Part shown: in pieces, positions 1-64,000 of the stretch | How positions within the stretch are numbered: the stretch's first letter is position 1 | Layout: every line of letters starts with the position of its first letter | NCBI GenBank assembly: GCA_013376995.1 | Contig: JACAAZ010000003.1 | Coordinates: forward strand, 263,640 to 327,639 | Length of the DNA stretch: 64,000 nt | Origin: Bacteroidota bacterium | GTDB taxonomy: Bacteria > Bacteroidota > Bacteroidia > Bacteroidales > UBA4417 | Direction: 5' to 3' | The notes under the pieces: model-generated | What the model was told of the DNA's origin: nothing | Database searches by the model: none | The model's input: only the letters and a program-made list of their open reading frames with translations | Translations under genes and position numbers: made by a program

Positions 1-1
1 C

Positions 2-3000
2 CTTACCTATTCACCTCCTGCATTAACAGTTACCACACTTTTCAGGTTACAGCAAACTGACACCTATTGCAATCCTGACCAGCTTGTTACAACCAATAGC
101 GTTACCATTACTGTGCATGCACTTCTGGTTGCCGGAACGGCCTCAGCGAACCAGACCATATGCAACGGTGAAACGCCGGTTGCAATTATAGCTACAGCGC
201 CAACAGGCGGTAGCGGAACTTTCACGTACCAATGGCAGCAATCAACTGATGGAGGAACTACATGGTCAAATGTTGCTTCAGCCGGGAACAGCCTTACCTA
301 TTCACCTCCTGCATTAACAGTTACCACACTTTTCAGGTTACAGCAATCCGATACCTACTGCAATCCTGACCAGCTGGTTTCAACCAATAGCGTTATCATT
401 ACTGTGCATGCAGTCCTGGTTCCCGGTGTAGCTTCAACAAACCAGATCATCTGCAACGGGGAAACTCCGGCTGCAATAACAGCTGCAGCGCCAAACGGCG
501 GAAGCGGAGCTTTCACTTACCAATGGCAACAATCAACTAATGGCGGAACGACCTGGACGAATGTTGTTTCAGCCGGGAACAGCCTCACCTATTCACCACC
601 GGCATTGACTACCACAACTCTTTTCAGGTTACAGCAAACCGATACCTATTGTAACCCTGACCAGTTAGTTGTCACAAACACTGTTACCATTACTGTCCAT
701 GCAGTCCTTGTACCGGGAACAGCCACAGCCAACCAGGCCATCTGCAATGGTGAAACACCGACTGCAATCACAGCTACAGCTCCTGCTGGCGGTAGCGGAA
801 CTTTCACCTACCAATGGCAGCAATCAACCGACGGCGGAACTACCTGGTCAAATGTTGCTTCAGCAGGGAACAGCCTTACCTATTCACCTCCTGCATTAAC
901 AGTTACCACACTTTTCAGGTTACAGCAAACTGACACCTATTGCAATCCTGACCAGCTTGTTACAACCAATAGCGTTACCATTACTGTGCATGCACTCCTT
1001 GTTGCCGGAACAGCCTCAGCCAACCAGACCATATGCAACGGGGAAACCCCGGCAGCAATATCAGCAACAGCACCAACCGGCGGAAGCGGAGCTTTCACTT
1101 ATCAATGGCAGCTTTCAACTGATGGCGGAACTACATGGTCGAATGTTGCTTCAGCAGGGAACAGCCTTACCTATTCACCTCCTGCACTAACAGTTACCAC
1201 ACTTTTCAGGTTACAGCAAACCGATACCTACTGTAATCCTGACCAACTTGTCACAACGAATAACGTCACCATTACTGTTTACTCAGTTTTGGTTCCCGGA
1301 ACAGCCTCAGCGAACCAGACCATATGCAACAGTGAAACGCCGGTTGCAATTATAGCAGCAGCTCCAACAGGCGGAAGCGGAACATTCACTTACCAATGGC
1401 AACAATCAACTGATGGCGGAACTACCTGGTCGAACGTTGCTTCTGCAGGGAACAGTCTTACCTTTTCACCACCTGCATTAACAATTACAACACTTTTCAG
1501 GTTGCAGCAAACCGATACCTATTGTAATCCTGACCAGTTAGTTGTCACAAACACTGTTACCATTACTGTCCATGCAGTCCTTGTACCGGGAACAGCCACA
1601 GCCAACCAGGCCATCTGCAATGGTGAAACACCGACTGCAATCACAGCTACAGCTCCTGCTGGCGGTAGCGGAACTTTCACCTACCAATGGCAGCAATCAA
1701 CTGACGGCGGAACGACTTGGTCCGTTGTTTCTTCAGCCGGAAACAGTCTCAACTATTCACCTTCTGCATTAACAGTTACTACTCTTTTCAGGTTACTGCA
1801 AACTGACACCTATTGCAATCCTGACCAGTTAGTCGTTACAAATGCAGTGACAATTTCTGTATATCATTTAACTCCTGGAAATGCTACACCAGATCAAACC
1901 ATATGCTATGGGGAAACTCCAGCAATGCTAACAGCGACCGCTCCAACAGGCGGAAGCGGAATCTATACTTACCAATGGCAATTCTCAACCACGGGTGGTG
2001 CTTCATGGTCAAACGTTCTTATTGGTGGAACCAGCCTGACCTATTCTCCCGGATCACTCATAGCTAATACCTTATTCCGTTTAGAACAAACTGACACCTA
2101 TTGCAACCCGGATCAGGTTGTTTACACTAATAATGTAAGCGTGAATGTTTACACTATCCTGGTTGCGGGAGCTGCATCGGCTGATCAAACCTTATGTTAT
2201 GGTGAAACACCACTAATGCTTTTAGCAAACTCACCTACCGGTGGAAGTGGAATTTATACATACCAATGGCAATACTCAGTTACAGGAGGAGCTTCCTGGT
2301 CAAACGTAGCTAGTGGAGGCAATAATATTACATACGCTCCGGGACCACTTTTTGTAACAACTCTTTTCAGGTTGATGCAGACAGATACGTATTGTAACCC
2401 TGACCAGGTCCAATATACCAATATTATTACTATAACCGTATTCAGCCAGCTCGTTGCAGGGGTATCAGGAAATGACCAGGTCATCTGCTATGGTGAAACG
2501 CCCCTGATGCTAACCTCCACCCCTCTTACCGGTGGAAGTGGCACATACATTTACCAATGGCAATTTTCAACTGATGCAGGTATAACATGGTCCAATGTTA
2601 TCATTGGAGGTACCAGTCTAACATATTCACCTGGACCTTTAGCTGTTACAACCCTATTCCGGTTAATGCAGACAGACACTTACTGTACACCTGACCAATC
2701 TGTTTACACAAACAATGTTACAATTAATGTGCACAACTTGTTGGCTCCCGGAGCAGCAGCGTCTAACCAATCGATCTGTTATGGTGAGATCCCTGCTTTG
2801 CTTTCTGCCAATGCGCCAACCGGTGGAAGTGGTTCATATCAATACCAGTGGCAATTCTCCACGACTGCAGGTGCTTCTTGGTCGAATGTTGCCATTGGAG
2901 GTACAGCGCTAACCTATTTACCCGGAGCTCTGAATATTACTACTCAATACAGGCTAATGCAAACTGACACCTATTGCACACCTGATCAAGTAGTTTATAC

Positions 3001-6000
3001 AAACACTTTAACCTTAATCGTTTATAGTGAACTGTTTGCCGGGACTGCAAGTGGAGACCAGACAATATGTTATGGGGAGTCACCTGCAATGCTATCAGCA
3101 AACTCACCAACAGGTGGCAGCGGGACATTCTCGTACCAATGGCAGTACTCAACTACAGGTGGTGCTTCCTGGTCGAATGTTGCATTAAATGGGAATGCAC
3201 TAACTTATTCGCCCGGATCTCTTCTTACAACAACACTTTTCAGGCTGATGCAGACTGACAGTTATTGCAATCCTGATCAAATCTTGTTCACCAATACAGT
3301 AACCATTACAGTTTACAACCAACTATCTGCAGGTGTTGCCGGTTCAGATCAAACTATCTGTAATGGCGAGATCCCCATAATGCTTTCCTCCACTCCATTA
3401 ACAGGTGGAAGCGGGGCTTACCTTTATCAATGGCAATTCTCTGTTGATGCAGGAGTTACCTGGTCGAATGTCGGCATTGGAGGAAACTCGCTTAACTATT
3501 CCCCTGGACCATTATCTCAAACAACCATTTACAGGGTAATGCAATCTGATACTTATTGTACGCCTGATCAATTCGTATATACTAATACTGTTACAATTTC
3601 AGTTCATAACCTGCTCATACCCGGGCTTGCTGCTGCAAACCAGGTGATATGCTTTGGCGAGACCGCAGCGATGCTTTCCGCAAATGCACCAACAGGTGGT
3701 AGCGGAACTTATCTCTACCAGTGGCAATATTCAACAACTGCCGGTGCATCTTGGACCAATGTTGCCATAGGTGGCACATCTTTGAATTATTTTCCGGGAG
3801 TACTAACAAGTACAACATTATTCAGGCTGATGCAGATGGACAATTATTGTAATCCCGGCCAGGTTGTTTATACCAACATTATTACAATAACGGTTCATAA
3901 TCAGATGGTTGCCGGAGTGGCAAGTAGTGATCAGACCATTTGTTATGGAGAATCTCCCGTATTGCTTTTTGCTAATGCACCCATTGGTGGAAGCGGGACT
4001 TTTTCCTATCAATGGCAATACTCAACGACAGGAGGCGCATCCTGGATCAATGTTGCTACTGGTGGAAATACGTTGTCCTACTCACCAGGCCCATTGAATG
4101 TAACAACCCTGTTCAGGTTACAGCAGACCGATACTTACTGCAATCCTGACCAGGTTCTTTATACTAATGTCATCACAATTACTGTTTATAATCAGCTAAT
4201 ACCGGGAGTTGCAGGTACTGATCAAACCATATGCAACGGGGCGGTGCCGGTAATACTTTCAGCTTCTGCACCAACCGGAGGAAGTGGCAATTTCACATTC
4301 CAATGGCAGCTTTCTAATGATGGAGGAACCAGTTGGTCGAATGTTGCTGTTGGAGGAAATACCTTAACCTATTCACCTCCTGCTTTAACTGTTAGCACAA
4401 TGTTCAGGTTACGGCAAACAGACACCTACTGTTCACCCGACCAGGTTGTTAACACGAATATTGTTTCTATAACCGTACAAGGGACACTCATTCCAGGTGT
4501 TGCAAGTGCTGACCAGACCATCTGTTCAGGAGAAACACCTTCATTGCTCACTGCAACTGCACCAACGGGAGGAAGTGGATTATTCACCTATCAATGGCAA
4601 ACATCGACTAATGGTGGTATTACATGGTCAAATGTGCTGATTGGCGGGAATGCACTACTGTATTCACCTTCATCACTTACAAGTACAACCTTGTTCAGGC
4701 TTTTGCAGACTGATACCTATTGTATACCTGTTCAGACAGTAACTACCAACGTTGTGACCATTACTGTTCATTCACTTCTGGTTCCGGGTATTGCTGCCTC
4801 AAATCAAACGATATGCAATGGGGAAGTTCCGGCTGCAATAATTGCAAATGCCCCAACAGGAGGCAGTGGAACCTTCATTTACCAATGGCAACTTTCAACT
4901 GATGGTGGATCCAACTGGTCAAATGTAGCATCTGCCGGGAACAACCTGACCTATTCCCCTCCAGCCTTAACTTTAACTACGTATTACAGGCTTCAGGAAA
5001 CCGACACTTATTGTACACCCGACCAGGTCGTTACAACGAACAATGTCAATATAACCGTATATCCTATACTTGTGCCGGGAACGGCAGCTGCCAACCAGAC
5101 AATCTGCAACGGAGAAATTCCTTCAACCATTTCTGCTTCTGCCCCTACGGGTGGAAGTGGGACTTTTACCTGTCAATGGCAAATTTCTATTGATGGCGGC
5201 ACAACCTGGTCAAACATAGTTTCAGGAGGAAACAGCCTTTCCTATTCACCTCCGGCACTGACCATTACCTCCATGTTCAGGCTGAAGCAAACTGACACTT
5301 ACTGCACACCTGACCAGGTTGTTACTACAAACGGGATTACTATTACGGTTTATAGTACCCTGATACCGGGGACCGCATCTGCAAATCAGACTATCTGTAA
5401 CGGTGAAATACCAGCTTCGCTTACATCCACTGCTCCTACAGGTGGGAGTGGATCATATACCTATCAGTGGCAGCTCTCAACCGACGGCGGAGTAAGCTGG
5501 TTAAATATTGCATCTGCAGGTAACAGCCTCACTTATTCACCTCCTTCCCAGACAGTTACAACACAATACAGGTTGAGGCAAACTGATACCTATTGCAATC
5601 CCGGACAAGTTGTTACAACAAATACAGTTACATTAACTGTTCACAATATACTTCAGGCTGGCATTGCTGCTGCAAACCAGACCATCTGTTATGGAGAAAC
5701 CCCTGCAAGTATATCTGCCACTGCACCTTCAGGAGGCAGCGGGAACTTTGTCTACCAGTGGCAATTCTCAACCGATGCCGGTGCCACCTGGGCAAATGTC
5801 CCTTCAGGAGGTAACGCTTTGGTTTATTCACCGGCGGCACTTTTAGCTACCACAGTGTACAGGCTTATTCAAACAGATACTTATTGCACGCCCAACCAGG
5901 TTGTTATAAGTAACAATGTTATTATTACAGTATATAGTCAACTTTCAGCCGGAATGGCCGGTTCCAACCAGACTATCTGCTATGGTGAAGCCCCTGCTAT

Positions 6001-7090
6001 GCTTTCTGCCACACCTCTAACCGGGGGAAGCGGAAGCTACAGCTATCAATGGCAATATTCCATTAATGCCGGTATAACTTACACGAATGTTCCTTCGGGA
6101 GGCAATGCACTTACTTACTCACCCGGAGCCTTAACAACGAGCACCTTATACCGTTTGATGCAGTCTGACACCTATTGTAACCCGGACCAGGCAGTATACA
6201 CCAATGCAGTGAGCATCACAGTGTATAACTTATTGGTACCAGGGGTTGCCTCATCCAACCAGGCTATCTGCTATAATGAAATTCCTGCAACGATTGTAGC
6301 AACAGCACCTTCCGGAGGAAGCGGCACTTTCATGTACCAGTGGGAATTCTCGACAAATTCCGGAACTACATGGACCAGTGTACCTCTGAATGGAAACACC
6401 CTAACCTATACTCCCTCTGCATTAACTGTCAACACTTTGTTCAGGCTGATGGTAACCGACACTTATTGCAACCCGGATCAGGCAGTTTACACCAATGTTG
6501 TTACCATATCCGTATACAGCCAGCTGACACCTGGAGTTGCCATATCTAACCAAACCATTTGTTTTGGTGAATCACCGGCTATGCTGACTGCAACTGCACC
6601 TTTGGGTGGAAGCGGAACATTCACCTATCAATGGGAGAAATCGATTGATGGAGGGCTTAACTGGAGTACAATAGCTGGTGCTAACTCTTTAAGTTGCGCC
6701 CCAGGACCGCTCCAGGTCACAACTGAATTCAGAATTTTGCAGGTAGACACTTATTGTACACCTGACCAGGCAGTGATTTCCAACCCTGTCATTATTACTG
6801 TTTATGGTGAATTATTTGCAGGAGTTGCATCTGCCAGTCAATCTATCTGCTATGGAGCGATCCCGGCAATACTTTCGGTTACCATGCCAAGCGGAGGAAG
6901 TTCATCAATACAAAACCAATGGCAGTCAAAAGTTGGCACCGGAGCCTGGGTTAACATTACCGGAGCGACTGGTGTAACCTATACTCCCGGTCCGCTTTAC
7001 ATTACTACCAACTTCAGGGTAGTTCAAACTGACACTTATTGTTCTCCTGACCAGGTTGTTATCAGCAACGAAATCAATGTTGAAGTCCGC
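2..7090 (+). repeat. 24.4 tandem coding repeats, 291-bp period
   Basis: Units start at 122 and recur every 291 bp in the first six copies, later varying by a few codons. The first units are nearly identical in DNA, and identity falls toward the 3' end. Units 3 and 6 share an essentially unbroken identical stretch (about 655-827 and 1528-1700). Bases 1-~122 match 874-~995, so a three-unit block of 873 bp has duplicated. Sequence types also come in blocks: CNGE in units 1-6, CYGE dominating units 7-14, CNGE again in most of 15-19, and CYGE-like in most of 20-24. Unit 24 is degenerate. Confidence 0.92.
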
Positions 7091-10000
7091 ATACCTACGG
7101 CTTATGCCGGCCCTGATGATACTATCTGCGGTCTTGTTCCTTACAGCCTTGCCTATGCAACAGCTAACTTTGCTGTAAACTACACATGGAGCACTTCCGG
7201 AACCGGAACATTCTCCAGTCTTTACACCCTGAATCCAAATTACCTGCCCAGCCCGGCTGATATGAGCGCCGGTAGTGTTATTTTGACGCTAACCATTTCT
7301 GACATCTGTAATAATGTAGTAGTAGACCAGATGAACCTGAGTCTCGGGCAGCAGCCTGCCGCTTATTTCTCATACAGTACCCCTACCTGCAGCATTATAC
7401 CTGTATTTTTCACTGATCAATCCAGCGTTGGAAGCGGATATATTAAGACCTGGGTATGGAATTTCGGAGATGGTACATCGGATACCATTCATTTCCCGAA
7501 TAGCCCCAATATGTATCATACATTTGCCGGCCCCGGACCTGCATATATGGTAAAACTTACCGTATTTACCTCATTAGGCTGTAGTTCTGAGTTCCAGCAG
7601 GTAGTTACAACCTACCAGGCACCGGTAGCTAATTTCTACTATTCGAATATTGCCTGTGACAATCAGCCGGTTCAATTTACGAATTCATCCCAACTCAACG
7701 GAGCAGTGAGCCTGCAGCCGTGGATCTGGGACTTTGGAGATCCTACTTCAGGAACCAGTAATGTCTCCAATTTATTAAACCCGACTCATATATTCACTGA
7801 TACCGGGACCTATACGGTTACCCTGGTGGTTATCAATAGCAATAATTGCATGTCATCCATCACCAAACAGGTTAAAATCAACCCTCTGCCAGCTGTTGAT
7901 TACACTTATGACGTTTCATGCCTGGGTGATCCTGTTCATTTTGATCCGGACCCGGCAGTAATGCAGGTAGATTCTATAGGGAGCTGGTTATGGGATTTCG
8001 GGGATGGTGTTACCTCGCAGGTTCAGCATACAGTTCATATATATGGTGCACCTGGCTCCTACAATGTCACCCTTACTGTAACTGATCTGAAGGGATGTCC
8101 TAATTCTATCAGTCATACAGTTATCATTAATCCTTTACCTGTCGCACATTTCGATGCCGGCACTGCTAACTGTTCCGGAAATACCGTGCAGTTCAATGAG
8201 CTTACATCAACGACTACAGGCTATATCATCCAATGGATATGGAATTACGGTGATGGCAGTCCGCAGGATACAATCCTTTTCCCCAATGATCCCAATCCAA
8301 CGCATATTTATCCAAATGCTGGTATTTACAATGTTACATTAACTGTAAAAGCATCTGACAGTTGCTCGAATTCCGAGTCCATTGCTTTGCATATATACCC
8401 GGGACCACAGGCTAACTTTACAGTGGGGAATGCATGTGAAAACACTGCAGTTTTATTTACAGATATATCGCAGAGCAACGGCGGCGGAAATATTGTACAG
8501 TGGACCTGGAATTTTGGAGATCCGAATTCAGGAGTTAATAATACTTCTCCACTCCAAAATCCTACACATACCTTCTCAGGAACAGGTTATTACACTATCC
8601 ACCTGACAACCTTAACTTCAAATGGTTGCGTAGGTGAAAAATCTACCCAGGTTTTTGTAAAATCGAAACCACCGGTTGATTTCACTGTTCAAAGTACCTG
8701 CCAGAATATTGGTGCTGCTTTCCATCCTAATACGTTAGTGATGGATACCTTAACCATCGCAAGCTGGAGTTGGAACTTCGGTGACGGAGGTACATCCTTA
8801 CTTCAATCTCCGACCCATACCTATACTAACTCGGGGGTGTTTACTGTAACTCTGACGGTTCAGGATACAGCCGGCTGTTTTAATACGATCAGCAAAACAG
8901 TAACCATTGTTCCACAGCCTGTTTCGAACTTTGAATACAGCCAGCCGGCTTGTAACCAGTCATCGATCCAGTTTACAAGCATGGCAACAGTAAGCAGTGG
9001 TTACATTGTCAGCTGGACCTGGCAATTTGGTGACGGAACATCGGTTATTGTGACCAATACCGGCAACCCGAATGTTTCACACACCTATGCAAATTTTGGA
9101 ACCTTTAATGCTACTTTGACTGTATTAACCAATAATGGATGCAGCCAATCCTTTACAAAACCCGTTATTGTCTCTGCAACTCCACTCGGAAGCTTTACAT
9201 TCTCAGCAAGTTGCCTGAACATACCAGTTCAGTTTACTGATATCTCTCAGGCAGGTAGTGGTGTACTGACTGAATGGCTCTGGAATTTTGGCGATCCAAC
9301 AACAGGTACTGCAAATCAATCTACACTTCCAAATCCTACCCATACCTTCTCAAATACAGGAACCAATTTCACGGTTAAGCTTAAGGTAACCAACAGCAAT
9401 GGCTGTTATGATACGGTTCAGCAGCTGGTTACCCTGAGTCCTTTACCAGCTGTGGATTTCGATTACACACAAGGATGTCAGAATGATACCACCCACTTTG
9501 TAAGTTCAACGCACGTAACCGTGGCCAATGTTTCTGCCTGGCTATGGAATTTTGGCGACGGAACTACTTCTACAGAGGTTGACCCGGTTCATATTTACCA
9601 AAGCACGGGAACTTTCACGGTTTCCCTGACTATTACTGCTTTGAATGGCTGTCAGAATACAAAGACCCATATCGTTACCATCACTTTGGGGCCGGTTTCA
9701 CAGTTCCAGATATCCAATGAACGTTGCACTGCTGAGCCTATACATTTTACAGATATTTCGACTCTGTCAGGCGGCCAGTTTACATGGTGGCACTGGTATT
9801 TCGGTGATGGACATGATACGCTTATCCTTACCCCAGTCAACCCTGATATCTACCATACCTATTCACAAAGTGGCACTTTCATAGTGAAACTGCATGTTTA
9901 TACATCGACAGGTTGTGAAGCTGAAAGTCAGCAGACGATCATTATTTCACCCAGCCCTATTTCTGCATTCACCTTTGAAAACACCTGTGCAAATGAAGTA

Positions 10001-12922
10001 GTTAGCTTTACATCCACTTCTACAACCAATGGTGGAACAACCCTAAGCAGTTATGACTGGAATTTTGGAGACCCGGCATCCGGAATCAATAACACTTCAA
10101 GCCTTCAAAATCCAACGCATTTATATGTCAATACAGGCACATACACGGTAACACTCATTGTGGTCAATGCCAGTGGGTGCAGCGATACGATCACGCATCC
10201 TGTTCTCATACATGCAAAACCTGGTGTAGATTACTCCTGGACAAATACCTGTTTTGGATCAACAACTGCATTCATGATAAATACCACTGTTACAACAGTT
10301 GGTGCAGTTGCGACCTATGATTGGGATTTTGGAGATGGAACCATTCACTCAACCATTCAGAATCCAACCCATGAATATGCTGTAGCATCCGTATACAATG
10401 TAACACTCACTATTGTGGATACCGCAGGATGTTCCAATTTCAAGACCTATCCTGTTACCATCCATCCTGCACCGACTGCCTTGTTTATTCATTCGCCTTT
10501 CGGATGTTTAAATGCAGCGGTTCAGTTTACGGATCAGTCGTTTGTAGCTAATGGTGAACCTATAACCGGATGGCATTGGGACTTTGGAGTGAATTCTGCT
10601 TCAAATGATACATCCAATCAACAAAACCCAAGCTGGACCTACACTGCTACCGGAACTTACCAGGTAAAACTGAAGGTTTATTCTCAAAACGGTTGTACCG
10701 ATTCCATTCAACTCCCTATCCAGGTCTTTGGAAATCCAAATGCGAACTTTATCTACACCTTACCTAATTGCGGGACCGGTGCAGTTAATTTCCAGGATTC
10801 CTCTTACAGCCAGCAATCAGGTATTGTTGAATGGTTGTGGGAATTTGAACCTAATCATTATTCGCAGCAGGCTAATCCTTCCTATGTGTTCTATGATGCA
10901 GATTCCTGTTATCCTGTGAAGTTGAGAGTAACTGACCTTAAGGGATGCTGGGATACTATAACCAAATCTGTTTGTGTACCCGGTGAGTTTATTGCTTCCT
11001 TCAACTATTCTCAAACTTGCCTGAATAATCCGATGCATTTCACAGATACATTGATCAGTCCTGCAGGAGATTCCCTGGTTTCATTCAACTGGAACTTTGG
11101 TGACCCGGCATCCGGGACACAGAACACTTCAGAACTTCGTCATCCTTCGCACACTTACAGCCAGCCAGGCACCTATACGGTTATAATGGAAGCAGCAGAC
11201 ATTCTTCACTGCACTACACAAAGCTTTAGGTTTGTTAAGGTAGATCCTTTGCCTGAGCCGCAATTCACGTTCCAGTCAGGAGTTTGTGATACCATAGTAT
11301 CCTTTAACGATATCTCGAGTGGAAATGGAAGCAGTATTCTCAGCTGGAAATGGGATTTCGGGGATGGAACATCACAAATCTTTGTTTCACCAAATGATGG
11401 TGACACAACCCACCATTATCCGGCCCCGGGAATATATACAACTGTGCTGACCATCAAAAATTCAAATCACTGCGAAAGTTCAATCACAAAAGAGGTCCTG
11501 GTTTCACCATGTATCCATGCTGATTTTACTGCAGCAGACAGTACCTGTCGCAATTATGTGGTGAAGTTTGATGACCAAAACACGACAGGTAACATTAGCC
11601 GCTGGAGATGGACTTTTGGTGATGGTGATTCACTGGAGTACAGCACGCACCAGGCTTCTGTTACGCATGCATTTGGAAATCCCGGTTATTATGAAGTTCA
11701 ATTGCTTGTTTCCAGCGATTACAATGGTGCCTGGCTTTCTGATTCAACCAGGCGGATTGTTTATGTAAAACCCGGACCATCTGCTATGTTCAGGGCCGAC
11801 AAAGTTTGTTACGGCAAACCGGTACACTTTGTTAACCAGTCGGTTGGCAATGGTACGGATATCACTAAATACCGCTGGATCTTCGGTGATCCGACGACAA
11901 TGGGTGATACAGCAGTAATCCGGCAGGCAGAATATAAATATCCTGCACCAGGTGAGTACAAGGTTCACCTGACAGTTTCAATATCGAATGGCTGCACTGA
12001 TACCTATATCGATACTGTCTCTGTTGAACCATTGCCACATGCTGGGTTTAGCCTTAGCAGTGCCTGCGCTGATCAACCCATAGTATTTGCGAATGATACG
12101 ACCGAGAATTACACACCACTCAGGTACAGCATCTGGACATTTACCAATAATTTGACCGGATTTACGGATAGTGTGAGGGTAACCAATGCAAAATACACCT
12201 TCCATCTCCCGGGTGATTATCTCGCGTATCTCTATGTTATGGACACCAACGGCTGTATTGATACTGCCAGTATGCCATTCAGCGTGCACCGCAGCCCGAG
12301 AAGCGATTTCTCCTACACGGAAATGCAGTACTTTGATTCAGATCATAACCTCTACCTGGCCATGAACAATCAATCTGCAGGAACATCAACCGATTCATTA
12401 AGTTACAGGTGGATCTTTACTCATGAAAATTCAAATCCAGAGTATTTCTATTTGAAGAACCCGCAATACGTTTTGGATCAGGAAGGATTCTATACATTGA
12501 CGCTGGTAACAACTAACCAGTTTAATTGTCCTGATACAACAACCAAGAGATACCTGTCGAAAGGCCTTTATGTTCCAACTGCCTTTGCTCCGGAAAGCCT
12601 TGATGAGAGCCTGAAGATATTCCAGCCAAAGGGTAGTGGATTGAAGACCTACCATATTGAAGTCATGGATAAATGGGGCAACCGTTTATGGATGTCGGAA
12701 GAACTGCAGAATCATGATGGAACTATCGGTGTGGGAGATGAATTCAATATTCCTGGCCCGGGGTGGGATGGTAAAGTTAACGGAGTTCCTGTACAGATTG
12801 GTATTTATGTATGGAAAGTTACGGCTACCTTCCTGGATGGATCTGTCTGGAACGGCCTGAACGCAGGCGAAGATCAGAATTTATCAGGGAATGTGTTTGG
12901 TACAGTGACAGTTGTGAGATAA
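2..12922 (+). CDS. giant type IX-secreted Ig-like/PKD repeat surface protein (5' partial)
   Basis: The frame is open from base 2, upstream of the first Met codon at 113, and the first ~110 bases encode the end of another repeat, so the true start lies outside the window. Counting from the Met at 113, residues ~4-2325 are 24 Ig-like repeats of ~97 residues. Each has a Cys near its start (QTICNGE or QTICYGE) and one near its end (TDTYCNPDQ), a likely disulfide pair. Residues ~2413-4150 hold about 20 PKD-type domains with WxWNFGDG or WNFGDPxSG cores. Residues ~4153-4269 match the gliding-motility-associated C-terminal domain (VPTAFAPES, DKWGNRLW, GWDGK, GIYVWKV). That domain directs export by the type IX secretion system in Bacteroidetes. 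The protein is probably a very long adhesin or cell-surface fibre; the ligand cannot be told. A terminator follows the stop codon. Confidence 0.93.
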   Translation, partial: LTYSPPALTVTTLFRLQQTDTYCNPDQLVTTNSVTITVHALLVAGTASANQTICNGETPVAIIATAPTGGSGTFTYQWQQSTDGGTTWSNVASAGNSLTYSPPALTVTTLFRLQQSDTYCNPDQLVSTNSVIITVHAVLVPGVASTNQIICNGETPAAITAAAPNGGSGAFTYQWQQSTNGGTTWTNVVSAGNSLTYSPPALTTTTLFRLQQTDTYCNPDQLVVTNTVTITVHAVLVPGTATANQAICNGETPTAITATAPAGGSGTFTYQWQQSTDGGTTWSNVASAGNSLTYSPPALTVTTLFRLQQTDTYCNPDQLVTTNSVTITVHALLVAGTASANQTICNGETPAAISATAPTGGSGAFTYQWQLSTDGGTTWSNVASAGNSLTYSPPALTVTTLFRLQQTDTYCNPDQLVTTNNVTITVYSVLVPGTASANQTICNSETPVAIIAAAPTGGSGTFTYQWQQSTDGGTTWSNVASAGNSLTFSPPALTITTLFRLQQTDTYCNPDQLVVTNTVTITVHAVLVPGTATANQAICNGETPTAITATAPAGGSGTFTYQWQQSTDGGTTWSVVSSAGNSLNYSPSALTVTTLFRLLQTDTYCNPDQLVVTNAVTISVYHLTPGNATPDQTICYGETPAMLTATAPTGGSGIYTYQWQFSTTGGASWSNVLIGGTSLTYSPGSLIANTLFRLEQTDTYCNPDQVVYTNNVSVNVYTILVAGAASADQTLCYGETPLMLLANSPTGGSGIYTYQWQYSVTGGASWSNVASGGNNITYAPGPLFVTTLFRLMQTDTYCNPDQVQYTNIITITVFSQLVAGVSGNDQVICYGETPLMLTSTPLTGGSGTYIYQWQFSTDAGITWSNVIIGGTSLTYSPGPLAVTTLFRLMQTDTYCTPDQSVYTNNVTINVHNLLAPGAAASNQSICYGEIPALLSANAPTGGSGSYQYQWQFSTTAGASWSNVAIGGTALTYLPGALNITTQYRLMQTDTYCTPDQVVYTNTLTLIVYSELFAGTASGDQTICYGESPAMLSANSPTGGSGTFSYQWQYSTTGGASWSNVALNGNALTYSPGSLLTTTLFRLMQTDSYCNPDQILFTNTVTITVYNQLSAGVAGSDQTICNGEIPIMLSSTPLTGGSGAYLYQWQFSVDAGVTWSNVGIGGNSLNYSPGPLSQTTIYRVMQSDTYCTPDQFVYTNTVTISVHNLLIPGLAAANQVICFGETAAMLSANAPTGGSGTYLYQWQYSTTAGASWTNVAIGGTSLNYFPGVLTSTTLFRLMQMDNYCNPGQVVYTNIITITVHNQMVAGVASSDQTICYGESPVLLFANAPIGGSGTFSYQWQYSTTGGASWINVATGGNTLSYSPGPLNVTTLFRLQQTDTYCNPDQVLYTNVITITVYNQLIPGVAGTDQTICNGAVPVILSASAPTGGSGNFTFQWQLSNDGGTSWSNVAVGGNTLTYSPPALTVSTMFRLRQTDTYCSPDQVVNTNIVSITVQGTLIPGVASADQTICSGETPSLLTATAPTGGSGLFTYQWQTSTNGGITWSNVLIGGNALLYSPSSLTSTTLFRLLQTDTYCIPVQTVTTNVVTITVHSLLVPGIAASNQTICNGEVPAAIIANAPTGGSGTFIYQWQLSTDGGSNWSNVASAGNNLTYSPPALTLTTYYRLQETDTYCTPDQVVTTNNVNITVYPILVPGTAAANQTICNGEIPSTISASAPTGGSGTFTCQWQISIDGGTTWSNIVSGGNSLSYSPPALTITSMFRLKQTDTYCTPDQVVTTNGITITVYSTLIPGTASANQTICNGEIPASLTSTAPTGGSGSYTYQWQLSTDGGVSWLNIASAGNSLTYSPPSQTVTTQYRLRQTDTYCNPGQVVTTNTVTLTVHNILQAGIAAANQTICYGETPASISATAPSGGSGNFVYQWQFSTDAGATWANVPSGGNALVYSPAALLATTVYRLIQTDTYCTPNQVVISNNVIITVYSQLSAGMAGSNQTICYGEAPAMLSATPLTGGSGSYSYQWQYSINAGITYTNVPSGGNALTYSPGALTTSTLYRLMQSDTYCNPDQAVYTNAVSITVYNLLVPGVASSNQAICYNEIPATIVATAPSGGSGTFMYQWEFSTNSGTTWTSVPLNGNTLTYTPSALTVNTLFRLMVTDTYCNPDQAVYTNVVTISVYSQLTPGVAISNQTICFGESPAMLTATAPLGGSGTFTYQWEKSIDGGLNWSTIAGANSLSCAPGPLQVTTEFRILQVDTYCTPDQAVISNPVIITVYGELFAGVASASQSICYGAIPAILSVTMPSGGSSSIQNQWQSKVGTGAWVNITGATGVTYTPGPLYITTNFRVVQTDTYCSPDQVVISNEINVEVRIPTAYAGPDDTICGLVPYSLAYATANFAVNYTWSTSGTGTFSSLYTLNPNYLPSPADMSAGSVILTLTISDICNNVVVDQMNLSLGQQPAAYFSYSTPTCSIIPVFFTDQSSVGSGYIKTWVWNFGDGTSDTIHFPNSPNMYHTFAGPGPAYMVKLTVFTSLGCSSEFQQVVTTYQAPVANFYYSNIACDNQPVQFTNSSQLNGAVSLQPWIWDFGDPTSGTSNVSNLLNPTHIFTDTGTYTVTLVVINSNNCMSSITKQVKINPLPAVDYTYDVSCLGDPVHFDPDPAVMQVDSIGSWLWDFGDGVTSQVQHTVHIYGAPGSYNVTLTVTDLKGCPNSISHTVIINPLPVAHFDAGTANCSGNTVQFNELTSTTTGYIIQWIWNYGDGSPQDTILFPNDPNPTHIYPNAGIYNVTLTVKASDSCSNSESIALHIYPGPQANFTVGNACENTAVLFTDISQSNGGGNIVQWTWNFGDPNSGVNNTSPLQNPTHTFSGTGYYTIHLTTLTSNGCVGEKSTQVFVKSKPPVDFTVQSTCQNIGAAFHPNTLVMDTLTIASWSWNFGDGGTSLLQSPTHTYTNSGVFTVTLTVQDTAGCFNTISKTVTIVPQPVSNFEYSQPACNQSSIQFTSMATVSSGYIVSWTWQFGDGTSVIVTNTGNPNVSHTYANFGTFNATLTVLTNNGCSQSFTKPVIVSATPLGSFTFSASCLNIPVQFTDISQAGSGVLTEWLWNFGDPTTGTANQSTLPNPTHTFSNTGTNFTVKLKVTNSNGCYDTVQQLVTLSPLPAVDFDYTQGCQNDTTHFVSSTHVTVANVSAWLWNFGDGTTSTEVDPVHIYQSTGTFTVSLTITALNGCQNTKTHIVTITLGPVSQFQISNERCTAEPIHFTDISTLSGGQFTWWHWYFGDGHDTLILTPVNPDIYHTYSQSGTFIVKLHVYTSTGCEAESQQTIIISPSPISAFTFENTCANEVVSFTSTSTTNGGTTLSSYDWNFGDPASGINNTSSLQNPTHLYVNTGTYTVTLIVVNASGCSDTITHPVLIHAKPGVDYSWTNTCFGSTTAFMINTTVTTVGAVATYDWDFGDGTIHSTIQNPTHEYAVASVYNVTLTIVDTAGCSNFKTYPVTIHPAPTALFIHSPFGCLNAAVQFTDQSFVANGEPITGWHWDFGVNSASNDTSNQQNPSWTYTATGTYQVKLKVYSQNGCTDSIQLPIQVFGNPNANFIYTLPNCGTGAVNFQDSSYSQQSGIVEWLWEFEPNHYSQQANPSYVFYDADSCYPVKLRVTDLKGCWDTITKSVCVPGEFIASFNYSQTCLNNPMHFTDTLISPAGDSLVSFNWNFGDPASGTQNTSELRHPSHTYSQPGTYTVIMEAADILHCTTQSFRFVKVDPLPEPQFTFQSGVCDTIVSFNDISSGNGSSILSWKWDFGDGTSQIFVSPNDGDTTHHYPAPGIYTTVLTIKNSNHCESSITKEVLVSPCIHADFTAADSTCRNYVVKFDDQNTTGNISRWRWTFGDGDSLEYSTHQASVTHAFGNPGYYEVQLLVSSDYNGAWLSDSTRRIVYVKPGPSAMFRADKVCYGKPVHFVNQSVGNGTDITKYRWIFGDPTTMGDTAVIRQAEYKYPAPGEYKVHLTVSISNGCTDTYIDTVSVEPLPHAGFSLSSACADQPIVFANDTTENYTPLRYSIWTFTNNLTGFTDSVRVTNAKYTFHLPGDYLAYLYVMDTNGCIDTASMPFSVHRSPRSDFSYTEMQYFDSDHNLYLAMNNQSAGTSTDSLSYRWIFTHENSNPEYFYLKNPQYVLDQEGFYTLTLVTTNQFNCPDTTTKRYLSKGLYVPTAFAPESLDESLKIFQPKGSGLKTYHIEVMDKWGNRLWMSEELQNHDGTIGVGDEFNIPGPGWDGKVNGVPVQIGIYVWKVTATFLDGSVWNGLNAGEDQNLSGNVFGTVTVVR
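7351..10470 (+). repeat. PKD higher-order repeat: four A-B-C triplets, ~780-bp period
   Basis: The PKD domains recur as triplets. Type A has FGDG followed by a long insert with an N-P turn. Type B has FGDPxSG and an NPTH motif. Type C opens with V-D-F/Y and has a shorter core. Type A domains begin near 7351, 8133, 8911, 9690 and 10470, giving spacings of 778-782 bp (about 260 residues). The DNA has diverged, so this duplication is older than that of the N-terminal repeats. After 10470 the order breaks down. Confidence 0.8.
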
Positions 12923-12930
12923 GCTTGATT

Positions 12931-12973
12931 AAAAAAAGCTGACAGGTACATTTTGCCTGCCAGCTTTTTTTTT
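12931..12973 (+). terminator. intrinsic terminator after the giant gene
   Basis: An A-run leads into GCTGACAGG, a short loop, then CCTGCCAGC followed by nine T residues. The stem has one mismatch. It begins 9 bases after the stop codon and separates the giant gene from the propeller locus. Confidence 0.85.
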
Positions 12974-13165
12974 GCCAAAAACAGATAATGAATGACCTCA
13001 CCACAGAGCAGCGATGTATAACAGGAATTATTTTCTATTCGCCCCCAGGGGCCGTTAACTAACCCCATAAGAGATTAGAACGCTGAATCGGAATTCAATA
13101 AAACAGATTTTCATCCAGGTAGTTTTTAGTAATATTTTCCTTTCATAACATACAGTTCATTATCG

Positions 13166-13173
13166 TATTTTTG
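13166..13173 (+). promoter_or_regulatory. candidate Bacteroidetes -7 element
   Basis: TATTTTTG fits the TAnnTTTG consensus and ends 25 bases before the ATG at 13199. The -33 box is poor (TTTC near 13141). It is a plausible promoter for the first propeller gene. Confidence 0.4.
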
Positions 13174-13198
13174 ATTTCCAATTTTCAACTTCATTACG

Positions 13199-14419
13199 AT
13201 GAAAACATGTATTCTATTCTTGTTCATCTCAGCTGCTTTTACAATCAGCGTTACATCCCAGGAAGTCTCCCAATGGCGCGGCCCGAACCGTAACGGAATT
13301 TACCCCGCAACCGGATTGCTTAAAGTCTGGCCGGCTAACGGCCCTAAACTTCTCTGGCATTTCGACGGGCTGGGTGAAGGATTTGCATCTGCAGTTCCAA
13401 CCAAGGGACATGTATATTCAGCAGGTTGCGTTAATGGGAAGGGCTATGTTTTTTGCCTGGATGCAGAAGGAAACCAGGTATGGAAGATAACTTACGGAGA
13501 TGAATGGACAGAAAGCTGGAACGGTACCCGGTCAACTCCTTTGTTTTATGACGGCAAGGTATATATGATGAGCCCTTACGGGAAAGTTGTCTGCATGGGT
13601 GGTGAGAGAGGCAATATCATCTGGAGCGCTGACCTGATGAAAACCTATGGCGCTGAGAACATACAATGGGGAATGACTGAAAACCTGCTGATCGATGACA
13701 ATAAACTCTTTTGTATTGTGGGAGGCTCACAACACAATGTGATAGCTCTCGATAAGGATAATGGCAAGCTAGTTTGGAGTTGTCCCGGGAATGGTGACAA
13801 AGGCGCATACAATTCCCCCCTCTTGATTAAGCTGGCTGCAAGGGAGCTATTAGTCTGTATTACAGAACATTCAGTACTTGGTATTGATGCAGAATCAGGC
13901 AAGAAACTCTGGAGCCAGCAATTCAACAACCAATATTCTGTCCACCCGAACACCCCTATTTACGACAATGGATATCTCTACTGTATGACTGGCTATGGGG
14001 CAGGTGGAACCATGTATAAACTTTCAGCCGATGGAAGCCAGGCAACCCAGGTCTGGAAAAACGCTTCCCTCGACTCTAAGACTGGTGGAGCAATCATGCT
14101 CAACAGTAAAATCTATGGTTTTGGCGACAAGAACAAAGGATTTCATGTAATCGATTGGAAAACAGGTAAGGAATTGGCAGTGGACCCTTTCAACCAGAAA
14201 GGCGGGAACCTGGCAGCTGCCGATGGAATGATCTATACTTATGATGAATCCGGTGAAGTGGCATTGATTCAAATTACAGGTACCGGGATCAAGAAAGTGA
14301 GTTCGTTCAAAGTTCCTTTTGGGAATGATCAGCACTGGGCACACCTGGTTATCGATAATGGGAAATTGTACGTTCGCCATGGGAATTCTTTGATGGTATA
14401 TGATATAAAGGGTAAATAA
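13199..14419 (+). CDS. secreted PQQ-like (BamB-type) beta-propeller protein 1
   Basis: A 406-residue protein with a signal peptide (residues ~1-20, ending VTSQ) and a propeller built from blades with GxxxW and D-x-x-G-K-x-x-W patterns. The mature N-terminus carries a conserved block, QWRGPNRNGIYP, also found in the next three genes, and the C-terminus has LYVRHGNSLMVYDI. The family is annotated as PQQ-binding-like or BamB-like, but I see nothing that proves PQQ binding or a dehydrogenase role. It is first in a run of four similar genes upstream of an Fe-S electron-transfer set. The periplasm is the likely location. The biochemical role is unknown. Confidence 0.85.
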   Translation: MKTCILFLFISAAFTISVTSQEVSQWRGPNRNGIYPATGLLKVWPANGPKLLWHFDGLGEGFASAVPTKGHVYSAGCVNGKGYVFCLDAEGNQVWKITYGDEWTESWNGTRSTPLFYDGKVYMMSPYGKVVCMGGERGNIIWSADLMKTYGAENIQWGMTENLLIDDNKLFCIVGGSQHNVIALDKDNGKLVWSCPGNGDKGAYNSPLLIKLAARELLVCITEHSVLGIDAESGKKLWSQQFNNQYSVHPNTPIYDNGYLYCMTGYGAGGTMYKLSADGSQATQVWKNASLDSKTGGAIMLNSKIYGFGDKNKGFHVIDWKTGKELAVDPFNQKGGNLAAADGMIYTYDESGEVALIQITGTGIKKVSSFKVPFGNDQHWAHLVIDNGKLYVRHGNSLMVYDIKGK

Positions 14420-14522
14420 ATATCCTTTACTTTGTCTGGTTCAAGAATTTTAAGATTCCTTTCTTATTATTCCTGGTTTTGGATCATACTTTCGTACTAA
14501 ATTTCCCTCAACCTCCCGACAA

Positions 14523-15791
14523 ATGCGCTTATTTCGTTTCAGCCTTCTTTTTACTGCCCTTCTGTTGGCTTTTTCTTCTTTCTCACAATCTATCTCTCAA
14601 TGGCGCGGCCCTCACCGCGACGGGCATTACCCGGATAAAAATCTTTTATCTAGCTGGCCGGCTGAAGGACCCAACATGGTTTGGTCAGTTGAAGGTATTG
14701 GAAAGGGATATTCCACTGCTGTGAGTGATGGGAAGAATATTTACATCACCGGGAAATCCGGTAACGACGATGAATTAACGGCAATAAGCAAGGAAGGAAA
14801 GATCCTTTGGCAGGTTCCCTATGGGCCAGCCTGGTCAGGTTCCTTTCCCGAATCCCGCTGCACTCCTACCGTCGAAAACGGAAAGGCTTATGTCGTTAGT
14901 GGATCAGGTACCATTGCCTGTATTAACACATCCGACGGAAAAATAGTCTGGAGTTTCGATGGTTTAGAGAAATTCAAAGGAGCATACGGCGACTGGGGCG
15001 TTTGTGAATCCTTGCTTCTTTCAGGTAATAAACTCATCTATACCCCGGCAGGTCCTGCAACTACAATGGTTGCATTAAATAAGGAAACAGGAGAAACAAC
15101 CTGGGCTTCAGAAACACTGAATGATACTAGCGCTTATGTTTCTCCGCTGCTTGTAGAATTTGCCGGGAAAAAGATCATTGTAACTATCATAAACAAGTAC
15201 CTGGTTGGCGTTGAGGAATCCTCAGGTAAGATCCTATGGAAATACGACTATAGCAGCCTGAAATCAGACAAATCACTTCAGATCTGGCCGGGTGCTCCAA
15301 AGACCAATACCATAACCCCGCTTTTCAAGGACGGAGAACTTTACATAACCGGTGGATATAACCACGATGGGGCAAAATTCAGGATTTCTCCTGATGCATC
15401 TTCCATTGAATTGCTCTGGACCGATTCAACACTGGATTGCCATATGGGCGGGGTTGTGCTTCAAAATGGTTACATCTATGGCTCCAACTGGTTCAATAAC
15501 TCTATGGGTGATTGGTGCTGCCTCGATTGGAAAACTGGTAAGACACTATATGAAAAGAATTGGTTTACAAAGGGAGCGGTCATTGAAGCTGATGGAAAAC
15601 TATATTGCTTTGAGGAAAAATCCGGAAATGTAGCTCTTGTAAATCCTACTCCTGAGAAATTTGATCTTATTTCTTCCTTCAAGACTTCCATGGGCACCGG
15701 CCCGGCATGGGCGCACCCATCTATCTATGACGGTTTACTTTTAGTGAGAAGAGGTGATGCACTTATGGCATTCGACATCCGCCAAAAATAA
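14523..15791 (+). CDS. secreted PQQ-like beta-propeller protein 2
   Basis: A 422-residue paralog of the preceding protein, with a signal peptide (residues ~1-21, ending FSQ) followed by QWRGPHRDGHYP and the same blade pattern. It ends with LLLVRRGDALMAFDI, close to its neighbours. The ATG is 103 bases after the previous stop, so it may have its own promoter. TACTTTCG, near 14500, differs from TAnnTTTG at one place. No catalytic residues or haem motifs are visible. It is probably periplasmic, with unknown ligand or substrate. Confidence 0.85.
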   Translation: MRLFRFSLLFTALLLAFSSFSQSISQWRGPHRDGHYPDKNLLSSWPAEGPNMVWSVEGIGKGYSTAVSDGKNIYITGKSGNDDELTAISKEGKILWQVPYGPAWSGSFPESRCTPTVENGKAYVVSGSGTIACINTSDGKIVWSFDGLEKFKGAYGDWGVCESLLLSGNKLIYTPAGPATTMVALNKETGETTWASETLNDTSAYVSPLLVEFAGKKIIVTIINKYLVGVEESSGKILWKYDYSSLKSDKSLQIWPGAPKTNTITPLFKDGELYITGGYNHDGAKFRISPDASSIELLWTDSTLDCHMGGVVLQNGYIYGSNWFNNSMGDWCCLDWKTGKTLYEKNWFTKGAVIEADGKLYCFEEKSGNVALVNPTPEKFDLISSFKTSMGTGPAWAHPSIYDGLLLVRRGDALMAFDIRQK

Positions 15792-15955
15792 CACAGCGTT
15801 CAAAATCGCAATGTTACCGACAGTTTAAGCTTATTTATCTAACCCTTTTTATCATTTTTCTTTACTCGTTTACTTTTATGTCAATGTAGTCAGAAATTTA
15901 AGTGAGTTCAGGCTCATTTTTTTACGAATAGCTAATAATCCAAATATTATTAACT

Positions 15956-16046
15956 CTTAGTGCCATATTTGTGACTTTGTGTCCGCCTCATGCGGAAGGC
16001 AATAATTTCTCCCACTAAGACACTAAGAAACAAAGTAATCACAAAG
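15956..16046. repeat. composite imperfect palindrome between propeller genes
   Basis: CTTAGTG (15956) and CTTTGTG (15975) on the left are mirrored by CACTAAG (16013 and 16021) and CACAAAG (16040) on the right. A small hairpin, TCCGC-ctcat-GCGGA, sits between them. This looks like a dispersed intergenic palindromic element of a kind common in bacterial genomes. The rest of 15792-16066 is A/T-rich with nothing else recognised. Confidence 0.6.
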
Positions 16047-16066
16047 AAATTTCATAATCCTTGCTG

Positions 16067-17326
16067 ATGAATACTAATAAATTGATTAACTGGTTTCAAC
16101 AATTTGGGATTATTTTCCTGTTACTGGTTTCAGCATACGCAGAGTCCCAGAACGTCACTCAATTCAGGGGAAATGATCGTAACGGGAAATACAAGGAAAC
16201 CAACCTTATGACGAGCTGGCCTGCTACCGGGCCAAAACTCCTGTGGGAAAACGATGCAGTTGGAAATGGCTATGGCTCCCCTGTCATTTCAAATGATATT
16301 GTCTATATCAATGGCGAAGTTGATAGTGTTGGTTATCTTTTCGCAATTGATAAAACTGGAAAGTTGTTATGGAAATCAGCCTATGGCAATGAATGGGTTA
16401 AATCCTACCCGGGTTCCCGTTCAGCTCCTACCATTATTGGTGACCTTATATACGTGACTTCAGGCCTGGGCCGGTTGAATTGTCTTAACCTGAAAGATGG
16501 TTCAAGAAAATGGAAAGTAGAAATGATCCAGGACTTGCATGGACGATATGCTTTATTTGGACATGCAGAATCGCCCCTGGTATATGATGATAAGGTAATT
16601 CTGATTCCAGGAGGACGAGATACCAACGTTGTTGCCCTGAACAGGTTTACCGGTAAAATTGAATGGATATCCAAAGGCAAAGGTGATGTTCCCGGTTATA
16701 ACTCTCCGATCCTGATCCAGGTTGCCGGGAAAAGGATCATCGTAACTTTTACTGCCTACCATATGCTGGGCCTGGATGCCAATTCCGGTGAATTGCTCTG
16801 GTCACATGAACAACTTAATGTTCCGGTCGCCGAAAGGCAACCCGGATACGGCGATACCCACAGCAACTCTGTTTTTTATGAGGAAGGCTACATTTATTAT
16901 GTTGCCGGAGATGGAAACGGCGCAGTCAAATTGAAACTCTCAGCGGATGGAAGCCGTATTGAACAGGTTTGGAGGAACCCGTTGATTGATGATTACATGG
17001 GAGGATTTATCAAGATCGGGGATAAAATATATACAGGTAAGGATTCCAGGAAGAACCTCGTCTGTATCAATGCCCAAACCGGAATTGAACAGGATTCCTT
17101 AAAAATAGGCTGCGGAGCAACCATCCTGGCAGATAACCTATTGTATTACTATAACCAGCGTGGTGAAATGAACCTGGTAAAGCCCGGCGAAAAAATGGAA
17201 AAAATCTCATCATTCAAGGTCTCCCAGGGAACAAAAGAACACTTCTGCATTCCCGTAATTGCCAATGGAATCTTATACATCCGCCATGGCCGTTCTCTCA
17301 TGGCATATGATATCAAAAATCAGTAA
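16067..17326 (+). CDS. secreted PQQ-like beta-propeller protein 3
   Basis: I take the ATG at 16067 rather than an in-frame TTG at 16061, because it opens a normal signal peptide (NKLINWFQQFGIIFLLLVSAYA). The mature part starts with TQFRGNDRNGKYKETNLM and continues as a propeller with repeated YV-x-G-x-V and G-K-x-x-W blades. It is closest to the next gene: both have GEVDSxGYL, a QDLHG or RDLHG block and GxDTNxVALNR. The two genes are about 20 bp apart, so they look like a tandem duplicate pair. The function is not known beyond periplasmic propeller. Confidence 0.85.
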   Translation: MNTNKLINWFQQFGIIFLLLVSAYAESQNVTQFRGNDRNGKYKETNLMTSWPATGPKLLWENDAVGNGYGSPVISNDIVYINGEVDSVGYLFAIDKTGKLLWKSAYGNEWVKSYPGSRSAPTIIGDLIYVTSGLGRLNCLNLKDGSRKWKVEMIQDLHGRYALFGHAESPLVYDDKVILIPGGRDTNVVALNRFTGKIEWISKGKGDVPGYNSPILIQVAGKRIIVTFTAYHMLGLDANSGELLWSHEQLNVPVAERQPGYGDTHSNSVFYEEGYIYYVAGDGNGAVKLKLSADGSRIEQVWRNPLIDDYMGGFIKIGDKIYTGKDSRKNLVCINAQTGIEQDSLKIGCGATILADNLLYYYNQRGEMNLVKPGEKMEKISSFKVSQGTKEHFCIPVIANGILYIRHGRSLMAYDIKNQ

Positions 17327-17346
17327 TAACCGATATCCCGGCTACT

Positions 17347-18561
17347 ATGAAAAGAATCTTCTGCTTCCTTATACTGCTGCTCATATGCAGTGCAGGTATC
17401 AACGCTCAAACAATCAGCCAGTTTCGCGGCCCGGAACGCAATGGCATATATCCTGAAAAGAATCTCCTTGCTTCCTGGCCTGAAGCAGGGCCTGCAATTT
17501 CCTGGAAAGCAGAGGGTATCGGCGATGGTTACAGTTCACCCATAATTTCAGGAAATTACATTTACGTTACAGGTGAGGTTGACAGCATTGGTTACCTGAG
17601 TGTTTTTGATAAGAAAGGCAAGCTGGCCTGGAAAAAGGAAATAGGCCGCGAGTGGATGGAAAATTTTGTTGGCTCGCGTTCCACTCCTACCTTGGTTGGG
17701 GATTTGGTTTACCTCTGTTCATCCATGGGGAAGATATCCTGTCTCGAAGCTGCAACAGGAAAAGAAAAATGGTCGGTCGATATGCTGCGCGACCTGCACG
17801 GTATAAATGTCCGCTTTGGATATTCATCTGGTTTACTGGTGGATGGAGATGTAATTTATTGTAATCCCGGTGGTGTTGACACCAATATGGTTGCCCTTAA
17901 CCGTTATACCGGAAAAATCATCTGGAAATCCAAAGCATTGGGCGATTCCACAGCATATGGATCACCTGTCCTCCTTAACTTACCTTCCCGAAAGGTCCTG
18001 GTTAACATGACCATTCATAACATGATCGGCCTGGATGCTACAACAGGAGAACTTTTATGGTCGAAGCCTCAATCTGCTGAAAGGGATATCCAGGCCTGCA
18101 CTCCATTGTTTGAAGATGGATTCCTTTACAATGTGAATGGTTCAGGAAGTGGTGCAGTTAAATATGAAATCTCAGCCGATGGAAAAACAATAAAGTCACT
18201 CTGGGAAAATCCGAAAGTAACGGATGTCCACGGTGGTTTTGTAAAGCTTGGCAATTATCTGTATACCTCCCAATACCGTCCTCGTCGCTATTGCAGCGTG
18301 GATTGTTCAAACGGGCAGGTAGCTGATTCTCTCAAGTTTGATAAAGGGGCCATTATTTCTGCAGATGGAATGCTCTATCTCTATACGGAGAAAGGTATGG
18401 TAGGACTGGTAAAACCTGACAATGGTAAAATGCAACTGATCAGCTCTTTTAAAATGCCTGTTGGCACAAAAGAGTTTTTCACAATCCCGGTTATAGAAAA
18501 TGGCATCCTTTACCTGCGCCATGGCGATACTCTGCTGGCGTATGATATCAGGCGCCAATAG
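17347..18561 (+). CDS. secreted PQQ-like beta-propeller protein 4
   Basis: A 404-residue protein with a signal peptide ending INAQ, then SQFRGPERNGIYPEKNLL and a BamB-like propeller. It begins 20 bp after the previous stop, so the two are almost certainly cotranscribed. It is the likely tandem copy of protein 3, sharing GGVDTNMVALNRYTGKI with minor changes. The C-terminal LYLRHGDTLLAYDI block is the family signature in this locus. No cofactor-ligand residues can be assigned. Confidence 0.85.
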   Translation: MKRIFCFLILLLICSAGINAQTISQFRGPERNGIYPEKNLLASWPEAGPAISWKAEGIGDGYSSPIISGNYIYVTGEVDSIGYLSVFDKKGKLAWKKEIGREWMENFVGSRSTPTLVGDLVYLCSSMGKISCLEAATGKEKWSVDMLRDLHGINVRFGYSSGLLVDGDVIYCNPGGVDTNMVALNRYTGKIIWKSKALGDSTAYGSPVLLNLPSRKVLVNMTIHNMIGLDATTGELLWSKPQSAERDIQACTPLFEDGFLYNVNGSGSGAVKYEISADGKTIKSLWENPKVTDVHGGFVKLGNYLYTSQYRPRRYCSVDCSNGQVADSLKFDKGAIISADGMLYLYTEKGMVGLVKPDNGKMQLISSFKMPVGTKEFFTIPVIENGILYLRHGDTLLAYDIRRQ

Positions 18562-18645
18562 TAAGTTCTACTTCCCGAAAATGATCCTACCTCTTTTTGG
18601 GTGACTTTTTCAATTAATTTTAGCGATTGAAAAACATAAGCATCC

Positions 18646-20076
18646 ATGTTTCGTAACCTTCTGTACAAGTATTTCCTGCCGGGATTTGTCATCCTTGGAA
18701 CCGGAATTCTTGTATGGTGGATCTTTTACAACCCAACGAGTTCTTTCATTGAATCAGTCCCGGGAATGGATAACCGCAAAGCAGGCAAATCCATTTCCAA
18801 AGAACAGGTGAAGATTGGAGAAAATTTTGTCTTCAGCAAAACCTGTGCGGATATTCCAGGAACCAGGTGGACCCGTTTCAGGGGACAGGATTTTGACAAT
18901 ATCTGCAAGGAAAAAGTACCTCTCATCGATCAGTTTGGAGCAACAGGGCCAAAAATTCTGTGGAATATCCCGGTTGGTGACGGCCATGCCTCCCCTGCAG
19001 TATACGATGGCAGGATTTACCTTCTCGACTATGATGAAGCTTCAAAGTCGGATGCATTAAGGTGTCTTTCCCTGCTTACCGGAGAGGAATTATGGCGCAG
19101 ATCCTACAAGGTACACCTGAAGCGTAATCACGGGCTTTCCAGGACAATCCCTGCTGTATCAGCAAAATACGTTATTAGCCTTGGCCCCAGGGGACAGGTG
19201 ATGTGCGTTGAACGCCTTACCGGCAACCTGGTATGGGGCTGCGATGCAGAAAAGGAATACGAGGCTGAAATTCCTTTCTGGTATACAGGTCAGTGCCCGA
19301 TCATTGAGAACGACACAGCTATATTCGCCACTGGCGGAAATTCGCTGGTAGTTGCAATTGATTGCAAAACAGGAAAGAAAGCATGGGATACTCCAAATCC
19401 TCATCATTGGAAAATGTCGCATTCTTCCATCATGCCGATGACATTTGGAGGTAAGAAGATGTATGTTTACTGTGCTATTGGAGGCACCTGCGGGATTTCA
19501 GCTGAAGGGCCCGATAAAGGCAAGATCCTTTGGGAAAATGCTGAATTCTCCCCTGCCGTCATTGCTCCTTCACCAATTGTTATGGATAAAGGGCTAATAC
19601 TGGTAATGGCAGGTTATGGAGCAGGTTCCGCAGTAATAAAGGTGACTAAGGAAGGAAGCAGTTTCTCCGCCCGAATCATAAGTAAGTACAAACCCTCGGA
19701 AGGCATGGCTTCCGAACAACAAACTGCTATTAATTTAAATGGTTATCTTTATGGGATCCAGCCTAAGGATGCCGGAGCCCTCCGCGATCAGTTTGTTTGC
19801 TATAAACCTGATAATTGCCAGTCCGCAGTTATGAGTAGCGGAAAAACTGTGCGTTTTGGCCTCGGACCCTATATTTACGCTGATAATAAGTTTTTTATCC
19901 TCAACGATAATGGAGAAATGACCATTGCAAAAGCCAGCCCCGGCAGTTTTAAGGTACTTGACAAAGCAAGGATCATTGATGGACAGGATTCCTGGGGCCC
20001 GTTAACCATTACCGGGGGATACCTGCTTATGAGAGACTCCAAACACCTGGTTTGTATCGATATACATAAAAAGTAG
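18646..20076 (+). CDS. membrane-anchored PQQ-like beta-propeller protein 5
   Basis: A 476-residue protein whose N-terminus is an uncleaved-looking helix (YFLPGFVILGTGILVWWIF, residues ~8-26), so it is probably anchored with the propeller in the periplasm. A Cys-containing linker (KTCADIPG) precedes TRWTRFRGQDFDNIC, a diverged form of the RG block of its neighbours. Blades include WNIPVGDGHASPAVYDG and GELWR. It is longer and more diverged than proteins 1-4 and lies 8 bp upstream of the NHL gene. It probably starts the redox operon. No CxxCH haem site is present. Confidence 0.82.
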   Translation: MFRNLLYKYFLPGFVILGTGILVWWIFYNPTSSFIESVPGMDNRKAGKSISKEQVKIGENFVFSKTCADIPGTRWTRFRGQDFDNICKEKVPLIDQFGATGPKILWNIPVGDGHASPAVYDGRIYLLDYDEASKSDALRCLSLLTGEELWRRSYKVHLKRNHGLSRTIPAVSAKYVISLGPRGQVMCVERLTGNLVWGCDAEKEYEAEIPFWYTGQCPIIENDTAIFATGGNSLVVAIDCKTGKKAWDTPNPHHWKMSHSSIMPMTFGGKKMYVYCAIGGTCGISAEGPDKGKILWENAEFSPAVIAPSPIVMDKGLILVMAGYGAGSAVIKVTKEGSSFSARIISKYKPSEGMASEQQTAINLNGYLYGIQPKDAGALRDQFVCYKPDNCQSAVMSSGKTVRFGLGPYIYADNKFFILNDNGEMTIAKASPGSFKVLDKARIIDGQDSWGPLTITGGYLLMRDSKHLVCIDIHKK

Positions 20077-20084
20077 CTAAACAT

Positions 20085-21053
20085 ATGAAACCGAAAATAT
20101 TCATAATCGGCGCTGTTGTCCTTCTTCTACTCGTAGTGGGATTTATGATAAAGGATCTTTTTATCGATTCCCCGGGAAATGTCAATCCTTATGCCTTTGA
20201 CCTGAATTCATTGAGGAAAGGCGATACCAGCCAATGCATGTATTCAGAGGATCAACAGATTAAACCAGCCGGTTCTGAGATTCATGGAATAAGCACAGAT
20301 GCCTCAGGAAATATCTATATCAGCGGGAAAGATACACTTGAAAAGCTTGACAGTACAGGAAAAGTGGCTTGGATTAAAGCTTACCCCGGCAATGCCGAAT
20401 GCATACATGTGGATGAAAAGGGAAATATATTCCTGGGGATGGAAGATCATATAGAGTTACTTGATGCGAATGGAACGAAAAAAGCAGCATGGAATAGCCC
20501 ATCAGCAGAAGCTGTGCTTACAAGTATAGCTACCTCAGGAAAAGATGTGTTTGTGGCAGATGCAGGAAATAAGTTAGTGTATCGATATGATTACCTGGGG
20601 AATATAGAGTTGAAAATCGGACAGAAAGATCCCTCAACCGGAGTACCTGGTTTCATTATTCCAAGCCCGTATTTCGACCTGGCAATGGATCCGGATGGGA
20701 GCCTTTGGGTAGCAAACACCGGTCGTCATGAACTTGAAAAATATACAAGAGAAGGAAAGCTGATCAGTAGCTGGGGTAAAGCCTCCATGGAGGTAAAGGG
20801 ATTCTGCGGATGCTGTAACCCATCCCATTTTGCTATTTTCCCGGGGGGATTTGTAACTGCCGAAAAAGCTATTGAACGGGTGAAGATCTATGATATGAAA
20901 GGCAACTTCGTTTGCCTTGTAGCTCTTCCTGAATCATTCGAAGAAGGGACAAAAGGCCTGGATCTGGCCATAGGTGCCCAAAATGCTATTCTTGTGCTTG
21001 ACCCGGTTAAAAACCTGGTTAGAAAATTCATCCCTAAGAAAAAGGAATCCTAA
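20085..21053 (+). CDS. membrane-anchored NHL-repeat propeller protein with CGCC motif
   Basis: A 322-residue protein with an N-terminal membrane helix (residues ~4-25) and NHL-type repeats (STDASGNIYISG, VDEKGNIFLG, AMDPDGSLWVANTG). Near residue 243 it has GFCGCCNPSHFAIFPGG, followed by FVTAEKAIERVKIYD. The clustered Cys residues could bind a metal or Fe-S centre, or form disulfides; this is inference. It starts 8 bp after the previous gene and ends 9 bp before the Tat ferredoxin, so it is part of the same operon. Periplasmic exposure is likely. A redox-sensing or scaffold role for the adjacent Fe-S proteins is possible but unproven. Confidence 0.75.
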   Translation: MKPKIFIIGAVVLLLLVVGFMIKDLFIDSPGNVNPYAFDLNSLRKGDTSQCMYSEDQQIKPAGSEIHGISTDASGNIYISGKDTLEKLDSTGKVAWIKAYPGNAECIHVDEKGNIFLGMEDHIELLDANGTKKAAWNSPSAEAVLTSIATSGKDVFVADAGNKLVYRYDYLGNIELKIGQKDPSTGVPGFIIPSPYFDLAMDPDGSLWVANTGRHELEKYTREGKLISSWGKASMEVKGFCGCCNPSHFAIFPGGFVTAEKAIERVKIYDMKGNFVCLVALPESFEEGTKGLDLAIGAQNAILVLDPVKNLVRKFIPKKKES

Positions 21054-21062
21054 TCGCATACT

Positions 21063-21734
21063 ATGCAGGATCGGCGCTCATTCATCAATTTGTTCGTAAG
21101 GGGAAGCTTTCTCACAGGACTTGCATTCCTGAGCGGAGCATTGATCCTTCGAAAAAAAGAAGGTGAATTCTGCGGATTGGATTTTGGATGCAACCGCTGT
21201 GATAAATCCGAAAGCTGCAATCTGCCTGAGGCTTCTTTATACCGTGAAACGGTCTGGCAACTGGATCCTGCCAAGTGCATTCAATGTGGCAGATGCGCAA
21301 CCAGTTGTGTGATGACCCCCTCAGCTGTAAAATGCACGCATGTTTATGCCATGTGCGGATATTGTGATCTGTGTGGGGGTTACCTTAAACCTGATACTAA
21401 AAACATATCGACAGCTGCCGAAAATCAGCTTTGTCCAACTAATGCCATTAAAAGAAAGTTCGTTGAAGAGCCCTTTTTCGAATATGAAATCGATGAAGCT
21501 CTTTGTATTGGCTGCGGTAAATGTGTTAAAGGCTGCAGTGCCTTTGGAAATGGCTCACTACAATTGCAGGTTCGCCATAACCGCTGCCAGAATTGCAACC
21601 AATGTTCCATCGCACGGGTTTGTCCTTCGGATGCTTATAGCAGGGTTCCTGCCTCCAAACCCTACCTTTTAAAAGGAATTGAGCAGGATTCTACAACAGC
21701 TCCCAAGATAAATTTGGGGGAGAAAGGAGTTTGA
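21063..21734 (+). CDS. Tat-type multi-[4Fe-4S] ferredoxin (NapG-like)
   Basis: A 223-residue protein starting with a twin-arginine signal (DRRSFINLFVRG, then a hydrophobic stretch LTGLAFLSGALIL). It therefore probably folds in the cytoplasm and is exported by Tat, or stays anchored facing the periplasm. Cys motifs include CIQCGRCATSC, CGYCDLC, CIGCGKCVKGC and CQNCNQCSIARVC, enough for about four [4Fe-4S] clusters. An extra Cys group (CGLDFGCNRC) lies near the start. NapG/MauM-like ferredoxins commonly work with NapH/MauN-like membrane proteins, and such a gene follows. It is the likely periplasmic electron carrier of this locus. Confidence 0.85.
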   Translation: MQDRRSFINLFVRGSFLTGLAFLSGALILRKKEGEFCGLDFGCNRCDKSESCNLPEASLYRETVWQLDPAKCIQCGRCATSCVMTPSAVKCTHVYAMCGYCDLCGGYLKPDTKNISTAAENQLCPTNAIKRKFVEEPFFEYEIDEALCIGCGKCVKGCSAFGNGSLQLQVRHNRCQNCNQCSIARVCPSDAYSRVPASKPYLLKGIEQDSTTAPKINLGEKGV

Positions 21735-21753
21735 CAATTAATTAATTCGAGAA

Positions 21754-21815
21754 GTTGACAATTCGACAATTCGGCAATTTTTCCTTCCGCTGACGGATGA
21801 AAATTTGAAAATTGG
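21754..21815. repeat. dispersed intergenic repeat, copy 1
   Basis: The stretch runs GACAATTCGACAATTCGGC, then CTGACGGATGAAAATTTG. Its reverse complement matches 42517-42585 (TTTTCATC, GTCAGC, AAATTGCCGAATT, TCGAATTG in the same order), so the two are inverted copies of one intergenic repeat family. Confidence 0.65.
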
Positions 21816-21908
21816 TTGAAATGTCAATTTCAAATGAATAAAGTAAAATATCTAAAATCAAAATTGATCCACGAACGACAAACCCCTAACGCTGAACATC
21901 GAACGCCT

Positions 21909-21942
21909 AACCCTTATAACCCTTATAACCCTTTTAACCCTT
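21909..21942 (+). repeat. short tandem repeat just upstream of the NapH-like gene
   Basis: AACCCTTATA occurs in tandem, then a variant AACCCTTTT and AACCCTT, directly before the ATG at 21944. No Shine-Dalgarno is visible there. It may be a simple-sequence insertion that has replaced the leader. Confidence 0.55.
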
Positions 21943-21943
21943 C

Positions 21944-23212
21944 ATGAAAACCCTCCGGCTGCTTATTTTCCTGGTTCTGCTAAGTACTATCCAAACAAGT
22001 ACTTATGCGATTCAGCGTTTTCCAAAGCCGGAATTCGAATCGGGATATACACAACCTCAAACACTTATGCCCCATGGAAGGGCGGAGATCCTCTCATACC
22101 TTGATGTTGCAGTACTGATTATCGCTCTTACATTCATTAGTTGGGTGATTATTCGTAAACGATCACGCAATTGGGTCTTCTGGACATCTATGTTTTCACT
22201 GGCCTATTTCGGCTTTTACCGGGAAGGTTGCGTTTGCGCTATCGGATCTATCCAAAATGTTTCCCTGGCACTTTTCGACAGCTCGTATGTGATACCTGTC
22301 ACAGTCATTGCCTTTTTTATACTTCCCCTCGTTTACACCCTTCTGTTCGGCAGAACCTTCTGTGCCGGGGTTTGCCCTTTCGGGGCCATGCAGGACCTGG
22401 TTGCATTCCGGCCGCAAAAGCTTGGAACAAGGTTAAATGCCATCCTCGGAATTATTCCTTACTTATACCTGGGATTGGCTATCCTTTATGCAGCAACCGG
22501 GACAGATTTTATCATCTGCAGGTATGACCCTTTCGTTGGCATCTTCAGGCTGAATGCCTCATTCGGTATGTTTTTCTTTGCAGGGACACTCCTTGTCTCA
22601 GGTATTTTCATTGCCCGTCCCTATTGCCGCTTTCTTTGCCCGTATGGGGTTCTGTTAAACTGGTTCAGCCGTTTTTCAAGGCAGCATATGACCATTACCC
22701 CGGCGCATTGTATCCAATGCAGGCTATGTGAGAACAGCTGTCCGTATGATGCCATTGAGATTCCATTGACAGAAAAAAATCCGGAAAACCGGAAAACCAG
22801 GGTTAAGAAACTCATTATCATTATTTTCCTGCTTCCCCTCCTAACGTTTACAGGTGGCTGGACAGCATCCCTTCTGCACACATCGCTGGCTGGAGTTCAT
22901 TCCAAGGTTAAACTTGCTAGGCAGGTCCTTCATCCTGTGAAAGATGAAAAGCAGGCTGAAACCTTTGAAATTCAAGCCTATAAATCCTCGGGAAAGCCTG
23001 AAGCCCAGGTATACCAGGAAGCACTTGTTGTTCTTGAAAGGTTCAAAACAGGCAGCTGGTGGGTTGGAAGTTTTATGGGGCTTGTTTTCGGATTGCTGAT
23101 TGCAGGAAAAATGCTGAAAAAATATGATCCGGATTATGTCCCAAACAAGGGCCGCTGCTTTAGTTGTGCCAAATGCGTGGATTATTGCCCGGTAAAACCA
23201 GAAAAGAACTAA
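21944..23212 (+). CDS. NapH-like integral membrane Fe-S protein with extra C-terminal cluster
   Basis: A 422-residue polytopic protein with an N-terminal signal or anchor. Four or so membrane helices flank two CxxxCP motifs, FCAGVCPFGAMQD and YCRFLCPYGVLL, typical of the NapH/NosR/RdxA group. A ferredoxin motif CIQCRLCENSCP follows. Then come a helix, a soluble loop of about 75 residues, another helix, and a C-terminal CFSCAKCVDYCP. With two helices in between, both ferredoxin motifs should face the same side, probably the cytoplasm. NapH-type proteins pass electrons between the quinone pool or cytoplasmic donors and periplasmic ferredoxins. The gene is 3 bp from the next one. Confidence 0.85.
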   Translation: MKTLRLLIFLVLLSTIQTSTYAIQRFPKPEFESGYTQPQTLMPHGRAEILSYLDVAVLIIALTFISWVIIRKRSRNWVFWTSMFSLAYFGFYREGCVCAIGSIQNVSLALFDSSYVIPVTVIAFFILPLVYTLLFGRTFCAGVCPFGAMQDLVAFRPQKLGTRLNAILGIIPYLYLGLAILYAATGTDFIICRYDPFVGIFRLNASFGMFFFAGTLLVSGIFIARPYCRFLCPYGVLLNWFSRFSRQHMTITPAHCIQCRLCENSCPYDAIEIPLTEKNPENRKTRVKKLIIIIFLLPLLTFTGGWTASLLHTSLAGVHSKVKLARQVLHPVKDEKQAETFEIQAYKSSGKPEAQVYQEALVVLERFKTGSWWVGSFMGLVFGLLIAGKMLKKYDPDYVPNKGRCFSCAKCVDYCPVKPEKN

Positions 23213-23215
23213 CCA

Positions 23216-25015
23216 ATGGAGTATTTCAAGCCTTCTGCTAAGTTGGTTGGACTGCTGAACAGGATTGCCCTTTCAGCCGGTCTGTTTGCATTTGTCATCT
23301 GTTTGTTGATCCTGGTAAATTACTACCAGCTTAAACGGTCTGATCCCCTGAACTCACCGGCACTTAAAGTCCTGGTTGAGAAGATGCGGAGCAACCCGGA
23401 CGATGAGCAGGTAAAACTGGAAATAAGGGAACTGGACCTGCTGGCCCGTAAAGCATTCTTTACGAATCGCTGGCAGATCCGCACCGGGGGATACTTGCTG
23501 ATCTTCTCTATTCTCATAATCGTTATCTGCTTGAAAACCATAGAATTGATTAAACCTAAGATTCCCGAAACACCAGGCTCAGTTACAGCTACCTTCTGGA
23601 GTGAGCGGCTCCTAAACCGGAAATGGATAACATATACAGGAATATCTCTTGTCCTGGTCTCAGTAGTTTTTGCCTACCTCACACATGACCAGTTGGGAGA
23701 TCAACTGGAACGGGTGACAGGAAAAACAGCAGGCAAATCTTCAAATCAGGTCACCATGGATCTTGCCGGTTCGACTGACGAAAACCCGGCAAAAGTTACT
23801 ACAGTTGAAAGTTCTATAAAAACTGATTCAGCAATCGTCAACCTTGATGGATATCCTAGTCAGCAGGAGTTAAACTCCAATTTCCCCTATTTTCGGGGAC
23901 CTTTCAGCACTGGTCTTACATTTCAGAAGAATATTCCCACCTCCTGGGATGGTAAAAGCGGGAAAAATATAAAATGGAAAACTGCAGTCCCTCTTCCAGG
24001 CTATAATTCACCGGTGGTATGGAATGACAAAGTTTTCCTGGCTGGGGCGAATGCATCAAAGAAAGAAGTTGTTTGTTTTGATGTTGCTACAGGTAAAATC
24101 CTCTGGGAGACCCCCATTGAGAAAATTCCCGGCAGTCCAGCACAATCTCCTAAAGTGAATGCAGAAACAGGTTTGGCAGCTCCCACATGCGCTACTGACG
24201 GCAGAAGGGTTTATGCAATTTTTGCCAATGGCGACCTGGCAGCCCTGGATTTCACAGGAAAAGTTAGCTGGTCGAAAAACCTTGGACTTCCCAAAAACCA
24301 TTATGGACATTCTTCTTCTCTTATCACTTATCATGACTTATTGATTGTTCAGTATGATCAGTCAGGAGATGCCAATGTGATGGCTTTTAACGGAAAAACC
24401 GGTCAGCGTGTTTGGGAAACCAGCAGGGATGTAAAAGTTTCCTGGTCCTCTCCTATCCTTGTGAATACAGGAAAGAGAGTTGAACTGATATTGGTTGCTG
24501 AACCTAATATGGTTGCCTATGCTCCGGCAACAGGCAAGGAATTGTGGCGGATCGATTGCATTTCCGGGGAAGTTGGCCCTTCAGCTGCTTATTCTGATGG
24601 GATTGCATTCTCTGTGAATGAGTATTCCAAACTGGCCGCTGTTCAGGTAGGCGACACTCCTAAAGTTCTGTGGGAAAGTGATGAATTTATGTCAGACATT
24701 CCAAGCCCGGTGGCTTCTGCAAACTACCTCTTCCTGGCAACAAGTTATGGAACCATGATCTGCTATGATGCCAAAAGTGGAAATAAATACTGGGAAAAAG
24801 ATTTTGGCACACCCATTTTTGCCTCTCCCATGATTGCCGATGGGAAAGTTTTTGCTTTGGATAAGAAAGGGATCATGCATATTTTCAGGATTGACAAGAC
24901 ATACACTTCAATTTCTGATCCTCCGCTCGGTGAATCTTCGGTTTGCACCCCGGCATTTGCCGATGGCAGGATCTTTATCAGGGGCGATAAAAACCTCTAT
25001 TGCATTGGTAAATAG
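23216..25015 (+). CDS. three-helix membrane-anchored PQQ-like beta-propeller protein 6
   Basis: A 599-residue protein with membrane helices near residues 10-36, 80-101 and 138-160, then a Thr/Ser-rich linker, then a propeller from about residue 220. The propeller begins FPYFRGPFSTGLTF, a form of the RG block seen in the other paralogs, and has blades such as VVCFDVATGKILWETP and DAKSGNKYWEKDFG. The gene starts 3 bp after the NapH-like gene, which implies tight coupling. It may dock the periplasmic propeller on the NapH-like protein. No CxxCH motif is present. Confidence 0.83.
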   Translation: MEYFKPSAKLVGLLNRIALSAGLFAFVICLLILVNYYQLKRSDPLNSPALKVLVEKMRSNPDDEQVKLEIRELDLLARKAFFTNRWQIRTGGYLLIFSILIIVICLKTIELIKPKIPETPGSVTATFWSERLLNRKWITYTGISLVLVSVVFAYLTHDQLGDQLERVTGKTAGKSSNQVTMDLAGSTDENPAKVTTVESSIKTDSAIVNLDGYPSQQELNSNFPYFRGPFSTGLTFQKNIPTSWDGKSGKNIKWKTAVPLPGYNSPVVWNDKVFLAGANASKKEVVCFDVATGKILWETPIEKIPGSPAQSPKVNAETGLAAPTCATDGRRVYAIFANGDLAALDFTGKVSWSKNLGLPKNHYGHSSSLITYHDLLIVQYDQSGDANVMAFNGKTGQRVWETSRDVKVSWSSPILVNTGKRVELILVAEPNMVAYAPATGKELWRIDCISGEVGPSAAYSDGIAFSVNEYSKLAAVQVGDTPKVLWESDEFMSDIPSPVASANYLFLATSYGTMICYDAKSGNKYWEKDFGTPIFASPMIADGKVFALDKKGIMHIFRIDKTYTSISDPPLGESSVCTPAFADGRIFIRGDKNLYCIGK

Positions 25016-25033
25016 CTGAAATAAGGAACTTTC

Positions 25034-25606
25034 GTGGGAACAGAAATAATAAGTGAAAAATCATTCGTCCGGCTGGATTTTGCAAGCCTTGGGTTTAAAT
25101 CCGGCGATTATGATAATTGTGTCTTTGACAACTGCAACTTCCCGGAAGTCAATCTTACGGGAATTCATTTTTCAAACTGCATTTTCAGGGCCTGCAACCT
25201 GAGCCTGGCAAAAATTAACCAGACAGCCTTCAGAAATGCAAGCTTCAAAGATTGCAAAATGCTCGGCATGCATTTTGAGCAATGCAATGACTTCCTTTTC
25301 GAAGTGGGTTTTGAAAATTGCAACCTGAACCTTTCTTCCTTTTTCCGCAAGAAAGTCAAAAAAACCATCTTCAGGAATTGCAGCTTACATGAAACTGATT
25401 TCACCGAAACTGACCTGAATGCCTCTGTTTTTGATAATTGCGACCTTGACAGGGCAGTGTTTGACAATACTATACTTGAAAATGCAGATTTCCGGACGGC
25501 TTACAATTATTCCATTGACCCATCGTCAAACAGGATTAAAAAGGCAAAATTCACTCTTCCAGCCGTAGTTGGACTACTTAACCACCTGTCCATAGTCATC
25601 GAATGA
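25034..25606 (+). CDS. pentapeptide-repeat protein
   Basis: A 190-residue protein with runs of A/C-(D/N)-(L/F)-x-x repeats (DNCVFDNCNFPEVNLTG, NCSLHETDFTETDLN). These should form a right-handed quadrilateral beta-helix. The C-terminal block NADFRTAYNYSIDPSSN and the following IKKAKF are typical of Qnr/McbG-like family members. The start is GTG, supported by AAGGAAC about 9 bases upstream; no earlier ATG fits. It lies 18 bp after the propeller gene and 18 bp before the next gene. Some relatives protect DNA gyrase, but no such role can be inferred here, and its presence inside a redox operon is odd. Confidence 0.8.
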   Translation: MGTEIISEKSFVRLDFASLGFKSGDYDNCVFDNCNFPEVNLTGIHFSNCIFRACNLSLAKINQTAFRNASFKDCKMLGMHFEQCNDFLFEVGFENCNLNLSSFFRKKVKKTIFRNCSLHETDFTETDLNASVFDNCDLDRAVFDNTILENADFRTAYNYSIDPSSNRIKKAKFTLPAVVGLLNHLSIVIE

Positions 25607-25624
25607 AGATCTAAACAATTATAA

Positions 25625-26137
25625 ATGAGACTGCTGACTATTTTCTTCCTTGTATACTTGCTTTCATGCACTTCCTATGCCCAGCATGATGATGCATTCT
25701 GTAAGGCTGCTAATAATGGAAATTTCAGGAAAGTAGCCAGGCAATTCAAAAAGCAGGTAAGGCTAAGAAGGTATGGCCTGACCTGTGATAACGGTACCGG
25801 AAGCGGGATACAGGTAATTCACACTTATGGTCTTGACACTCTAACCCTCTGGTTGAGGAATCATTCATGTGTTGTAGATGCAGCCTGGGATAAATGCCAG
25901 GTAAAACCGGCGATTTATCCGGGATGGGCAATCATAGGAGCCTGTTTCAATACCCGGGATGGGATCAAGGAAGAATGTTTTTACATCCAGGAAGGGACTT
26001 TGGGTAACCTCTGGCTTTTTGGCTGGCATCCGCATCTTTTTAAGCCAAAGAACATTTTAACCTTCAAAAAACACTATCAAAGTGAGGGGTTTGTTCATCA
26101 GCAAAATCAGAATTGTGAACAAAGCAAGAACCATTAG
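25625..26137 (+). CDS. exported protein of unknown function
   Basis: A 170-residue protein with an N-terminal signal (LLTIFFLVYLLSCTSYAQ). LLSC could be a lipobox, but TSYAQ also fits ordinary cleavage. Five Cys residues lie in the mature part (AFCKAANN, LTCDNG, HSCVVDA, KCQVK, ACFNT), plus ECFY and NCEQ. I do not recognise a domain. It lies between the pentapeptide gene and the NuoEF-type fusion on the same strand, 18 bp and 73 bp away, so it is probably part of the operon. Confidence 0.6.
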   Translation: MRLLTIFFLVYLLSCTSYAQHDDAFCKAANNGNFRKVARQFKKQVRLRRYGLTCDNGTGSGIQVIHTYGLDTLTLWLRNHSCVVDAAWDKCQVKPAIYPGWAIIGACFNTRDGIKEECFYIQEGTLGNLWLFGWHPHLFKPKNILTFKKHYQSEGFVHQQNQNCEQSKNH

Positions 26138-26210
26138 GCCTTTGATAATAAAACAATTAAAAATCTTTCCATTACTAACAATTTATCGTACGACTATTCC
26201 CGGAAATTGA

Positions 26211-28565
26211 ATGAAGCCTGAAAAAGAACATATCCTCAAAATTGTTGACCAGATCATCTCCAGGCGTGGAGGCGCTGCCGAAGCTGCTATTCCTATCCTA
26301 CAGGATATCCAGGTTGCATTCAATTATTTGCCGCAGGAAGCATTGGAACATGTCTGTAAAATTACCGGCATTACGCCTTCTGTGATTACAGGAATATCTA
26401 CCTTTTACTCACAGTTCCGTCACCAGCCTGCCGGCGAGCATATCATTCGCGTTTGTACCGGTACAGCCTGCCATGTGAAAGGTTCCGGGCTTGTTTTTGA
26501 TGCCTTCAAACGTGAACTTGGTTTGGAAGATCAACAGGAAACAGACGAAAACGGCCAGTTTACCATGGAGAAAGTAGCCTGCCTGGGCTGTTGTACCCTG
26601 GCCCCGGTTGTTAAAATTGACCAGACTACCTACGGGCATGTCCAGCCCGAAAAAGTAGGTGAGATCATAAAGGACTTTCTTTCCAGGAAAGATAAAGGTG
26701 AACTTCCATTCACTGGAAACGGGCACGATTCTGACATCCAGGGTGAGATCAGGATAGGCCTGGGTTCATGCTGTGTAGCCAGCGGAAGCCTTGAAGTTAA
26801 GTCTGAAATTGAAAGGACTCTTGCCGATACACGGATCAATGTTAATGTTAAGCAGGTTGGCTGCGTTGGAATTTGCAACCAGGTTCCGATTTTGGAGATC
26901 GTCAAGCCAGGGGAAGAACCGGCCTTCTATGCCAGGATAAAGCCGGAAGAGGTTAAAGAAGTGCTGCTAAAGCATTTTAAACCCGTCGGATTCCTTAATC
27001 GCCTGCGCAACAGCTTCTTCAATAAGTTTGAAACAGTTCTCGACGATGGAGCCCCAAGGTCATTCAGGAGATACCTGTCCGAACAACGGGATACACCATT
27101 ATCAGGATTCCTGGGGCCACAAATGGCTATTGCCACAGAGAACAGGGGTATCGTAAAGCCCTGTGATATTGAGGAATACAAAACATCAGGCGGTTTCCTG
27201 GCGTTGGAAAAATGCCTGAAAAGCTTATCTCCCCAGGAAGTAATCGAAGAAATCAAGCGATCGGGATTAAGGGGGCGCGGCGGAGCCGGTTTTCCTACAG
27301 GTATCAAATGGCAGTTGGTGCATGATCAATCCTCCGAATCCAAGTATATCATCTGTAACGGGGATGAGGGAGATCCGGGTGCCTTCATGGACCGCATGCT
27401 CCTGGAATCCTATCCCTTCCGTGTAATCGAAGGCATGCTAATCGCAGGTTATGCAACCCGGGCCTCACATGGTATTTTCTATATTCGCGCCGAATATCCG
27501 CTGGCTGTAGAACGCATCCGTGAAGCTATGTCATTATGTAAAGAAAAGGGGATCATCGGAGATTCAGTTCTGGGCTCGGAGTTCACTTTCGACCTGAAGA
27601 TATTCGAAGGAGCAGGAGCCTTTGTCTGTGGGGAAGAAACTGCTCTTATAGCTTCCATTGAAGGCGAACGTGGCATTCCGGGGATGCGCCCGCCCTACCC
27701 CGCTGTAAACGGGCTTTGGGGAAAACCTACGCTCGTCAATAATACGGAAACATTTTCGCTGATCTCCTGGATCATCAGGAATGGCGCTGATGCATTTAAC
27801 AGCACCGGGACAGAGGGTAGCAAAGGAACCAAAGTGTTCGCTCTTGCCGGTAAGGTAAATCGTGGCGGGCTGATTGAGGTCCCTATGGGCATTACGTTGA
27901 GAAAGATTGTGGAAGAAATCGGCGGGGGAATAGCCGGCAACCGGAAATTCAAAGCCGTTCAGATAGGCGGTCCTTCCGGCGGATGCATTCCTGCCTCACT
28001 CTATGATCTTCCGATAGATTACGAAACCTTGACATCTGTAGGTGCAATGATGGGATCCGGCGGATTGATAGTGCTTGATGAAACTGACTGTATGGTCGAC
28101 ATCGCCCACTATTTCCTCTCCTTCACCCAGGATCAATCCTGTGGGAAATGTACATTCTGCCGTATCGGTACCAGGAGAATGCTGGAGTTACTAGAAAAGA
28201 TACGATCGGGTAAAGGAAAACCGGAAGACCTGGACCTTCTCGAGAGCCTGGCTAAAAGCACACAAGTCGGAAGCCTTTGCGGGTTAGGTAAGACTGCTCC
28301 AAACCCTGTTCTGTCCACACTAAAGTATTTCAGGCATGAGTATGAAGCTCATATTAATGGCATTTGCCCCTCAGGACGCTGCACGCCGCTTCTTCTCTAC
28401 CGTGTGACAGATGATTGCATCGGATGTACAAAGTGCGCCCAGCGCTGTCCTGCGGATGCCATAGCATATGTACCCTACGAAGTTCATCAAATTGATACTG
28501 AAAAATGCATTAAATGTGACATCTGCAGGCAAATATGCCCTGTAGATGCCATCAAAGTAAATTAA
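26211..28565 (+). CDS. NuoE-NuoF-ferredoxin fusion, NADH-dehydrogenase module
   Basis: A 784-residue fusion. Residues ~1-150 are NuoE-like with 2Fe-2S ligands C82, C87, C124 and C128. A second thioredoxin-like 2Fe-2S domain covers ~180-260 (GSCCVASGS, GCVGIC). Its usual first Cys seems shifted, giving an adjacent Cys pair. Residues ~340-700 are NuoF-like, with FMN/NADH-site motifs RGRGGAGFPTGIKW and NGDEGDPGAFMDR and the [4Fe-4S] motif CGKCTFCRIGTRR. Two ferredoxin motifs end the protein (CIGCTKCAQRCP, CIKCDICRQICP). The layout resembles HydB/HndC subunits of soluble NAD-linked complexes with the NuoE part fused on. It should oxidise NADH or reduce NAD+. The stop abuts the next ATG. Confidence 0.88.
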   Translation: MKPEKEHILKIVDQIISRRGGAAEAAIPILQDIQVAFNYLPQEALEHVCKITGITPSVITGISTFYSQFRHQPAGEHIIRVCTGTACHVKGSGLVFDAFKRELGLEDQQETDENGQFTMEKVACLGCCTLAPVVKIDQTTYGHVQPEKVGEIIKDFLSRKDKGELPFTGNGHDSDIQGEIRIGLGSCCVASGSLEVKSEIERTLADTRINVNVKQVGCVGICNQVPILEIVKPGEEPAFYARIKPEEVKEVLLKHFKPVGFLNRLRNSFFNKFETVLDDGAPRSFRRYLSEQRDTPLSGFLGPQMAIATENRGIVKPCDIEEYKTSGGFLALEKCLKSLSPQEVIEEIKRSGLRGRGGAGFPTGIKWQLVHDQSSESKYIICNGDEGDPGAFMDRMLLESYPFRVIEGMLIAGYATRASHGIFYIRAEYPLAVERIREAMSLCKEKGIIGDSVLGSEFTFDLKIFEGAGAFVCGEETALIASIEGERGIPGMRPPYPAVNGLWGKPTLVNNTETFSLISWIIRNGADAFNSTGTEGSKGTKVFALAGKVNRGGLIEVPMGITLRKIVEEIGGGIAGNRKFKAVQIGGPSGGCIPASLYDLPIDYETLTSVGAMMGSGGLIVLDETDCMVDIAHYFLSFTQDQSCGKCTFCRIGTRRMLELLEKIRSGKGKPEDLDLLESLAKSTQVGSLCGLGKTAPNPVLSTLKYFRHEYEAHINGICPSGRCTPLLLYRVTDDCIGCTKCAQRCPADAIAYVPYEVHQIDTEKCIKCDICRQICPVDAIKVN

Positions 28566-30158
28566 ATGATCAAGCTAAAGATCGATCATAAAGAAATTGA
28601 AGTACCGGAGGGGACAACCATTCTGGTTGCAGCTTCCATGCTTGGAATTGAGATCCCCACTCTTTGCCATATGCAAGGAGTTTCAGTTCATCCTTCCTGC
28701 ATGGTTTGCACAGTAAAAGATATTGTTTCCGGTAAGCTTTTTCCATCCTGTGCTATGCCTGTGTTGCCAAATATGGATATTATCACTGATTCTGAGGACC
28801 TTATAAGCATCCGGAAAGAAGCGCTTGAATTGCTGCTGAGTGATCATGCAGGAGATTGTGAGGCACCTTGCAGGCTGAGTTGTCCTGCCTTTATGGATAT
28901 CCCCAGGATGAACCGGCTGATCGCTGAAGGAAATTTTGAAAAAGCTCTTGAAGTTGTCCGGCAAGAGATTGCCTTGCCGCTTATCCTGGGATATGTGTGC
29001 CCTGCACCTTGCGAAAAAGCATGCAGGCGCAAACCCATCGATGGTACTGTCTCAATTTGCCTGTTGAAAAGATCTACAGCCACTAATCCTGATATCCGGT
29101 CCAGAAAGTTGGATATCCCAATTCAAAAAAGTGGTAAAAGAATCGGTATTATCGGTACAGGGCCGGCAGGCCTCTCAGCTGCCTTTTACCTTTTGAGGAT
29201 GGGGCATGAATGCGTTCTCTTCGATCAGCAGGAAGAAGCAGGCGGGGCATTGCGGTACTCCATAAAAGAAGATATTCTGCCAAGGGAAGTGCTTGATGCT
29301 GAGATTGAAGTCCTTAGGATGATGGGAGCCTCATTTGTTTTGAATTCGAAGCAAACACTACGTGAACTAGGAAAAGCAAATGGAAGCAGGTTTGATGCCC
29401 TTGTGCTGGCAACTGGAAGCCAGGAGCAACATACAGTGGATGAGCTTATTAAATCTGCCGATGGTACCACCCGTACCCTGAACCGGAAAACCTATGAAAC
29501 CCGCATTGAGGGTGTATTTGCATGCGGTAGCATTTTGCGCGATCAACGTATGGCTGTCAGGGCAGGGGCGCAGGGAAAAGCTGCCGCACTCAATGTTGAC
29601 AGGTTCCTGAGAGGTATGCCAGCTACACAGGAGGATTCATTATTCAATTCGTCCATTGGAGAACTTAAGGAAGAAGAATACGTTGAATACCTTAAGGAAA
29701 GCAAAGTTAATAACCCTGTTAATCCGGGAAAAGGTTTTACAGCTGGATACTCTCCTGAGGAAGCAATGGAAGAAGCCAGGCGTTGCATGCATTGTGATTG
29801 CAGGAAACCTGTGACTTGCAAACTTAGAAATCTGTCACATCTGTATAAGGCTGACAAAAAGCGCTTTGCCGGGCCTGACCGGAAGCATCTCCTGAAATCA
29901 ATGCAGCATGAACTGATAATCTATGAACAGGAAAAATGTATCAAATGCGGCATTTGTATAGAGATAGCTTCAAAAGCATCTGAAGCATTGGGACTCTCCT
30001 TTATCGGAAGAGGTTTCGACGTAAAAGTGAGCGTGCCTTTCAACAAAACAACTCTTGAAGCCTTAAAAACTTCGGCAATTGAATGTGCAAATGCATGCCC
30101 CACAGGTGCTCTAGCCACCAAACTTTCCGAAGAGAATGACATTCTTACTGTTATCTGA
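28566..30158 (+). CDS. 2Fe-2S / GltD-like FAD / NuoG-like hybrid without NAD(P)H domain
   Basis: A 530-residue protein. The NuoG-type 2Fe-2S ligands are C34, C45, C48 and C62 (C-x10-C-x2-C-x13-C). H94/C98 recall NuoG and merge into a GltD-like Cys domain (C102, C106, C145, C149, C153). The FAD motif is GIIGTGPAGLSAA (G197, G199, G202). In GltD relatives about 200 residues with a second GxGxxG separate the ATG-type motif from the last FAD motif. Here LATGS (~281-285) and GVFACGS (~316-322) are only 37 residues apart, so the NAD(P)H domain is absent. The usual Asp of the last motif is Ser322. The C-terminus has C407/C410/C412/C418 and a NuoG N4-like set, C458, C461, C464 and C511. It probably gets electrons from the preceding protein. 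Confidence 0.82.
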   Translation: MIKLKIDHKEIEVPEGTTILVAASMLGIEIPTLCHMQGVSVHPSCMVCTVKDIVSGKLFPSCAMPVLPNMDIITDSEDLISIRKEALELLLSDHAGDCEAPCRLSCPAFMDIPRMNRLIAEGNFEKALEVVRQEIALPLILGYVCPAPCEKACRRKPIDGTVSICLLKRSTATNPDIRSRKLDIPIQKSGKRIGIIGTGPAGLSAAFYLLRMGHECVLFDQQEEAGGALRYSIKEDILPREVLDAEIEVLRMMGASFVLNSKQTLRELGKANGSRFDALVLATGSQEQHTVDELIKSADGTTRTLNRKTYETRIEGVFACGSILRDQRMAVRAGAQGKAAALNVDRFLRGMPATQEDSLFNSSIGELKEEEYVEYLKESKVNNPVNPGKGFTAGYSPEEAMEEARRCMHCDCRKPVTCKLRNLSHLYKADKKRFAGPDRKHLLKSMQHELIIYEQEKCIKCGICIEIASKASEALGLSFIGRGFDVKVSVPFNKTTLEALKTSAIECANACPTGALATKLSEENDILTVI

Positions 30159-30251
30159 TCAGTAGACATTTGGGATAATTTATCTGATTGAATACTTTAA
30201 CTAATTTCAGCAAACTCTATTAACATTTTGCTTGTTACTAAGTACCTAAAC

Positions 30252-31373
30252 ATGAATTTGAGATTCCTTTCTTCATTTTTTCTGCTCATTCTGGTGCTTC
30301 AACTCTCAGCCCAGGAGAAAGGAAGTTCTTCATGGCCCTCTTTCAGGGGTGATGCACAGTTAACCGGTACTTTATCATCCTCTATCCCTTCCACATTCAA
30401 GTTATTATGGTCGTTCAAATCCGGGGATGAAATCAAATCCTCGCCTGTAACCGGGAATGGCTTGATCTATTTTGGATCGGGCGATGGCTTTGTATATGCC
30501 ATTACAGTAAGTGGGCAACTAAAATGGAAATACAATACGGTTACTGCAATTGAAGCCGCTCCCCTTCTCATCGAAAACACGCTTGTGGTTGGAAGCCTGG
30601 ATGGATCGCTGTATGCATTTAATGCTTTAAATGGAAAATTGAAATGGAAATATATTACTGATGGACAAATATCAGGCGGTGCTAATTGGGTTGCAGGACC
30701 GGATAACAAACAAAAACGCATACTGGTTGGCAGCTACGATTTTTTCCTGCATTGTGTCAGCCTCAACAGTGGGAAAGCTCTATGGAAATATGAATCAGGG
30801 AATTACATTAACGGAACTCCTGCCGTATATGGGAAAACGGCGGTCTTTGGAGGCTGCGACGGCTTCCTTCATATGATCACTACTGCAAATGGTAAAGAGT
30901 TAAAGAAAACAGAGATAGGTACTTATGTCCCTGCATCAGCAGCCATTGTTGGTGATAGGGCCTACTTTGGGAATTATGACGGAGCCTTTTACTGTTTCGA
31001 CCTCAAAGCCAAGAAGATACTCTGGAAAACAGATGGTGGCGGACCTTTTATGGCATCTCCGGCGGCTACAAATAGTGACATTGTTACCGGCTCGCAGAAC
31101 CATAATGTATATTGTTATGATGCTCTGAAAGGTACTATCAGATGGAAATTCAAAACCCTGGGCAAGGTAGACGCTTCACCAATAATTGTAGGGAATAAGG
31201 TTATTATAGCATCAGGGGAAGGGCGTTTACATATTCTCGACCTGCAATCAGGTAAAGAAATCTGGGTATACGACATTGGCAGTAACATTTCAGCCACCCC
31301 GGCTGTTATGAACAATATGATATTTGTAGCTTCAGAAGATGGGAAGATTTATGCCTTTGGTGCTGGAAAATGA
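30252..31373 (+). CDS. secreted PQQ-like beta-propeller protein 7
   Basis: A longer frame begins with TTG at 30228, but the ATG at 30252 opens a clean signal peptide (NLRFLSSFFLLILVLQLSAQ), so I use it. The 374-residue protein then has SWPSFRGDAQLTG and very regular BamB-like blades (GSGDGFVYAI, GSLDGSLYAFNALNGKLKW, SEDGKIYAFGAGK). It is the most canonical propeller of the seven. It closes the locus, 93 bp after the hybrid flavoprotein and followed by a repeat-filled gap. The role is unknown. Confidence 0.83.
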   Translation: MNLRFLSSFFLLILVLQLSAQEKGSSSWPSFRGDAQLTGTLSSSIPSTFKLLWSFKSGDEIKSSPVTGNGLIYFGSGDGFVYAITVSGQLKWKYNTVTAIEAAPLLIENTLVVGSLDGSLYAFNALNGKLKWKYITDGQISGGANWVAGPDNKQKRILVGSYDFFLHCVSLNSGKALWKYESGNYINGTPAVYGKTAVFGGCDGFLHMITTANGKELKKTEIGTYVPASAAIVGDRAYFGNYDGAFYCFDLKAKKILWKTDGGGPFMASPAATNSDIVTGSQNHNVYCYDALKGTIRWKFKTLGKVDASPIIVGNKVIIASGEGRLHILDLQSGKEIWVYDIGSNISATPAVMNNMIFVASEDGKIYAFGAGK

Positions 31374-31381
31374 TGAGATCT

Positions 31382-31612
31382 AAATGCAAAGATCAAAATG
31401 CAAAATGCAAATTATAAAGTGTAGAATGTAAAGTGCAAAGGATAAAGTGCACTCATGGGAAGCATTTGGCTCAGAATGCAAAATGCAAAGTGTCCCTTTG
31501 AGAAGCCCTTGCATAAAAAAATAGAAATTAAGGCATTAGATTAATACTTAATATCATACTCTAATAATCAACTTGAACTTTGAATTTTGAAATTTGAAGT
31601 TTGAAATTTGCA
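31382..31612. repeat. A-rich simple intergenic repeats
   Basis: The 246-bp gap after propeller 7 holds many AAATGCAAA and AAAGTGCAAAG copies (31382-31490). Near the next gene it has a heptamer-like run of TTTGAA units (31571-31612). No ORF or promoter was recognised. Confidence 0.6.
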
Positions 31613-31619
31613 ACTTTAA

Positions 31620-32918
31620 ATGAAGATAGTAAACATAGTCCCTGGATTTGGTGGAACCTTTTATTGCGGTAACTGCCTGCGCGACAGCGCATTCGTGGCA
31701 TCACTAAGGCAGGCCGGGCACGACGCCAGTATCCTACCCATGTACCTTCCACTCCAGGTAGGAATAAATACTCCTGACAAGGACATTCCTGTATTCTACG
31801 GAGCTGTAAACATCTACCTTAAACAGCAGTTCCCCTTTATGCGGAATATGCCTTCCTGGCTGGAAAAGTTCTTCAACTCCACTCCTATCCTGAAGTTTGC
31901 TGCCTCTAAATCAAGCTCAACCAGGGCTACAGGACTTGAAGAAATGACGGAATCCATGCTTCTTGGAAAGAATGGAAATCAAAGCCATGAATTGCAGCAA
32001 CTCGTTGATTTCCTGAAACATCACGAAAAACCGGATATCGTCCATTTTTCAAACGCCCTTCTTCTCGGAATGGCTGAACAAATCCGCAATGAGTTGAATG
32101 TCCCCGTAGTTTTTTCACTTCAGGATGAAGATGTTTGGGTGGATGTAATGAGCGAAAAATATAAACAGAGGATATGGGACCTGATGGCTGAAAAAGCTGC
32201 TGTTGTAGATGCTTTTATACCTGTGAGCAACTACTTTGCATCTGTGATGAAAACAAAGATGAGGATTCCGGACGCAAAGCTGCACATTTTGCCTATTGGA
32301 ATAGATCCAGGTAAATATCAGTTTTCCGAACCAGCCAAAGAACCCAGGGCAATTGGCTATTTATCAAGGATATGCGAAGAAAATGGCTTTGGAATCCTGG
32401 TTGATGCTTTCATCATTCTCAAAAAAGATCTGCGTTTTAAGGATCTGAAACTTAGGGTAACTGGCGGTAAAACCGGGGATGATGACCACTTCATTTCGGA
32501 ACAATACCGTAAACTCAGGGAAAACTCGATTTCTCATGATGTTGAGATCTTTCCTGAATTTACGCTTGAACACCTGCACAAATTCTTCAAATCCATAACC
32601 TTACTCTCTGTTCCCGTCCTGAACGGCGAAGCTTTCGGACTTTACCAGCTTGAAGCCCTGGCATCGGGCATACCCTTGGTGCAACCGCGACTCGGGGCGT
32701 TTCCTGAAATCATTGAATCGACCGGTGGCGGGATGATTTATGAGTCAAATACCCCACAAGCCTTATCAGAAGCACTTGCTGAGGTTTTAGATTCCCCATC
32801 GCTGCTTATGCAATTTAGCAAATCCGGACATGAGGCAGTATTGGATACCTACGACTGCAGGAAGGTTACACTGCAGATGATCAGCATTTACCAAGGACTT
32901 CTAAATAAAAGAATATAA
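31620..32918 (+). CDS. GT4-type glycosyltransferase
   Basis: A 432-residue GT-B glycosyltransferase. The N-terminus has VPGFGGTFYCGNCLRDSAF, a glycine-rich acceptor-side loop. The C-terminal half has LPIGIDPGKYQF, IGYLSRICEENGFGILVDA and the catalytic-site region GEAFGLYQLEALASGIP with PRLGAFPEI, typical of family 4. No membrane helix is evident, so it is cytoplasmic or peripheral. The stop overlaps the ATG of the ABC ATPase by one base (TAATG), so the two are translationally coupled. The sugar and acceptor are unknown; transfer of a sugar onto a surface glycan or lipid is likely. Confidence 0.85.
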   Translation: MKIVNIVPGFGGTFYCGNCLRDSAFVASLRQAGHDASILPMYLPLQVGINTPDKDIPVFYGAVNIYLKQQFPFMRNMPSWLEKFFNSTPILKFAASKSSSTRATGLEEMTESMLLGKNGNQSHELQQLVDFLKHHEKPDIVHFSNALLLGMAEQIRNELNVPVVFSLQDEDVWVDVMSEKYKQRIWDLMAEKAAVVDAFIPVSNYFASVMKTKMRIPDAKLHILPIGIDPGKYQFSEPAKEPRAIGYLSRICEENGFGILVDAFIILKKDLRFKDLKLRVTGGKTGDDDHFISEQYRKLRENSISHDVEIFPEFTLEHLHKFFKSITLLSVPVLNGEAFGLYQLEALASGIPLVQPRLGAFPEIIESTGGGMIYESNTPQALSEALAEVLDSPSLLMQFSKSGHEAVLDTYDCRKVTLQMISIYQGLLNKRI

Positions 32919-33601
32919 TGATAGCTGAACTTCTAAATATCAGCAAAGTTTATGAGAAACCCGGCAGTGGTATACAGCAGAGAGTTCTCGATGATATTTC
33001 ATTACAAATCACTGAGAGTGATACACTTGCCATTATTGGCCCATCAGGTTCCGGGAAAAGCACATTCTTAAATATACTCGGAACTCTTGACAGGCCCAGT
33101 TCAGGGACGCTGCTGCTTCAGGGCCAGCTTATTAATCCTGACGATTCACCTTCACTAGCGTATATCAGGAATAAATGTGTCGGCTTTGTATTTCAGTTGC
33201 ATCATCTATTGCCTCAACTAAGCCTGTTGGAAAATATCCTGCTGCCAACCTTACCTATCAAATCATTGAAGGAAAAGCAATTAGCGGCTGAAAGGGCAGT
33301 CCGACTTATCGAAAGAGTCGGTCTTCAAAGTCATCTTCTTCATAACCCATCTCAACTTTCGGTAGGCGAATGTCAAAGGGCTGCGGTTGTAAGGGCCCTG
33401 GTAAACCAACCTAAACTGCTTCTTGCCGATGAACCTACTGGCTCTTTGGACGCGGAAAATGCAGAACAGCTAGCCAGCCTACTTTTGGACCTCAGAAAAG
33501 AGCAGAATTTTGCTATTGTGGCTGTAACTCATTCACTGGAACTGGCTTCAAAAATGGACAAAGTTTATAAATTGTCATCCGGAAAACTGCTAACAACTTG
33601 A
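32918..33601 (+). CDS. ABC transporter ATP-binding protein (LolD/MacB type)
   Basis: A 227-residue ATPase with Walker A GPSGSGKST, Q-loop VFQLHHLLPQ, signature LSVGECQRAAVVRAL, Walker B LLLADEPTG and H-loop AVTHSLE. Length and sequence fit the LolD/MacB/FtsE group, which works with FtsX-like permeases. The next gene is such a permease, 76 bp downstream. This group typically moves lipoproteins or exports molecules by mechanotransmission rather than importing solutes. The overlap with the glycosyltransferase suggests a linked envelope function. Confidence 0.9.
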   Translation: MIAELLNISKVYEKPGSGIQQRVLDDISLQITESDTLAIIGPSGSGKSTFLNILGTLDRPSSGTLLLQGQLINPDDSPSLAYIRNKCVGFVFQLHHLLPQLSLLENILLPTLPIKSLKEKQLAAERAVRLIERVGLQSHLLHNPSQLSVGECQRAAVVRALVNQPKLLLADEPTGSLDAENAEQLASLLLDLRKEQNFAIVAVTHSLELASKMDKVYKLSSGKLLTT

Positions 33602-33677
33602 TTTATATTTCTTTATATCATCACCCTCAACCTAATAGATCTAAAACTTCTAAAATTCTAAAACCCTGTAATCAAGC

Positions 33678-36600
33678 ATGAACTCCTTGAAACTGATTCT
33701 TCGGAACCTGTTTTACTATCGAAAACCCTTTCTTTCGACAGTGATAGGAGTCGCCATCAGTACAGCAATATTAACCGGAGCATTGGTTGTCGGTGATTCA
33801 GTTCGGGAAAGCCTTAAGCAAATAAGCATCAGCCGTTTAGGTAAAATACAATATGCTATTGGCTCCAGTGACAGGCTCTTCAGGCAAGTGCTGGCAGATT
33901 CACTGAATCATAAACTGCACTGCGGTGCGCACGCAGCCCTACTTTGTTCTGGAATCGTCTTAAATCCTGAGAATCATAATTCAATTAACCGGGTTGAAAT
34001 TGCAGGAATAAATGATGATTTTGGAAGAGTTTGGAATAAAAATAATCTCCACTTACATGATGATGGCATAATCATAACTTCAAACGTCGCGAAAAAACTT
34101 GGTTTAAAGCCCGGTGATGAACTCGTGCTGAAGACTGAAAAACTCGGCAAAGGTCCTTCAAATGCACCTTTCGTAGCAGTAAAATCACCAGAAATATCAA
34201 TCCGGCTCAAAGTTGCTTCCATTGCTGATGATGATAGCCTCGGACGATTCAGCCTGAAAAACAACCAATCTCCATCATTTACCATTTTCATATCCTTAAG
34301 GGCTTTATCAAAGAAACTTGGTGTTGAAGGCCTTTGCAACCAAATACTGCTTGAAAGAGTTGATTCTCCTGAGGTATCGCACGAAAAAATAGAAAAAGCC
34401 ATACGGGCATCCTGGAACCTGCAGGACGCCGGATTCCATATAAAAGGCCTGGAATCAAAAGATGAATTTGAACTTACTTCTGACAGGATTTTTATTGACA
34501 ATGACGTTGCTCTGGCATTTGACTCTTCAAAACAATTCAGCCAACCTGTCCTGACATACCTGGTGAATTCTATATCCAGAGGAAGCTCTTCTACCCCCTA
34601 TTCTTTCATAACGGCAGCACCCCCAGCTTTTACCGGGGTAAATCTTGGGGAAAGGGAAATACTTCTCAATTCCTGGTTGGCGAGGGATCTGAATGCTAAA
34701 CCCGGAGATTCACTTACAATCCGATATTTTGTAATGGGGAAAGGTCGCTCCCTGAAAGAAGATACCTGTAGGTTCATTGTCAAATCAGTCTTGGACATCA
34801 AGTCTCGTTTGTTTGACCGCACCCTTATGCCTGATTTTCCTGGCATGACAGAAGTTGGAAATTGCCGGGATTGGGAAACAGGCACGCCCATAGACCTATC
34901 CAGTATCCGCGATAAAGATGAAAATTACTGGAATGAGTATAAGGGTACTCCGAAAGCATTTATTTCACTGGAAACGGGGCAACATCTGTGGAAAAACCCC
35001 TTCGGCGACCTCACCTCCATCAGATTTAAAACAGATTTTACAAAATTGATGAATATTGAGGAGCTGCTGATTTATAAAATGTCTCCGGCTGCTTATGGGT
35101 TAGGTATTATGAATGTACAACTTGCCGGAGATAAGGCAGCAGCTAATTCAACTGATTTTGGCGAATTATTTCTCAGCCTGAGTTTCTTTATTATTCTTTC
35201 TTCTATTATGCTAACAGCCTTGCTTTTCGGGCTCCTCGCAAACAGGAGAATCTCCGAAACCGCCGTACTCACCAGCCTGGGTTTTACAAAAGGAAACATC
35301 TTCCGCATTTACCTTGCTGAAACTTTAATTGTTGCAATTATTGGAAGCATAATAGGGACATTTCTTGGCATTCTTTATAACAAGATATTGATCAGTGGAT
35401 TAAATACAGTTTGGATGGATGCAACAAGCATTTCCACACTTAAGATGCATCTTTCAATAGCAACACTTTCAACCGGTTTAATCGCAGGCATACTCATTTC
35501 CTATCTAACCATGATCCTGGTTCTGTGGTTTACTTTTAGGTTAAGCCCGTCAAAGGCAGTTAATGGAAGTGTTTCACTCGAATCCCGGCACAGCGGATTA
35601 ATTGTACGTCTAACTGGTATAATTGGCCTAGCATTAGTATCTATAGACTTGATAATGATATTCTTACAGATACTGATTGCATCCTTTCGTTCCGCAGAAA
35701 TATCACTGTTTCTTGGTGCGCTCCTGATGGTAGCATTGATCAGCATGTTAGCCAATATTTTATACAAAGTACAATCTACAACTTATTCAAGTCCTACCCT
35801 GTACAGGCTACTCCGGAAAAATATGGGATTCAGGAAAAGGCGTACACTCGTATCAATCAGCCTGCTGGCTATAGGAACCTTCAGCATCGTGATTACAGGA
35901 GCGAACAGGCAACTATCAGGAGGAACTTCCATGGGTCGGAGCTCAGGCACTGGAGGTTTCCTACTTTACATGGAATCAACAATAGCTGTTCAGGAAGATC
36001 TGAACTCAGCCCGGGGGAAGCGCAAATTCAATATTGAAGATGATTCTTTACTCAGGGATGTAGTTTTTACCCCGGTTGAAAAAGTTGAAGGGGATGACGC
36101 CAGCTGCCTGAACCTGAACCAGGTTTCCAACCCGGGCCTGCTAGGCATTAACCCTGAGTTGTTTCATCAAAGAGGTTCATTTTCTTTCCAGGAATACAAT
36201 ACATCATCAAACAATTTCAGTCCCTGGCAAAGTTTGAGTAAAGAGACAGCTCCAGGTATAATCCCTGCAATAGCGGATCAGACTGTCATTACCTGGGGAT
36301 TGAGAAAAGCTATAGGTGATACGCTTACCTATAGGGATGAAAGCGGCAAACCATTAAAAGTCAAACTTATAGCTGGATTGAACAACTCAATTTTCCAGGG
36401 AAACCTACTTGTTTCCGGTGAATTCCTAAGAAAGTATTATCCATCCTCAGTCAAAACCAATATCATGCTACTGGATGGGCCAAAAGGAAAGGAAAAAGAA
36501 ATTTCGGACCTGCTCGAAGAGCGGTTCCGGGACCAGGGTGTCAGGATTACCAGCACTTCCGACCGCCTGGCTTCATTCAATGCTGTAGAGAATACTTACC

Positions 36601-36974
36601 TGTCTGTATTTATGCTCCTTGGGGGCCTGGGCGTTATCCTGGGAGTATTCGGATTAGGAATAATTTTGCTTAGAAATACTTATGAAAGAAGAAGTGAACT
36701 TGCAGTTTATCAAGCGCTTGGAATTCACAGATCCTTGATATTCAAGTTATTCATTTATGAATACCTCATTATACTGGGAGCGGGAATCGCAATTGGGACG
36801 GTTTCGGCATGCCTGGGTATCTGGACATCACTACTGAAAAGCTCTGATGGATTCCCTTATCTCCAGCTGTTAGTCATTCTCTCTGCAATAACAGTAAGTG
36901 GGCTGCTATGGATAATAATACCGGCCCGTAAAGTAATGAAACAAAGACTTATCGATTCATTGAGAAATGAATAG
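33678..36974 (+). CDS. large FtsX-like ABC permease
   Basis: A 1098-residue permease of the MacB/FtsX superfamily. An N-terminal helix (FLSTVIGVAISTAILTGAL) is followed by a periplasmic region of about 450 residues. A core of three helices (~500-630) comes next, then two more helices near 650-700, a helix at ~730 (RRTLVSISLLAIGTFSIVI), a second periplasmic domain, and three C-terminal helices. The last segment, ERRSELAVYQALGIHRSLIFKL, is the conserved FtsX-type coupling region. The layout resembles the duplicated long permeases common in Bacteroidetes. It pairs with the upstream ATPase. Substrate unknown. Confidence 0.85.
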   Translation: MNSLKLILRNLFYYRKPFLSTVIGVAISTAILTGALVVGDSVRESLKQISISRLGKIQYAIGSSDRLFRQVLADSLNHKLHCGAHAALLCSGIVLNPENHNSINRVEIAGINDDFGRVWNKNNLHLHDDGIIITSNVAKKLGLKPGDELVLKTEKLGKGPSNAPFVAVKSPEISIRLKVASIADDDSLGRFSLKNNQSPSFTIFISLRALSKKLGVEGLCNQILLERVDSPEVSHEKIEKAIRASWNLQDAGFHIKGLESKDEFELTSDRIFIDNDVALAFDSSKQFSQPVLTYLVNSISRGSSSTPYSFITAAPPAFTGVNLGEREILLNSWLARDLNAKPGDSLTIRYFVMGKGRSLKEDTCRFIVKSVLDIKSRLFDRTLMPDFPGMTEVGNCRDWETGTPIDLSSIRDKDENYWNEYKGTPKAFISLETGQHLWKNPFGDLTSIRFKTDFTKLMNIEELLIYKMSPAAYGLGIMNVQLAGDKAAANSTDFGELFLSLSFFIILSSIMLTALLFGLLANRRISETAVLTSLGFTKGNIFRIYLAETLIVAIIGSIIGTFLGILYNKILISGLNTVWMDATSISTLKMHLSIATLSTGLIAGILISYLTMILVLWFTFRLSPSKAVNGSVSLESRHSGLIVRLTGIIGLALVSIDLIMIFLQILIASFRSAEISLFLGALLMVALISMLANILYKVQSTTYSSPTLYRLLRKNMGFRKRRTLVSISLLAIGTFSIVITGANRQLSGGTSMGRSSGTGGFLLYMESTIAVQEDLNSARGKRKFNIEDDSLLRDVVFTPVEKVEGDDASCLNLNQVSNPGLLGINPELFHQRGSFSFQEYNTSSNNFSPWQSLSKETAPGIIPAIADQTVITWGLRKAIGDTLTYRDESGKPLKVKLIAGLNNSIFQGNLLVSGEFLRKYYPSSVKTNIMLLDGPKGKEKEISDLLEERFRDQGVRITSTSDRLASFNAVENTYLSVFMLLGGLGVILGVFGLGIILLRNTYERRSELAVYQALGIHRSLIFKLFIYEYLIILGAGIAIGTVSACLGIWTSLLKSSDGFPYLQLLVILSAITVSGLLWIIIPARKVMKQRLIDSLRNE

Positions 36975-37001
36975 AGCACAGAAAGCAAGAGAAGATTTTA
37001 A

Positions 37002-37529
37002 CTATAAATAAAAGATCCGGAGCTCTCCAAAAGTGACCCTTGCGTTTAGTGTAAATCCCGGGAGGTTAGGATTATAACCGGTAGAAATATAATGATAATT
37101 CCCAAAGGAGGCGGATCTCAGGTCGGGGCCGTTCAGGTTCCCAAAAGTAGCACTCCCGTTGATCTGAAGGGCGGTATCCTTGCTTACATAGACTTTCATC
37201 TCACCGAAATTACATTCTACCTGGAGATGAACAGGCCTGTCAGGAACTATATCTTTCAAATTCAGAACTCCTGACCCAAAGGTCACCGTGTATCGCTCCA
37301 GGCCCGGGACATAATCCATATTGCCATCACCAAGTGTAGTATTTTGGGAAATCCCCCTGGAGGGAAGGCTTCCTCGTAAAATCATAATCCCTAACCATAT
37401 TAAACCAGCTGAAAACAGGATGGCAAAAATCGGGATATGAATATTGAATACATTTCTGATGAGCATCAGCAGCCCGATAAATACGACTGCTACACCCAAT
37501 ACCATGGAACCTGAATAAGACTTACGCAT
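37002..37529 (-). CDS. LiaF-like membrane protein
   Basis: A 175-residue protein with two or three N-terminal membrane helices (MVLGVAVVFIGLLMLIRNVF, IFAILFSAGLIWLGIMIL) and a C-terminal beta-rich domain with repeated TFG motifs (VTFGSGVLNL, NFGEMKVYV, TFGNLNG, VTFGELRIFYL). This is the LiaF/cell-wall-active antibiotic response type. Such proteins are linked to envelope-stress sensing in Firmicutes; the Bacteroidetes role is less clear. It converges with the permease gene 27 bp away and I see no terminator between them. Confidence 0.75.
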   Translation of the reverse strand: MRKSYSGSMVLGVAVVFIGLLMLIRNVFNIHIPIFAILFSAGLIWLGIMILRGSLPSRGISQNTTLGDGNMDYVPGLERYTVTFGSGVLNLKDIVPDRPVHLQVECNFGEMKVYVSKDTALQINGSATFGNLNGPDLRSASFGNYHYISTGYNPNLPGFTLNARVTFGELRIFYL

Positions 37530-37791
37530 AGATTATCAACTTATCGTACAAATATACGCAGAATTGGAGATCATAGATATGACCAGCCCTCTTCCACTTT
37601 CAGGCGATAGCAGTCGAAATACGGCACTTAAGCCATTCGTGGCAAAATGGATATACTGGAAATAAAGAGAAATTTGATTCGTTATCCTGAAAAGGCAAAC
37701 AGGAATCCTGCCACCTTGCACTAAATATCAAGCTCTGACACGGGTTTAATGATTGTATCTTATAGATAGATTTTATTAATGTAATGTTTGT

Positions 37792-38619
37792 ATGATGAGA
37801 AATTTCTTAATCACACTTGCTTTAACTGGCATTGCAGTTTTATCATTTTCTCAGGGTAATGAAAAGTTGAATGTTTATTTTAAATTCAATGATTACAAGC
37901 TTGATGGTATATCAAAAAGCAAAATTGACAGCTTGTTGCATACATCTGCCTTCGTAAAATTCAGGATAGAAGCGCATTGTGATTCAGTAGGAAGTAATGA
38001 ATACAACGACAATCTCTCTATGCAAAGAGCACTGTCAGTTAAGAGATTCCTGGCAGAAAGACATATTGATGATTCTCTTGTAAATATAAAGTGGATGGGC
38101 GAAAGGTCGCCGTTATTTAACAATACGACAGAGGCTTCCCGGGCTTTGAACCGATGTGTTGAGCTTTTTGCTGAAAAGAGAAGAAATTCATTACCAAAAA
38201 AGCATGTTATACAGACGGGCGATTCCCTATTATTGGTTGAAAAGCTCGAAATAGGCACTAATTTCCGGCTACAGAACATTAATTTCGAAGGTGGAAAGCA
38301 CAAACTGCTTGAATCGTCCATTCCGGCCCTTCAGCAATTGCTCAGAACTTTGAAGCAGTACCCTGCTCTGGAAATAGAAATCCAGGGATATATTTGCTGC
38401 GAAAATCCTGGTCTTGACGGGTTAGACTTTGACACCCAAACTAATGACCTGTCGGTAAACCGCGCCAGGGTGGTTTATGACTACTTAATCAAATATGGGA
38501 TATCTCCCAAACGGCTTTCATATCAAGGATTCGGTGCCAACAATAAACTAGTTGAAGAAAGGACTGAAGCAGACAGGATTACTAACCGCAGAGTTGAAAT
38601 TAAGATCATTCGAAAATGA
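37792..38619 (+). CDS. protein with two tandem OmpA-like domains
   Basis: A 275-residue protein with a signal peptide ending LSFSQ. Two peptidoglycan-binding OmpA-like domains follow: residues ~27-130 (VYFKFNDYKL, NLSMQRALSVKRFL, NRCVELF) and ~155-275 (INFEGGKHKL, LSVNRARVVYDYLIKYGI, TNRRVEIKI). There is no beta-barrel, so it is probably a periplasmic or lipid-free cell-wall linker. ATG codons at 37792 and 37795 are both possible. It stands alone on this strand. Confidence 0.85.
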   Translation: MMRNFLITLALTGIAVLSFSQGNEKLNVYFKFNDYKLDGISKSKIDSLLHTSAFVKFRIEAHCDSVGSNEYNDNLSMQRALSVKRFLAERHIDDSLVNIKWMGERSPLFNNTTEASRALNRCVELFAEKRRNSLPKKHVIQTGDSLLLVEKLEIGTNFRLQNINFEGGKHKLLESSIPALQQLLRTLKQYPALEIEIQGYICCENPGLDGLDFDTQTNDLSVNRARVVYDYLIKYGISPKRLSYQGFGANNKLVEERTEADRITNRRVEIKIIRK

Positions 38620-38673
38620 CCTATTACGGAGAACCAAGATGTAAGCCAAAAAAAGTTAGAAGCTAAATATTTG

Positions 38674-39159
38674 TCAGAGTCTGAGTTTCAACATCTCTAT
38701 GATTTCCATGACTGCAGGGCAAGTAAAACTGTTTTTCAGTGTAATTTCAAGCACCTGGTAAAATCTCCGGCGATCGGTATGCGGATATTCCCTGCAAGCC
38801 CGTGGACGATTTTCATAAATACTGCAATAATTCTCTGAATCAATGAATGGACATGGCATCGAATTGAATACCAGGTCCCCGTCTTCATCCCTGTGCAATA
38901 GATCTGACACTAATTGAGCAGGCTTAATTTTCAAAGCAGAGGCAATCCTTCCAACATCAGCGTCTGTGATCCGAGGGCCCAAAGATCTGCAGCAATTTGC
39001 GCATTCCAGGCAATCTGTTTTTTCAAAGACCTCATCATGCGCATCATGAACAAGCTTGTCCAGTTTATTGCGGTCCATCCTGGCCAGCTTCTTAAAAAAA
39101 GTCCTGTTCTCAGCTTTCCTGGCAAGAGCTTGAGTATAGGTTTCTTCGGGGGTAAGCAT
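38674..39159 (-). CDS. YkgJ-family cysteine-cluster protein
   Basis: A 161-residue protein with CLECANCCRSLG near residue 55, PCPFIDSENYCSIYENRPRACREYP near 105-128 and a final FTCPAV. The Cys pattern matches the YkgJ (putative zinc- or iron-chelating) family. Residues are soluble, with no signal peptide. A function has not been established for most members. It converges with the OmpA-like gene. Confidence 0.85.
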   Translation of the reverse strand: MLTPEETYTQALARKAENRTFFKKLARMDRNKLDKLVHDAHDEVFEKTDCLECANCCRSLGPRITDADVGRIASALKIKPAQLVSDLLHRDEDGDLVFNSMPCPFIDSENYCSIYENRPRACREYPHTDRRRFYQVLEITLKNSFTCPAVMEIIEMLKLRL

Positions 39160-39180
39160 AGTTGAATATAAGTGATTATT

Positions 39181-39345
39181 TTACCTGTACAGAGCTAAGC
39201 GCATAGCGCGAAGGGCTTAGGGTAAAATGCAAAAGGCTATGTGCTAAGGGCAAAATGCATTATGGTTTGCGCCTACCAGCAGAAGCGGTAAATAGACGGT
39301 TCGTTCGAGTCGCTATTACTGGTAGGTGCTGTTAGGTGTTAAGCA
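39181..39345. repeat. inverted-repeat element beside the lipocalin-like gene
   Basis: GCGCCTACCAG (39270-39279) is mirrored by CTGGTAGGTGC (39320-39330) with one mismatch, spanning about 40 bases. GTTAGGTGTT follows on the right, just beyond the stop of the minus-strand gene at 39358. A smaller palindrome, CTAAGC...GGCTTAG, lies at 39195-39220. The first element resembles half of an integron attC site but the far end does not match. The rest of the gap is simple sequence. Confidence 0.5.
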
Positions 39346-39357
39346 ATTTCATAAAAA

Positions 39358-39858
39358 TTATATTTTAGTCCACTTAAGTCTTAGTTTTCTGTCACCAACA
39401 TTAACATGTGGAGTCAATATTAAAGTGTCGCCTTTAAATTCAAAATTTCTTGTCAAGGTCTGTCCGCAATTTGCCGGGTCTGTCGCAGAAAGTATTTTGT
39501 GTTCAATTGTTGAGTCCGAAAGTATATAGTCGGCAAAATAAACGTAGTTAGATGAATATAGTTTGGTTAGGCTTTTTAAGTCTTCTTGATTTAAACTGTC
39601 TATTTCAACATTTGAATTAAGGTCATTATATCCCTTTGGTATTAGTTGAACGCTCATGTGTCCTTTGCCGTCATAAATTATGAATCCAGTGTAACCACTC
39701 CTTGTTGTGTCAGCAGTCCAAATACCAGAGTCAAATGATTCAAATTTATCAAGTTTCCACATTCCTTGAAACTTGTCATTGTTCTGTTGTTTCTTAGTCC
39801 CACAACTATAAATTGCCAGGAGGAAAAGAGATAAAAATGTAAAAATCGATTTTTTCAT
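39358..39858 (-). CDS. lipocalin-like lipoprotein
   Basis: A 166-residue protein with a lipoprotein-type signal (SLFLLAIYSCGTKKQ, Cys near 19). A small beta-barrel-like domain follows: FQGMWKLDKFE, then GYTGFIIYDGKGHMSVQLIPKGY, a signature of Lipocalin_5-type domains. The gene looks more A/T-rich than its neighbours, and an inverted-repeat element lies right after its stop codon, so horizontal acquisition is possible. Ligand unknown. Confidence 0.75.
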   Translation of the reverse strand: MKKSIFTFLSLFLLAIYSCGTKKQQNNDKFQGMWKLDKFESFDSGIWTADTTRSGYTGFIIYDGKGHMSVQLIPKGYNDLNSNVEIDSLNQEDLKSLTKLYSSNYVYFADYILSDSTIEHKILSATDPANCGQTLTRNFEFKGDTLILTPHVNVGDRKLRLKWTKI

Positions 39859-40243
39859 TATCTTGTCATGAATTAGGCCTCACATAGGTCTAAGCATTAA
39901 AGGCAAACTGTAAAATGTAATATGAAAATTGCAACTAGTTAAGGGTATCTGCCTTAATCGGAGTAATGGTTATCGTTCCAAAAAGGAATTTTGAATATTT
40001 AGATGTTGCTTCTTATTTCGAAAACTAATGAAGCGAAGAAAATGAGAAGTTAGTGCGGATTAAGATAAAGAACGCTGTCTTGCTTATGTTTCTGCTTTTA
40101 TTTATTCACTTTTGCCTTTTCCCTTTTGCCTTTTCCCTTTTGTCTTTTGCCTTTTGTCTTTTGTCTTATTTCCCTACTTCCAACCTCAAACTTCATACCT
40201 CTTACTTCCTAATTCAGACTTCCAACCTTCCGCCTCCTGCCCA
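39859..40243. repeat. gene-free stretch with pyrimidine-rich simple repeat
   Basis: The 385-bp gap is A/T-rich at first. From 40111 to ~40240 it becomes T/C-rich, with repeated CTTTTGCC, CTTTTCC and CTTTTGTC words and then ACTTCC/AACTTC words. Short open frames there are low-complexity artefacts. No promoter or RNA gene was recognised. Confidence 0.6.
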
Positions 40244-40996
40244 CTAATTCATCCCTCTCTGCTTCTTAATCTCTTCATACGCTGCCTGGAGTTCCTGGAA
40301 CTTTAGCTTAGCTGCCTTTTCCACATCTTCTCCCATGGAACTTACCCGATCCGGGTGGTATTTCAGGGCCATTTTACGGTATGCCTTCTTAACATCTTCG
40401 TCAGATGCTTCAGGAGAAATTTCAAGAACCTTGTAAGCAGAGGTAGTATCTTTGAAGAACATCGCTTTCACGCTGCTGAAATCAGCATCTGTAATTCCCA
40501 GGCCTCTGCTTATCTGTTCTATTGTACTTAGCTCCTGTGGATGGGTCACGCCATCAGCCAGGGCGATTCCAAAGAGAAAATGAAGCAACTGCAGGCGACC
40601 GGCATACTCCATATACTTTTTGATCTGGCCACTTACTGCAATCAGGTCGAAATCCTGCTTGAGGAGTTCTCTAAGCGTGAGTAGCTGCCTTTCTGCTTCA
40701 TCCATGCCAAATTGTGAAACCAGGAACCGTTTTACGAAATCCAGCTCTGATTTCAGGATCTTATTATCCGATTTCATTACTGCAGCAGCTAGAATCAACA
40801 GGCTGGCAATAAAATCACCTGATTGAGTAGACTGTCGACTCCCCTGTAATGGATCAGCTCCAAGTGGATTATAGGCGTATTCGCCGCTCTGCATCCCATC
40901 TATCATGGAACCAAAAACGAAGCCGAGGAGAGCGCCAATAGGCCCGCCTGCTGCCCATCCTAAAGTACCACCGATCCATTTAAATACTCTTGCCAT
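40244..40996 (-). CDS. TerB-DnaJ protein (DjlA-like)
   Basis: A 250-residue protein. A glycine-rich N-terminal hydrophobic segment (GGTLGWAAGGPIGALLGFVFG) is followed by a TerB-like helical domain (~60-170, ALADGVTHPQELSTIEQIS). A C-terminal J domain follows (~185-245) with YKVLEISPEASDEDVKKAYR and the HPD motif in KYHPDRV. This is the DjlA layout: a membrane-associated co-chaperone that stimulates DnaK. It lies alone on the minus strand beside the saccharopine gene. Confidence 0.88.
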   Translation of the reverse strand: MARVFKWIGGTLGWAAGGPIGALLGFVFGSMIDGMQSGEYAYNPLGADPLQGSRQSTQSGDFIASLLILAAAVMKSDNKILKSELDFVKRFLVSQFGMDEAERQLLTLRELLKQDFDLIAVSGQIKKYMEYAGRLQLLHFLFGIALADGVTHPQELSTIEQISRGLGITDADFSSVKAMFFKDTTSAYKVLEISPEASDEDVKKAYRKMALKYHPDRVSSMGEDVEKAAKLKFQELQAAYEEIKKQRGMN

Positions 40997-41045
40997 AGAA
41001 AAAGAGTAAATAAGAATTAAAAATAATGTGGAAATTTGCTCAGTA

Positions 41046-42383
41046 TCAAGTTAATCGCTCTGAAAGCGGAAGTCCGTATTCCTCTTCCATACGTATTCCC
41101 AGCGATTCCAGTGCAGTGAGGATAGGATTATAGATTCCCGGGAGGACAGGCCTGTAAACTCCCTTTTCCTGTATCTGCCCTTCAAGTATCATCTCAACAG
41201 CTATGGCAGCAGGCAATGCAACAGTCCTGGCTATTGAGGTATCAGTTGCAGGTGATCCAAAATCAAGCATGCGGGAACGAATGACTTCTGCCCTGCCATC
41301 AGGGTAAGAGGCCATAAAAGTATGCTGCATAACCACCATATCCCTTTCATTTTCTCCAAGTCCCATCTTACTGATCATCAAGTCGCTGGTGACCTCAAAC
41401 GGGGAATCTTCCCCTCTGTTCATGAGTGTATTTTCAAACAACCCCAGCCATTCCATAGCCTTGATTGCTTTGGCGTCCACATCCAAGCCAAGGTGAGATG
41501 CCGCCATGCTCTTGATGTCTGCTATCTCCTTGCCTCCTATTAACCTTGCAACAAGGCCAGCATAAGTCAAACCTGTCATATCTATTTTGTCCTGCGAGAT
41601 CAGGTTAAGCTGTTTGATGGCATCCAGGGTTTCGCACCAACCCGGGAAACGGAAAGTTCCCCTGCAAATGGTTTTAACTTCAGGAATTCCATACACATCA
41701 ATATAGGAAATTGAATCACGGTTTGGGTAAATATCCATAGGACCAATGGATGGAAAATCCACCCTCAGGGGGTCCTTGAAAAGATCTCTGGTAGGGATAA
41801 ATACTTCCCTGCCTTCCTTGAGGTATTTGGCATCATTATTACCGGCAAGGACAACACCTTTCGGGCTCCATGAGAATTTGTATTTAAGAGGGTTATCTGC
41901 TGCCTCAGGAGCAGGCAAAGCACCACAAATGGAATAAAATTCTTCGATCTCTCCACCTTTGTCATGCACATGATCAATGATACGCATAGCCGACATATGG
42001 TCAATTCCAGGATCAAGCCCTGTTTCATTCAGAATAATTATTCCTGCTCTTTTCGCTGCCCCATCCAATTTCTGCATCTCTGGTTTGACATAGGATGTAG
42101 TCACCATGTTCTTTTTGTACAAGACACACTGGTGTGCAACGGTTAGATGAAAAACATATGGAAGCAAACTGACAGTTAGATCATGCTCCGAAACCAGTTC
42201 ACCAAGCATCTCCTCATCCTTTATCTCCCAGCTGATAACAGTGCCATTGGGGTGAGCATTAACCATTTCCATTGCCCGATCGGGTGTATTTGATGCCACA
42301 GTTACCATGTAGTTTTTGCTGAGTAGGTGGCGGATTAATGGTTTAGCCACCAATCCAGCTCCTAGAACAAGTATTTTCTTCAT
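41046..42383 (-). CDS. saccharopine dehydrogenase (LYS9-like)
   Basis: A 445-residue enzyme of the saccharopine dehydrogenase/reductase family. The N-terminal Rossmann fold has ILVLGAGLVAKPLIRHL. The family motifs LLPYVFHLTVAHQCV, NETGLDPGIDHM and FRFPGWCETL are present. It matches the SDH half of the animal and plant bifunctional LKR/SDH enzyme, which converts saccharopine to glutamate and aminoadipate semialdehyde with NAD+. The LKR gene lies just upstream on the same strand, separated by a repeat-filled gap, so together they form a split LKR/SDH pair. The cytoplasm is the likely location. Confidence 0.85.
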   Translation of the reverse strand: MKKILVLGAGLVAKPLIRHLLSKNYMVTVASNTPDRAMEMVNAHPNGTVISWEIKDEEMLGELVSEHDLTVSLLPYVFHLTVAHQCVLYKKNMVTTSYVKPEMQKLDGAAKRAGIIILNETGLDPGIDHMSAMRIIDHVHDKGGEIEEFYSICGALPAPEAADNPLKYKFSWSPKGVVLAGNNDAKYLKEGREVFIPTRDLFKDPLRVDFPSIGPMDIYPNRDSISYIDVYGIPEVKTICRGTFRFPGWCETLDAIKQLNLISQDKIDMTGLTYAGLVARLIGGKEIADIKSMAASHLGLDVDAKAIKAMEWLGLFENTLMNRGEDSPFEVTSDLMISKMGLGENERDMVVMQHTFMASYPDGRAEVIRSRMLDFGSPATDTSIARTVALPAAIAVEMILEGQIQEKGVYRPVLPGIYNPILTALESLGIRMEEEYGLPLSERLT

Positions 42384-42402
42384 TGAGGAGATGTTGTTTG
42401 TT

Positions 42403-42475
42403 ATGGGTTGTTGGTTATTCGTAATTGGGTATTGGGTATTGGTTGTTGATTATTCGTTATGGGTTATTGGTTAGG
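42403..42475. repeat. GGGTATTG-type simple repeat
   Basis: Imperfect copies of TATTGGGTATTGG and TTATGGGTTATTGG lie just upstream of the minus-strand saccharopine dehydrogenase gene. Similar TTATGGGTTATTAG is seen at 47263. Confidence 0.5.
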
Positions 42476-42516
42476 CATTCAAGGTTCTGTTTTAGGCGCA
42501 AACTATTGTGTTTCAA

Positions 42517-42585
42517 TGTTAAATTTTCATCTGTCAGCTGACGGACAAATTGCCGAATTATCGAATTGCCGAATTGCCGAATTAC
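42517..42585. repeat. dispersed intergenic repeat, copy 2
   Basis: TTTTCATCTGTCAGCTGACG is followed by AAATTGCCGAATTATCG and two more AATTGCCG units. It is the inverted counterpart of 21754-21815. The core GTCAGCTGAC is itself palindromic. Confidence 0.65.
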
Positions 42586-42599
42586 TCTCCCATTATCTC

Positions 42600-42759
42600 C
42601 AACTTCCTCCCGTCCTCCAACTTCCAACTTCCAACTTCCGACTTCCAACTTCCAACTTCTAACTTCCGGCTTCCAACTTCCGGCTTCCAACTTCCGGCTT
42701 CCAACTTCCGGCTTCCGGCTTCCGGCTTCTAACTTCTGGCTTCCAGCTTCCGGCTTCCC
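42600..42759. repeat. CTTCCAA/CTTCCGG heptamer tandem repeat
   Basis: About 20 imperfect 7-bp units alternate between CTTCCAA and CTTCCGG, with a few GCTTCTAA variants. The run ends 3 bases before the stop codon of the minus-strand LKR gene (42762). The strand is strongly pyrimidine-biased. It fills much of the space between the two lysine-pathway genes. Confidence 0.75.
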
Positions 42760-42761
42760 GC

Positions 42762-44093
42762 CTATTCCTCCACTTTCTCCTCAACGTTCACATATTCCTC
42801 CAAATACTCAAAATCCGGGGTAAGATTTCCCCTGTGGAGGATCAAACCTTTCTTAATAGCCCTTGGAAGATCCAAGTCTTCAAAATCTTCAGTAAAATCG
42901 CAATCAGCAATTGGTTTGACAAAGTTGATAAGAACATCTGCAAATCCGTTGGAAGAGTCTCTTGGCAATTCACTGGGAAGAATATCCACAGCCATTACAA
43001 GTATACCATCACCTTTATGACCCATGGTAATATCCTTGTTAACAGGATGATAAACAAATATAGGATCTTCAATGGCAGTTGCCTTTTCAGTAAATTCGAC
43101 TGAACCATTCACATCACATGAAATATCCCCAATAACCCTAAGTTTAGGTGTGCCTTTCAAAAATGCCTTTTCAATATAATCCTTTGTAATAAGCCTTGGA
43201 TAACGGGCATCCCAATAAATACAGTTAATTAGCATATCGATATTTGGAATATACTTTTCGAACGAGCTCCTGTACTCCAGAGGATTGGTATAATAATCCT
43301 GTAAATCAAATTGAACACCTGTTTCTATATTTTCGACAAGATCTTCTTCCTTAAACACAACTTTATAGATCAGGTTGTTCGGAAGATGCGCTCTTCTTTT
43401 CAGATGGAGCAATTTTTCAGGAGATATTTCCTTAACAGGCAGTAAACCAATTATTTCCTGGGCGCCGCTTGAAACATTTCCATATCCTGTAAATGCAACA
43501 GTAAAAGGACGAAGTTCCTCCGGAAGTCCATTTTCTGCAATTTCCTGCCCGACAGCAGAGATGGCTTTTTTGGCTTCCTCAAGTGATGGATAGGTATGCG
43601 CCTGCTTTATCTGTTGAAAAGGTGTCTTAAAACCTGCCTCCTTAAGCCGCAAACCTAATGACCATAAGGAGTTGATCATACCTGAAAGCCCGGCATATCT
43701 ACCAAAAAAGATTAGCCTTTTGCCTTGTTCATCCACAATCTTCTCATAATCAATGAGATTGCATTTCATTTCCATCATTTTCCTTAACATGGGCATATTG
43801 TAAGGTTGACCTTTGATGACATGAGAAAAGAAAATATAGGTTTTTTCATCTTCAAAAAATGAAACAGGCATCTCCTTTACCCCAAAAATGACGCTGCATT
43901 TTTTAAGATCCCTGGCCATTTTTGCTCCGGCATTAACGTACTCCTCCTCTGTAAAAACTCGTTTATCAGAATATTGAACAATGATATCAAGCTTCTTATT
44001 TTTAATAAGCCGCTCAACATGTTTAGGCGTTAAAGGGGCTCTGCGCTCCATTAAATATCTGTCCTCGTGACGGATTCCGATAAAGTTACTCAT
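42762..44093 (-). CDS. lysine-ketoglutarate reductase (LKR) half
   Basis: A 443-residue protein with an alanine dehydrogenase/PNT-like N-terminal domain (GIRHEDRYLMERRAPLTPKH, GVKEMPVSFF, KTYIFFSHVIKGQ) and a nucleotide-binding C-terminal part (VAFTGYGNVSSGAQEI, RVIGDISCDVNGSVEF). It fits the LKR domain of bifunctional LKR/SDH, which joins lysine and 2-oxoglutarate to form saccharopine with NADPH. The saccharopine dehydrogenase gene follows on the same strand. A TATTTTTG element lies about 50 bases upstream. Plain alanine dehydrogenase is less likely because of the context and sequence. Confidence 0.83.
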   Translation of the reverse strand: MSNFIGIRHEDRYLMERRAPLTPKHVERLIKNKKLDIIVQYSDKRVFTEEEYVNAGAKMARDLKKCSVIFGVKEMPVSFFEDEKTYIFFSHVIKGQPYNMPMLRKMMEMKCNLIDYEKIVDEQGKRLIFFGRYAGLSGMINSLWSLGLRLKEAGFKTPFQQIKQAHTYPSLEEAKKAISAVGQEIAENGLPEELRPFTVAFTGYGNVSSGAQEIIGLLPVKEISPEKLLHLKRRAHLPNNLIYKVVFKEEDLVENIETGVQFDLQDYYTNPLEYRSSFEKYIPNIDMLINCIYWDARYPRLITKDYIEKAFLKGTPKLRVIGDISCDVNGSVEFTEKATAIEDPIFVYHPVNKDITMGHKGDGILVMAVDILPSELPRDSSNGFADVLINFVKPIADCDFTEDFEDLDLPRAIKKGLILHRGNLTPDFEYLEEYVNVEEKVEE

Positions 44094-44143
44094 ACAGTTT
44101 ATTCAGTTTTACAGGTTGGTAGTTCCGGCAATGGATTTTTCTT

Positions 44144-44151
44144 CAAAAATA
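44144..44151 (-). promoter_or_regulatory. candidate -7 element for the LKR gene
   Basis: On the minus strand it reads TATTTTTG, fitting TAnnTTTG, about 50 bases upstream of the ATG at 44093. No clear -33 TTG at the expected spacing. Confidence 0.35.
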
Positions 44152-44211
44152 TCAGTAATACCAAGGATTTCGTGATATCAGGAAGGCCCCGCAAACATAT
44201 CAAAAAATAAG

Positions 44212-44219
44212 TACATTTG
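44212..44219 (+). promoter_or_regulatory. candidate -7 element for mtgA
   Basis: TACATTTG fits TAnnTTTG and ends 38 bases before the ATG at 44258. The -33 region is not recognisable. It is divergent from the LKR element. Confidence 0.4.
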
Positions 44220-44257
44220 CATACATTTTATCAAATTTGTTTTTCAAATAACAAAAC

Positions 44258-44977
44258 ATGATGAAAAGCAGGAAACAGGACTACTCCATGCCCTCTTTCA
44301 AACAAAAAGCTCTCCGGTTCATCAAATGGACCGCTATTTTTTTCTTTGGGTCAACCATTCTCGTTACTATTATTTATCGATTTGTCAATCCGCCTGTTAC
44401 GCCCTTAATGCTTATAAGGGTGGTTGAACAATTAGCTGAGGGACAAACACCTCGAATGCATAAGGATTGGGTTTCCATTGAGGAAATTTCTCCAAACATG
44501 AAACTTGCCGTAATAGCTTCAGAGGACAATCATTTTGAAAGCCATTTCGGTGTCGATTTTAAAGCCATTGAGAAGGCAAACAAATTGAATCAGAAAGGAA
44601 AGAAAATACGGGGTGCCAGTACAATTACCCAGCAGACTGCAAAGAATATCTTCCTCTGGCCCGCCCGGAATTGGGTCCGGAAAGGATTGGAACTCTATTT
44701 TACAGGGCTCATAGAAGTATTCTGGGGCAAGAAACGCATCATGGAAATTTACCTGAATGAAATCGAGATGGGAGATGGTATTTATGGTGTTGGGGAAGCT
44801 TCCCGCTTTTATTTTCATAAAGATGCAAATAAATTGAGCCGGGCTGAAGCAGCAGCCATTGCTGCGGTTTTACCTAATCCTATTCGATGGAGGCCGGATA
44901 AGCCTACGCCCTATATTCAGAAAAAAATCGGGTGGATCCTTTGGAATATGAATAATGTTGAAAAACCGGAATGGTAG
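44258..44977 (+). CDS. mtgA: monofunctional peptidoglycan glycosyltransferase
   Basis: A 239-residue GT51 enzyme with one N-terminal membrane helix (WTAIFFFGSTILVTIIYRF). The catalytic Glu is in ASEDNHFESHFGVD. The other family motifs are GASTITQQTAKNIFL, KRIMEIYLNEIEMG and GVGEASRFYF. It polymerises lipid II glycan strands at the membrane without a transpeptidase domain. Length fits MtgA. ATG codons at 44258 and 44261 are both possible. Confidence 0.93.
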   Translation: MMKSRKQDYSMPSFKQKALRFIKWTAIFFFGSTILVTIIYRFVNPPVTPLMLIRVVEQLAEGQTPRMHKDWVSIEEISPNMKLAVIASEDNHFESHFGVDFKAIEKANKLNQKGKKIRGASTITQQTAKNIFLWPARNWVRKGLELYFTGLIEVFWGKKRIMEIYLNEIEMGDGIYGVGEASRFYFHKDANKLSRAEAAAIAAVLPNPIRWRPDKPTPYIQKKIGWILWNMNNVEKPEW

Positions 44978-45153
44978 TTGTTAGGATTTCATCTCCTTTG
45001 AATAGATTTAAAATTCCCGTAAAAATTCAGCGGCTCCTTTCAGCATGAACCTTTCGTCTATCGGAAATTCACGAATGGAACCAGAACAACGAAATTAATT
45101 TAATACTTTAAAAGCTAATTCCAATACATTTAAGAGACTAAAATCAGCGAACC

Positions 45154-46179
45154 ATGAAACAACTTATAGTTTCCATCCTGTTGCTATTTGCTGCAAGCAC
45201 AATCAAGTCCCAGAATACCAACCTAATCTTTTTCTCTGAACAAGGGGAACATTTTTCAGTAGTTATGAATGGGATCCTTCAAAACGATCAACCGACAACC
45301 AATATTAAAGTCACTGATTTACCTGCGCCCAACTATAAGCTGAAAATTATTTTTGAGGATAAGAAAATACCAGATATTGACAAAAATCTCATGTTCGGGC
45401 AAGGGACAGAAACTACCTTCGTAATCCGCAAGAATAAGAAGAATCAATATGTGGTAAGGTACCTGAATGAAGTTCCTATTGCGCAAGCTCCTGTTCCGGT
45501 TCAAACACAGACGGTTATTCTCTATCACCCTGAGCCAGTCAAACAGGTATCAACGACAACTACTACAACTACAACCTCCGCTCCTGCCGGTGTTGGTGCT
45601 GGTGTCAATATTAATGACCCTGTTTCAGGAGCCAACATGAATATAAATCTGAATATGGGTGCCATCGGTTCTGCAACTACAACCACCACAACAACAACTA
45701 CCACTTCCTCAACAGGAAACAGGGATGATATCAATAACCATGAGAGGCCTGCAGGTTACCATTCAGAAGATGAGCATCATGGCAACCGGGGTGAGCATGG
45801 AGAACGCGGAGAACGCGGAGAACGTGGCCGACATGATGGCAGCAGGTATGAGCTTGAAGGATATAACGGAGAATATGGTTGCCCCTATCCCATGTCGCGT
45901 GAAGATTTTGCCCAGGCGAAACAATCTATTGAATCCAAGAGTTTCGATGACAGTAAACTCGCCATTGCCAAGCAGATCATCAACACAAATTGCCTGTTGA
46001 GTTCACAGGTGAAAGAACTCATGCTACTGTTCTCATTCGAGGATACAAGGCTTGAATTGGCCAAATACTGCTACGGATATACCCTGGATATTGGGAATTA
46101 CTACCAGGTAAATGATGCATTCAAATTCGAATCATCGATTGACGATCTCAACAAATATATTTCAGGATTTAGAAGATAA
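45154..46179 (+). CDS. exported DUF4476 protein with poly-Thr and GERG tracts
   Basis: A 341-residue protein with a signal peptide (residues 1-19, ending IKSQ). An N-terminal beta-rich region follows (IFFSEQGEHFSVVMNGI). Two runs of 8-10 Thr residues flank a Gly/Asn-rich stretch, then comes a Gly-Glu-Arg repeat (HGERGERGERGRH). The C-terminal ~95 residues (YPMSREDFAQAKQSIESKSF to YISGFRR) match DUF4476. The Thr tracts come from degenerate ACN triplets, and the GER tract from three copies of a 9-bp unit. It is a Bacteroidetes-typical surface or periplasmic protein with no known function. Confidence 0.83.
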   Translation: MKQLIVSILLLFAASTIKSQNTNLIFFSEQGEHFSVVMNGILQNDQPTTNIKVTDLPAPNYKLKIIFEDKKIPDIDKNLMFGQGTETTFVIRKNKKNQYVVRYLNEVPIAQAPVPVQTQTVILYHPEPVKQVSTTTTTTTTSAPAGVGAGVNINDPVSGANMNINLNMGAIGSATTTTTTTTTTSSTGNRDDINNHERPAGYHSEDEHHGNRGEHGERGERGERGRHDGSRYELEGYNGEYGCPYPMSREDFAQAKQSIESKSFDDSKLAIAKQIINTNCLLSSQVKELMLLFSFEDTRLELAKYCYGYTLDIGNYYQVNDAFKFESSIDDLNKYISGFRR

Positions 46180-46301
46180 AGCCTGGCCATTTATCATTTC
46201 TCTGGCTTCATACTACAACAATATCTAGTCAACAGCATATTTCCGCGTCCGCCAGCTTTCGGATCGGCTTAATCCGCATTCCATTTCCGAAAAAACCGGC
46301 A

Positions 46302-47237
46302 TCAATACATCCGTTCTCGCTTTAACAGGTAAGGGAGCAAAACCTGTTCGAAGCCCTTATTGATATCAGCCTCAACAAAATCGATGGAATACTGGGCACA
46401 TTTCAGCTTCAGTTTCTTGTTAAATTCCCCGATCGATTCAAGATAATTGGATTTAACCTCCCCAGGCAAGACTTTAACCTCCTCACCCGATTCCATATCA
46501 ACGAATTTATAGGGACGGTTCTCATAATTGAACTCAAGTTCCTTTGCTTTATCAACTACATGGAACAGGATCACTTCATGCTTGTTATACCGTAAATGTT
46601 GAAGTGCATCAAAAAGGAGCGAATGATCATCCGTTGCTTCAAACATATCAGTAAAAAGAACAACCAGTGATCGTTTATGTACATTTTCAGCAATAAAATG
46701 GAGCGAATCGGCTACATTGGATGTTTTTCGGGTTTCCGGTTTGAGTGGTGTGAGTAATTTCTCAAGTTCACCAAATAAATATTTATGATGTACTGAATTA
46801 GAGCGAGAAGGTGTGTGCAATTCAATCCCTTCACTGAAAAGACTTAATCCAACAGCATCTCGCTGTTTACGCAGCATATACATCATGGATGCCGCCGCAT
46901 AAACAGAAAAGATTGCCTTATTCGGATGCTCGAAGCTAAGGTCTTCCCTTACAGGGAAATACATGGATGAAGAATTGTCAATCACAACCTGGCAACGAAG
47001 GTTTGTTTCTTCTTCGTAACGCTTGGTATACAGGCGGTCTGTCCTGCCATACAATTTCCAGTCGATGTGCCTGGTCGGTTCACCCGGGTTGTACAAACGA
47101 TGTTCTGAAAACTCAACCGAGAATCCATGAAACGGGCTTTTGTGCAAACCTACAATGAAGCCCTCTACAACCTGCCTGGCAAGAAATTCCAGGTTTCCAA
47201 AGCGATGCAGCCGTGTTTGATCAAGGTTGTTTTCCAT
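46302..47237 (-). CDS. DUF58 (vWA-like) protein
   Basis: A 311-residue protein of the DUF58 family. The conserved EFSEHRLYNPGEPTRHIDWK block (residues ~43-62) and the vWA metal-site-like VVIDNSSSMYFP (~89-100) are present. DUF58 proteins usually lie beside MoxR AAA+ ATPases and are linked to chaperone-like or envelope roles, but no moxR gene is visible here. There are no membrane helices, so it is probably cytoplasmic. Confidence 0.87.
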   Translation of the reverse strand: MENNLDQTRLHRFGNLEFLARQVVEGFIVGLHKSPFHGFSVEFSEHRLYNPGEPTRHIDWKLYGRTDRLYTKRYEEETNLRCQVVIDNSSSMYFPVREDLSFEHPNKAIFSVYAAASMMYMLRKQRDAVGLSLFSEGIELHTPSRSNSVHHKYLFGELEKLLTPLKPETRKTSNVADSLHFIAENVHKRSLVVLFTDMFEATDDHSLLFDALQHLRYNKHEVILFHVVDKAKELEFNYENRPYKFVDMESGEEVKVLPGEVKSNYLESIGEFNKKLKLKCAQYSIDFVEADINKGFEQVLLPYLLKRERMY

Positions 47238-47279
47238 GGAGGAGTTACAGGTGTTGAATGAATCTTTGTTATGGGTTAT

Positions 47280-47375
47280 TAGTTTGACGTTTGAAGTTTG
47301 AAGTTTGAAGTTTGACGTTTAAAGTTTGACGTTTAACGATTAACGTTTGAAGTTTGGCGTGTGAAGTTTGACGTT
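47280..47375. repeat. GTTTGAA heptamer-like repeat
   Basis: About a dozen imperfect 7-bp units (GTTTGAA, GTTTGAC, GTTTAAC) fill the gap upstream of the DUF58 gene. The remainder up to the trxA stop at 47491 is A/T-rich with nothing recognised. Confidence 0.65.
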
Positions 47376-47490
47376 AGGTGTTGTACATTGTAAAAAAAAT
47401 CCACAAAACACCCAAAGTCAGACAATTTGCACAAAAAGCTGTGCTCCTGCCTTCATTGTGCATTTTGTGGAAAAATACCTGGTATCCGGA

Positions 47491-47808
47491 TTAAAAAAGC
47501 TTTTCGAGTTTACCAACCAATACGCTTTTGGGAACAGCCCCAACCTGTTTGTCAACGATTTCTCCATTCTTAAGGAAGAGAATGGTTGGGATATTGCGTA
47601 CACCGTATTTACTGGTAACTTCAGGGTTATTATCAACATCAAGCTTACCAATAACGGCTTTCCCTTCGTATTCCTTTGCCATTTCTTCAATAATGGGCCC
47701 AACCATCCGGCAAGGGCCACACCACTCTGCCCAAAGGTCAACAATCACAGGTTTGCCTGATTTAATAGCTAGTTCTTCAAAATTGCTGTCGTTGAATTCT
47801 AATGCCAT
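47491..47808 (-). CDS. trxA: thioredoxin
   Basis: A 105-residue classical thioredoxin with WAEWCGPCRMVGPIIEEMA, and the cis-Pro loop in GVRNIPTILFLKNG. It reduces protein disulfides in the cytoplasm. There is no signal peptide. The gene lies between dnaE and the DUF58 gene on the same strand. A TACATTTG element sits about 41 bases upstream of the start. Confidence 0.95.
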   Translation of the reverse strand: MALEFNDSNFEELAIKSGKPVIVDLWAEWCGPCRMVGPIIEEMAKEYEGKAVIGKLDVDNNPEVTSKYGVRNIPTILFLKNGEIVDKQVGAVPKSVLVGKLEKLF

Positions 47809-47848
47809 GAGAGTAATATGTTAGGAGTTTTTAAACTGTTTCTGCTTG

Positions 47849-47856
47849 CAAATGTA
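47849..47856 (-). promoter_or_regulatory. candidate -7 element for trxA
   Basis: On the minus strand TACATTTG fits TAnnTTTG, 41 bases upstream of the trxA ATG. No clear -33 box. Confidence 0.45.
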
Positions 47857-47974
47857 GAAATTAAAAACGGTCGTGGATTGTTAAACTTTTATATTATTTC
47901 AACAGACAAACTAACACTTCAGCAGGTTAAAATCCAGTGAAAATTTATAGAATCAAATCACATCTATCTATTTT

Positions 47975-50900
47975 TCAAGATATTATCTTTACAGCAATTC
48001 CACCAAGTTTTATCAATTCATGAACAGCCAATGAACACTGAACCTTGAATTTCCCGGTATGCATATCTACCTTATAGTTTTCATCGAGGTCAATAATGCT
48101 AATCTTGATTCTGCAATCACCTTTATGAGCCTTTATGATCTTTACAATAGTTTTAACCAATAATTCAGAAACATTCATCAGAGGTATCTGAACCAGGATC
48201 TGCTTTGCCATTTTATCCATTGCATCAGCCAATAAACTCATACTGGTAATCTTGAGTTCCGGCATATCTGCTTTGCCATACCTGTTTTGAACCTTAGCCC
48301 TGATAATCAACGATTTATCTTCATCAAGCAGATGCTTAAATTTAAGATAATCCTCGCCAAACATTGCAAATTCTACCTGCTCATCGAAATCTTCTACTGT
48401 AAACCTGCCATAAGCATTCCCATTCCTGGCAGTTTCATGCCTTACTTTTGAAACAATCCCGGCAAAAATAAATTCCCTGGCCCCGGCAAACAAAATACTG
48501 TCTTTTGCTTTTCTGATGGTAGTATTACAGAAAGATTCTATTTCTAGCCGGTAGTCATCAAGTGGATGCCCGGTAATAAAGAATCCCGCAACTGCTTTTT
48601 CCCGTTTCAGCTTTTCCAGGTTAGACCAGGGTTCACAGTAGGGAATTTTAGGATCGGGTATTTCAGCAGTGCCAATTTCGCCAAACAGTGATTGTTGAGT
48701 GGAGAGAAGGTTGGCCTGGTAGGTACCCCCAAACCGGATAAGCTTTTCTATGAATGTAACATCCTCATTGGAATCCTGTGCAAAGAACTGTGCCCTGTGC
48801 ATCCCTTCAAAACTGTCGAAACCTCCTGCCTGGGCCAGTGCCTCAAAAGTGCTTTTATTGACGGTTCTGAGGCTCACCCTCTTAACAAAATCGAAAACAC
48901 TGGTGAATACTCCATTTTCAGTTCTTTCGGAGATTGCTGCTTCAGCTGCTGCTTCACCTACTCCCTTTAATGCCATCAGGCCAAAACGGATTTCTCCATT
49001 TTTATTGACTGTAAAATTCAGGAAAGATTCATTGATGTCTGGCCCCAAAACCTTCAGTCCCATTCGCCTGCATTCATCCAGGTAAAAAGTTATTTTTTCC
49101 AGGTTGTTCAGGTTGGAAGTAAGCAACGCAGCCATATACTCAGCCGGGTAATGAACTTTCAGATAAGCCGTCTGGTATGCTACCAGGGCGTAACAGGTAG
49201 AATGCGACTTATTGAAAGCATAGGAAGCAAAATCCTCCCAGTCTGTCCAGATCTTATTGAGTTTATCTTCAGGATGTCCTTTTTCAACTCCACCTTTCAG
49301 GAATTCGGGTTTAAGTTTATCCAGTTTTTCGCGTATTTTTTTCCCCATTGCCTTGCGCAGCTCATCGGCCTTGCCCTTGCTGAACCCTGCCAACTGCTGC
49401 GAAAGAAGCATCACTTGTTCCTGGTAAACTGTTATTCCATAGGTCTCTTTAAGTACTGTCTCCATGACCGGCAGATCGTACGATATTGCTTCCCTGCCAT
49501 GCTTACGGCCTATATAATTTGGAATATACTTCATGGGGCCAGGCCTGAACAAGGCATTCATAGCAATGAGGTCCTCAAATTTATCAGGTTTCAGTTGCTT
49601 GAGCCATTGTTGCATCCCGTCACTTTCAAACTGGAAAGTACCATTGGTCTCGGCACGCTGGTAGAGTCCAAAGGTGGCAGCATCGTCCAATGGCATAGTA
49701 TCAAGGTCGATCTTAACATTATGGTTCTGTTCGATCAGTTGAAGTGCATCTTTGAGGATCGTGAGGTTCTTGAGTCCGAGGAAGTCCATCTTGATAACAC
49801 CTGCCTCTTCGATACTGTTACCCTCAATCTGGGTGACCCAGAGAGGTGAATCTTTGGCAACACAAACAGGTATTAGATCCGTCAGGTCATATGGTGCAAT
49901 AATGATACCTGCGGCATGAATTCCAGTGTTTCTTACGGATCCTTCAAGAGTATATGCTTCATGCAGCACTTTTTTTTGAAGCAGCTGGGATGCATCTGTA
50001 CCTGTGTAATTATAGATTTCGCGGATCTTACGAACATTTTCAAAATCATCCCCCTGGAGGTTGTCTTTTTCTTCGAGGGATTTCTCACCTTCTTTGGCAA
50101 AGACAGGGGCAGTAAGTACCCTTTTCAGGCTTATTCCAGGTTTTTCAGGGACCAGTTTAGCTAACAGGGTACTTGTTGGAAGATCAAGTTCCATTACCCT
50201 GGCAACATCTTTTATACTCAGCCTGGCGGCCATTGTACCAAATGTAACGATCTGTGCCACCTGGTTCTGCCCGTATTTCTCAACCACATATTGAATTACC
50301 CTGTCCCGGCCCTGGTCGTCAAAGTCGGTATCAATATCAGGCATACTGATACGTTCAGGATTCAGGAAGCGCTCGAACAGCAAATCGTAGCGCATAGGGT
50401 CAATATTGGTGATGCCTATGCTGTAAGCGACTACACTTCCGGCAGCAGAGCCCCGGCCTGGTCCGATATAAACTCCCATCTCCCTGCCGGACCGGATAAA
50501 ATCGCTTACAATAAGGAAGTAACCTGCAAAACCCATATCATGAATGGTTTGCAGCTCAAAATCAATACGTTCTTGTAATTCAGGGGAAAGCGAACCATAG
50601 CGTAACCTGGCTCCCTGGTATGTTATATCTTTTAGATATTCCCATTGATTCCTGACATCAGCAGTGATTATTTTTTTACCGGTATCCACGGCCGTTGTAT
50701 GAAGCTGGAATTTATCAGGAACGGGAAAATTAGGCAAAAGAATATCCTTGGTAAGCTTTAATACCTCAACTTTTCCAACAATATCATTGGTATTGTCAAT
50801 TGCTTCCGGAAGATCGGAGAACAAAGCCTCCATTTCAGAAGTTTTTTTCAGGTAAAACTGGTCGTTATAGAATGCAAATCTTCTTCCTTTTACAAAGGCA

Positions 50901-51646
50901 TCATCGTCTCCGTATTCTCGAAAAGACGGAGTACTCTGTTTTTCGCCAGTATTGATACAGAGCAGGATATCATGCGCATTGTAATCAGATTGCTCAACAT
51001 AATGAGAATCATTGCTGGCAATCATTTTAACATTGTACTTTCTGGCAAAGCGGATCAAGACTTCATTCACCTGGTCCTGCTCGGGAATATTGTGCCTTTG
51101 CAATTCCACGTAATAGTCATCACCAAAAAGTTCGAGCCACCATTTGAAAGCCTTCTCCCCTTCTTCTTCACCTTTGCGTAAAATTGTCCTGGGAACATCG
51201 GCGGCAAGACAGCAGGTTGTTGCAATCAGCCCTTTGTGGTAACGGACTATTAATTCCTTGTCAATCCTGGGGTATTTGCTGTATAAACCTTCAATATAGC
51301 CTAATGAACAAAGTTTCACCAGGTTGGAATAGCCTTCAGCATTTTTTGCCAGCAATAGCTGGTGACGCCTGTCATCCTTTTCACCACCGCCAAATTTCTT
51401 GCGGTGTCGGTCTTCAACAACGTAAAATTCACAACCTACAATAGGTTTGATGATGGTTTCCCCGTTTTTATTGTATTTCTCAGCTTCCTTAACAAACTGG
51501 AATGCTCCAAACATGTTTCCATGGTCTGTGATAGCAAGACCGGGCATTTTGTCGGCCACTGCCTTTTTGAACATGGAGGATATTTCGGCTGCACCGTCAA
51601 GCAATGAATATTGAGAATGTACGTGTAGATGACTGAATTGGGGCAT
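47975..51646 (-). CDS. dnaE: DNA polymerase III alpha subunit
   Basis: A 1223-residue replicative polymerase. The N-terminal PHP domain starts FSHLHVHSQYSLLDGAA. The C-family polymerase core includes GPGRGSAAGSVVAYSIGITN and the catalytic acidic motif MPDIDTDFDDQGRDRVI. The helix-hairpin-helix, OB and C-terminal regions follow (FFITGHPLDDY near 1000). Length is close to the usual 1150-1250, and no intein interrupts the motifs. It forms the main replication core and is essential. Confidence 0.96.
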   Translation of the reverse strand: MPQFSHLHVHSQYSLLDGAAEISSMFKKAVADKMPGLAITDHGNMFGAFQFVKEAEKYNKNGETIIKPIVGCEFYVVEDRHRKKFGGGEKDDRRHQLLLAKNAEGYSNLVKLCSLGYIEGLYSKYPRIDKELIVRYHKGLIATTCCLAADVPRTILRKGEEEGEKAFKWWLELFGDDYYVELQRHNIPEQDQVNEVLIRFARKYNVKMIASNDSHYVEQSDYNAHDILLCINTGEKQSTPSFREYGDDDAFVKGRRFAFYNDQFYLKKTSEMEALFSDLPEAIDNTNDIVGKVEVLKLTKDILLPNFPVPDKFQLHTTAVDTGKKIITADVRNQWEYLKDITYQGARLRYGSLSPELQERIDFELQTIHDMGFAGYFLIVSDFIRSGREMGVYIGPGRGSAAGSVVAYSIGITNIDPMRYDLLFERFLNPERISMPDIDTDFDDQGRDRVIQYVVEKYGQNQVAQIVTFGTMAARLSIKDVARVMELDLPTSTLLAKLVPEKPGISLKRVLTAPVFAKEGEKSLEEKDNLQGDDFENVRKIREIYNYTGTDASQLLQKKVLHEAYTLEGSVRNTGIHAAGIIIAPYDLTDLIPVCVAKDSPLWVTQIEGNSIEEAGVIKMDFLGLKNLTILKDALQLIEQNHNVKIDLDTMPLDDAATFGLYQRAETNGTFQFESDGMQQWLKQLKPDKFEDLIAMNALFRPGPMKYIPNYIGRKHGREAISYDLPVMETVLKETYGITVYQEQVMLLSQQLAGFSKGKADELRKAMGKKIREKLDKLKPEFLKGGVEKGHPEDKLNKIWTDWEDFASYAFNKSHSTCYALVAYQTAYLKVHYPAEYMAALLTSNLNNLEKITFYLDECRRMGLKVLGPDINESFLNFTVNKNGEIRFGLMALKGVGEAAAEAAISERTENGVFTSVFDFVKRVSLRTVNKSTFEALAQAGGFDSFEGMHRAQFFAQDSNEDVTFIEKLIRFGGTYQANLLSTQQSLFGEIGTAEIPDPKIPYCEPWSNLEKLKREKAVAGFFITGHPLDDYRLEIESFCNTTIRKAKDSILFAGAREFIFAGIVSKVRHETARNGNAYGRFTVEDFDEQVEFAMFGEDYLKFKHLLDEDKSLIIRAKVQNRYGKADMPELKITSMSLLADAMDKMAKQILVQIPLMNVSELLVKTIVKIIKAHKGDCRIKISIIDLDENYKVDMHTGKFKVQCSLAVHELIKLGGIAVKIIS

Positions 51647-51808
51647 TGGGTGTTTGGGTATCAGGAAATTAAGATCAACGGGATCGAAAGGCTAAAATAT
51701 TGAAAAGGATAGGGTGATTTGGTATTGTTGAAAACTTTCGAAAAAGCCACGGGGTGGCTATAGTCATCCCGACAATATTATCCATGAACAAATATATTCG
51801 AGCTTGGT

Positions 51809-51838
51809 TTTGATTATGAAAGAGGCTATTTATTTTTG
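51809..51838 (+). promoter_or_regulatory. Bacteroidetes-type promoter for the VOC gene
   Basis: TTTG (51809-51812), 18 bases, then TATTTTTG (51831-51838). This matches the -33/-7 layout closely and lies 37 bases upstream of the ATG at 51876. Confidence 0.6.
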
Positions 51839-51875
51839 AACTAAACTCAAATAAACATACTAAATATTTAATCGC

Positions 51876-52277
51876 ATGAAAAAGATAAATCCTGTTGTTC
51901 ATTTCGAATTACCTGCAGATGATCGTGTACGGATGGCTGAATTCTATACCAGCGTGTTTGGCTGGCAGGCCAATATGCTTGGTGAGGAGATGGGAAACTA
52001 TGTTACAGTTGCCACTGCTGAAACCGACGAGAATGGCCAGTCTAAAATACCTGGCACTATCAATGGCGGTTTATACCAGAGGAACCCGGAAATGGGGGCA
52101 ACTTCGCCTTCGGTCGTTATCGCGGTCGATAACATTTATGAAAAAGCAAAGGAACTGGCTGCCGCAGGAGGGAAAGTTCTGGGTGAACCTACTGAGATTC
52201 CAGGAGTTGGTTTGTTTGTAGGATTCGTAGATACTGAAGGAAACCACCTAAGCCTGCTCCAGCCAAAAATGGGATGA
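51876..52277 (+). CDS. VOC-family (glyoxalase-like) protein
   Basis: A 133-residue protein of the vicinal oxygen chelate fold, with VVHFELPADDRVRMAEFYTS at the start and GVGLFVGFVDTEGNHLSLLQ at the end. The N-terminal His and the C-terminal Glu/His region fit metal ligands of this fold. Members include glyoxalases, dioxygenases and resistance proteins, and the substrate cannot be told. It has its own promoter and a shared terminator. Confidence 0.88.
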   Translation: MKKINPVVHFELPADDRVRMAEFYTSVFGWQANMLGEEMGNYVTVATAETDENGQSKIPGTINGGLYQRNPEMGATSPSVVIAVDNIYEKAKELAAAGGKVLGEPTEIPGVGLFVGFVDTEGNHLSLLQPKMG

Positions 52278-52310
52278 ACATTCTGTTTTGTCCATAAACT
52301 GCAAATGCAT

Positions 52311-52345
52311 AAAAAAGCCGGGAAGTGACACTGCTCCCCGGCTTT
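52311..52345. terminator. bidirectional intrinsic terminator
   Basis: AAAGCCGGG and CCCGGCTTT form a perfect stem, with a run of A on one side and T on the other. It lies between the convergent VOC gene (end 52277) and the gene ending at 52365 and can serve both. Confidence 0.85.
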
Positions 52346-52364
52346 CATGTTTATTCGAAATAAC

Positions 52365-53099
52365 TTATCTTACAAAACTCCTGATTTCCGAGCTATAATC
52401 TGTAGTAATATCGAGCCATTCATCCAGCATATGCTGCCAACTTCCTTCACCGTTGATTTTTTCATAAACTGCTTTTACGCCCTGGTCCTTTGACCATTCA
52501 GCATAGGTATTGAAACTCCAGAGGATAGCTACATCTCCGACATTCGGGGTATGGACGGGATTATTCCAGATCAGGAAGGCCGTAGTACCCTGGGTTTCAT
52601 ATGCTTTCTTCAGTTTCTCACAGATTGCCTTGAACCTGTAATAGTCACCTCTTTTCAAGTTAACTGACCAAACCTCATAATAGTTTGATTTCTTAAGAAT
52701 GTCCATGCCATAGGATAGGTCGGAATTCAACTCCCATAGCCTGGTGTCGCCATAGGTTTCAATAAGTGGATCAACTGTTTTGGACCAATCATCAGCATGG
52801 CCGGCTTCCTTTGTTGGACGGGTATCCAATGAAGCATACGTTGTTGGCCCAAAAACCCATACGTACCATCCGGCTTTATCACCGTATTCAACTTTTCGAA
52901 GGCCTGCCTTATATGGGCCATCGGGGTGAAATTTTAGATCATGTGCCTTTACAGCTGCCTCGAACTTATCTTCCATGCCTCGTTTAGGCATAATATACAT
53001 GTTCTCGGTTAACATTACAGGCTTGTCATCAGAGGCTTGCGCAAATACACCGCCTACAATCATAAAAGCAATACATGCAAGAATCAATTGTTTTCTCAT
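52365..53099 (-). CDS. exported protein of unknown function
   Basis: A 244-residue protein with a signal peptide (LACIAFMIVGGVFAQ). The mature part has two similar stretches: MYIMPKRGMEDKFEAAVKAH with GWYVWVFGPTTYASL, and YYEVWSVNLKRGDYYRFKAI with VAILWSFNTYAEW. This suggests a tandem dimeric alpha-beta-barrel-like fold, though this is inference. I do not recognise the family. It stands alone with its own terminator. Confidence 0.7.
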   Translation of the reverse strand: MRKQLILACIAFMIVGGVFAQASDDKPVMLTENMYIMPKRGMEDKFEAAVKAHDLKFHPDGPYKAGLRKVEYGDKAGWYVWVFGPTTYASLDTRPTKEAGHADDWSKTVDPLIETYGDTRLWELNSDLSYGMDILKKSNYYEVWSVNLKRGDYYRFKAICEKLKKAYETQGTTAFLIWNNPVHTPNVGDVAILWSFNTYAEWSKDQGVKAVYEKINGEGSWQHMLDEWLDITTDYSSEIRSFVR

Positions 53100-53359
53100 A
53101 GTTTATAGGATTTAGACATACTATAACACCTTAATTATCATTTAGTTTTATTCACCAAAGAAAGATTTTTATGCAAGTAATAGAGTCTCAATGGACCATA
53201 ACACAAACGCCATCTGATCAATTCCTGCTGTTTATTGTTATATAAAGGCGGATTGTAAACCGTTTAATAAGTTTAGCCTTATTATTTTTCGGTAATAACT
53301 GAAAATGGCAAATGCAAGTAATCAGCAGTATCCATAACCCAAATTAAATATTTTACGAT

Positions 53360-53791
53360 ATGACAGACAACCTCAGCCTTTCACTTCATTTCAGCCTTCA
53401 TGAATTCCTTCAAAGCCAAACAGCTACCAGGAAACAAATACTGGAGCAATTTGATCCTTCAGAAGAGATTGTAGATAGCCTAAAGTACCTATGTGTCAAC
53501 CTTTTGGAGAAAATCAGGGAGCTCAACAACAATCAACCCATACACATCAGCAGCGGCTATCGATGCCCTAGGCTCAACGATGCTGTTGGAGGTGCACCTA
53601 CCAGCCAGCATGTAAAAGGGGAAGCTGCCGATATTGATTTCGGAAGTAAGGATGCCAATAAGGCCTTTTTTGATAAGATCCGGGATAGTGGCCTGGAATT
53701 CGATCAATTGATCAATGAGTATGCTGCCTCATGGGTCCATGTCTCCCTGAAACAAACAGGAAACAGGCGACAGGTGCTGAACATCGTTTAA
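53360..53791 (+). CDS. small M15-type peptidase
   Basis: A 143-residue protein with the M15 zinc-peptidase motifs SSGYRCPRLNDAVGGAPTSQH and KGEAADIDF, giving the His and Asp ligands, and a final SWVHVSLK. There is no signal peptide. The length fits phage-type or cell-wall D-Ala-D-Ala-cleaving endopeptidases. It shares a 3-base overlap of stop codons with the convergent gene. No other phage gene is near. Confidence 0.85.
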   Translation: MTDNLSLSLHFSLHEFLQSQTATRKQILEQFDPSEEIVDSLKYLCVNLLEKIRELNNNQPIHISSGYRCPRLNDAVGGAPTSQHVKGEAADIDFGSKDANKAFFDKIRDSGLEFDQLINEYAASWVHVSLKQTGNRRQVLNIV

Positions 53792-54174
53792 TCCCTGATT
53801 TTCTTTTTTTTAAAATCCCTGATATTGACCGCAAGGGAGGTTGCCATTGCCAGAGTAAAGGATATAAATGTTGTTATATCTACCATGGCTGATGGGAGAA
53901 GTATGCCAAATACCCTCTTGAGCAGGTATTGAATATAGGAGTTTTCCACAGGCCTGGATCCCAATTTATTCAATACCTGCCAATGCCATTCCGTTAGCGG
54001 GCAGAATCCTATGCCATAGAAAATCCCAAGTCCAAACCACGAAAAAGCAGTGAGCAGTAATAGAATAAGGTTGGCCTTTCTTGTAGTCCTAAATATCCAC
54101 CCAAAAAGGTTGAATGTGACTATTCCAAGGTGAAACAGCAGAAAAAAAATATCCAAAACCTGGTATCTCAGCAT
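53788..54174 (-). CDS. DUF2784 membrane protein
   Basis: A 128-residue protein with four membrane helices (DIFFLLFHLGIVTFNLFGW, LILLLLTAFSWFGLGIFYG, and others) and GFCPLTEWHWQVLNKLG, the DUF2784 signature. The function is unknown. It converges with the M15 peptidase gene. Confidence 0.82.
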   Translation of the reverse strand: MLRYQVLDIFFLLFHLGIVTFNLFGWIFRTTRKANLILLLLTAFSWFGLGIFYGIGFCPLTEWHWQVLNKLGSRPVENSYIQYLLKRVFGILLPSAMVDITTFISFTLAMATSLAVNIRDFKKKKIRD

Positions 54175-54374
54175 TTATATCAATTTCCATAAAGTTAATC
54201 ATATTTCCTATTCATTTCAACTATTATCTATCTCATTTCTACGATATATCAATTATAATTTACTAAAAAAACATATACTCTGTTATTAATTATTATAGCT
54301 TTGTAGTTCCACTTTACTATTTGGAATTTAATTAGTCCTGAAATAATAATATTCTTAGAGCTTCTTTTACTCTT

Positions 54375-56555
54375 ATGATACTTCCATCACTATCTATCAA
54401 AGGACTGCAAATTGATTTATGCCAATCTTCTATAATCAAGCAACAAAGAGCTAATTTTTCAGCATTTTTTTCTTCTTCTGGCAAGCCACTTCCAACGCTC
54501 CTGATTTTTATCCTGCTTATCCTGGTCAATTGTCCAACATGGTCGCAAAATATATCTCTTAGGTCAGTGGACGATTTCCTTATTATTGGAAAGCAGCTTA
54601 GTTATTTTGAAGATATTAATAAGACTACATCATTCCAGGAAATCCTTTCCCCGGCAATCCAGCAAAAGTTTACACCCTGCAGCATGGATGTTTATTCTCA
54701 TCCGGCAAGGCAGGGCTCTGTATGGTTTAAAATAAACTTTTCGAACCATTGTGATGCAGATGCATGGCTTGAGTTTGGAACCATTGCTGCTCGGTACATC
54801 GACTTTTATGCTCCTGACAGCAATGGAAGGTATCATGCTCCCATCCTGACAGGATCACTGAGGGGAATCAAATCCAAACCCTATCCGGTTAATACCTTCT
54901 GGATGCCATTATCAAAGGCAGGTGATCATTCGGTCAAGACCTATTATATCCGGATTGAAGAGCAAACTCCATTCGAGGCACCATTATTTATAGGCACCCT
55001 GCAATCTCTTCATAAACATAAGAGCACCAATGATTACCTGGTTGCCGGTTACATGGGAGCCATAATCATCATGTTGTTGTATAATGCTTTTATCTGGCTT
55101 AGCACTCGTGAAAAGCTTTACCTCATTTACATTCTTTATCTGTTCTGTTCGCTGGTAGTACCACCCGCCCAAAACAGCTATCCTTTCATGGCCAGGATTG
55201 GAAATTACGAATGGTGGTTTGAACACTTTATCTTTTTTGTTGCAGTAGCCAACTCCCTCGTCGGGCTTTTCGCTATCTTTTACCTGAACCTGAAGACTGA
55301 ACTGCCAAAGATATACAGGATCATGGTTGTGTTGATTATGTCCTTGCTGGTCATGGGGACTCTCAACTTTTTCTTCCCGATCGGAAATCTCGTAAATGCT
55401 TTCCAGGTATGCATTATTTTACTGTTCTCTTTATGCCTTTTTTCAGGTTATTATTTATTGATCCGCAGAAGGAAACAGGCTTTTTATTACTCCCTCGGGT
55501 GGACCTTTATGATAATATTCGCTTGTATTTTCATTTTCACAATTAATGGGCTCCTCCCTTATAATTCGTTTACCCGTAATGCCGTATTTTTTGGAATCGT
55601 CCTGGAAACATGGATGTTTTCGCTTGCTTTAGGAAACCGCATCAATGTATTAAAAAGAGAAAAGGAAAGCACCCAGCAGGATATGCTGTATCAAGCAATA
55701 GAAAATGAGAAAAGTATTCGAGACCAGAAAGAAGAACTGGAGAAGGAAGTTATCAAGCGCACTGCCGAGATATTGAATGCCAGCAAGGAACTCAGGGCTG
55801 TAAACAAGCAACTTGCAAATTCAAATGAGAAGCTTTCCGAGCAAACCGCTAACCTTGAACTTGTTAATGCTACCAAGGATAAGTTCTTCTCAATTATTGC
55901 ACATGATCTCAGGAATCCCTTCAACACCATTTTTGGCTTTGCTGACTTGTTAGCCAAGAACCTGGATCAATATGACAAAGAGAAGATCAAGGAATTGCTG
56001 GAACCCATCCGGACCTCCTCCAAAAACACTTTCACCTTATTGGAGAACTTACTCACCTGGTCCAGGATGCAAACCGGGGAAATCGAATTCGAGCCAGGAT
56101 ATCATGATATAATGATCTTATTCCAGGAAGCAATAGAATCTGTTGAATCGCAGGCAAGACAAAAGGATATTGTGATCAATCAGGGAATGACCTATTATGC
56201 GGAAGTATTTGGTGACAAAAACATGATCACTACTATTCTACGGAATCTTCTATCTAATGCTATCAAGTTTACTCATCCCGGAGGGGTGATCCTGCTAACA
56301 GCTTCCTTCAAGGATGATTTTTGCGAGATATCAGTAAAGGATAATGGTGTGGGTATTACTGTACAAGGTCTTGAGAAGTTATTCCAGGTTCATAATAAGA
56401 TCAACACTAAAGGAACTGCAAATGAAAGAGGAACCGGACTTGGCCTGGTCCTTTGCAAGGAGTTTGTTCAGAAACAAGGCGGTAAAATCTGGGCAAATGC
56501 GAAAGAAGGATTTGGCAGCGAATTTTCCTTCACTCTTCCCTGTAAACAGAGCTAG
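54375..56555 (+). CDS. 7TMR-DISM sensor histidine kinase
   Basis: A 726-residue kinase. A hydrophobic signal segment (LPTLLIFILLILVNCPTWSQ) begins only at residue ~39, so the annotated N-terminus may be too long, though no internal ATG fits. A periplasmic 7TMR-DISMED2-type domain covers ~65-210, then seven helices (~220-420), a coiled coil (~430-500), the HisKA site SIIAHDLRNPFNT and an HATPase domain (NLLSNAIKFTHPGG, NGVGI, GTGLGL). Ligands are probably sugars or other small molecules, but this is not certain. No response regulator is adjacent. Confidence 0.9.
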   Translation: MILPSLSIKGLQIDLCQSSIIKQQRANFSAFFSSSGKPLPTLLIFILLILVNCPTWSQNISLRSVDDFLIIGKQLSYFEDINKTTSFQEILSPAIQQKFTPCSMDVYSHPARQGSVWFKINFSNHCDADAWLEFGTIAARYIDFYAPDSNGRYHAPILTGSLRGIKSKPYPVNTFWMPLSKAGDHSVKTYYIRIEEQTPFEAPLFIGTLQSLHKHKSTNDYLVAGYMGAIIIMLLYNAFIWLSTREKLYLIYILYLFCSLVVPPAQNSYPFMARIGNYEWWFEHFIFFVAVANSLVGLFAIFYLNLKTELPKIYRIMVVLIMSLLVMGTLNFFFPIGNLVNAFQVCIILLFSLCLFSGYYLLIRRRKQAFYYSLGWTFMIIFACIFIFTINGLLPYNSFTRNAVFFGIVLETWMFSLALGNRINVLKREKESTQQDMLYQAIENEKSIRDQKEELEKEVIKRTAEILNASKELRAVNKQLANSNEKLSEQTANLELVNATKDKFFSIIAHDLRNPFNTIFGFADLLAKNLDQYDKEKIKELLEPIRTSSKNTFTLLENLLTWSRMQTGEIEFEPGYHDIMILFQEAIESVESQARQKDIVINQGMTYYAEVFGDKNMITTILRNLLSNAIKFTHPGGVILLTASFKDDFCEISVKDNGVGITVQGLEKLFQVHNKINTKGTANERGTGLGLVLCKEFVQKQGGKIWANAKEGFGSEFSFTLPCKQS

Positions 56556-56582
56556 ATTCTCACACTAAAATATATCTCTTAA

Positions 56583-57764
56583 TCAGCAGCTCATTTCCCC
56601 GGCGTTCTTCTTTGCAGAAAGCAGGCTGTAAGCCCCTTTTACTACAATTTTGATTTTCGTTGCATCAATTCCGTCAGGTAAAATAACTTCTGAATACCCT
56701 CCATCTGTAACCCCTTTCTTTACCTGTAACATCCTGTATTCGGTGAAGGGTTTCCCATTTTCTGTCTTGTTTTTTACAAAGGCAAAAATGTAATCCTTAT
56801 CCTCGAAGTTTACAATTGCTTCAGTAGGCAGTGAGGCCAGCTGTGATGAAGCTGTCTCAACAAATGCACTGACATACATTCCGGGAATAAGGTTTTTGCA
56901 TTTACCGTTAACTGAAGCATAAACACTACACGTCTTGTCAGAGTTGATGGTTTTCCCGGTTTGAACTACATAGGCTTCGTGCTGTTCAGTCTCATTATTG
57001 ATGGTAAAATGGATCTTCTGTCCAACTGCAGTTTGCGTTGCATCTTTTTCGAACAGCGTTAATTCAAGGTAAAGCTTATCATCATTCACGATCTCGAACA
57101 TCACATCAGAGGGAGAAACAAATTTGCCTATATTCACGTTCACTGACTTCACATATCCGGAAAGAGGGGAAAGCACTTCGACAGAACGGCTGATATTATT
57201 TTCTGAAACCTTGGCAGGATCAATTCCGACAAGGGAAAGCTTCTGTTCCAATGCTTTTACCTGGGTCATCAGTCCCTTGTAATCAGTAGTTACCTGTTCC
57301 ATGTTCATCTGGGAATACACATCATTTTTATAAAGCTCTGTGTGTCTTGTCATTTCTGATTGGGCATATCCCAACTTATTTTTCGCTTCCAGGTAATCCT
57401 GCTGGATGTCGATAAACTCCTTGTTTTCCAGGATGGCCAGCAATTGTCCTTTTACAACCGGGTTCCCAGGCATCAGCGTGGTTTTTGAAACATAACCTCC
57501 CAGTGGAGCTGAAACAGATGCAAAATTCTGTGGGGCAACGGTCACTACCCCATTCACTTTCAGTATGCCACTTAGCGAGCGCATCTCTATTGAGCCGGTT
57601 ACAATATTTGCCAGCTTAATCTGATCATCTCTTAACTCGACAATATCATCAGCCAGTGTTTCAACCTTTTTATCTTCTGCGCTTTTAGCTTTCTGTTTAC
57701 AGGAGATTACCGGAGTAAGCAGCAGGATAAACAGAGTGAAGGAAAGTATATTTAACTTTTTCAT
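56583..57764 (-). CDS. RND efflux periplasmic adaptor (CusB/CzcB type)
   Basis: A 393-residue membrane fusion protein with a lipoprotein signal (LLTPVISCKQK, Cys near residue 22). A biotinyl-lipoyl-like and alpha-hairpin region (~75-200) and a beta-barrel region follow. It links the inner-membrane pump to the outer-membrane channel. The gene follows the pump gene by 11 bp on the same strand, so it is cotranscribed. The pump's heavy-metal motif suggests Cu, Zn or a similar ion, but the exact ion is not known. Confidence 0.9.
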   Translation of the reverse strand: MKKLNILSFTLFILLLTPVISCKQKAKSAEDKKVETLADDIVELRDDQIKLANIVTGSIEMRSLSGILKVNGVVTVAPQNFASVSAPLGGYVSKTTLMPGNPVVKGQLLAILENKEFIDIQQDYLEAKNKLGYAQSEMTRHTELYKNDVYSQMNMEQVTTDYKGLMTQVKALEQKLSLVGIDPAKVSENNISRSVEVLSPLSGYVKSVNVNIGKFVSPSDVMFEIVNDDKLYLELTLFEKDATQTAVGQKIHFTINNETEQHEAYVVQTGKTINSDKTCSVYASVNGKCKNLIPGMYVSAFVETASSQLASLPTEAIVNFEDKDYIFAFVKNKTENGKPFTEYRMLQVKKGVTDGGYSEVILPDGIDATKIKIVVKGAYSLLSAKKNAGEMSC

Positions 57765-57775
57765 TTTGAATTGAT

Positions 57776-60700
57776 TTACCAGGTTTTATTTGTAAGGAAT
57801 TCAATGTTGATGATGGTATTGACATAATTATTCAATGCATCCAGATATGCCTGCCTGATCTCGAAGGCACGGTTCAGGCTGAGCACATAATCCAGGTAGT
57901 CCATTGCTCCTGCCCTGTAACTTAGTCCCGACTGTTCAATGATATAGTCAGCCTCCGGGATAGATTGCTTCTCATAATAATCGACGCTGCTGCTGAATTT
58001 TTCATATTCATCCATTAACATCAGGTATTCTGACACGAGCTGTTTCCTTGTAGCAGCAGCATTAACTTCTGCAGCATGTTGTATAATCGAAGCTGCTTTG
58101 ATTTTGGATGCATATGGTTTATACCAGAGCGGGATAGTGACCCCTGCCTGTATTCCATTAAGCCTGTCGCCCGGTCCGAATTCGCGTGGAACATTATTCA
58201 CCTCCTGAACACCCAGCATGGTCTGGCTGAAATAGCCCAGTGAGAATTCTGGCAAAGCAAGACTCTTCTCCAGATCTTTCCGGATACCGGCTGTTTCAGC
58301 TTCCTGGATTGTTCGGGAGAGGGATGGATTCTGATAGATAGAAAGTGTATCAGAACGAAGTACCACAAAATTTCTAGCTATAATTGAATCTTTGGGCAGA
58401 TATAGCTGATCCGTATTCAGAAGTGACTGAAATCTGCGCGAGTAAATGCTAATGTCAGACTTTACCTGTTGTAACTGGTTCTTGACTTCGAGGCTCTGTG
58501 AACGCGCGGTAATCATCTCCAGCCGATTAGTCTCACCCGTTTTCGCCCTTAGTTCTGCAGCTACCTGGAACCTGGTAAAGAGGCTATCCTGAAATTTCAG
58601 GAGCTTTTGTTTGGACTGAAGATATACCAACTGCCAGTAAGCTTCCTTCACTTTCGATGCAACCTCAGAACACGCTTGCTCCAAATCCCACTTTCCAGAT
58701 TTGGCTGATGCCAGAGCCAGTTTCTTTTGGTTTGAATAAACCGTTGGGAAAGAGAGGGATTGTGAAACAGTAAAGCTATTATCGATGCTCCAGGAATTGA
58801 ACCTGCCATATTGAAAATCAATGGCTGTTTTTGGAATATCCCAGGCAGTACCTTTCAAAGCTTCCTGCACACCAAGCTGGTATTTGGATGACCTGACCTG
58901 AGGGTTTTGATCCATAGCCATATGTAAGGCATCTTTCAGCGCTATTCTTTCCGGTTGCTGTGCAAACGTTTTTAGCGTGTTAGTAAAGAAGGCTGATAAA
59001 AAGATCAGCAAAGCAACTATATTCCCGGTAGAACTCATAAGCTTACTGATTTTAGGACGTTTCGTAAAAAGTACATAGAGGACGGGAAGAATTACGATTG
59101 TTAAGATCGTAGCTGAAAGAAGCCCACCAATAACTACAGTGGCCAGAGGCTTTTGTACTTCAGCACCGGCTGAAGTTGAAATGACCATAGGCAGGAACCC
59201 AAGGGCGGGTGCAGCACCGGTGATGATAATCGAACGTAGCCTGGTCTTCAAACCTTTCATAACCCTTTCATAAACATCTGTTACTCCCTCCTTCTCCAGC
59301 CTGTTAAATTCCGAGATAAGCACTATTCCATTCAGAACTGCAACACCAAACAATGCAATAAACCCTACTCCTGCAGAAATGGAAAAGTTCATACCTCTCA
59401 TCCACAATGCCATCACTCCACCTATTGCTGACAGCGGCACAGCGGAGTAAATCAGCAAGGCCTGCTTTACAGAATGGAATGCAAAATACAGCAGGACGAA
59501 AATGAGCAATAGGGCAACAGGTACTGCAATTGCAAGACGGTTACGCGCGGCAATTAAATTCCTGAACTGCCCTCCATAGGAATAATAGTAGCCTGAGGGT
59601 AAAACAATCTTAGTTTCAATTTTATCTTTTACCTCGTCAATCACTGATTGCACATCACGATTGCGGACATTGAAGCCGACAGTAATCCGCCTCTTAGTAT
59701 CTTCACGTGAAACCTGCGCCGGTCCGGACTTTACCTGCACATCTGCTACCTGGTCAAGCGGGATCTGCCCCCCGGCAGGAAGTGATATCGACAGGCTTTT
59801 CACATTATCTACATCCTTTCGATAATCTTTATCCAGCCTTACAACCAGCGCAAACCGTTTCTCCTGTTCATAAATCACGCCAGCTTCTGCTCCTGCAAAT
59901 GCCGCCCTCAATACCTTGTTGACATCCTCAATTGAAAGTCCATATTGAGCTAGTCTTTCACGGTTATATTCGACCTGTACCTGTGCAAGGCCTGTTACTT
60001 TTTCAACATTAATATCTTCAACCCCTTCCACATTCCTGATGAGCTTTTCAACTTCATCGGCTTTGGAAGAGAGTATTTCAAGATCATCTCCGAAAATCTT
60101 AACTGCCACATCCTGTTTGGATCCTGAAAGCAATTCATTGAATCTCATCTGGATAGGTTGCTGGAATTCAAATTTCACACCTGCAAGTACAAGCAGCTTC
60201 TCTTCCATTTTAGTAACCAGTTCTTCCCTCGTTTTGGCAGTAGTCCATTCACTCTTGTCCTTCAAGGTTATTATATAATCACCGGTTTCCATGGGGGTTG
60301 GATCTGTAGGAATTTCCGCAGCACCGATTTTACATACAGTATGTTTGATTTCTGGAAAATTTTCAAGCAAGATTTTATTAGCTTTTTTCACCATCTCAAC
60401 TGTATTATTCAAAGAACCACCCTGAAGAGTAATAACTCCGGCAGCAAGGTCTCCCTCTTCAAGTTGAGGAATAAATTCACCTCCCAGGTTATTGAAAACC
60501 AATAAACTGAATATAAATAAACCAAAGGCAGAAATCGTCACAGCCCATTTATGACATAGCGAAAATGCAGTAACAGGCTGCAGCATCCTGTGCATCCAAT
60601 CCATGATGGTATCAGAAAAATTAGGCCTGTGGGCTGTTTTCTTACTCAGGCAGAATGTAGTTGCAACAGGCACATAAGTAAGCGACAAAATAGCAGCGCC

Positions 60701-62167
60701 AAGCAATGCAAAAGCAACTACCTGGGCCATGGGCCGGAACATTTTTCCTTCAATTCCAACCAGTGCCATAATTGGAAGGTAAACGATCAGAATAATAATT
60801 TGTCCGAACGTTGCTGAACTCATCATCCGCTTGGTTGATTCGAGTACATTCTCATCCATTTCGCCTTGCGACAGCCTTACAACACCGGTGTGATGGTGCT
60901 TGCTCATGGTTATCCGGTGCACAACGCTTTCAACTATAATAATGGCGCCATCCACTATGAGCCCGAAGTCTATGGCACCAAGGCTCATCAGGTTACCCGA
61001 CACTCCAAACAGGTTCATCAATGAAATGGCAAAGAGCATGGATAAAGGAATAACAGAAGCGACGATGATCCCGGCACGTATATTACCAAGGAGCAGCACC
61101 AGGATAAATATGACAATCAGGGCACCTTCTATAAGGTTGCGCGAAACGGTGTCAATAGCCCGGCCCACAAGATCAGAGCGATTGAGGAAGGGTTCGATAC
61201 TAACTCCTTCAGGCAGTGATCTTTGAATAGATTCAAGGCGCGAATTCACATTATCAATCACTTCATGCGAGTTGGCGCCTTTCAGCATCATTACCACCCC
61301 TCCTACTGCTTCTGTAGTGTCGACAACAAGAGCACCGTAGCGGGTTGCACTTCCAAAACGAACTGTAGCAATATCCCTTATCAGCACCGGTATTCCGGAA
61401 GCATTGTTCTTTATCACAATTTCCCCTACATCATCAAGGTCCCTGATCAATCCAATTCCCCGTATGAAGTAGGCTGTAGGATTTTTGTCAATATAGGCAC
61501 TTCCTGTGTTCTCATTATTGCGCTCAAGGGCCGAGAAGATATCTGTCAGGTTAAGATTCATTGACCTGAGCCTGTCAGGGTTGACAGCTATCTCGTATTG
61601 TTTAACAAACCCACCGTAACTATTGATATCGGCTACTCCGGCAGTTCCCAGCATTTCGCGGCGTACAAGCCAGTCCTGGATTGTTCGAAGGTCCATGGGT
61701 GTGTACTTCGATTCATGAGCCTTATCCACGGAAAGTCTGTATTGATAAATTTCCCCAAGGCCTGAGGAGATTGGGGCCAGCTGAATATTCACCAGGCCCG
61801 GAGGGATGGATTCCTCAGCTTCTTTCAACCTCTCACCCAGCTGTTGCCTTGCCCAGTATATATCCACATTATCCTTAAATACTACAGTAACCACAGACAA
61901 ACCCAAACGGGAAATAGAACGTAGTTCAATGATGTCAGGAATATTGGCGACGGCGATTTCAATAGGAGCAGTAATAAAGCTCTCAACTTCCTGAACTGCC
62001 AGAGAAGGAGCCAGCGAAATAATCTGTACCTGGTTATTGGTTATGTCGGGTATGGCATCGATGGGCAAGCGGGTTAATGAATAAGTTCCCCAACCTATCA
62101 AACCGACTACAAACAATCCTATAATGAATTTATTCTTTAATGAGAATCGAATTATGTTCTCTATCAT
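57776..62167 (-). CDS. heavy-metal RND pump fused to an outer-membrane efflux protein
   Basis: A 1463-residue fusion. Residues ~1-1045 are a CusA/CzcA-type pump with twelve helices. The proton-relay motif DFGLIVDGAIIIVE (two Asp and one Glu, as in CzcA) and the periplasmic PTDPTPMETGDYIITLKD are present. Residues ~1050-1463 are TolC/CzcC-like, with two OEP repeats. The junction near residue ~1069 is a hydrophobic segment ending FTNTLKTFAQQ, which looks like a second signal peptide. The gene is preceded by the DUF6660-like protein and followed by the adaptor, completing a tripartite metal efflux set. Confidence 0.92.
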   Translation of the reverse strand: MIENIIRFSLKNKFIIGLFVVGLIGWGTYSLTRLPIDAIPDITNNQVQIISLAPSLAVQEVESFITAPIEIAVANIPDIIELRSISRLGLSVVTVVFKDNVDIYWARQQLGERLKEAEESIPPGLVNIQLAPISSGLGEIYQYRLSVDKAHESKYTPMDLRTIQDWLVRREMLGTAGVADINSYGGFVKQYEIAVNPDRLRSMNLNLTDIFSALERNNENTGSAYIDKNPTAYFIRGIGLIRDLDDVGEIVIKNNASGIPVLIRDIATVRFGSATRYGALVVDTTEAVGGVVMMLKGANSHEVIDNVNSRLESIQRSLPEGVSIEPFLNRSDLVGRAIDTVSRNLIEGALIVIFILVLLLGNIRAGIIVASVIPLSMLFAISLMNLFGVSGNLMSLGAIDFGLIVDGAIIIVESVVHRITMSKHHHTGVVRLSQGEMDENVLESTKRMMSSATFGQIIILIVYLPIMALVGIEGKMFRPMAQVVAFALLGAAILSLTYVPVATTFCLSKKTAHRPNFSDTIMDWMHRMLQPVTAFSLCHKWAVTISAFGLFIFSLLVFNNLGGEFIPQLEEGDLAAGVITLQGGSLNNTVEMVKKANKILLENFPEIKHTVCKIGAAEIPTDPTPMETGDYIITLKDKSEWTTAKTREELVTKMEEKLLVLAGVKFEFQQPIQMRFNELLSGSKQDVAVKIFGDDLEILSSKADEVEKLIRNVEGVEDINVEKVTGLAQVQVEYNRERLAQYGLSIEDVNKVLRAAFAGAEAGVIYEQEKRFALVVRLDKDYRKDVDNVKSLSISLPAGGQIPLDQVADVQVKSGPAQVSREDTKRRITVGFNVRNRDVQSVIDEVKDKIETKIVLPSGYYYSYGGQFRNLIAARNRLAIAVPVALLLIFVLLYFAFHSVKQALLIYSAVPLSAIGGVMALWMRGMNFSISAGVGFIALFGVAVLNGIVLISEFNRLEKEGVTDVYERVMKGLKTRLRSIIITGAAPALGFLPMVISTSAGAEVQKPLATVVIGGLLSATILTIVILPVLYVLFTKRPKISKLMSSTGNIVALLIFLSAFFTNTLKTFAQQPERIALKDALHMAMDQNPQVRSSKYQLGVQEALKGTAWDIPKTAIDFQYGRFNSWSIDNSFTVSQSLSFPTVYSNQKKLALASAKSGKWDLEQACSEVASKVKEAYWQLVYLQSKQKLLKFQDSLFTRFQVAAELRAKTGETNRLEMITARSQSLEVKNQLQQVKSDISIYSRRFQSLLNTDQLYLPKDSIIARNFVVLRSDTLSIYQNPSLSRTIQEAETAGIRKDLEKSLALPEFSLGYFSQTMLGVQEVNNVPREFGPGDRLNGIQAGVTIPLWYKPYASKIKAASIIQHAAEVNAAATRKQLVSEYLMLMDEYEKFSSSVDYYEKQSIPEADYIIEQSGLSYRAGAMDYLDYVLSLNRAFEIRQAYLDALNNYVNTIINIEFLTNKTW

Positions 62168-62250
62168 ATGACATGCTAATTAAGGTAAAAGCATTGAAAA
62201 ACCGAAAACTGCATTTTAAAATACAGTTTCATGATTATGAAGAAGAATGC

Positions 62251-62565
62251 TTAACCTATTTTAGGCGGTTGCCAGATAGAATAAGGAATATTATTTTCTA
62301 ACGTTGGAAGGTAGAAGGAAAGAACAGAACTGCTCTTTGGGGGAATATTAGTTGCAGAAGCTTGAGAATGGACTAATACAATGGTGTTGCAACAATTACA
62401 ACTGCAATAAGGTGAACAGTTATCCGAATGCTGCCGGCAAGGCTGGTCCTTGGCTTCCTTAATGATGTCGTTCCTTCGCAACTGATCATGGCTCAATTCA
62501 TCAACACATGGTATTACCATGAGCCACATCATATAAATTGTAAATATGAGACTGAAAAATTTCAT
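62251..62565 (-). CDS. small Cys-rich exported protein (DUF6660-like)
   Basis: A 104-residue protein with an N-terminal signal (IFTIYMMWLMVIPC), then a mature region with PCRQHSDNCSPYCSCNCC, dense in Cys and His. This resembles the DUF6660 family, often near metal RND operons in Bacteroidetes. A metal-binding role is plausible. It lies 83 bp upstream of the pump gene and is likely first in the operon. Confidence 0.72.
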   Translation of the reverse strand: MKFFSLIFTIYMMWLMVIPCVDELSHDQLRRNDIIKEAKDQPCRQHSDNCSPYCSCNCCNTIVLVHSQASATNIPPKSSSVLSFYLPTLENNIPYSIWQPPKIG

Positions 62566-62578
62566 ACGAATTGATGAA

Positions 62579-62586
62579 CAAAAGTA
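62579..62586 (-). promoter_or_regulatory. candidate -7 element for the metal-efflux operon
   Basis: On the minus strand it reads TACTTTTG, 13 bases upstream of the DUF6660-like ATG. A TTG lies 15 bases further upstream, a short spacing. Confidence 0.35.
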
Positions 62587-62853
62587 AAATATTTTATTTC
62601 ACAATTACGATCTTTGTGATATCCATCGAATGGACTAATTTAATAGATAAATTAATTGACTCCAATATTCTGGTCAAACTCACTTAACTTATCGGAACCA
62701 CCACATTCGATTATAAAATCTAAAAAAAATATAAAAAACACTACCCAGATTACAGAAAAATCCAATCTGAGCGTTATTTTCCCATCTTAATTCTTTTGTT
62801 AATTCACCAGATGTCATTATTCTTTCAACATTAAATTGTAATTCATTCATATC

Positions 62854-63954
62854 ATGGAATTTAAATACCCTGTATATCAACCGCATCTTAAAGGAAATGA
62901 GAAGAAATATGTTATGGATTGCCTTGACAGGAACTGGATTTCTTCCCGTGGAAACTATATAGGGGAATTTGAAAAGAAGTTTGCTGAGTATGTTGGGATT
63001 GAATATGCAACAACCGTTTGCAATGGTACAGCAGCTATTTTACTTGCCCTGCAAACCCTTGGAATTGGTCCGGGAGATGAAGTCATTCTTCCTACGTTGG
63101 TTTATGTTGCAGTTCCGAACATGGTTCTCATGGCCGGAGCCACCCCTGTTTTTGTGGATGCTTTGCCTGATACCTGGCAGATGGATCCTGATGATATCAA
63201 TAGGAAGATCACCGCTAAAACCAAGTGTATCATTGTAGTCCATAATTACGGGCATCCCTGTTCCATGGAGATCATCAGTGGTATTTGCCGTAAGGAAGGC
63301 TTCTACCTAATCGAAGATTGTGCTGAAGCTTTGGGAGCAAAATTCCAAAACCGCCATGTAGGTTCCTGGGGCGATATCTCTACATACAGTTTTTTTGGAA
63401 ATAAGACCATCACTACCGGAGAGGGTGGTATGCTAACTTCTCATTCTGAAGAACTGATCCGAAAGGCAGCCCACCTCAAAAACCAGGGAGTTACCTCCAG
63501 GGTTTACTGGCATGATGTTCTGGCAAATAACTACCGTATGACCAATCTGACAGCAGCTATTGGACTTGCACAACTTGAGCAGATTGATGAGATTCTCCGG
63601 ATGAAAAGGATGGTAGCTGACCACTACAGGAATGCTTTTGAAAATTCATCCTTTGAATTCCACAAAGAGGTTGAAGGAACAAGGCATTCATACTGGATGT
63701 GTTCAATACTCACAGCTTATGCAACTGACCGTGAACCTCTTCGTGAATACCTGGCATTACAGGGAATAGAAACCCGGCCATTTTTCTACCCATCGCACAT
63801 CATGCCTGTGTATGAAAGCATGAAGCAGAAAGGATTTCCAGTCTCAGAAAACCTGAGTGCCAGGGGGTTGAACCTGCCCAGTTATCCTTCATTGACAGGA
63901 TCAGATGTTGACTATATAGCTTCCAAGGTATTTGAATATGAAAGAGCCAGTTAA
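62854..63954 (+). CDS. DegT/DnrJ/EryC1-family sugar aminotransferase
   Basis: A 366-residue PLP-dependent enzyme. VYQPHLKGNEKKYV starts it, GTAAILLALQTLGIGPGDEV binds the phosphate, EDCAEALGAKF has the Asp contacting PLP, and FFGNKTITTGEGGM has the Lys that forms the Schiff base. It resembles GDP-perosamine synthase-like enzymes that aminate 4-keto sugars for surface glycans. The end overlaps the next gene by 17 bases. The sugar is not certain. Confidence 0.88.
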   Translation: MEFKYPVYQPHLKGNEKKYVMDCLDRNWISSRGNYIGEFEKKFAEYVGIEYATTVCNGTAAILLALQTLGIGPGDEVILPTLVYVAVPNMVLMAGATPVFVDALPDTWQMDPDDINRKITAKTKCIIVVHNYGHPCSMEIISGICRKEGFYLIEDCAEALGAKFQNRHVGSWGDISTYSFFGNKTITTGEGGMLTSHSEELIRKAAHLKNQGVTSRVYWHDVLANNYRMTNLTAAIGLAQLEQIDEILRMKRMVADHYRNAFENSSFEFHKEVEGTRHSYWMCSILTAYATDREPLREYLALQGIETRPFFYPSHIMPVYESMKQKGFPVSENLSARGLNLPSYPSLTGSDVDYIASKVFEYERAS

Positions 63955-64000
63955 GAAATCCATTTTAATAGACCTTGACAGGCTGAAGGATTTGAATACT
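63938..64000 (+). CDS. start of a probable glycosyltransferase (3' partial)
   Basis: An ATG at 63938 opens a frame with 21 codons to the window end (KEPVKKSILIDLDRLKDLN). The IDLDRLKDLN wording is like the N-terminus of GT4 glycosyltransferases next to such aminotransferases, but the piece is too short to be sure. It overlaps the aminotransferase gene by 17 bases, which suggests translational coupling. Confidence 0.5.
   Translation, partial: MKEPVKKSILIDLDRLKDLNT

Follow-up and report, generated by a model that had tools for sequence, protein, structure and literature searches.

What process would unite, on one strand of a Bacteroidales genome, secreted and membrane-anchored beta-propellers with an exported ferredoxin, a NapH-like membrane protein and an NADH-linked redox module? 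We addressed this question in a stretch of 64,000 nucleotides (hereafter the window), for which a sequence-only reading had proposed an electron path from NADH through the membrane to the periplasm. No published description of the locus was found in the literature searched. Its genes look like an electron path that joins NADH and ferredoxin in the cytoplasm to Fe-S proteins and propellers beyond the inner membrane.

All of the genes named in the sequence-only reading are intact open reading frames on the plus strand, in the close order and at the positions given there (Table 1). Its anchored propellers are the PQQ_2-type proteins A and E, its NHL protein with a cysteine cluster is B, and its Tat multi-[4Fe-4S] ferredoxin and NapH-like protein are C and D. 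The conserved unit exceeds the span first recognized, extending upstream over four secreted propellers (13199-18561) and downstream over K, L and M (to 36974), and follows the order propellers-A-B-C-D-E-H-I-J-K-L-M on a single strand. It comprises about a dozen genes in an order common to many Bacteroidales and to relatives in a second bacterial phylum; K is missing from the Labilibaculum and Ancylomarina loci. F and G were ruled out as parts of the system, with 0 matches in a set of 20 loci or in one of 80. In line with the sequence-only reading, Pfam searches of 28 different window proteins returned no hydrogenase or molybdopterin family and the 38 main open reading frames of the window contained no CxxCH motif, and we dropped a hydrogenase, molybdoenzyme or c-type cytochrome as the outlet. 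Promoter-like sites (38 versus 34.7 in shuffles, sd 5.9) and terminator-like sites (17 versus 20.3, sd 4.9) were at shuffle level.

Table 1. Genes of the locus and of the span within it (window coordinates).
Gene	Description	Position	Strand	Basis or remark
	Four secreted PQQ_2-type propellers	13199-14419, 14523-15791, 16061-17326, 17347-18561	+	PF13360 in each
A	Membrane-anchored PQQ_2 propeller, 476 aa	18646-20076	+	
B	Membrane-anchored NHL propeller with CGCCNP (GCCNP site)	20085-21053	+	
C	Ferredoxin, RR signal, 21 Cys	21063-21734	+	
D	NapH-like membrane Fe-S protein, Fer4_5 (PF12801), 15 Cys	21944-23212	+	
E	Membrane-anchored PQQ_2 propeller, 3 predicted TM segments	23216-25015	+	Pfam, hydropathy
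F	Pentapeptide repeats	start 25034		inside span
G	No family	start 25625		inside span
H	Fused BfuC (NuoE) and BfuB (HydB) core, 784 aa	26211-28565	+	
I	BfuA/StnC-like Fe-S subunit without NADPH domain, 530 aa	28566-30158	+	
J	Secreted propeller	30228-31373	+	PF13570 and PF13360
K	Glycosyltransferase	31620-32918	+	conserved downstream gene
L	ABC ATPase	32918-33601	+	conserved downstream gene
M	FtsX-type permease	33678-36974	+	conserved downstream gene

Across 90 distinct loci, and with pairs that had less than 3 kb of room excluded, A and B were adjacent in 70/71, B and C in 74/75, C and D in 78/78, D and E in 72/73, E and H in 61/65 and H and I in 46/49; I and J adjoined in seven of the eight loci with room. 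PQQ_2-type propellers preceded A in most loci whose contig extends that far. The order is more than chance because it is kept across these loci, at 31-87% protein identity in the first 20 of them, and in a second phylum, whereas other genes in the neighbourhood are mostly not shared. The outcome that would have refuted the sequence-only reading, homologs standing apart from each other in most genomes, was not seen. The fused H followed D in its distribution. In the order sample, H was present in 43/49 genomes with D versus 1/246 without it, if three H pieces at the ends of contigs are included, and bearing in mind that the genomes are interrelated and that Fisher values for this association, and for that of T3 below, ignore kinship. 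Forty of the 41 genomes (among 295) in which the fused protein exceeded 1000 bits carried D. The search had passed 57 of the 295 genomes at E 1e-240, and 13 matches were then excluded (801-983 bits, with internal stops or without the N-terminal NuoE part), which we read as separate hydC-hydB genes. No clear fused H was seen in 6/49 D-carrying genomes of the order and 6/37 of the second phylum. A few loci have H or I placed elsewhere; the fused H was still encoded in 12 of the 14 genomes in which the A-E block is not followed by it, and in one more H is split between frames. In a phylum sample of 395 genomes (among the matches listed, five genomes of the same order and then other orders), D occurred in the window's own genome only.

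By its domains and four of five cluster ligands, H is a Bfu/HydBC-type bifurcating core and not NuoEF. It carries PF01512, PF10531, PF10589, Fer4 and PF01257, the SLBB domain (PF10531) being under the cut-off (25.1 versus 27). We take these Pfam models to pair with the InterPro numbers of PMC9304861. H thus has the BfuB domain set (51K FMN, SLBB, NADH_4Fe-4S, 4Fe-4S) together with the NuoE-type domain of BfuC, and its relatives in the PDB include 9n5u, 9bov, 8oh5, 7q4v and 7t2r. The B2 cluster of Bfu enzymes is defined by Cys, Cys/Thr, His, Cys and Cys, and H keeps four of the five ligands (C627, H714, C719 and C724), including the diagnostic histidine. These four are at least 93% conserved in 63 H sequences (for the sets scored at 93% conservation, except those of C and I, sequences shorter than 85% of the window protein were omitted). 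The fifth position is Arg in the window and in three relatives; the remaining seven aligned rows have Cys or Thr there. Neither of two NuoF rows compared has the full B2 set, one retaining the aligned Cys and His. Further, H scored 466 versus 559 bits for the NuoF model TIGR01959 and none of the 28 window proteins scanned is a complex I membrane subunit, on which grounds we rejected H as complex I NuoEF. The NuoE-NuoF fusion of the sequence-only reading is therefore a fusion with a NuoE-type part, as claimed, joined to a HydB/BfuB-like rather than a NuoF partner. In a BfuB tree, all H leaves fell together with none of 14 other BfuB sequences inside, yet monophyly is not established because the node value is only 0.275 after re-rooting. 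The retained ligands make NADH and ferredoxin the likely cytoplasmic pair; since H resembles HydB/BfuB and not NuoF, ferredoxin is probably its second partner. The proposed NADH-to-periplasm path is partly supported, in that order and co-occurrence tie its parts together; NADH is probably not its only cytoplasmic partner, and electrons may run in either direction.

The subunit encoded next, I, carries BfuA-type [2Fe-2S] and 4Fe-4S domains (PF13510 above the cut-off, PF22117 just under it) with invariant Cys sets. It aligns to StnC over residues 2-286, with a gap at the NADPH domain, and a second Rossmann-type glycine motif is absent in 11/11 I proteins, as scored with a coarse pattern. We ruled out an NADP transhydrogenase on this basis. 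In one locus (L040), I also lacks the FAD domain and retains the Fe-S cysteines; in two others (L155 and L159), the two subunits are joined in a single protein that has no match to GltD. Since some relatives dispense with the FAD domain as well, our preferred interpretation of I is an Fe-S relay whose FAD part looks vestigial. Of the 2Fe-2S/FAD/4Fe-4S hybrid described earlier, the Fe-S sites were borne out. When the profiles of I and H were compared, nothing beyond a weak ferredoxin match emerged.

D contains two CxxCxxCxxxCP and two CxxxCP motifs, and all 15 of its cysteines are invariant among 13 sequences; in a set of 86, their conservation is 93% or more. The loops that hold these motifs have net charges of +6 and +3, against +2 for a long Cys-free loop, a modest sign that the motifs are cytoplasmic. 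Residues 1-62 of C are the counterpart of a small exported Cys4 protein (C') encoded separately in other families; the fusion of C' and C in the window's genus argues for contact between them. Of the four propellers compared for conservation (A, B, E and J), A varied least: 129/476 of its residues reach 93% conservation or more across 76 sequences. Its AlphaFold2 model (pLDDT 89) has a fold of the BamB/tetrathionate hydrolase/quinoprotein type. In B, GCCNP is invariant in 53 aligned sequences and the predicted structure (pLDDT 92.5) is an NHL fold; fold searches with A and B returned general propeller neighbours only.

We give a probability of roughly 0.5 to a transmembrane electron system in which a NapGH-like Fe-S relay links a Bfu enzyme to propellers in the periplasm, probably with net outward flow. 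On the cytoplasmic side, H would exchange electrons with both NAD(H) and ferredoxin, and I would serve as an Fe-S cluster wire, presumably in contact with D. D would accept electrons at its cytoplasmic ferredoxin motifs and pass them over membrane clusters to the exported ferredoxins C'/C, which would supply B (at its Cys site) and the other anchored propellers, A and E, together with the secreted ones; the propellers are the putative site of reaction. NADH and reduced ferredoxin would thereby reduce a periplasmic acceptor, as in a confurcating Bfu enzyme with its third substrate across the membrane. The proposal draws on the conserved order, the co-occurrence of D and H, the B2 ligands of H, the losses from I with its cysteines kept, the single H-I proteins, the fusion of C' with C and, modestly, the loop charges of D. 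We also counted in its favour that NapH-like proteins serve periplasmic reductases and oxidases (PMC8238504). The arginine at the fifth B2 position in the window's genus, the shuffle-level promoter and terminator scans and the D-carrying genomes without a clear fused H speak against it.

Electrons could instead flow inward, A, E, J and the secreted propellers oxidizing a periplasmic substrate and C and D conducting electrons to NAD+ and ferredoxin. The reversibility of Bfu reactions (PMC9304861), a PQQ alcohol oxidase linked to NapH-like proteins elsewhere (PMC8238504) and the predicted quinoprotein-type fold of A are consistent with such a direction. We regard it as unlikely, given that A, E and J lie far under the cut-offs of PQQ-enzyme models and that PqqC was found in 0/26 genomes with the system, a weak argument since control genomes gave no match either. 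A PQQ-type donor would also be too oxidizing for NAD+, which counts against inward flow. The likeness of D to NapH, and of C to NapG in role, could also make D a quinol dehydrogenase with menaquinone partners on both sides, quinol reducing C and H-I reducing or working with quinone. Quinone has already been suggested as the third substrate of one Bfu type (PMC9304861), but D scores far under the NapH models (52.9 versus 213 bits for TIGR02163 and 50 versus 234 for NF007013), and we hold this role to be doubtful. Finally, the Bfu enzyme and the membrane and propeller set could be co-inherited and act separately, as the D-carrying genomes without a clear fused H would allow, and as would one locus (L085) in which E does not follow D though a fused H is encoded elsewhere in the genome. 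The tight gene order, the co-occurrence of D and H in the order sample and the retention of H away from the A-E block make separate action very unlikely.

In the second phylum and some Bacteroidales, the system is found together with a terpenoid module (ferredoxin, radical SAM, DUF116-polyprenyl diphosphate synthase, toroid protein and DxDD class II cyclase). In the second phylum, the T3 gene of this module was present in 35/37 genomes with D versus 10/203 without it. Those 10 comprise one with a fused H (G929), one with an H piece (G924), one ambiguous case (G856) and seven without any BfuB match. Among seven loci with T3 and without D on long-enough contigs, T3 stood alone in five (within the 7.5 kb shown), G946 had T1-T4 and G572, from the order sample, T1-T5; G924 and G929 are on short contigs, and G856, G910 and G570 fell outside the survey. 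T3 and T5 are absent from the window's genome, whose DUF116 match was ruled out as a T3 fusion. The chain might, in a rather improbable scheme, be a cytochrome-free transmembrane supply of reductant for reactions of a glycosylated terpenoid that is secreted or held in the membrane. The module and K would make the compound and L-M would move it, and the Bfu-NapGH-propeller chain would, at the periplasmic face, reduce it or employ it as a lipid electron carrier of a new kind. Genomes that lack the module, the window's among them, would have another isoprenoid in its place.

If the outward transmembrane system holds, it would be a type of Bfu enzyme that reaches its third substrate through the membrane. 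Electrons pooled from NADH and ferredoxin would then leave the cytoplasm over Fe-S clusters; neither a cytochrome nor an FMN-binding domain was seen in the locus. Such a system would also connect a set of periplasmic PQQ-like propellers, which are poorly understood, with a redox path and, in the second phylum, with a terpenoid pathway. The locus is a testable candidate for a Bfu function so far without assignment, 17 BfuB clades being unassigned in PMC9304861, whose main text mentions neither "NapH" nor "propeller". Like the HydABC, StnABC and Nfn-Bfu members of that family (PMC9304861), the locus encodes the BfuBC core domains with B2 ligands in H and the BfuA-type [2Fe-2S] and [4Fe-4S] sites in I; unlike them, BfuC and BfuB are fused, I has no catalytic domain, and the genes nearby encode propellers, a NapH-like protein and an exported ferredoxin. 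In the Stn-type transhydrogenase StnABC (PMC10482914; 8oh5), H resembles StnB and I the aligned part of StnC, but I lacks the NADPH-binding domain of the GltD part and, as we read the alignment, has a counterpart of StnC K170 and none of C114 and R239. The NapGH quinol dehydrogenase and flavinylated NapH-like systems (PMC8238504) likewise pair an exported ferredoxin with a membrane Fe-S protein of the NapH-like kind, in modular links to periplasmic enzymes. The present locus differs from these systems in that no FMN-binding domain was found among its 10 span proteins (nor in 10 further window proteins), in the sub-cut-off scores of D against the NapH models and in an NADH/ferredoxin module within the same gene order.

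The genes that the sequence-only reading had placed on one strand are all intact open reading frames there, in a source genome of 5.05 Mb and 43 contigs, one of which holds the window at positions 263640-327639, and that reading's statement that CxxCH cytochromes are absent agrees with the zero CxxCH motifs in the 38 main reading frames of the window. The pentapeptide-repeat protein inside the locus scored far below the cut-offs of Qnr and other pentapeptide models.

Genes and neighbouring features of the locus (gene assignments A to J from Pfam and NCBIfam)
Feature	Position	Strand	Assignment or observation
A, E, J		+	PQQ_2 propellers
B		+	NHL
C		+	Fer4 repeats
D		+	Fer4_5/NapH-like
H		+	NuoE + NuoF/HydB + two [4Fe-4S]
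I		+	[2Fe-2S] + GltD-type + Fer4
Four secreted propellers	from 13199, upstream of A		part of conserved order
K glycosyltransferase, L ABC ATPase, M FtsX permease	downstream, to 36974		part of conserved order
C-D gap	21735-21943		longest gap within A-E; A/T-rich with short near-repeats
Pentapeptide-repeat protein	25034-25606		absent from relatives' loci
4269-aa protein	113-12922		PKD domains and SprB repeat; frame open from near window edge; probably cell-surface

We surveyed the exported ferredoxin C in 60 genomes; strong orthologues (E below 1e-60) turned up in 12 of the 16 taken from the window's genus (its own included, one partial) and in 9 of the 44 other families represented. The search for the same gene order across genomes, which the earlier reading had proposed, showed the order kept in 20 fetched loci as far as contigs extend, at 31-87% identity. 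At least 566 relatives of C were confirmed in named genomes; the best 80 of these, taken for the locus comparison, include those of Labilibaculum, Ancylomarina, Sunxiuqinia, Mangrovibacterium, Draconibacterium, Gaoshiqia, Perlabentimonas and one Kiritimatiellae. The 100 loci compared comprised 90 distinct ones, in which gene pairs given 3 kb of room or more stood side by side, in order and on the same strand for A-B (70/71), B-C (74/75), C-D (78/78), D-E (72/73), E-H (61/65), H-I (46/49) and I-J (7/8). Neighbours other than C', a small exported Cys4 gene, recurred in no more than 13 of the 100 loci. Small unrelated genes lie between locus genes in L026, L027, L028, L030, L063, L086, L097 and others with the order kept; by eye, they are REP-type transposase-like, four-helix-bundle and ORF6N/RhuM-like.

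Across the order Bacteroidales, the NapH-like membrane protein D was present in 49 of 295 genomes and a fused H above 1000 bits in 41, 40 of which carried D. Counting three contig-end pieces, H occurred in 43/49 genomes with D versus 1/246 without. We checked 14 genomes separately for H, some with a locus where H does not adjoin E: 12 had a long fused H, one had it split between frames, and one (that of L060) gave a NuoF-type match alone with no fused H. The Kiritimatiellae locus (L083) belongs to genome G698, whose phylum we take to be Verrucomicrobiota in GTDB. D was found in 37 of 240 genomes of that phylum at E 1e-40, nine of them in a divergent full-length group (~300 bits), and a clear fused H accompanied 31 of the 37, G723, G776, G829, G876, G940 and G949 being those where none was found. 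A C-D pair of the divergent group (L157:10101-14203) has genes for a DUF362-ferredoxin protein and a thioredoxin-like protein nearby, in 20 kb free of propellers and Bfu (bifurcating enzyme family) genes.

In 11 of 20 regions fetched from this second phylum, the system adjoins T3, a DUF116-polyprenyl synthase fusion whose usual companions, by Pfam, are a ferredoxin (T1), a radical SAM protein (T2), a toroid protein (T4) and a squalene-cyclase-like protein (T5). The first DDxxD motif of T3 was kept in 14/14 printed rows and the second in 13/14, and each of the 11 distinct full-length T5 copies seen carried DxDD. T3 occurred in 35/37 genomes with D versus 10/203 without in the second-phylum sample, and in 10/49 versus 2/246 in the Bacteroidales sample; by coordinates, it lay within 12 kb of D in 14 of those 35 and 3 of those 10 genomes. 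Among 25 Bacteroidales genomes with D, T5 was present in all five with T3 and absent from the other twenty. In L148, T1-T5 are flanked by the D/E end on one side and by J, K on the other; in G870 they stand away from A-I, yet share a row with K, J and two propellers. Searches of the window's genome found neither T3 nor T5; T1-T3 are present in its congener G015. The evidence is against a strict tie of this terpenoid module to the system, since T3 was not seen in 39 of the 49 D-carrying Bacteroidales genomes and D is absent from some genomes with T3. T3 stands alone in five genomes without D. The five parts, in combinations that vary by locus, were seen at L143, L148-L150, L152-L156, L158, L159, L172, L179, L195, L196 and L201-L203. 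None of the matches listed from the open-licence PMC literature described the module or the DUF116 fusion.

The best-supported path would run from NAD(H)/ferredoxin through H, I, D and C'/C to propellers B, A, E and the secreted ones. Its H-I steps rest on Bfu family membership and the D step on the precedent of NapH-like proteins; the remaining steps we infer. The loops that hold the two CxxCxxCxxxCP motifs of D have net charges of +6 and +3, versus +2 for the long Cys-free loop between its last two transmembrane segments, which modestly favours a cytoplasmic position for the motifs. The 15 cysteines of D show no variation among 13 sequences, and across 86 each is conserved at 93% or more. 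C carries an RR signal, and in the window's genus its N-terminal Cys4 part corresponds to the separate C' of other families, a fusion that argues for C'-C contact. Among the propellers, B keeps GCCNP in 53/53 aligned sequences and in L040 starts with an RR-type signal; A is the most conserved of four tested (129/476 residues), and its predicted structure resembles a BamB/quinoprotein-type fold at ~14% identity. The third partner of a Bfu enzyme works at potentials close to those of low-potential Fe-S clusters. Because of this, and because enzyme-model scores gave no sign of PQQ (the genome search for PQQ was weak, its controls being silent too), in our judgement outward electron flow is favoured.

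The best solved relatives of H are NfnB (9n5u), 9bov, StnB (8oh5), HydB (7q4v) and the NiFe-Bfu B subunit (7t2r). The NuoE-NuoF fusion read from sequence stands as a fusion, but its NuoF identity gives way to a Bfu/HydB-type one. PMC9304861 names C438, C476 (often Thr), H525, C531 and C536 as ligands of the B2 cluster in the NiFe-Bfu B subunit, and describes the histidine as missing from homologues that do not bifurcate. Aligned with 7t2r_B, H keeps C627, H714, C719 and C724. Its residue at the variable position is Arg, shared by three relatives in the alignment, and Cys or Thr fills that position in the remaining seven rows. Neither of two NuoF rows had the full set, one keeping the aligned Cys and His.

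The domains of the 2Fe-2S/FAD/4Fe-4S hybrid proposed earlier were matched in the window's I; in L040, I has lost the FAD domain and retains the Fe-S cysteines. I aligns with the N-terminal half of StnC, NfnA and 9bov_A, and the NADPH domain is absent from it, as from 11/11 relatives. L155 and L159 encode H and I as a single protein, which gave no GltD-type match. These losses and fusions, with the cysteines kept, suggest most simply that I is a relay, and so does comparison with StnC: among the residues named in PMC10482914, our reading of the alignment matched K170 in the window's I and found C114 and R239 without counterpart.
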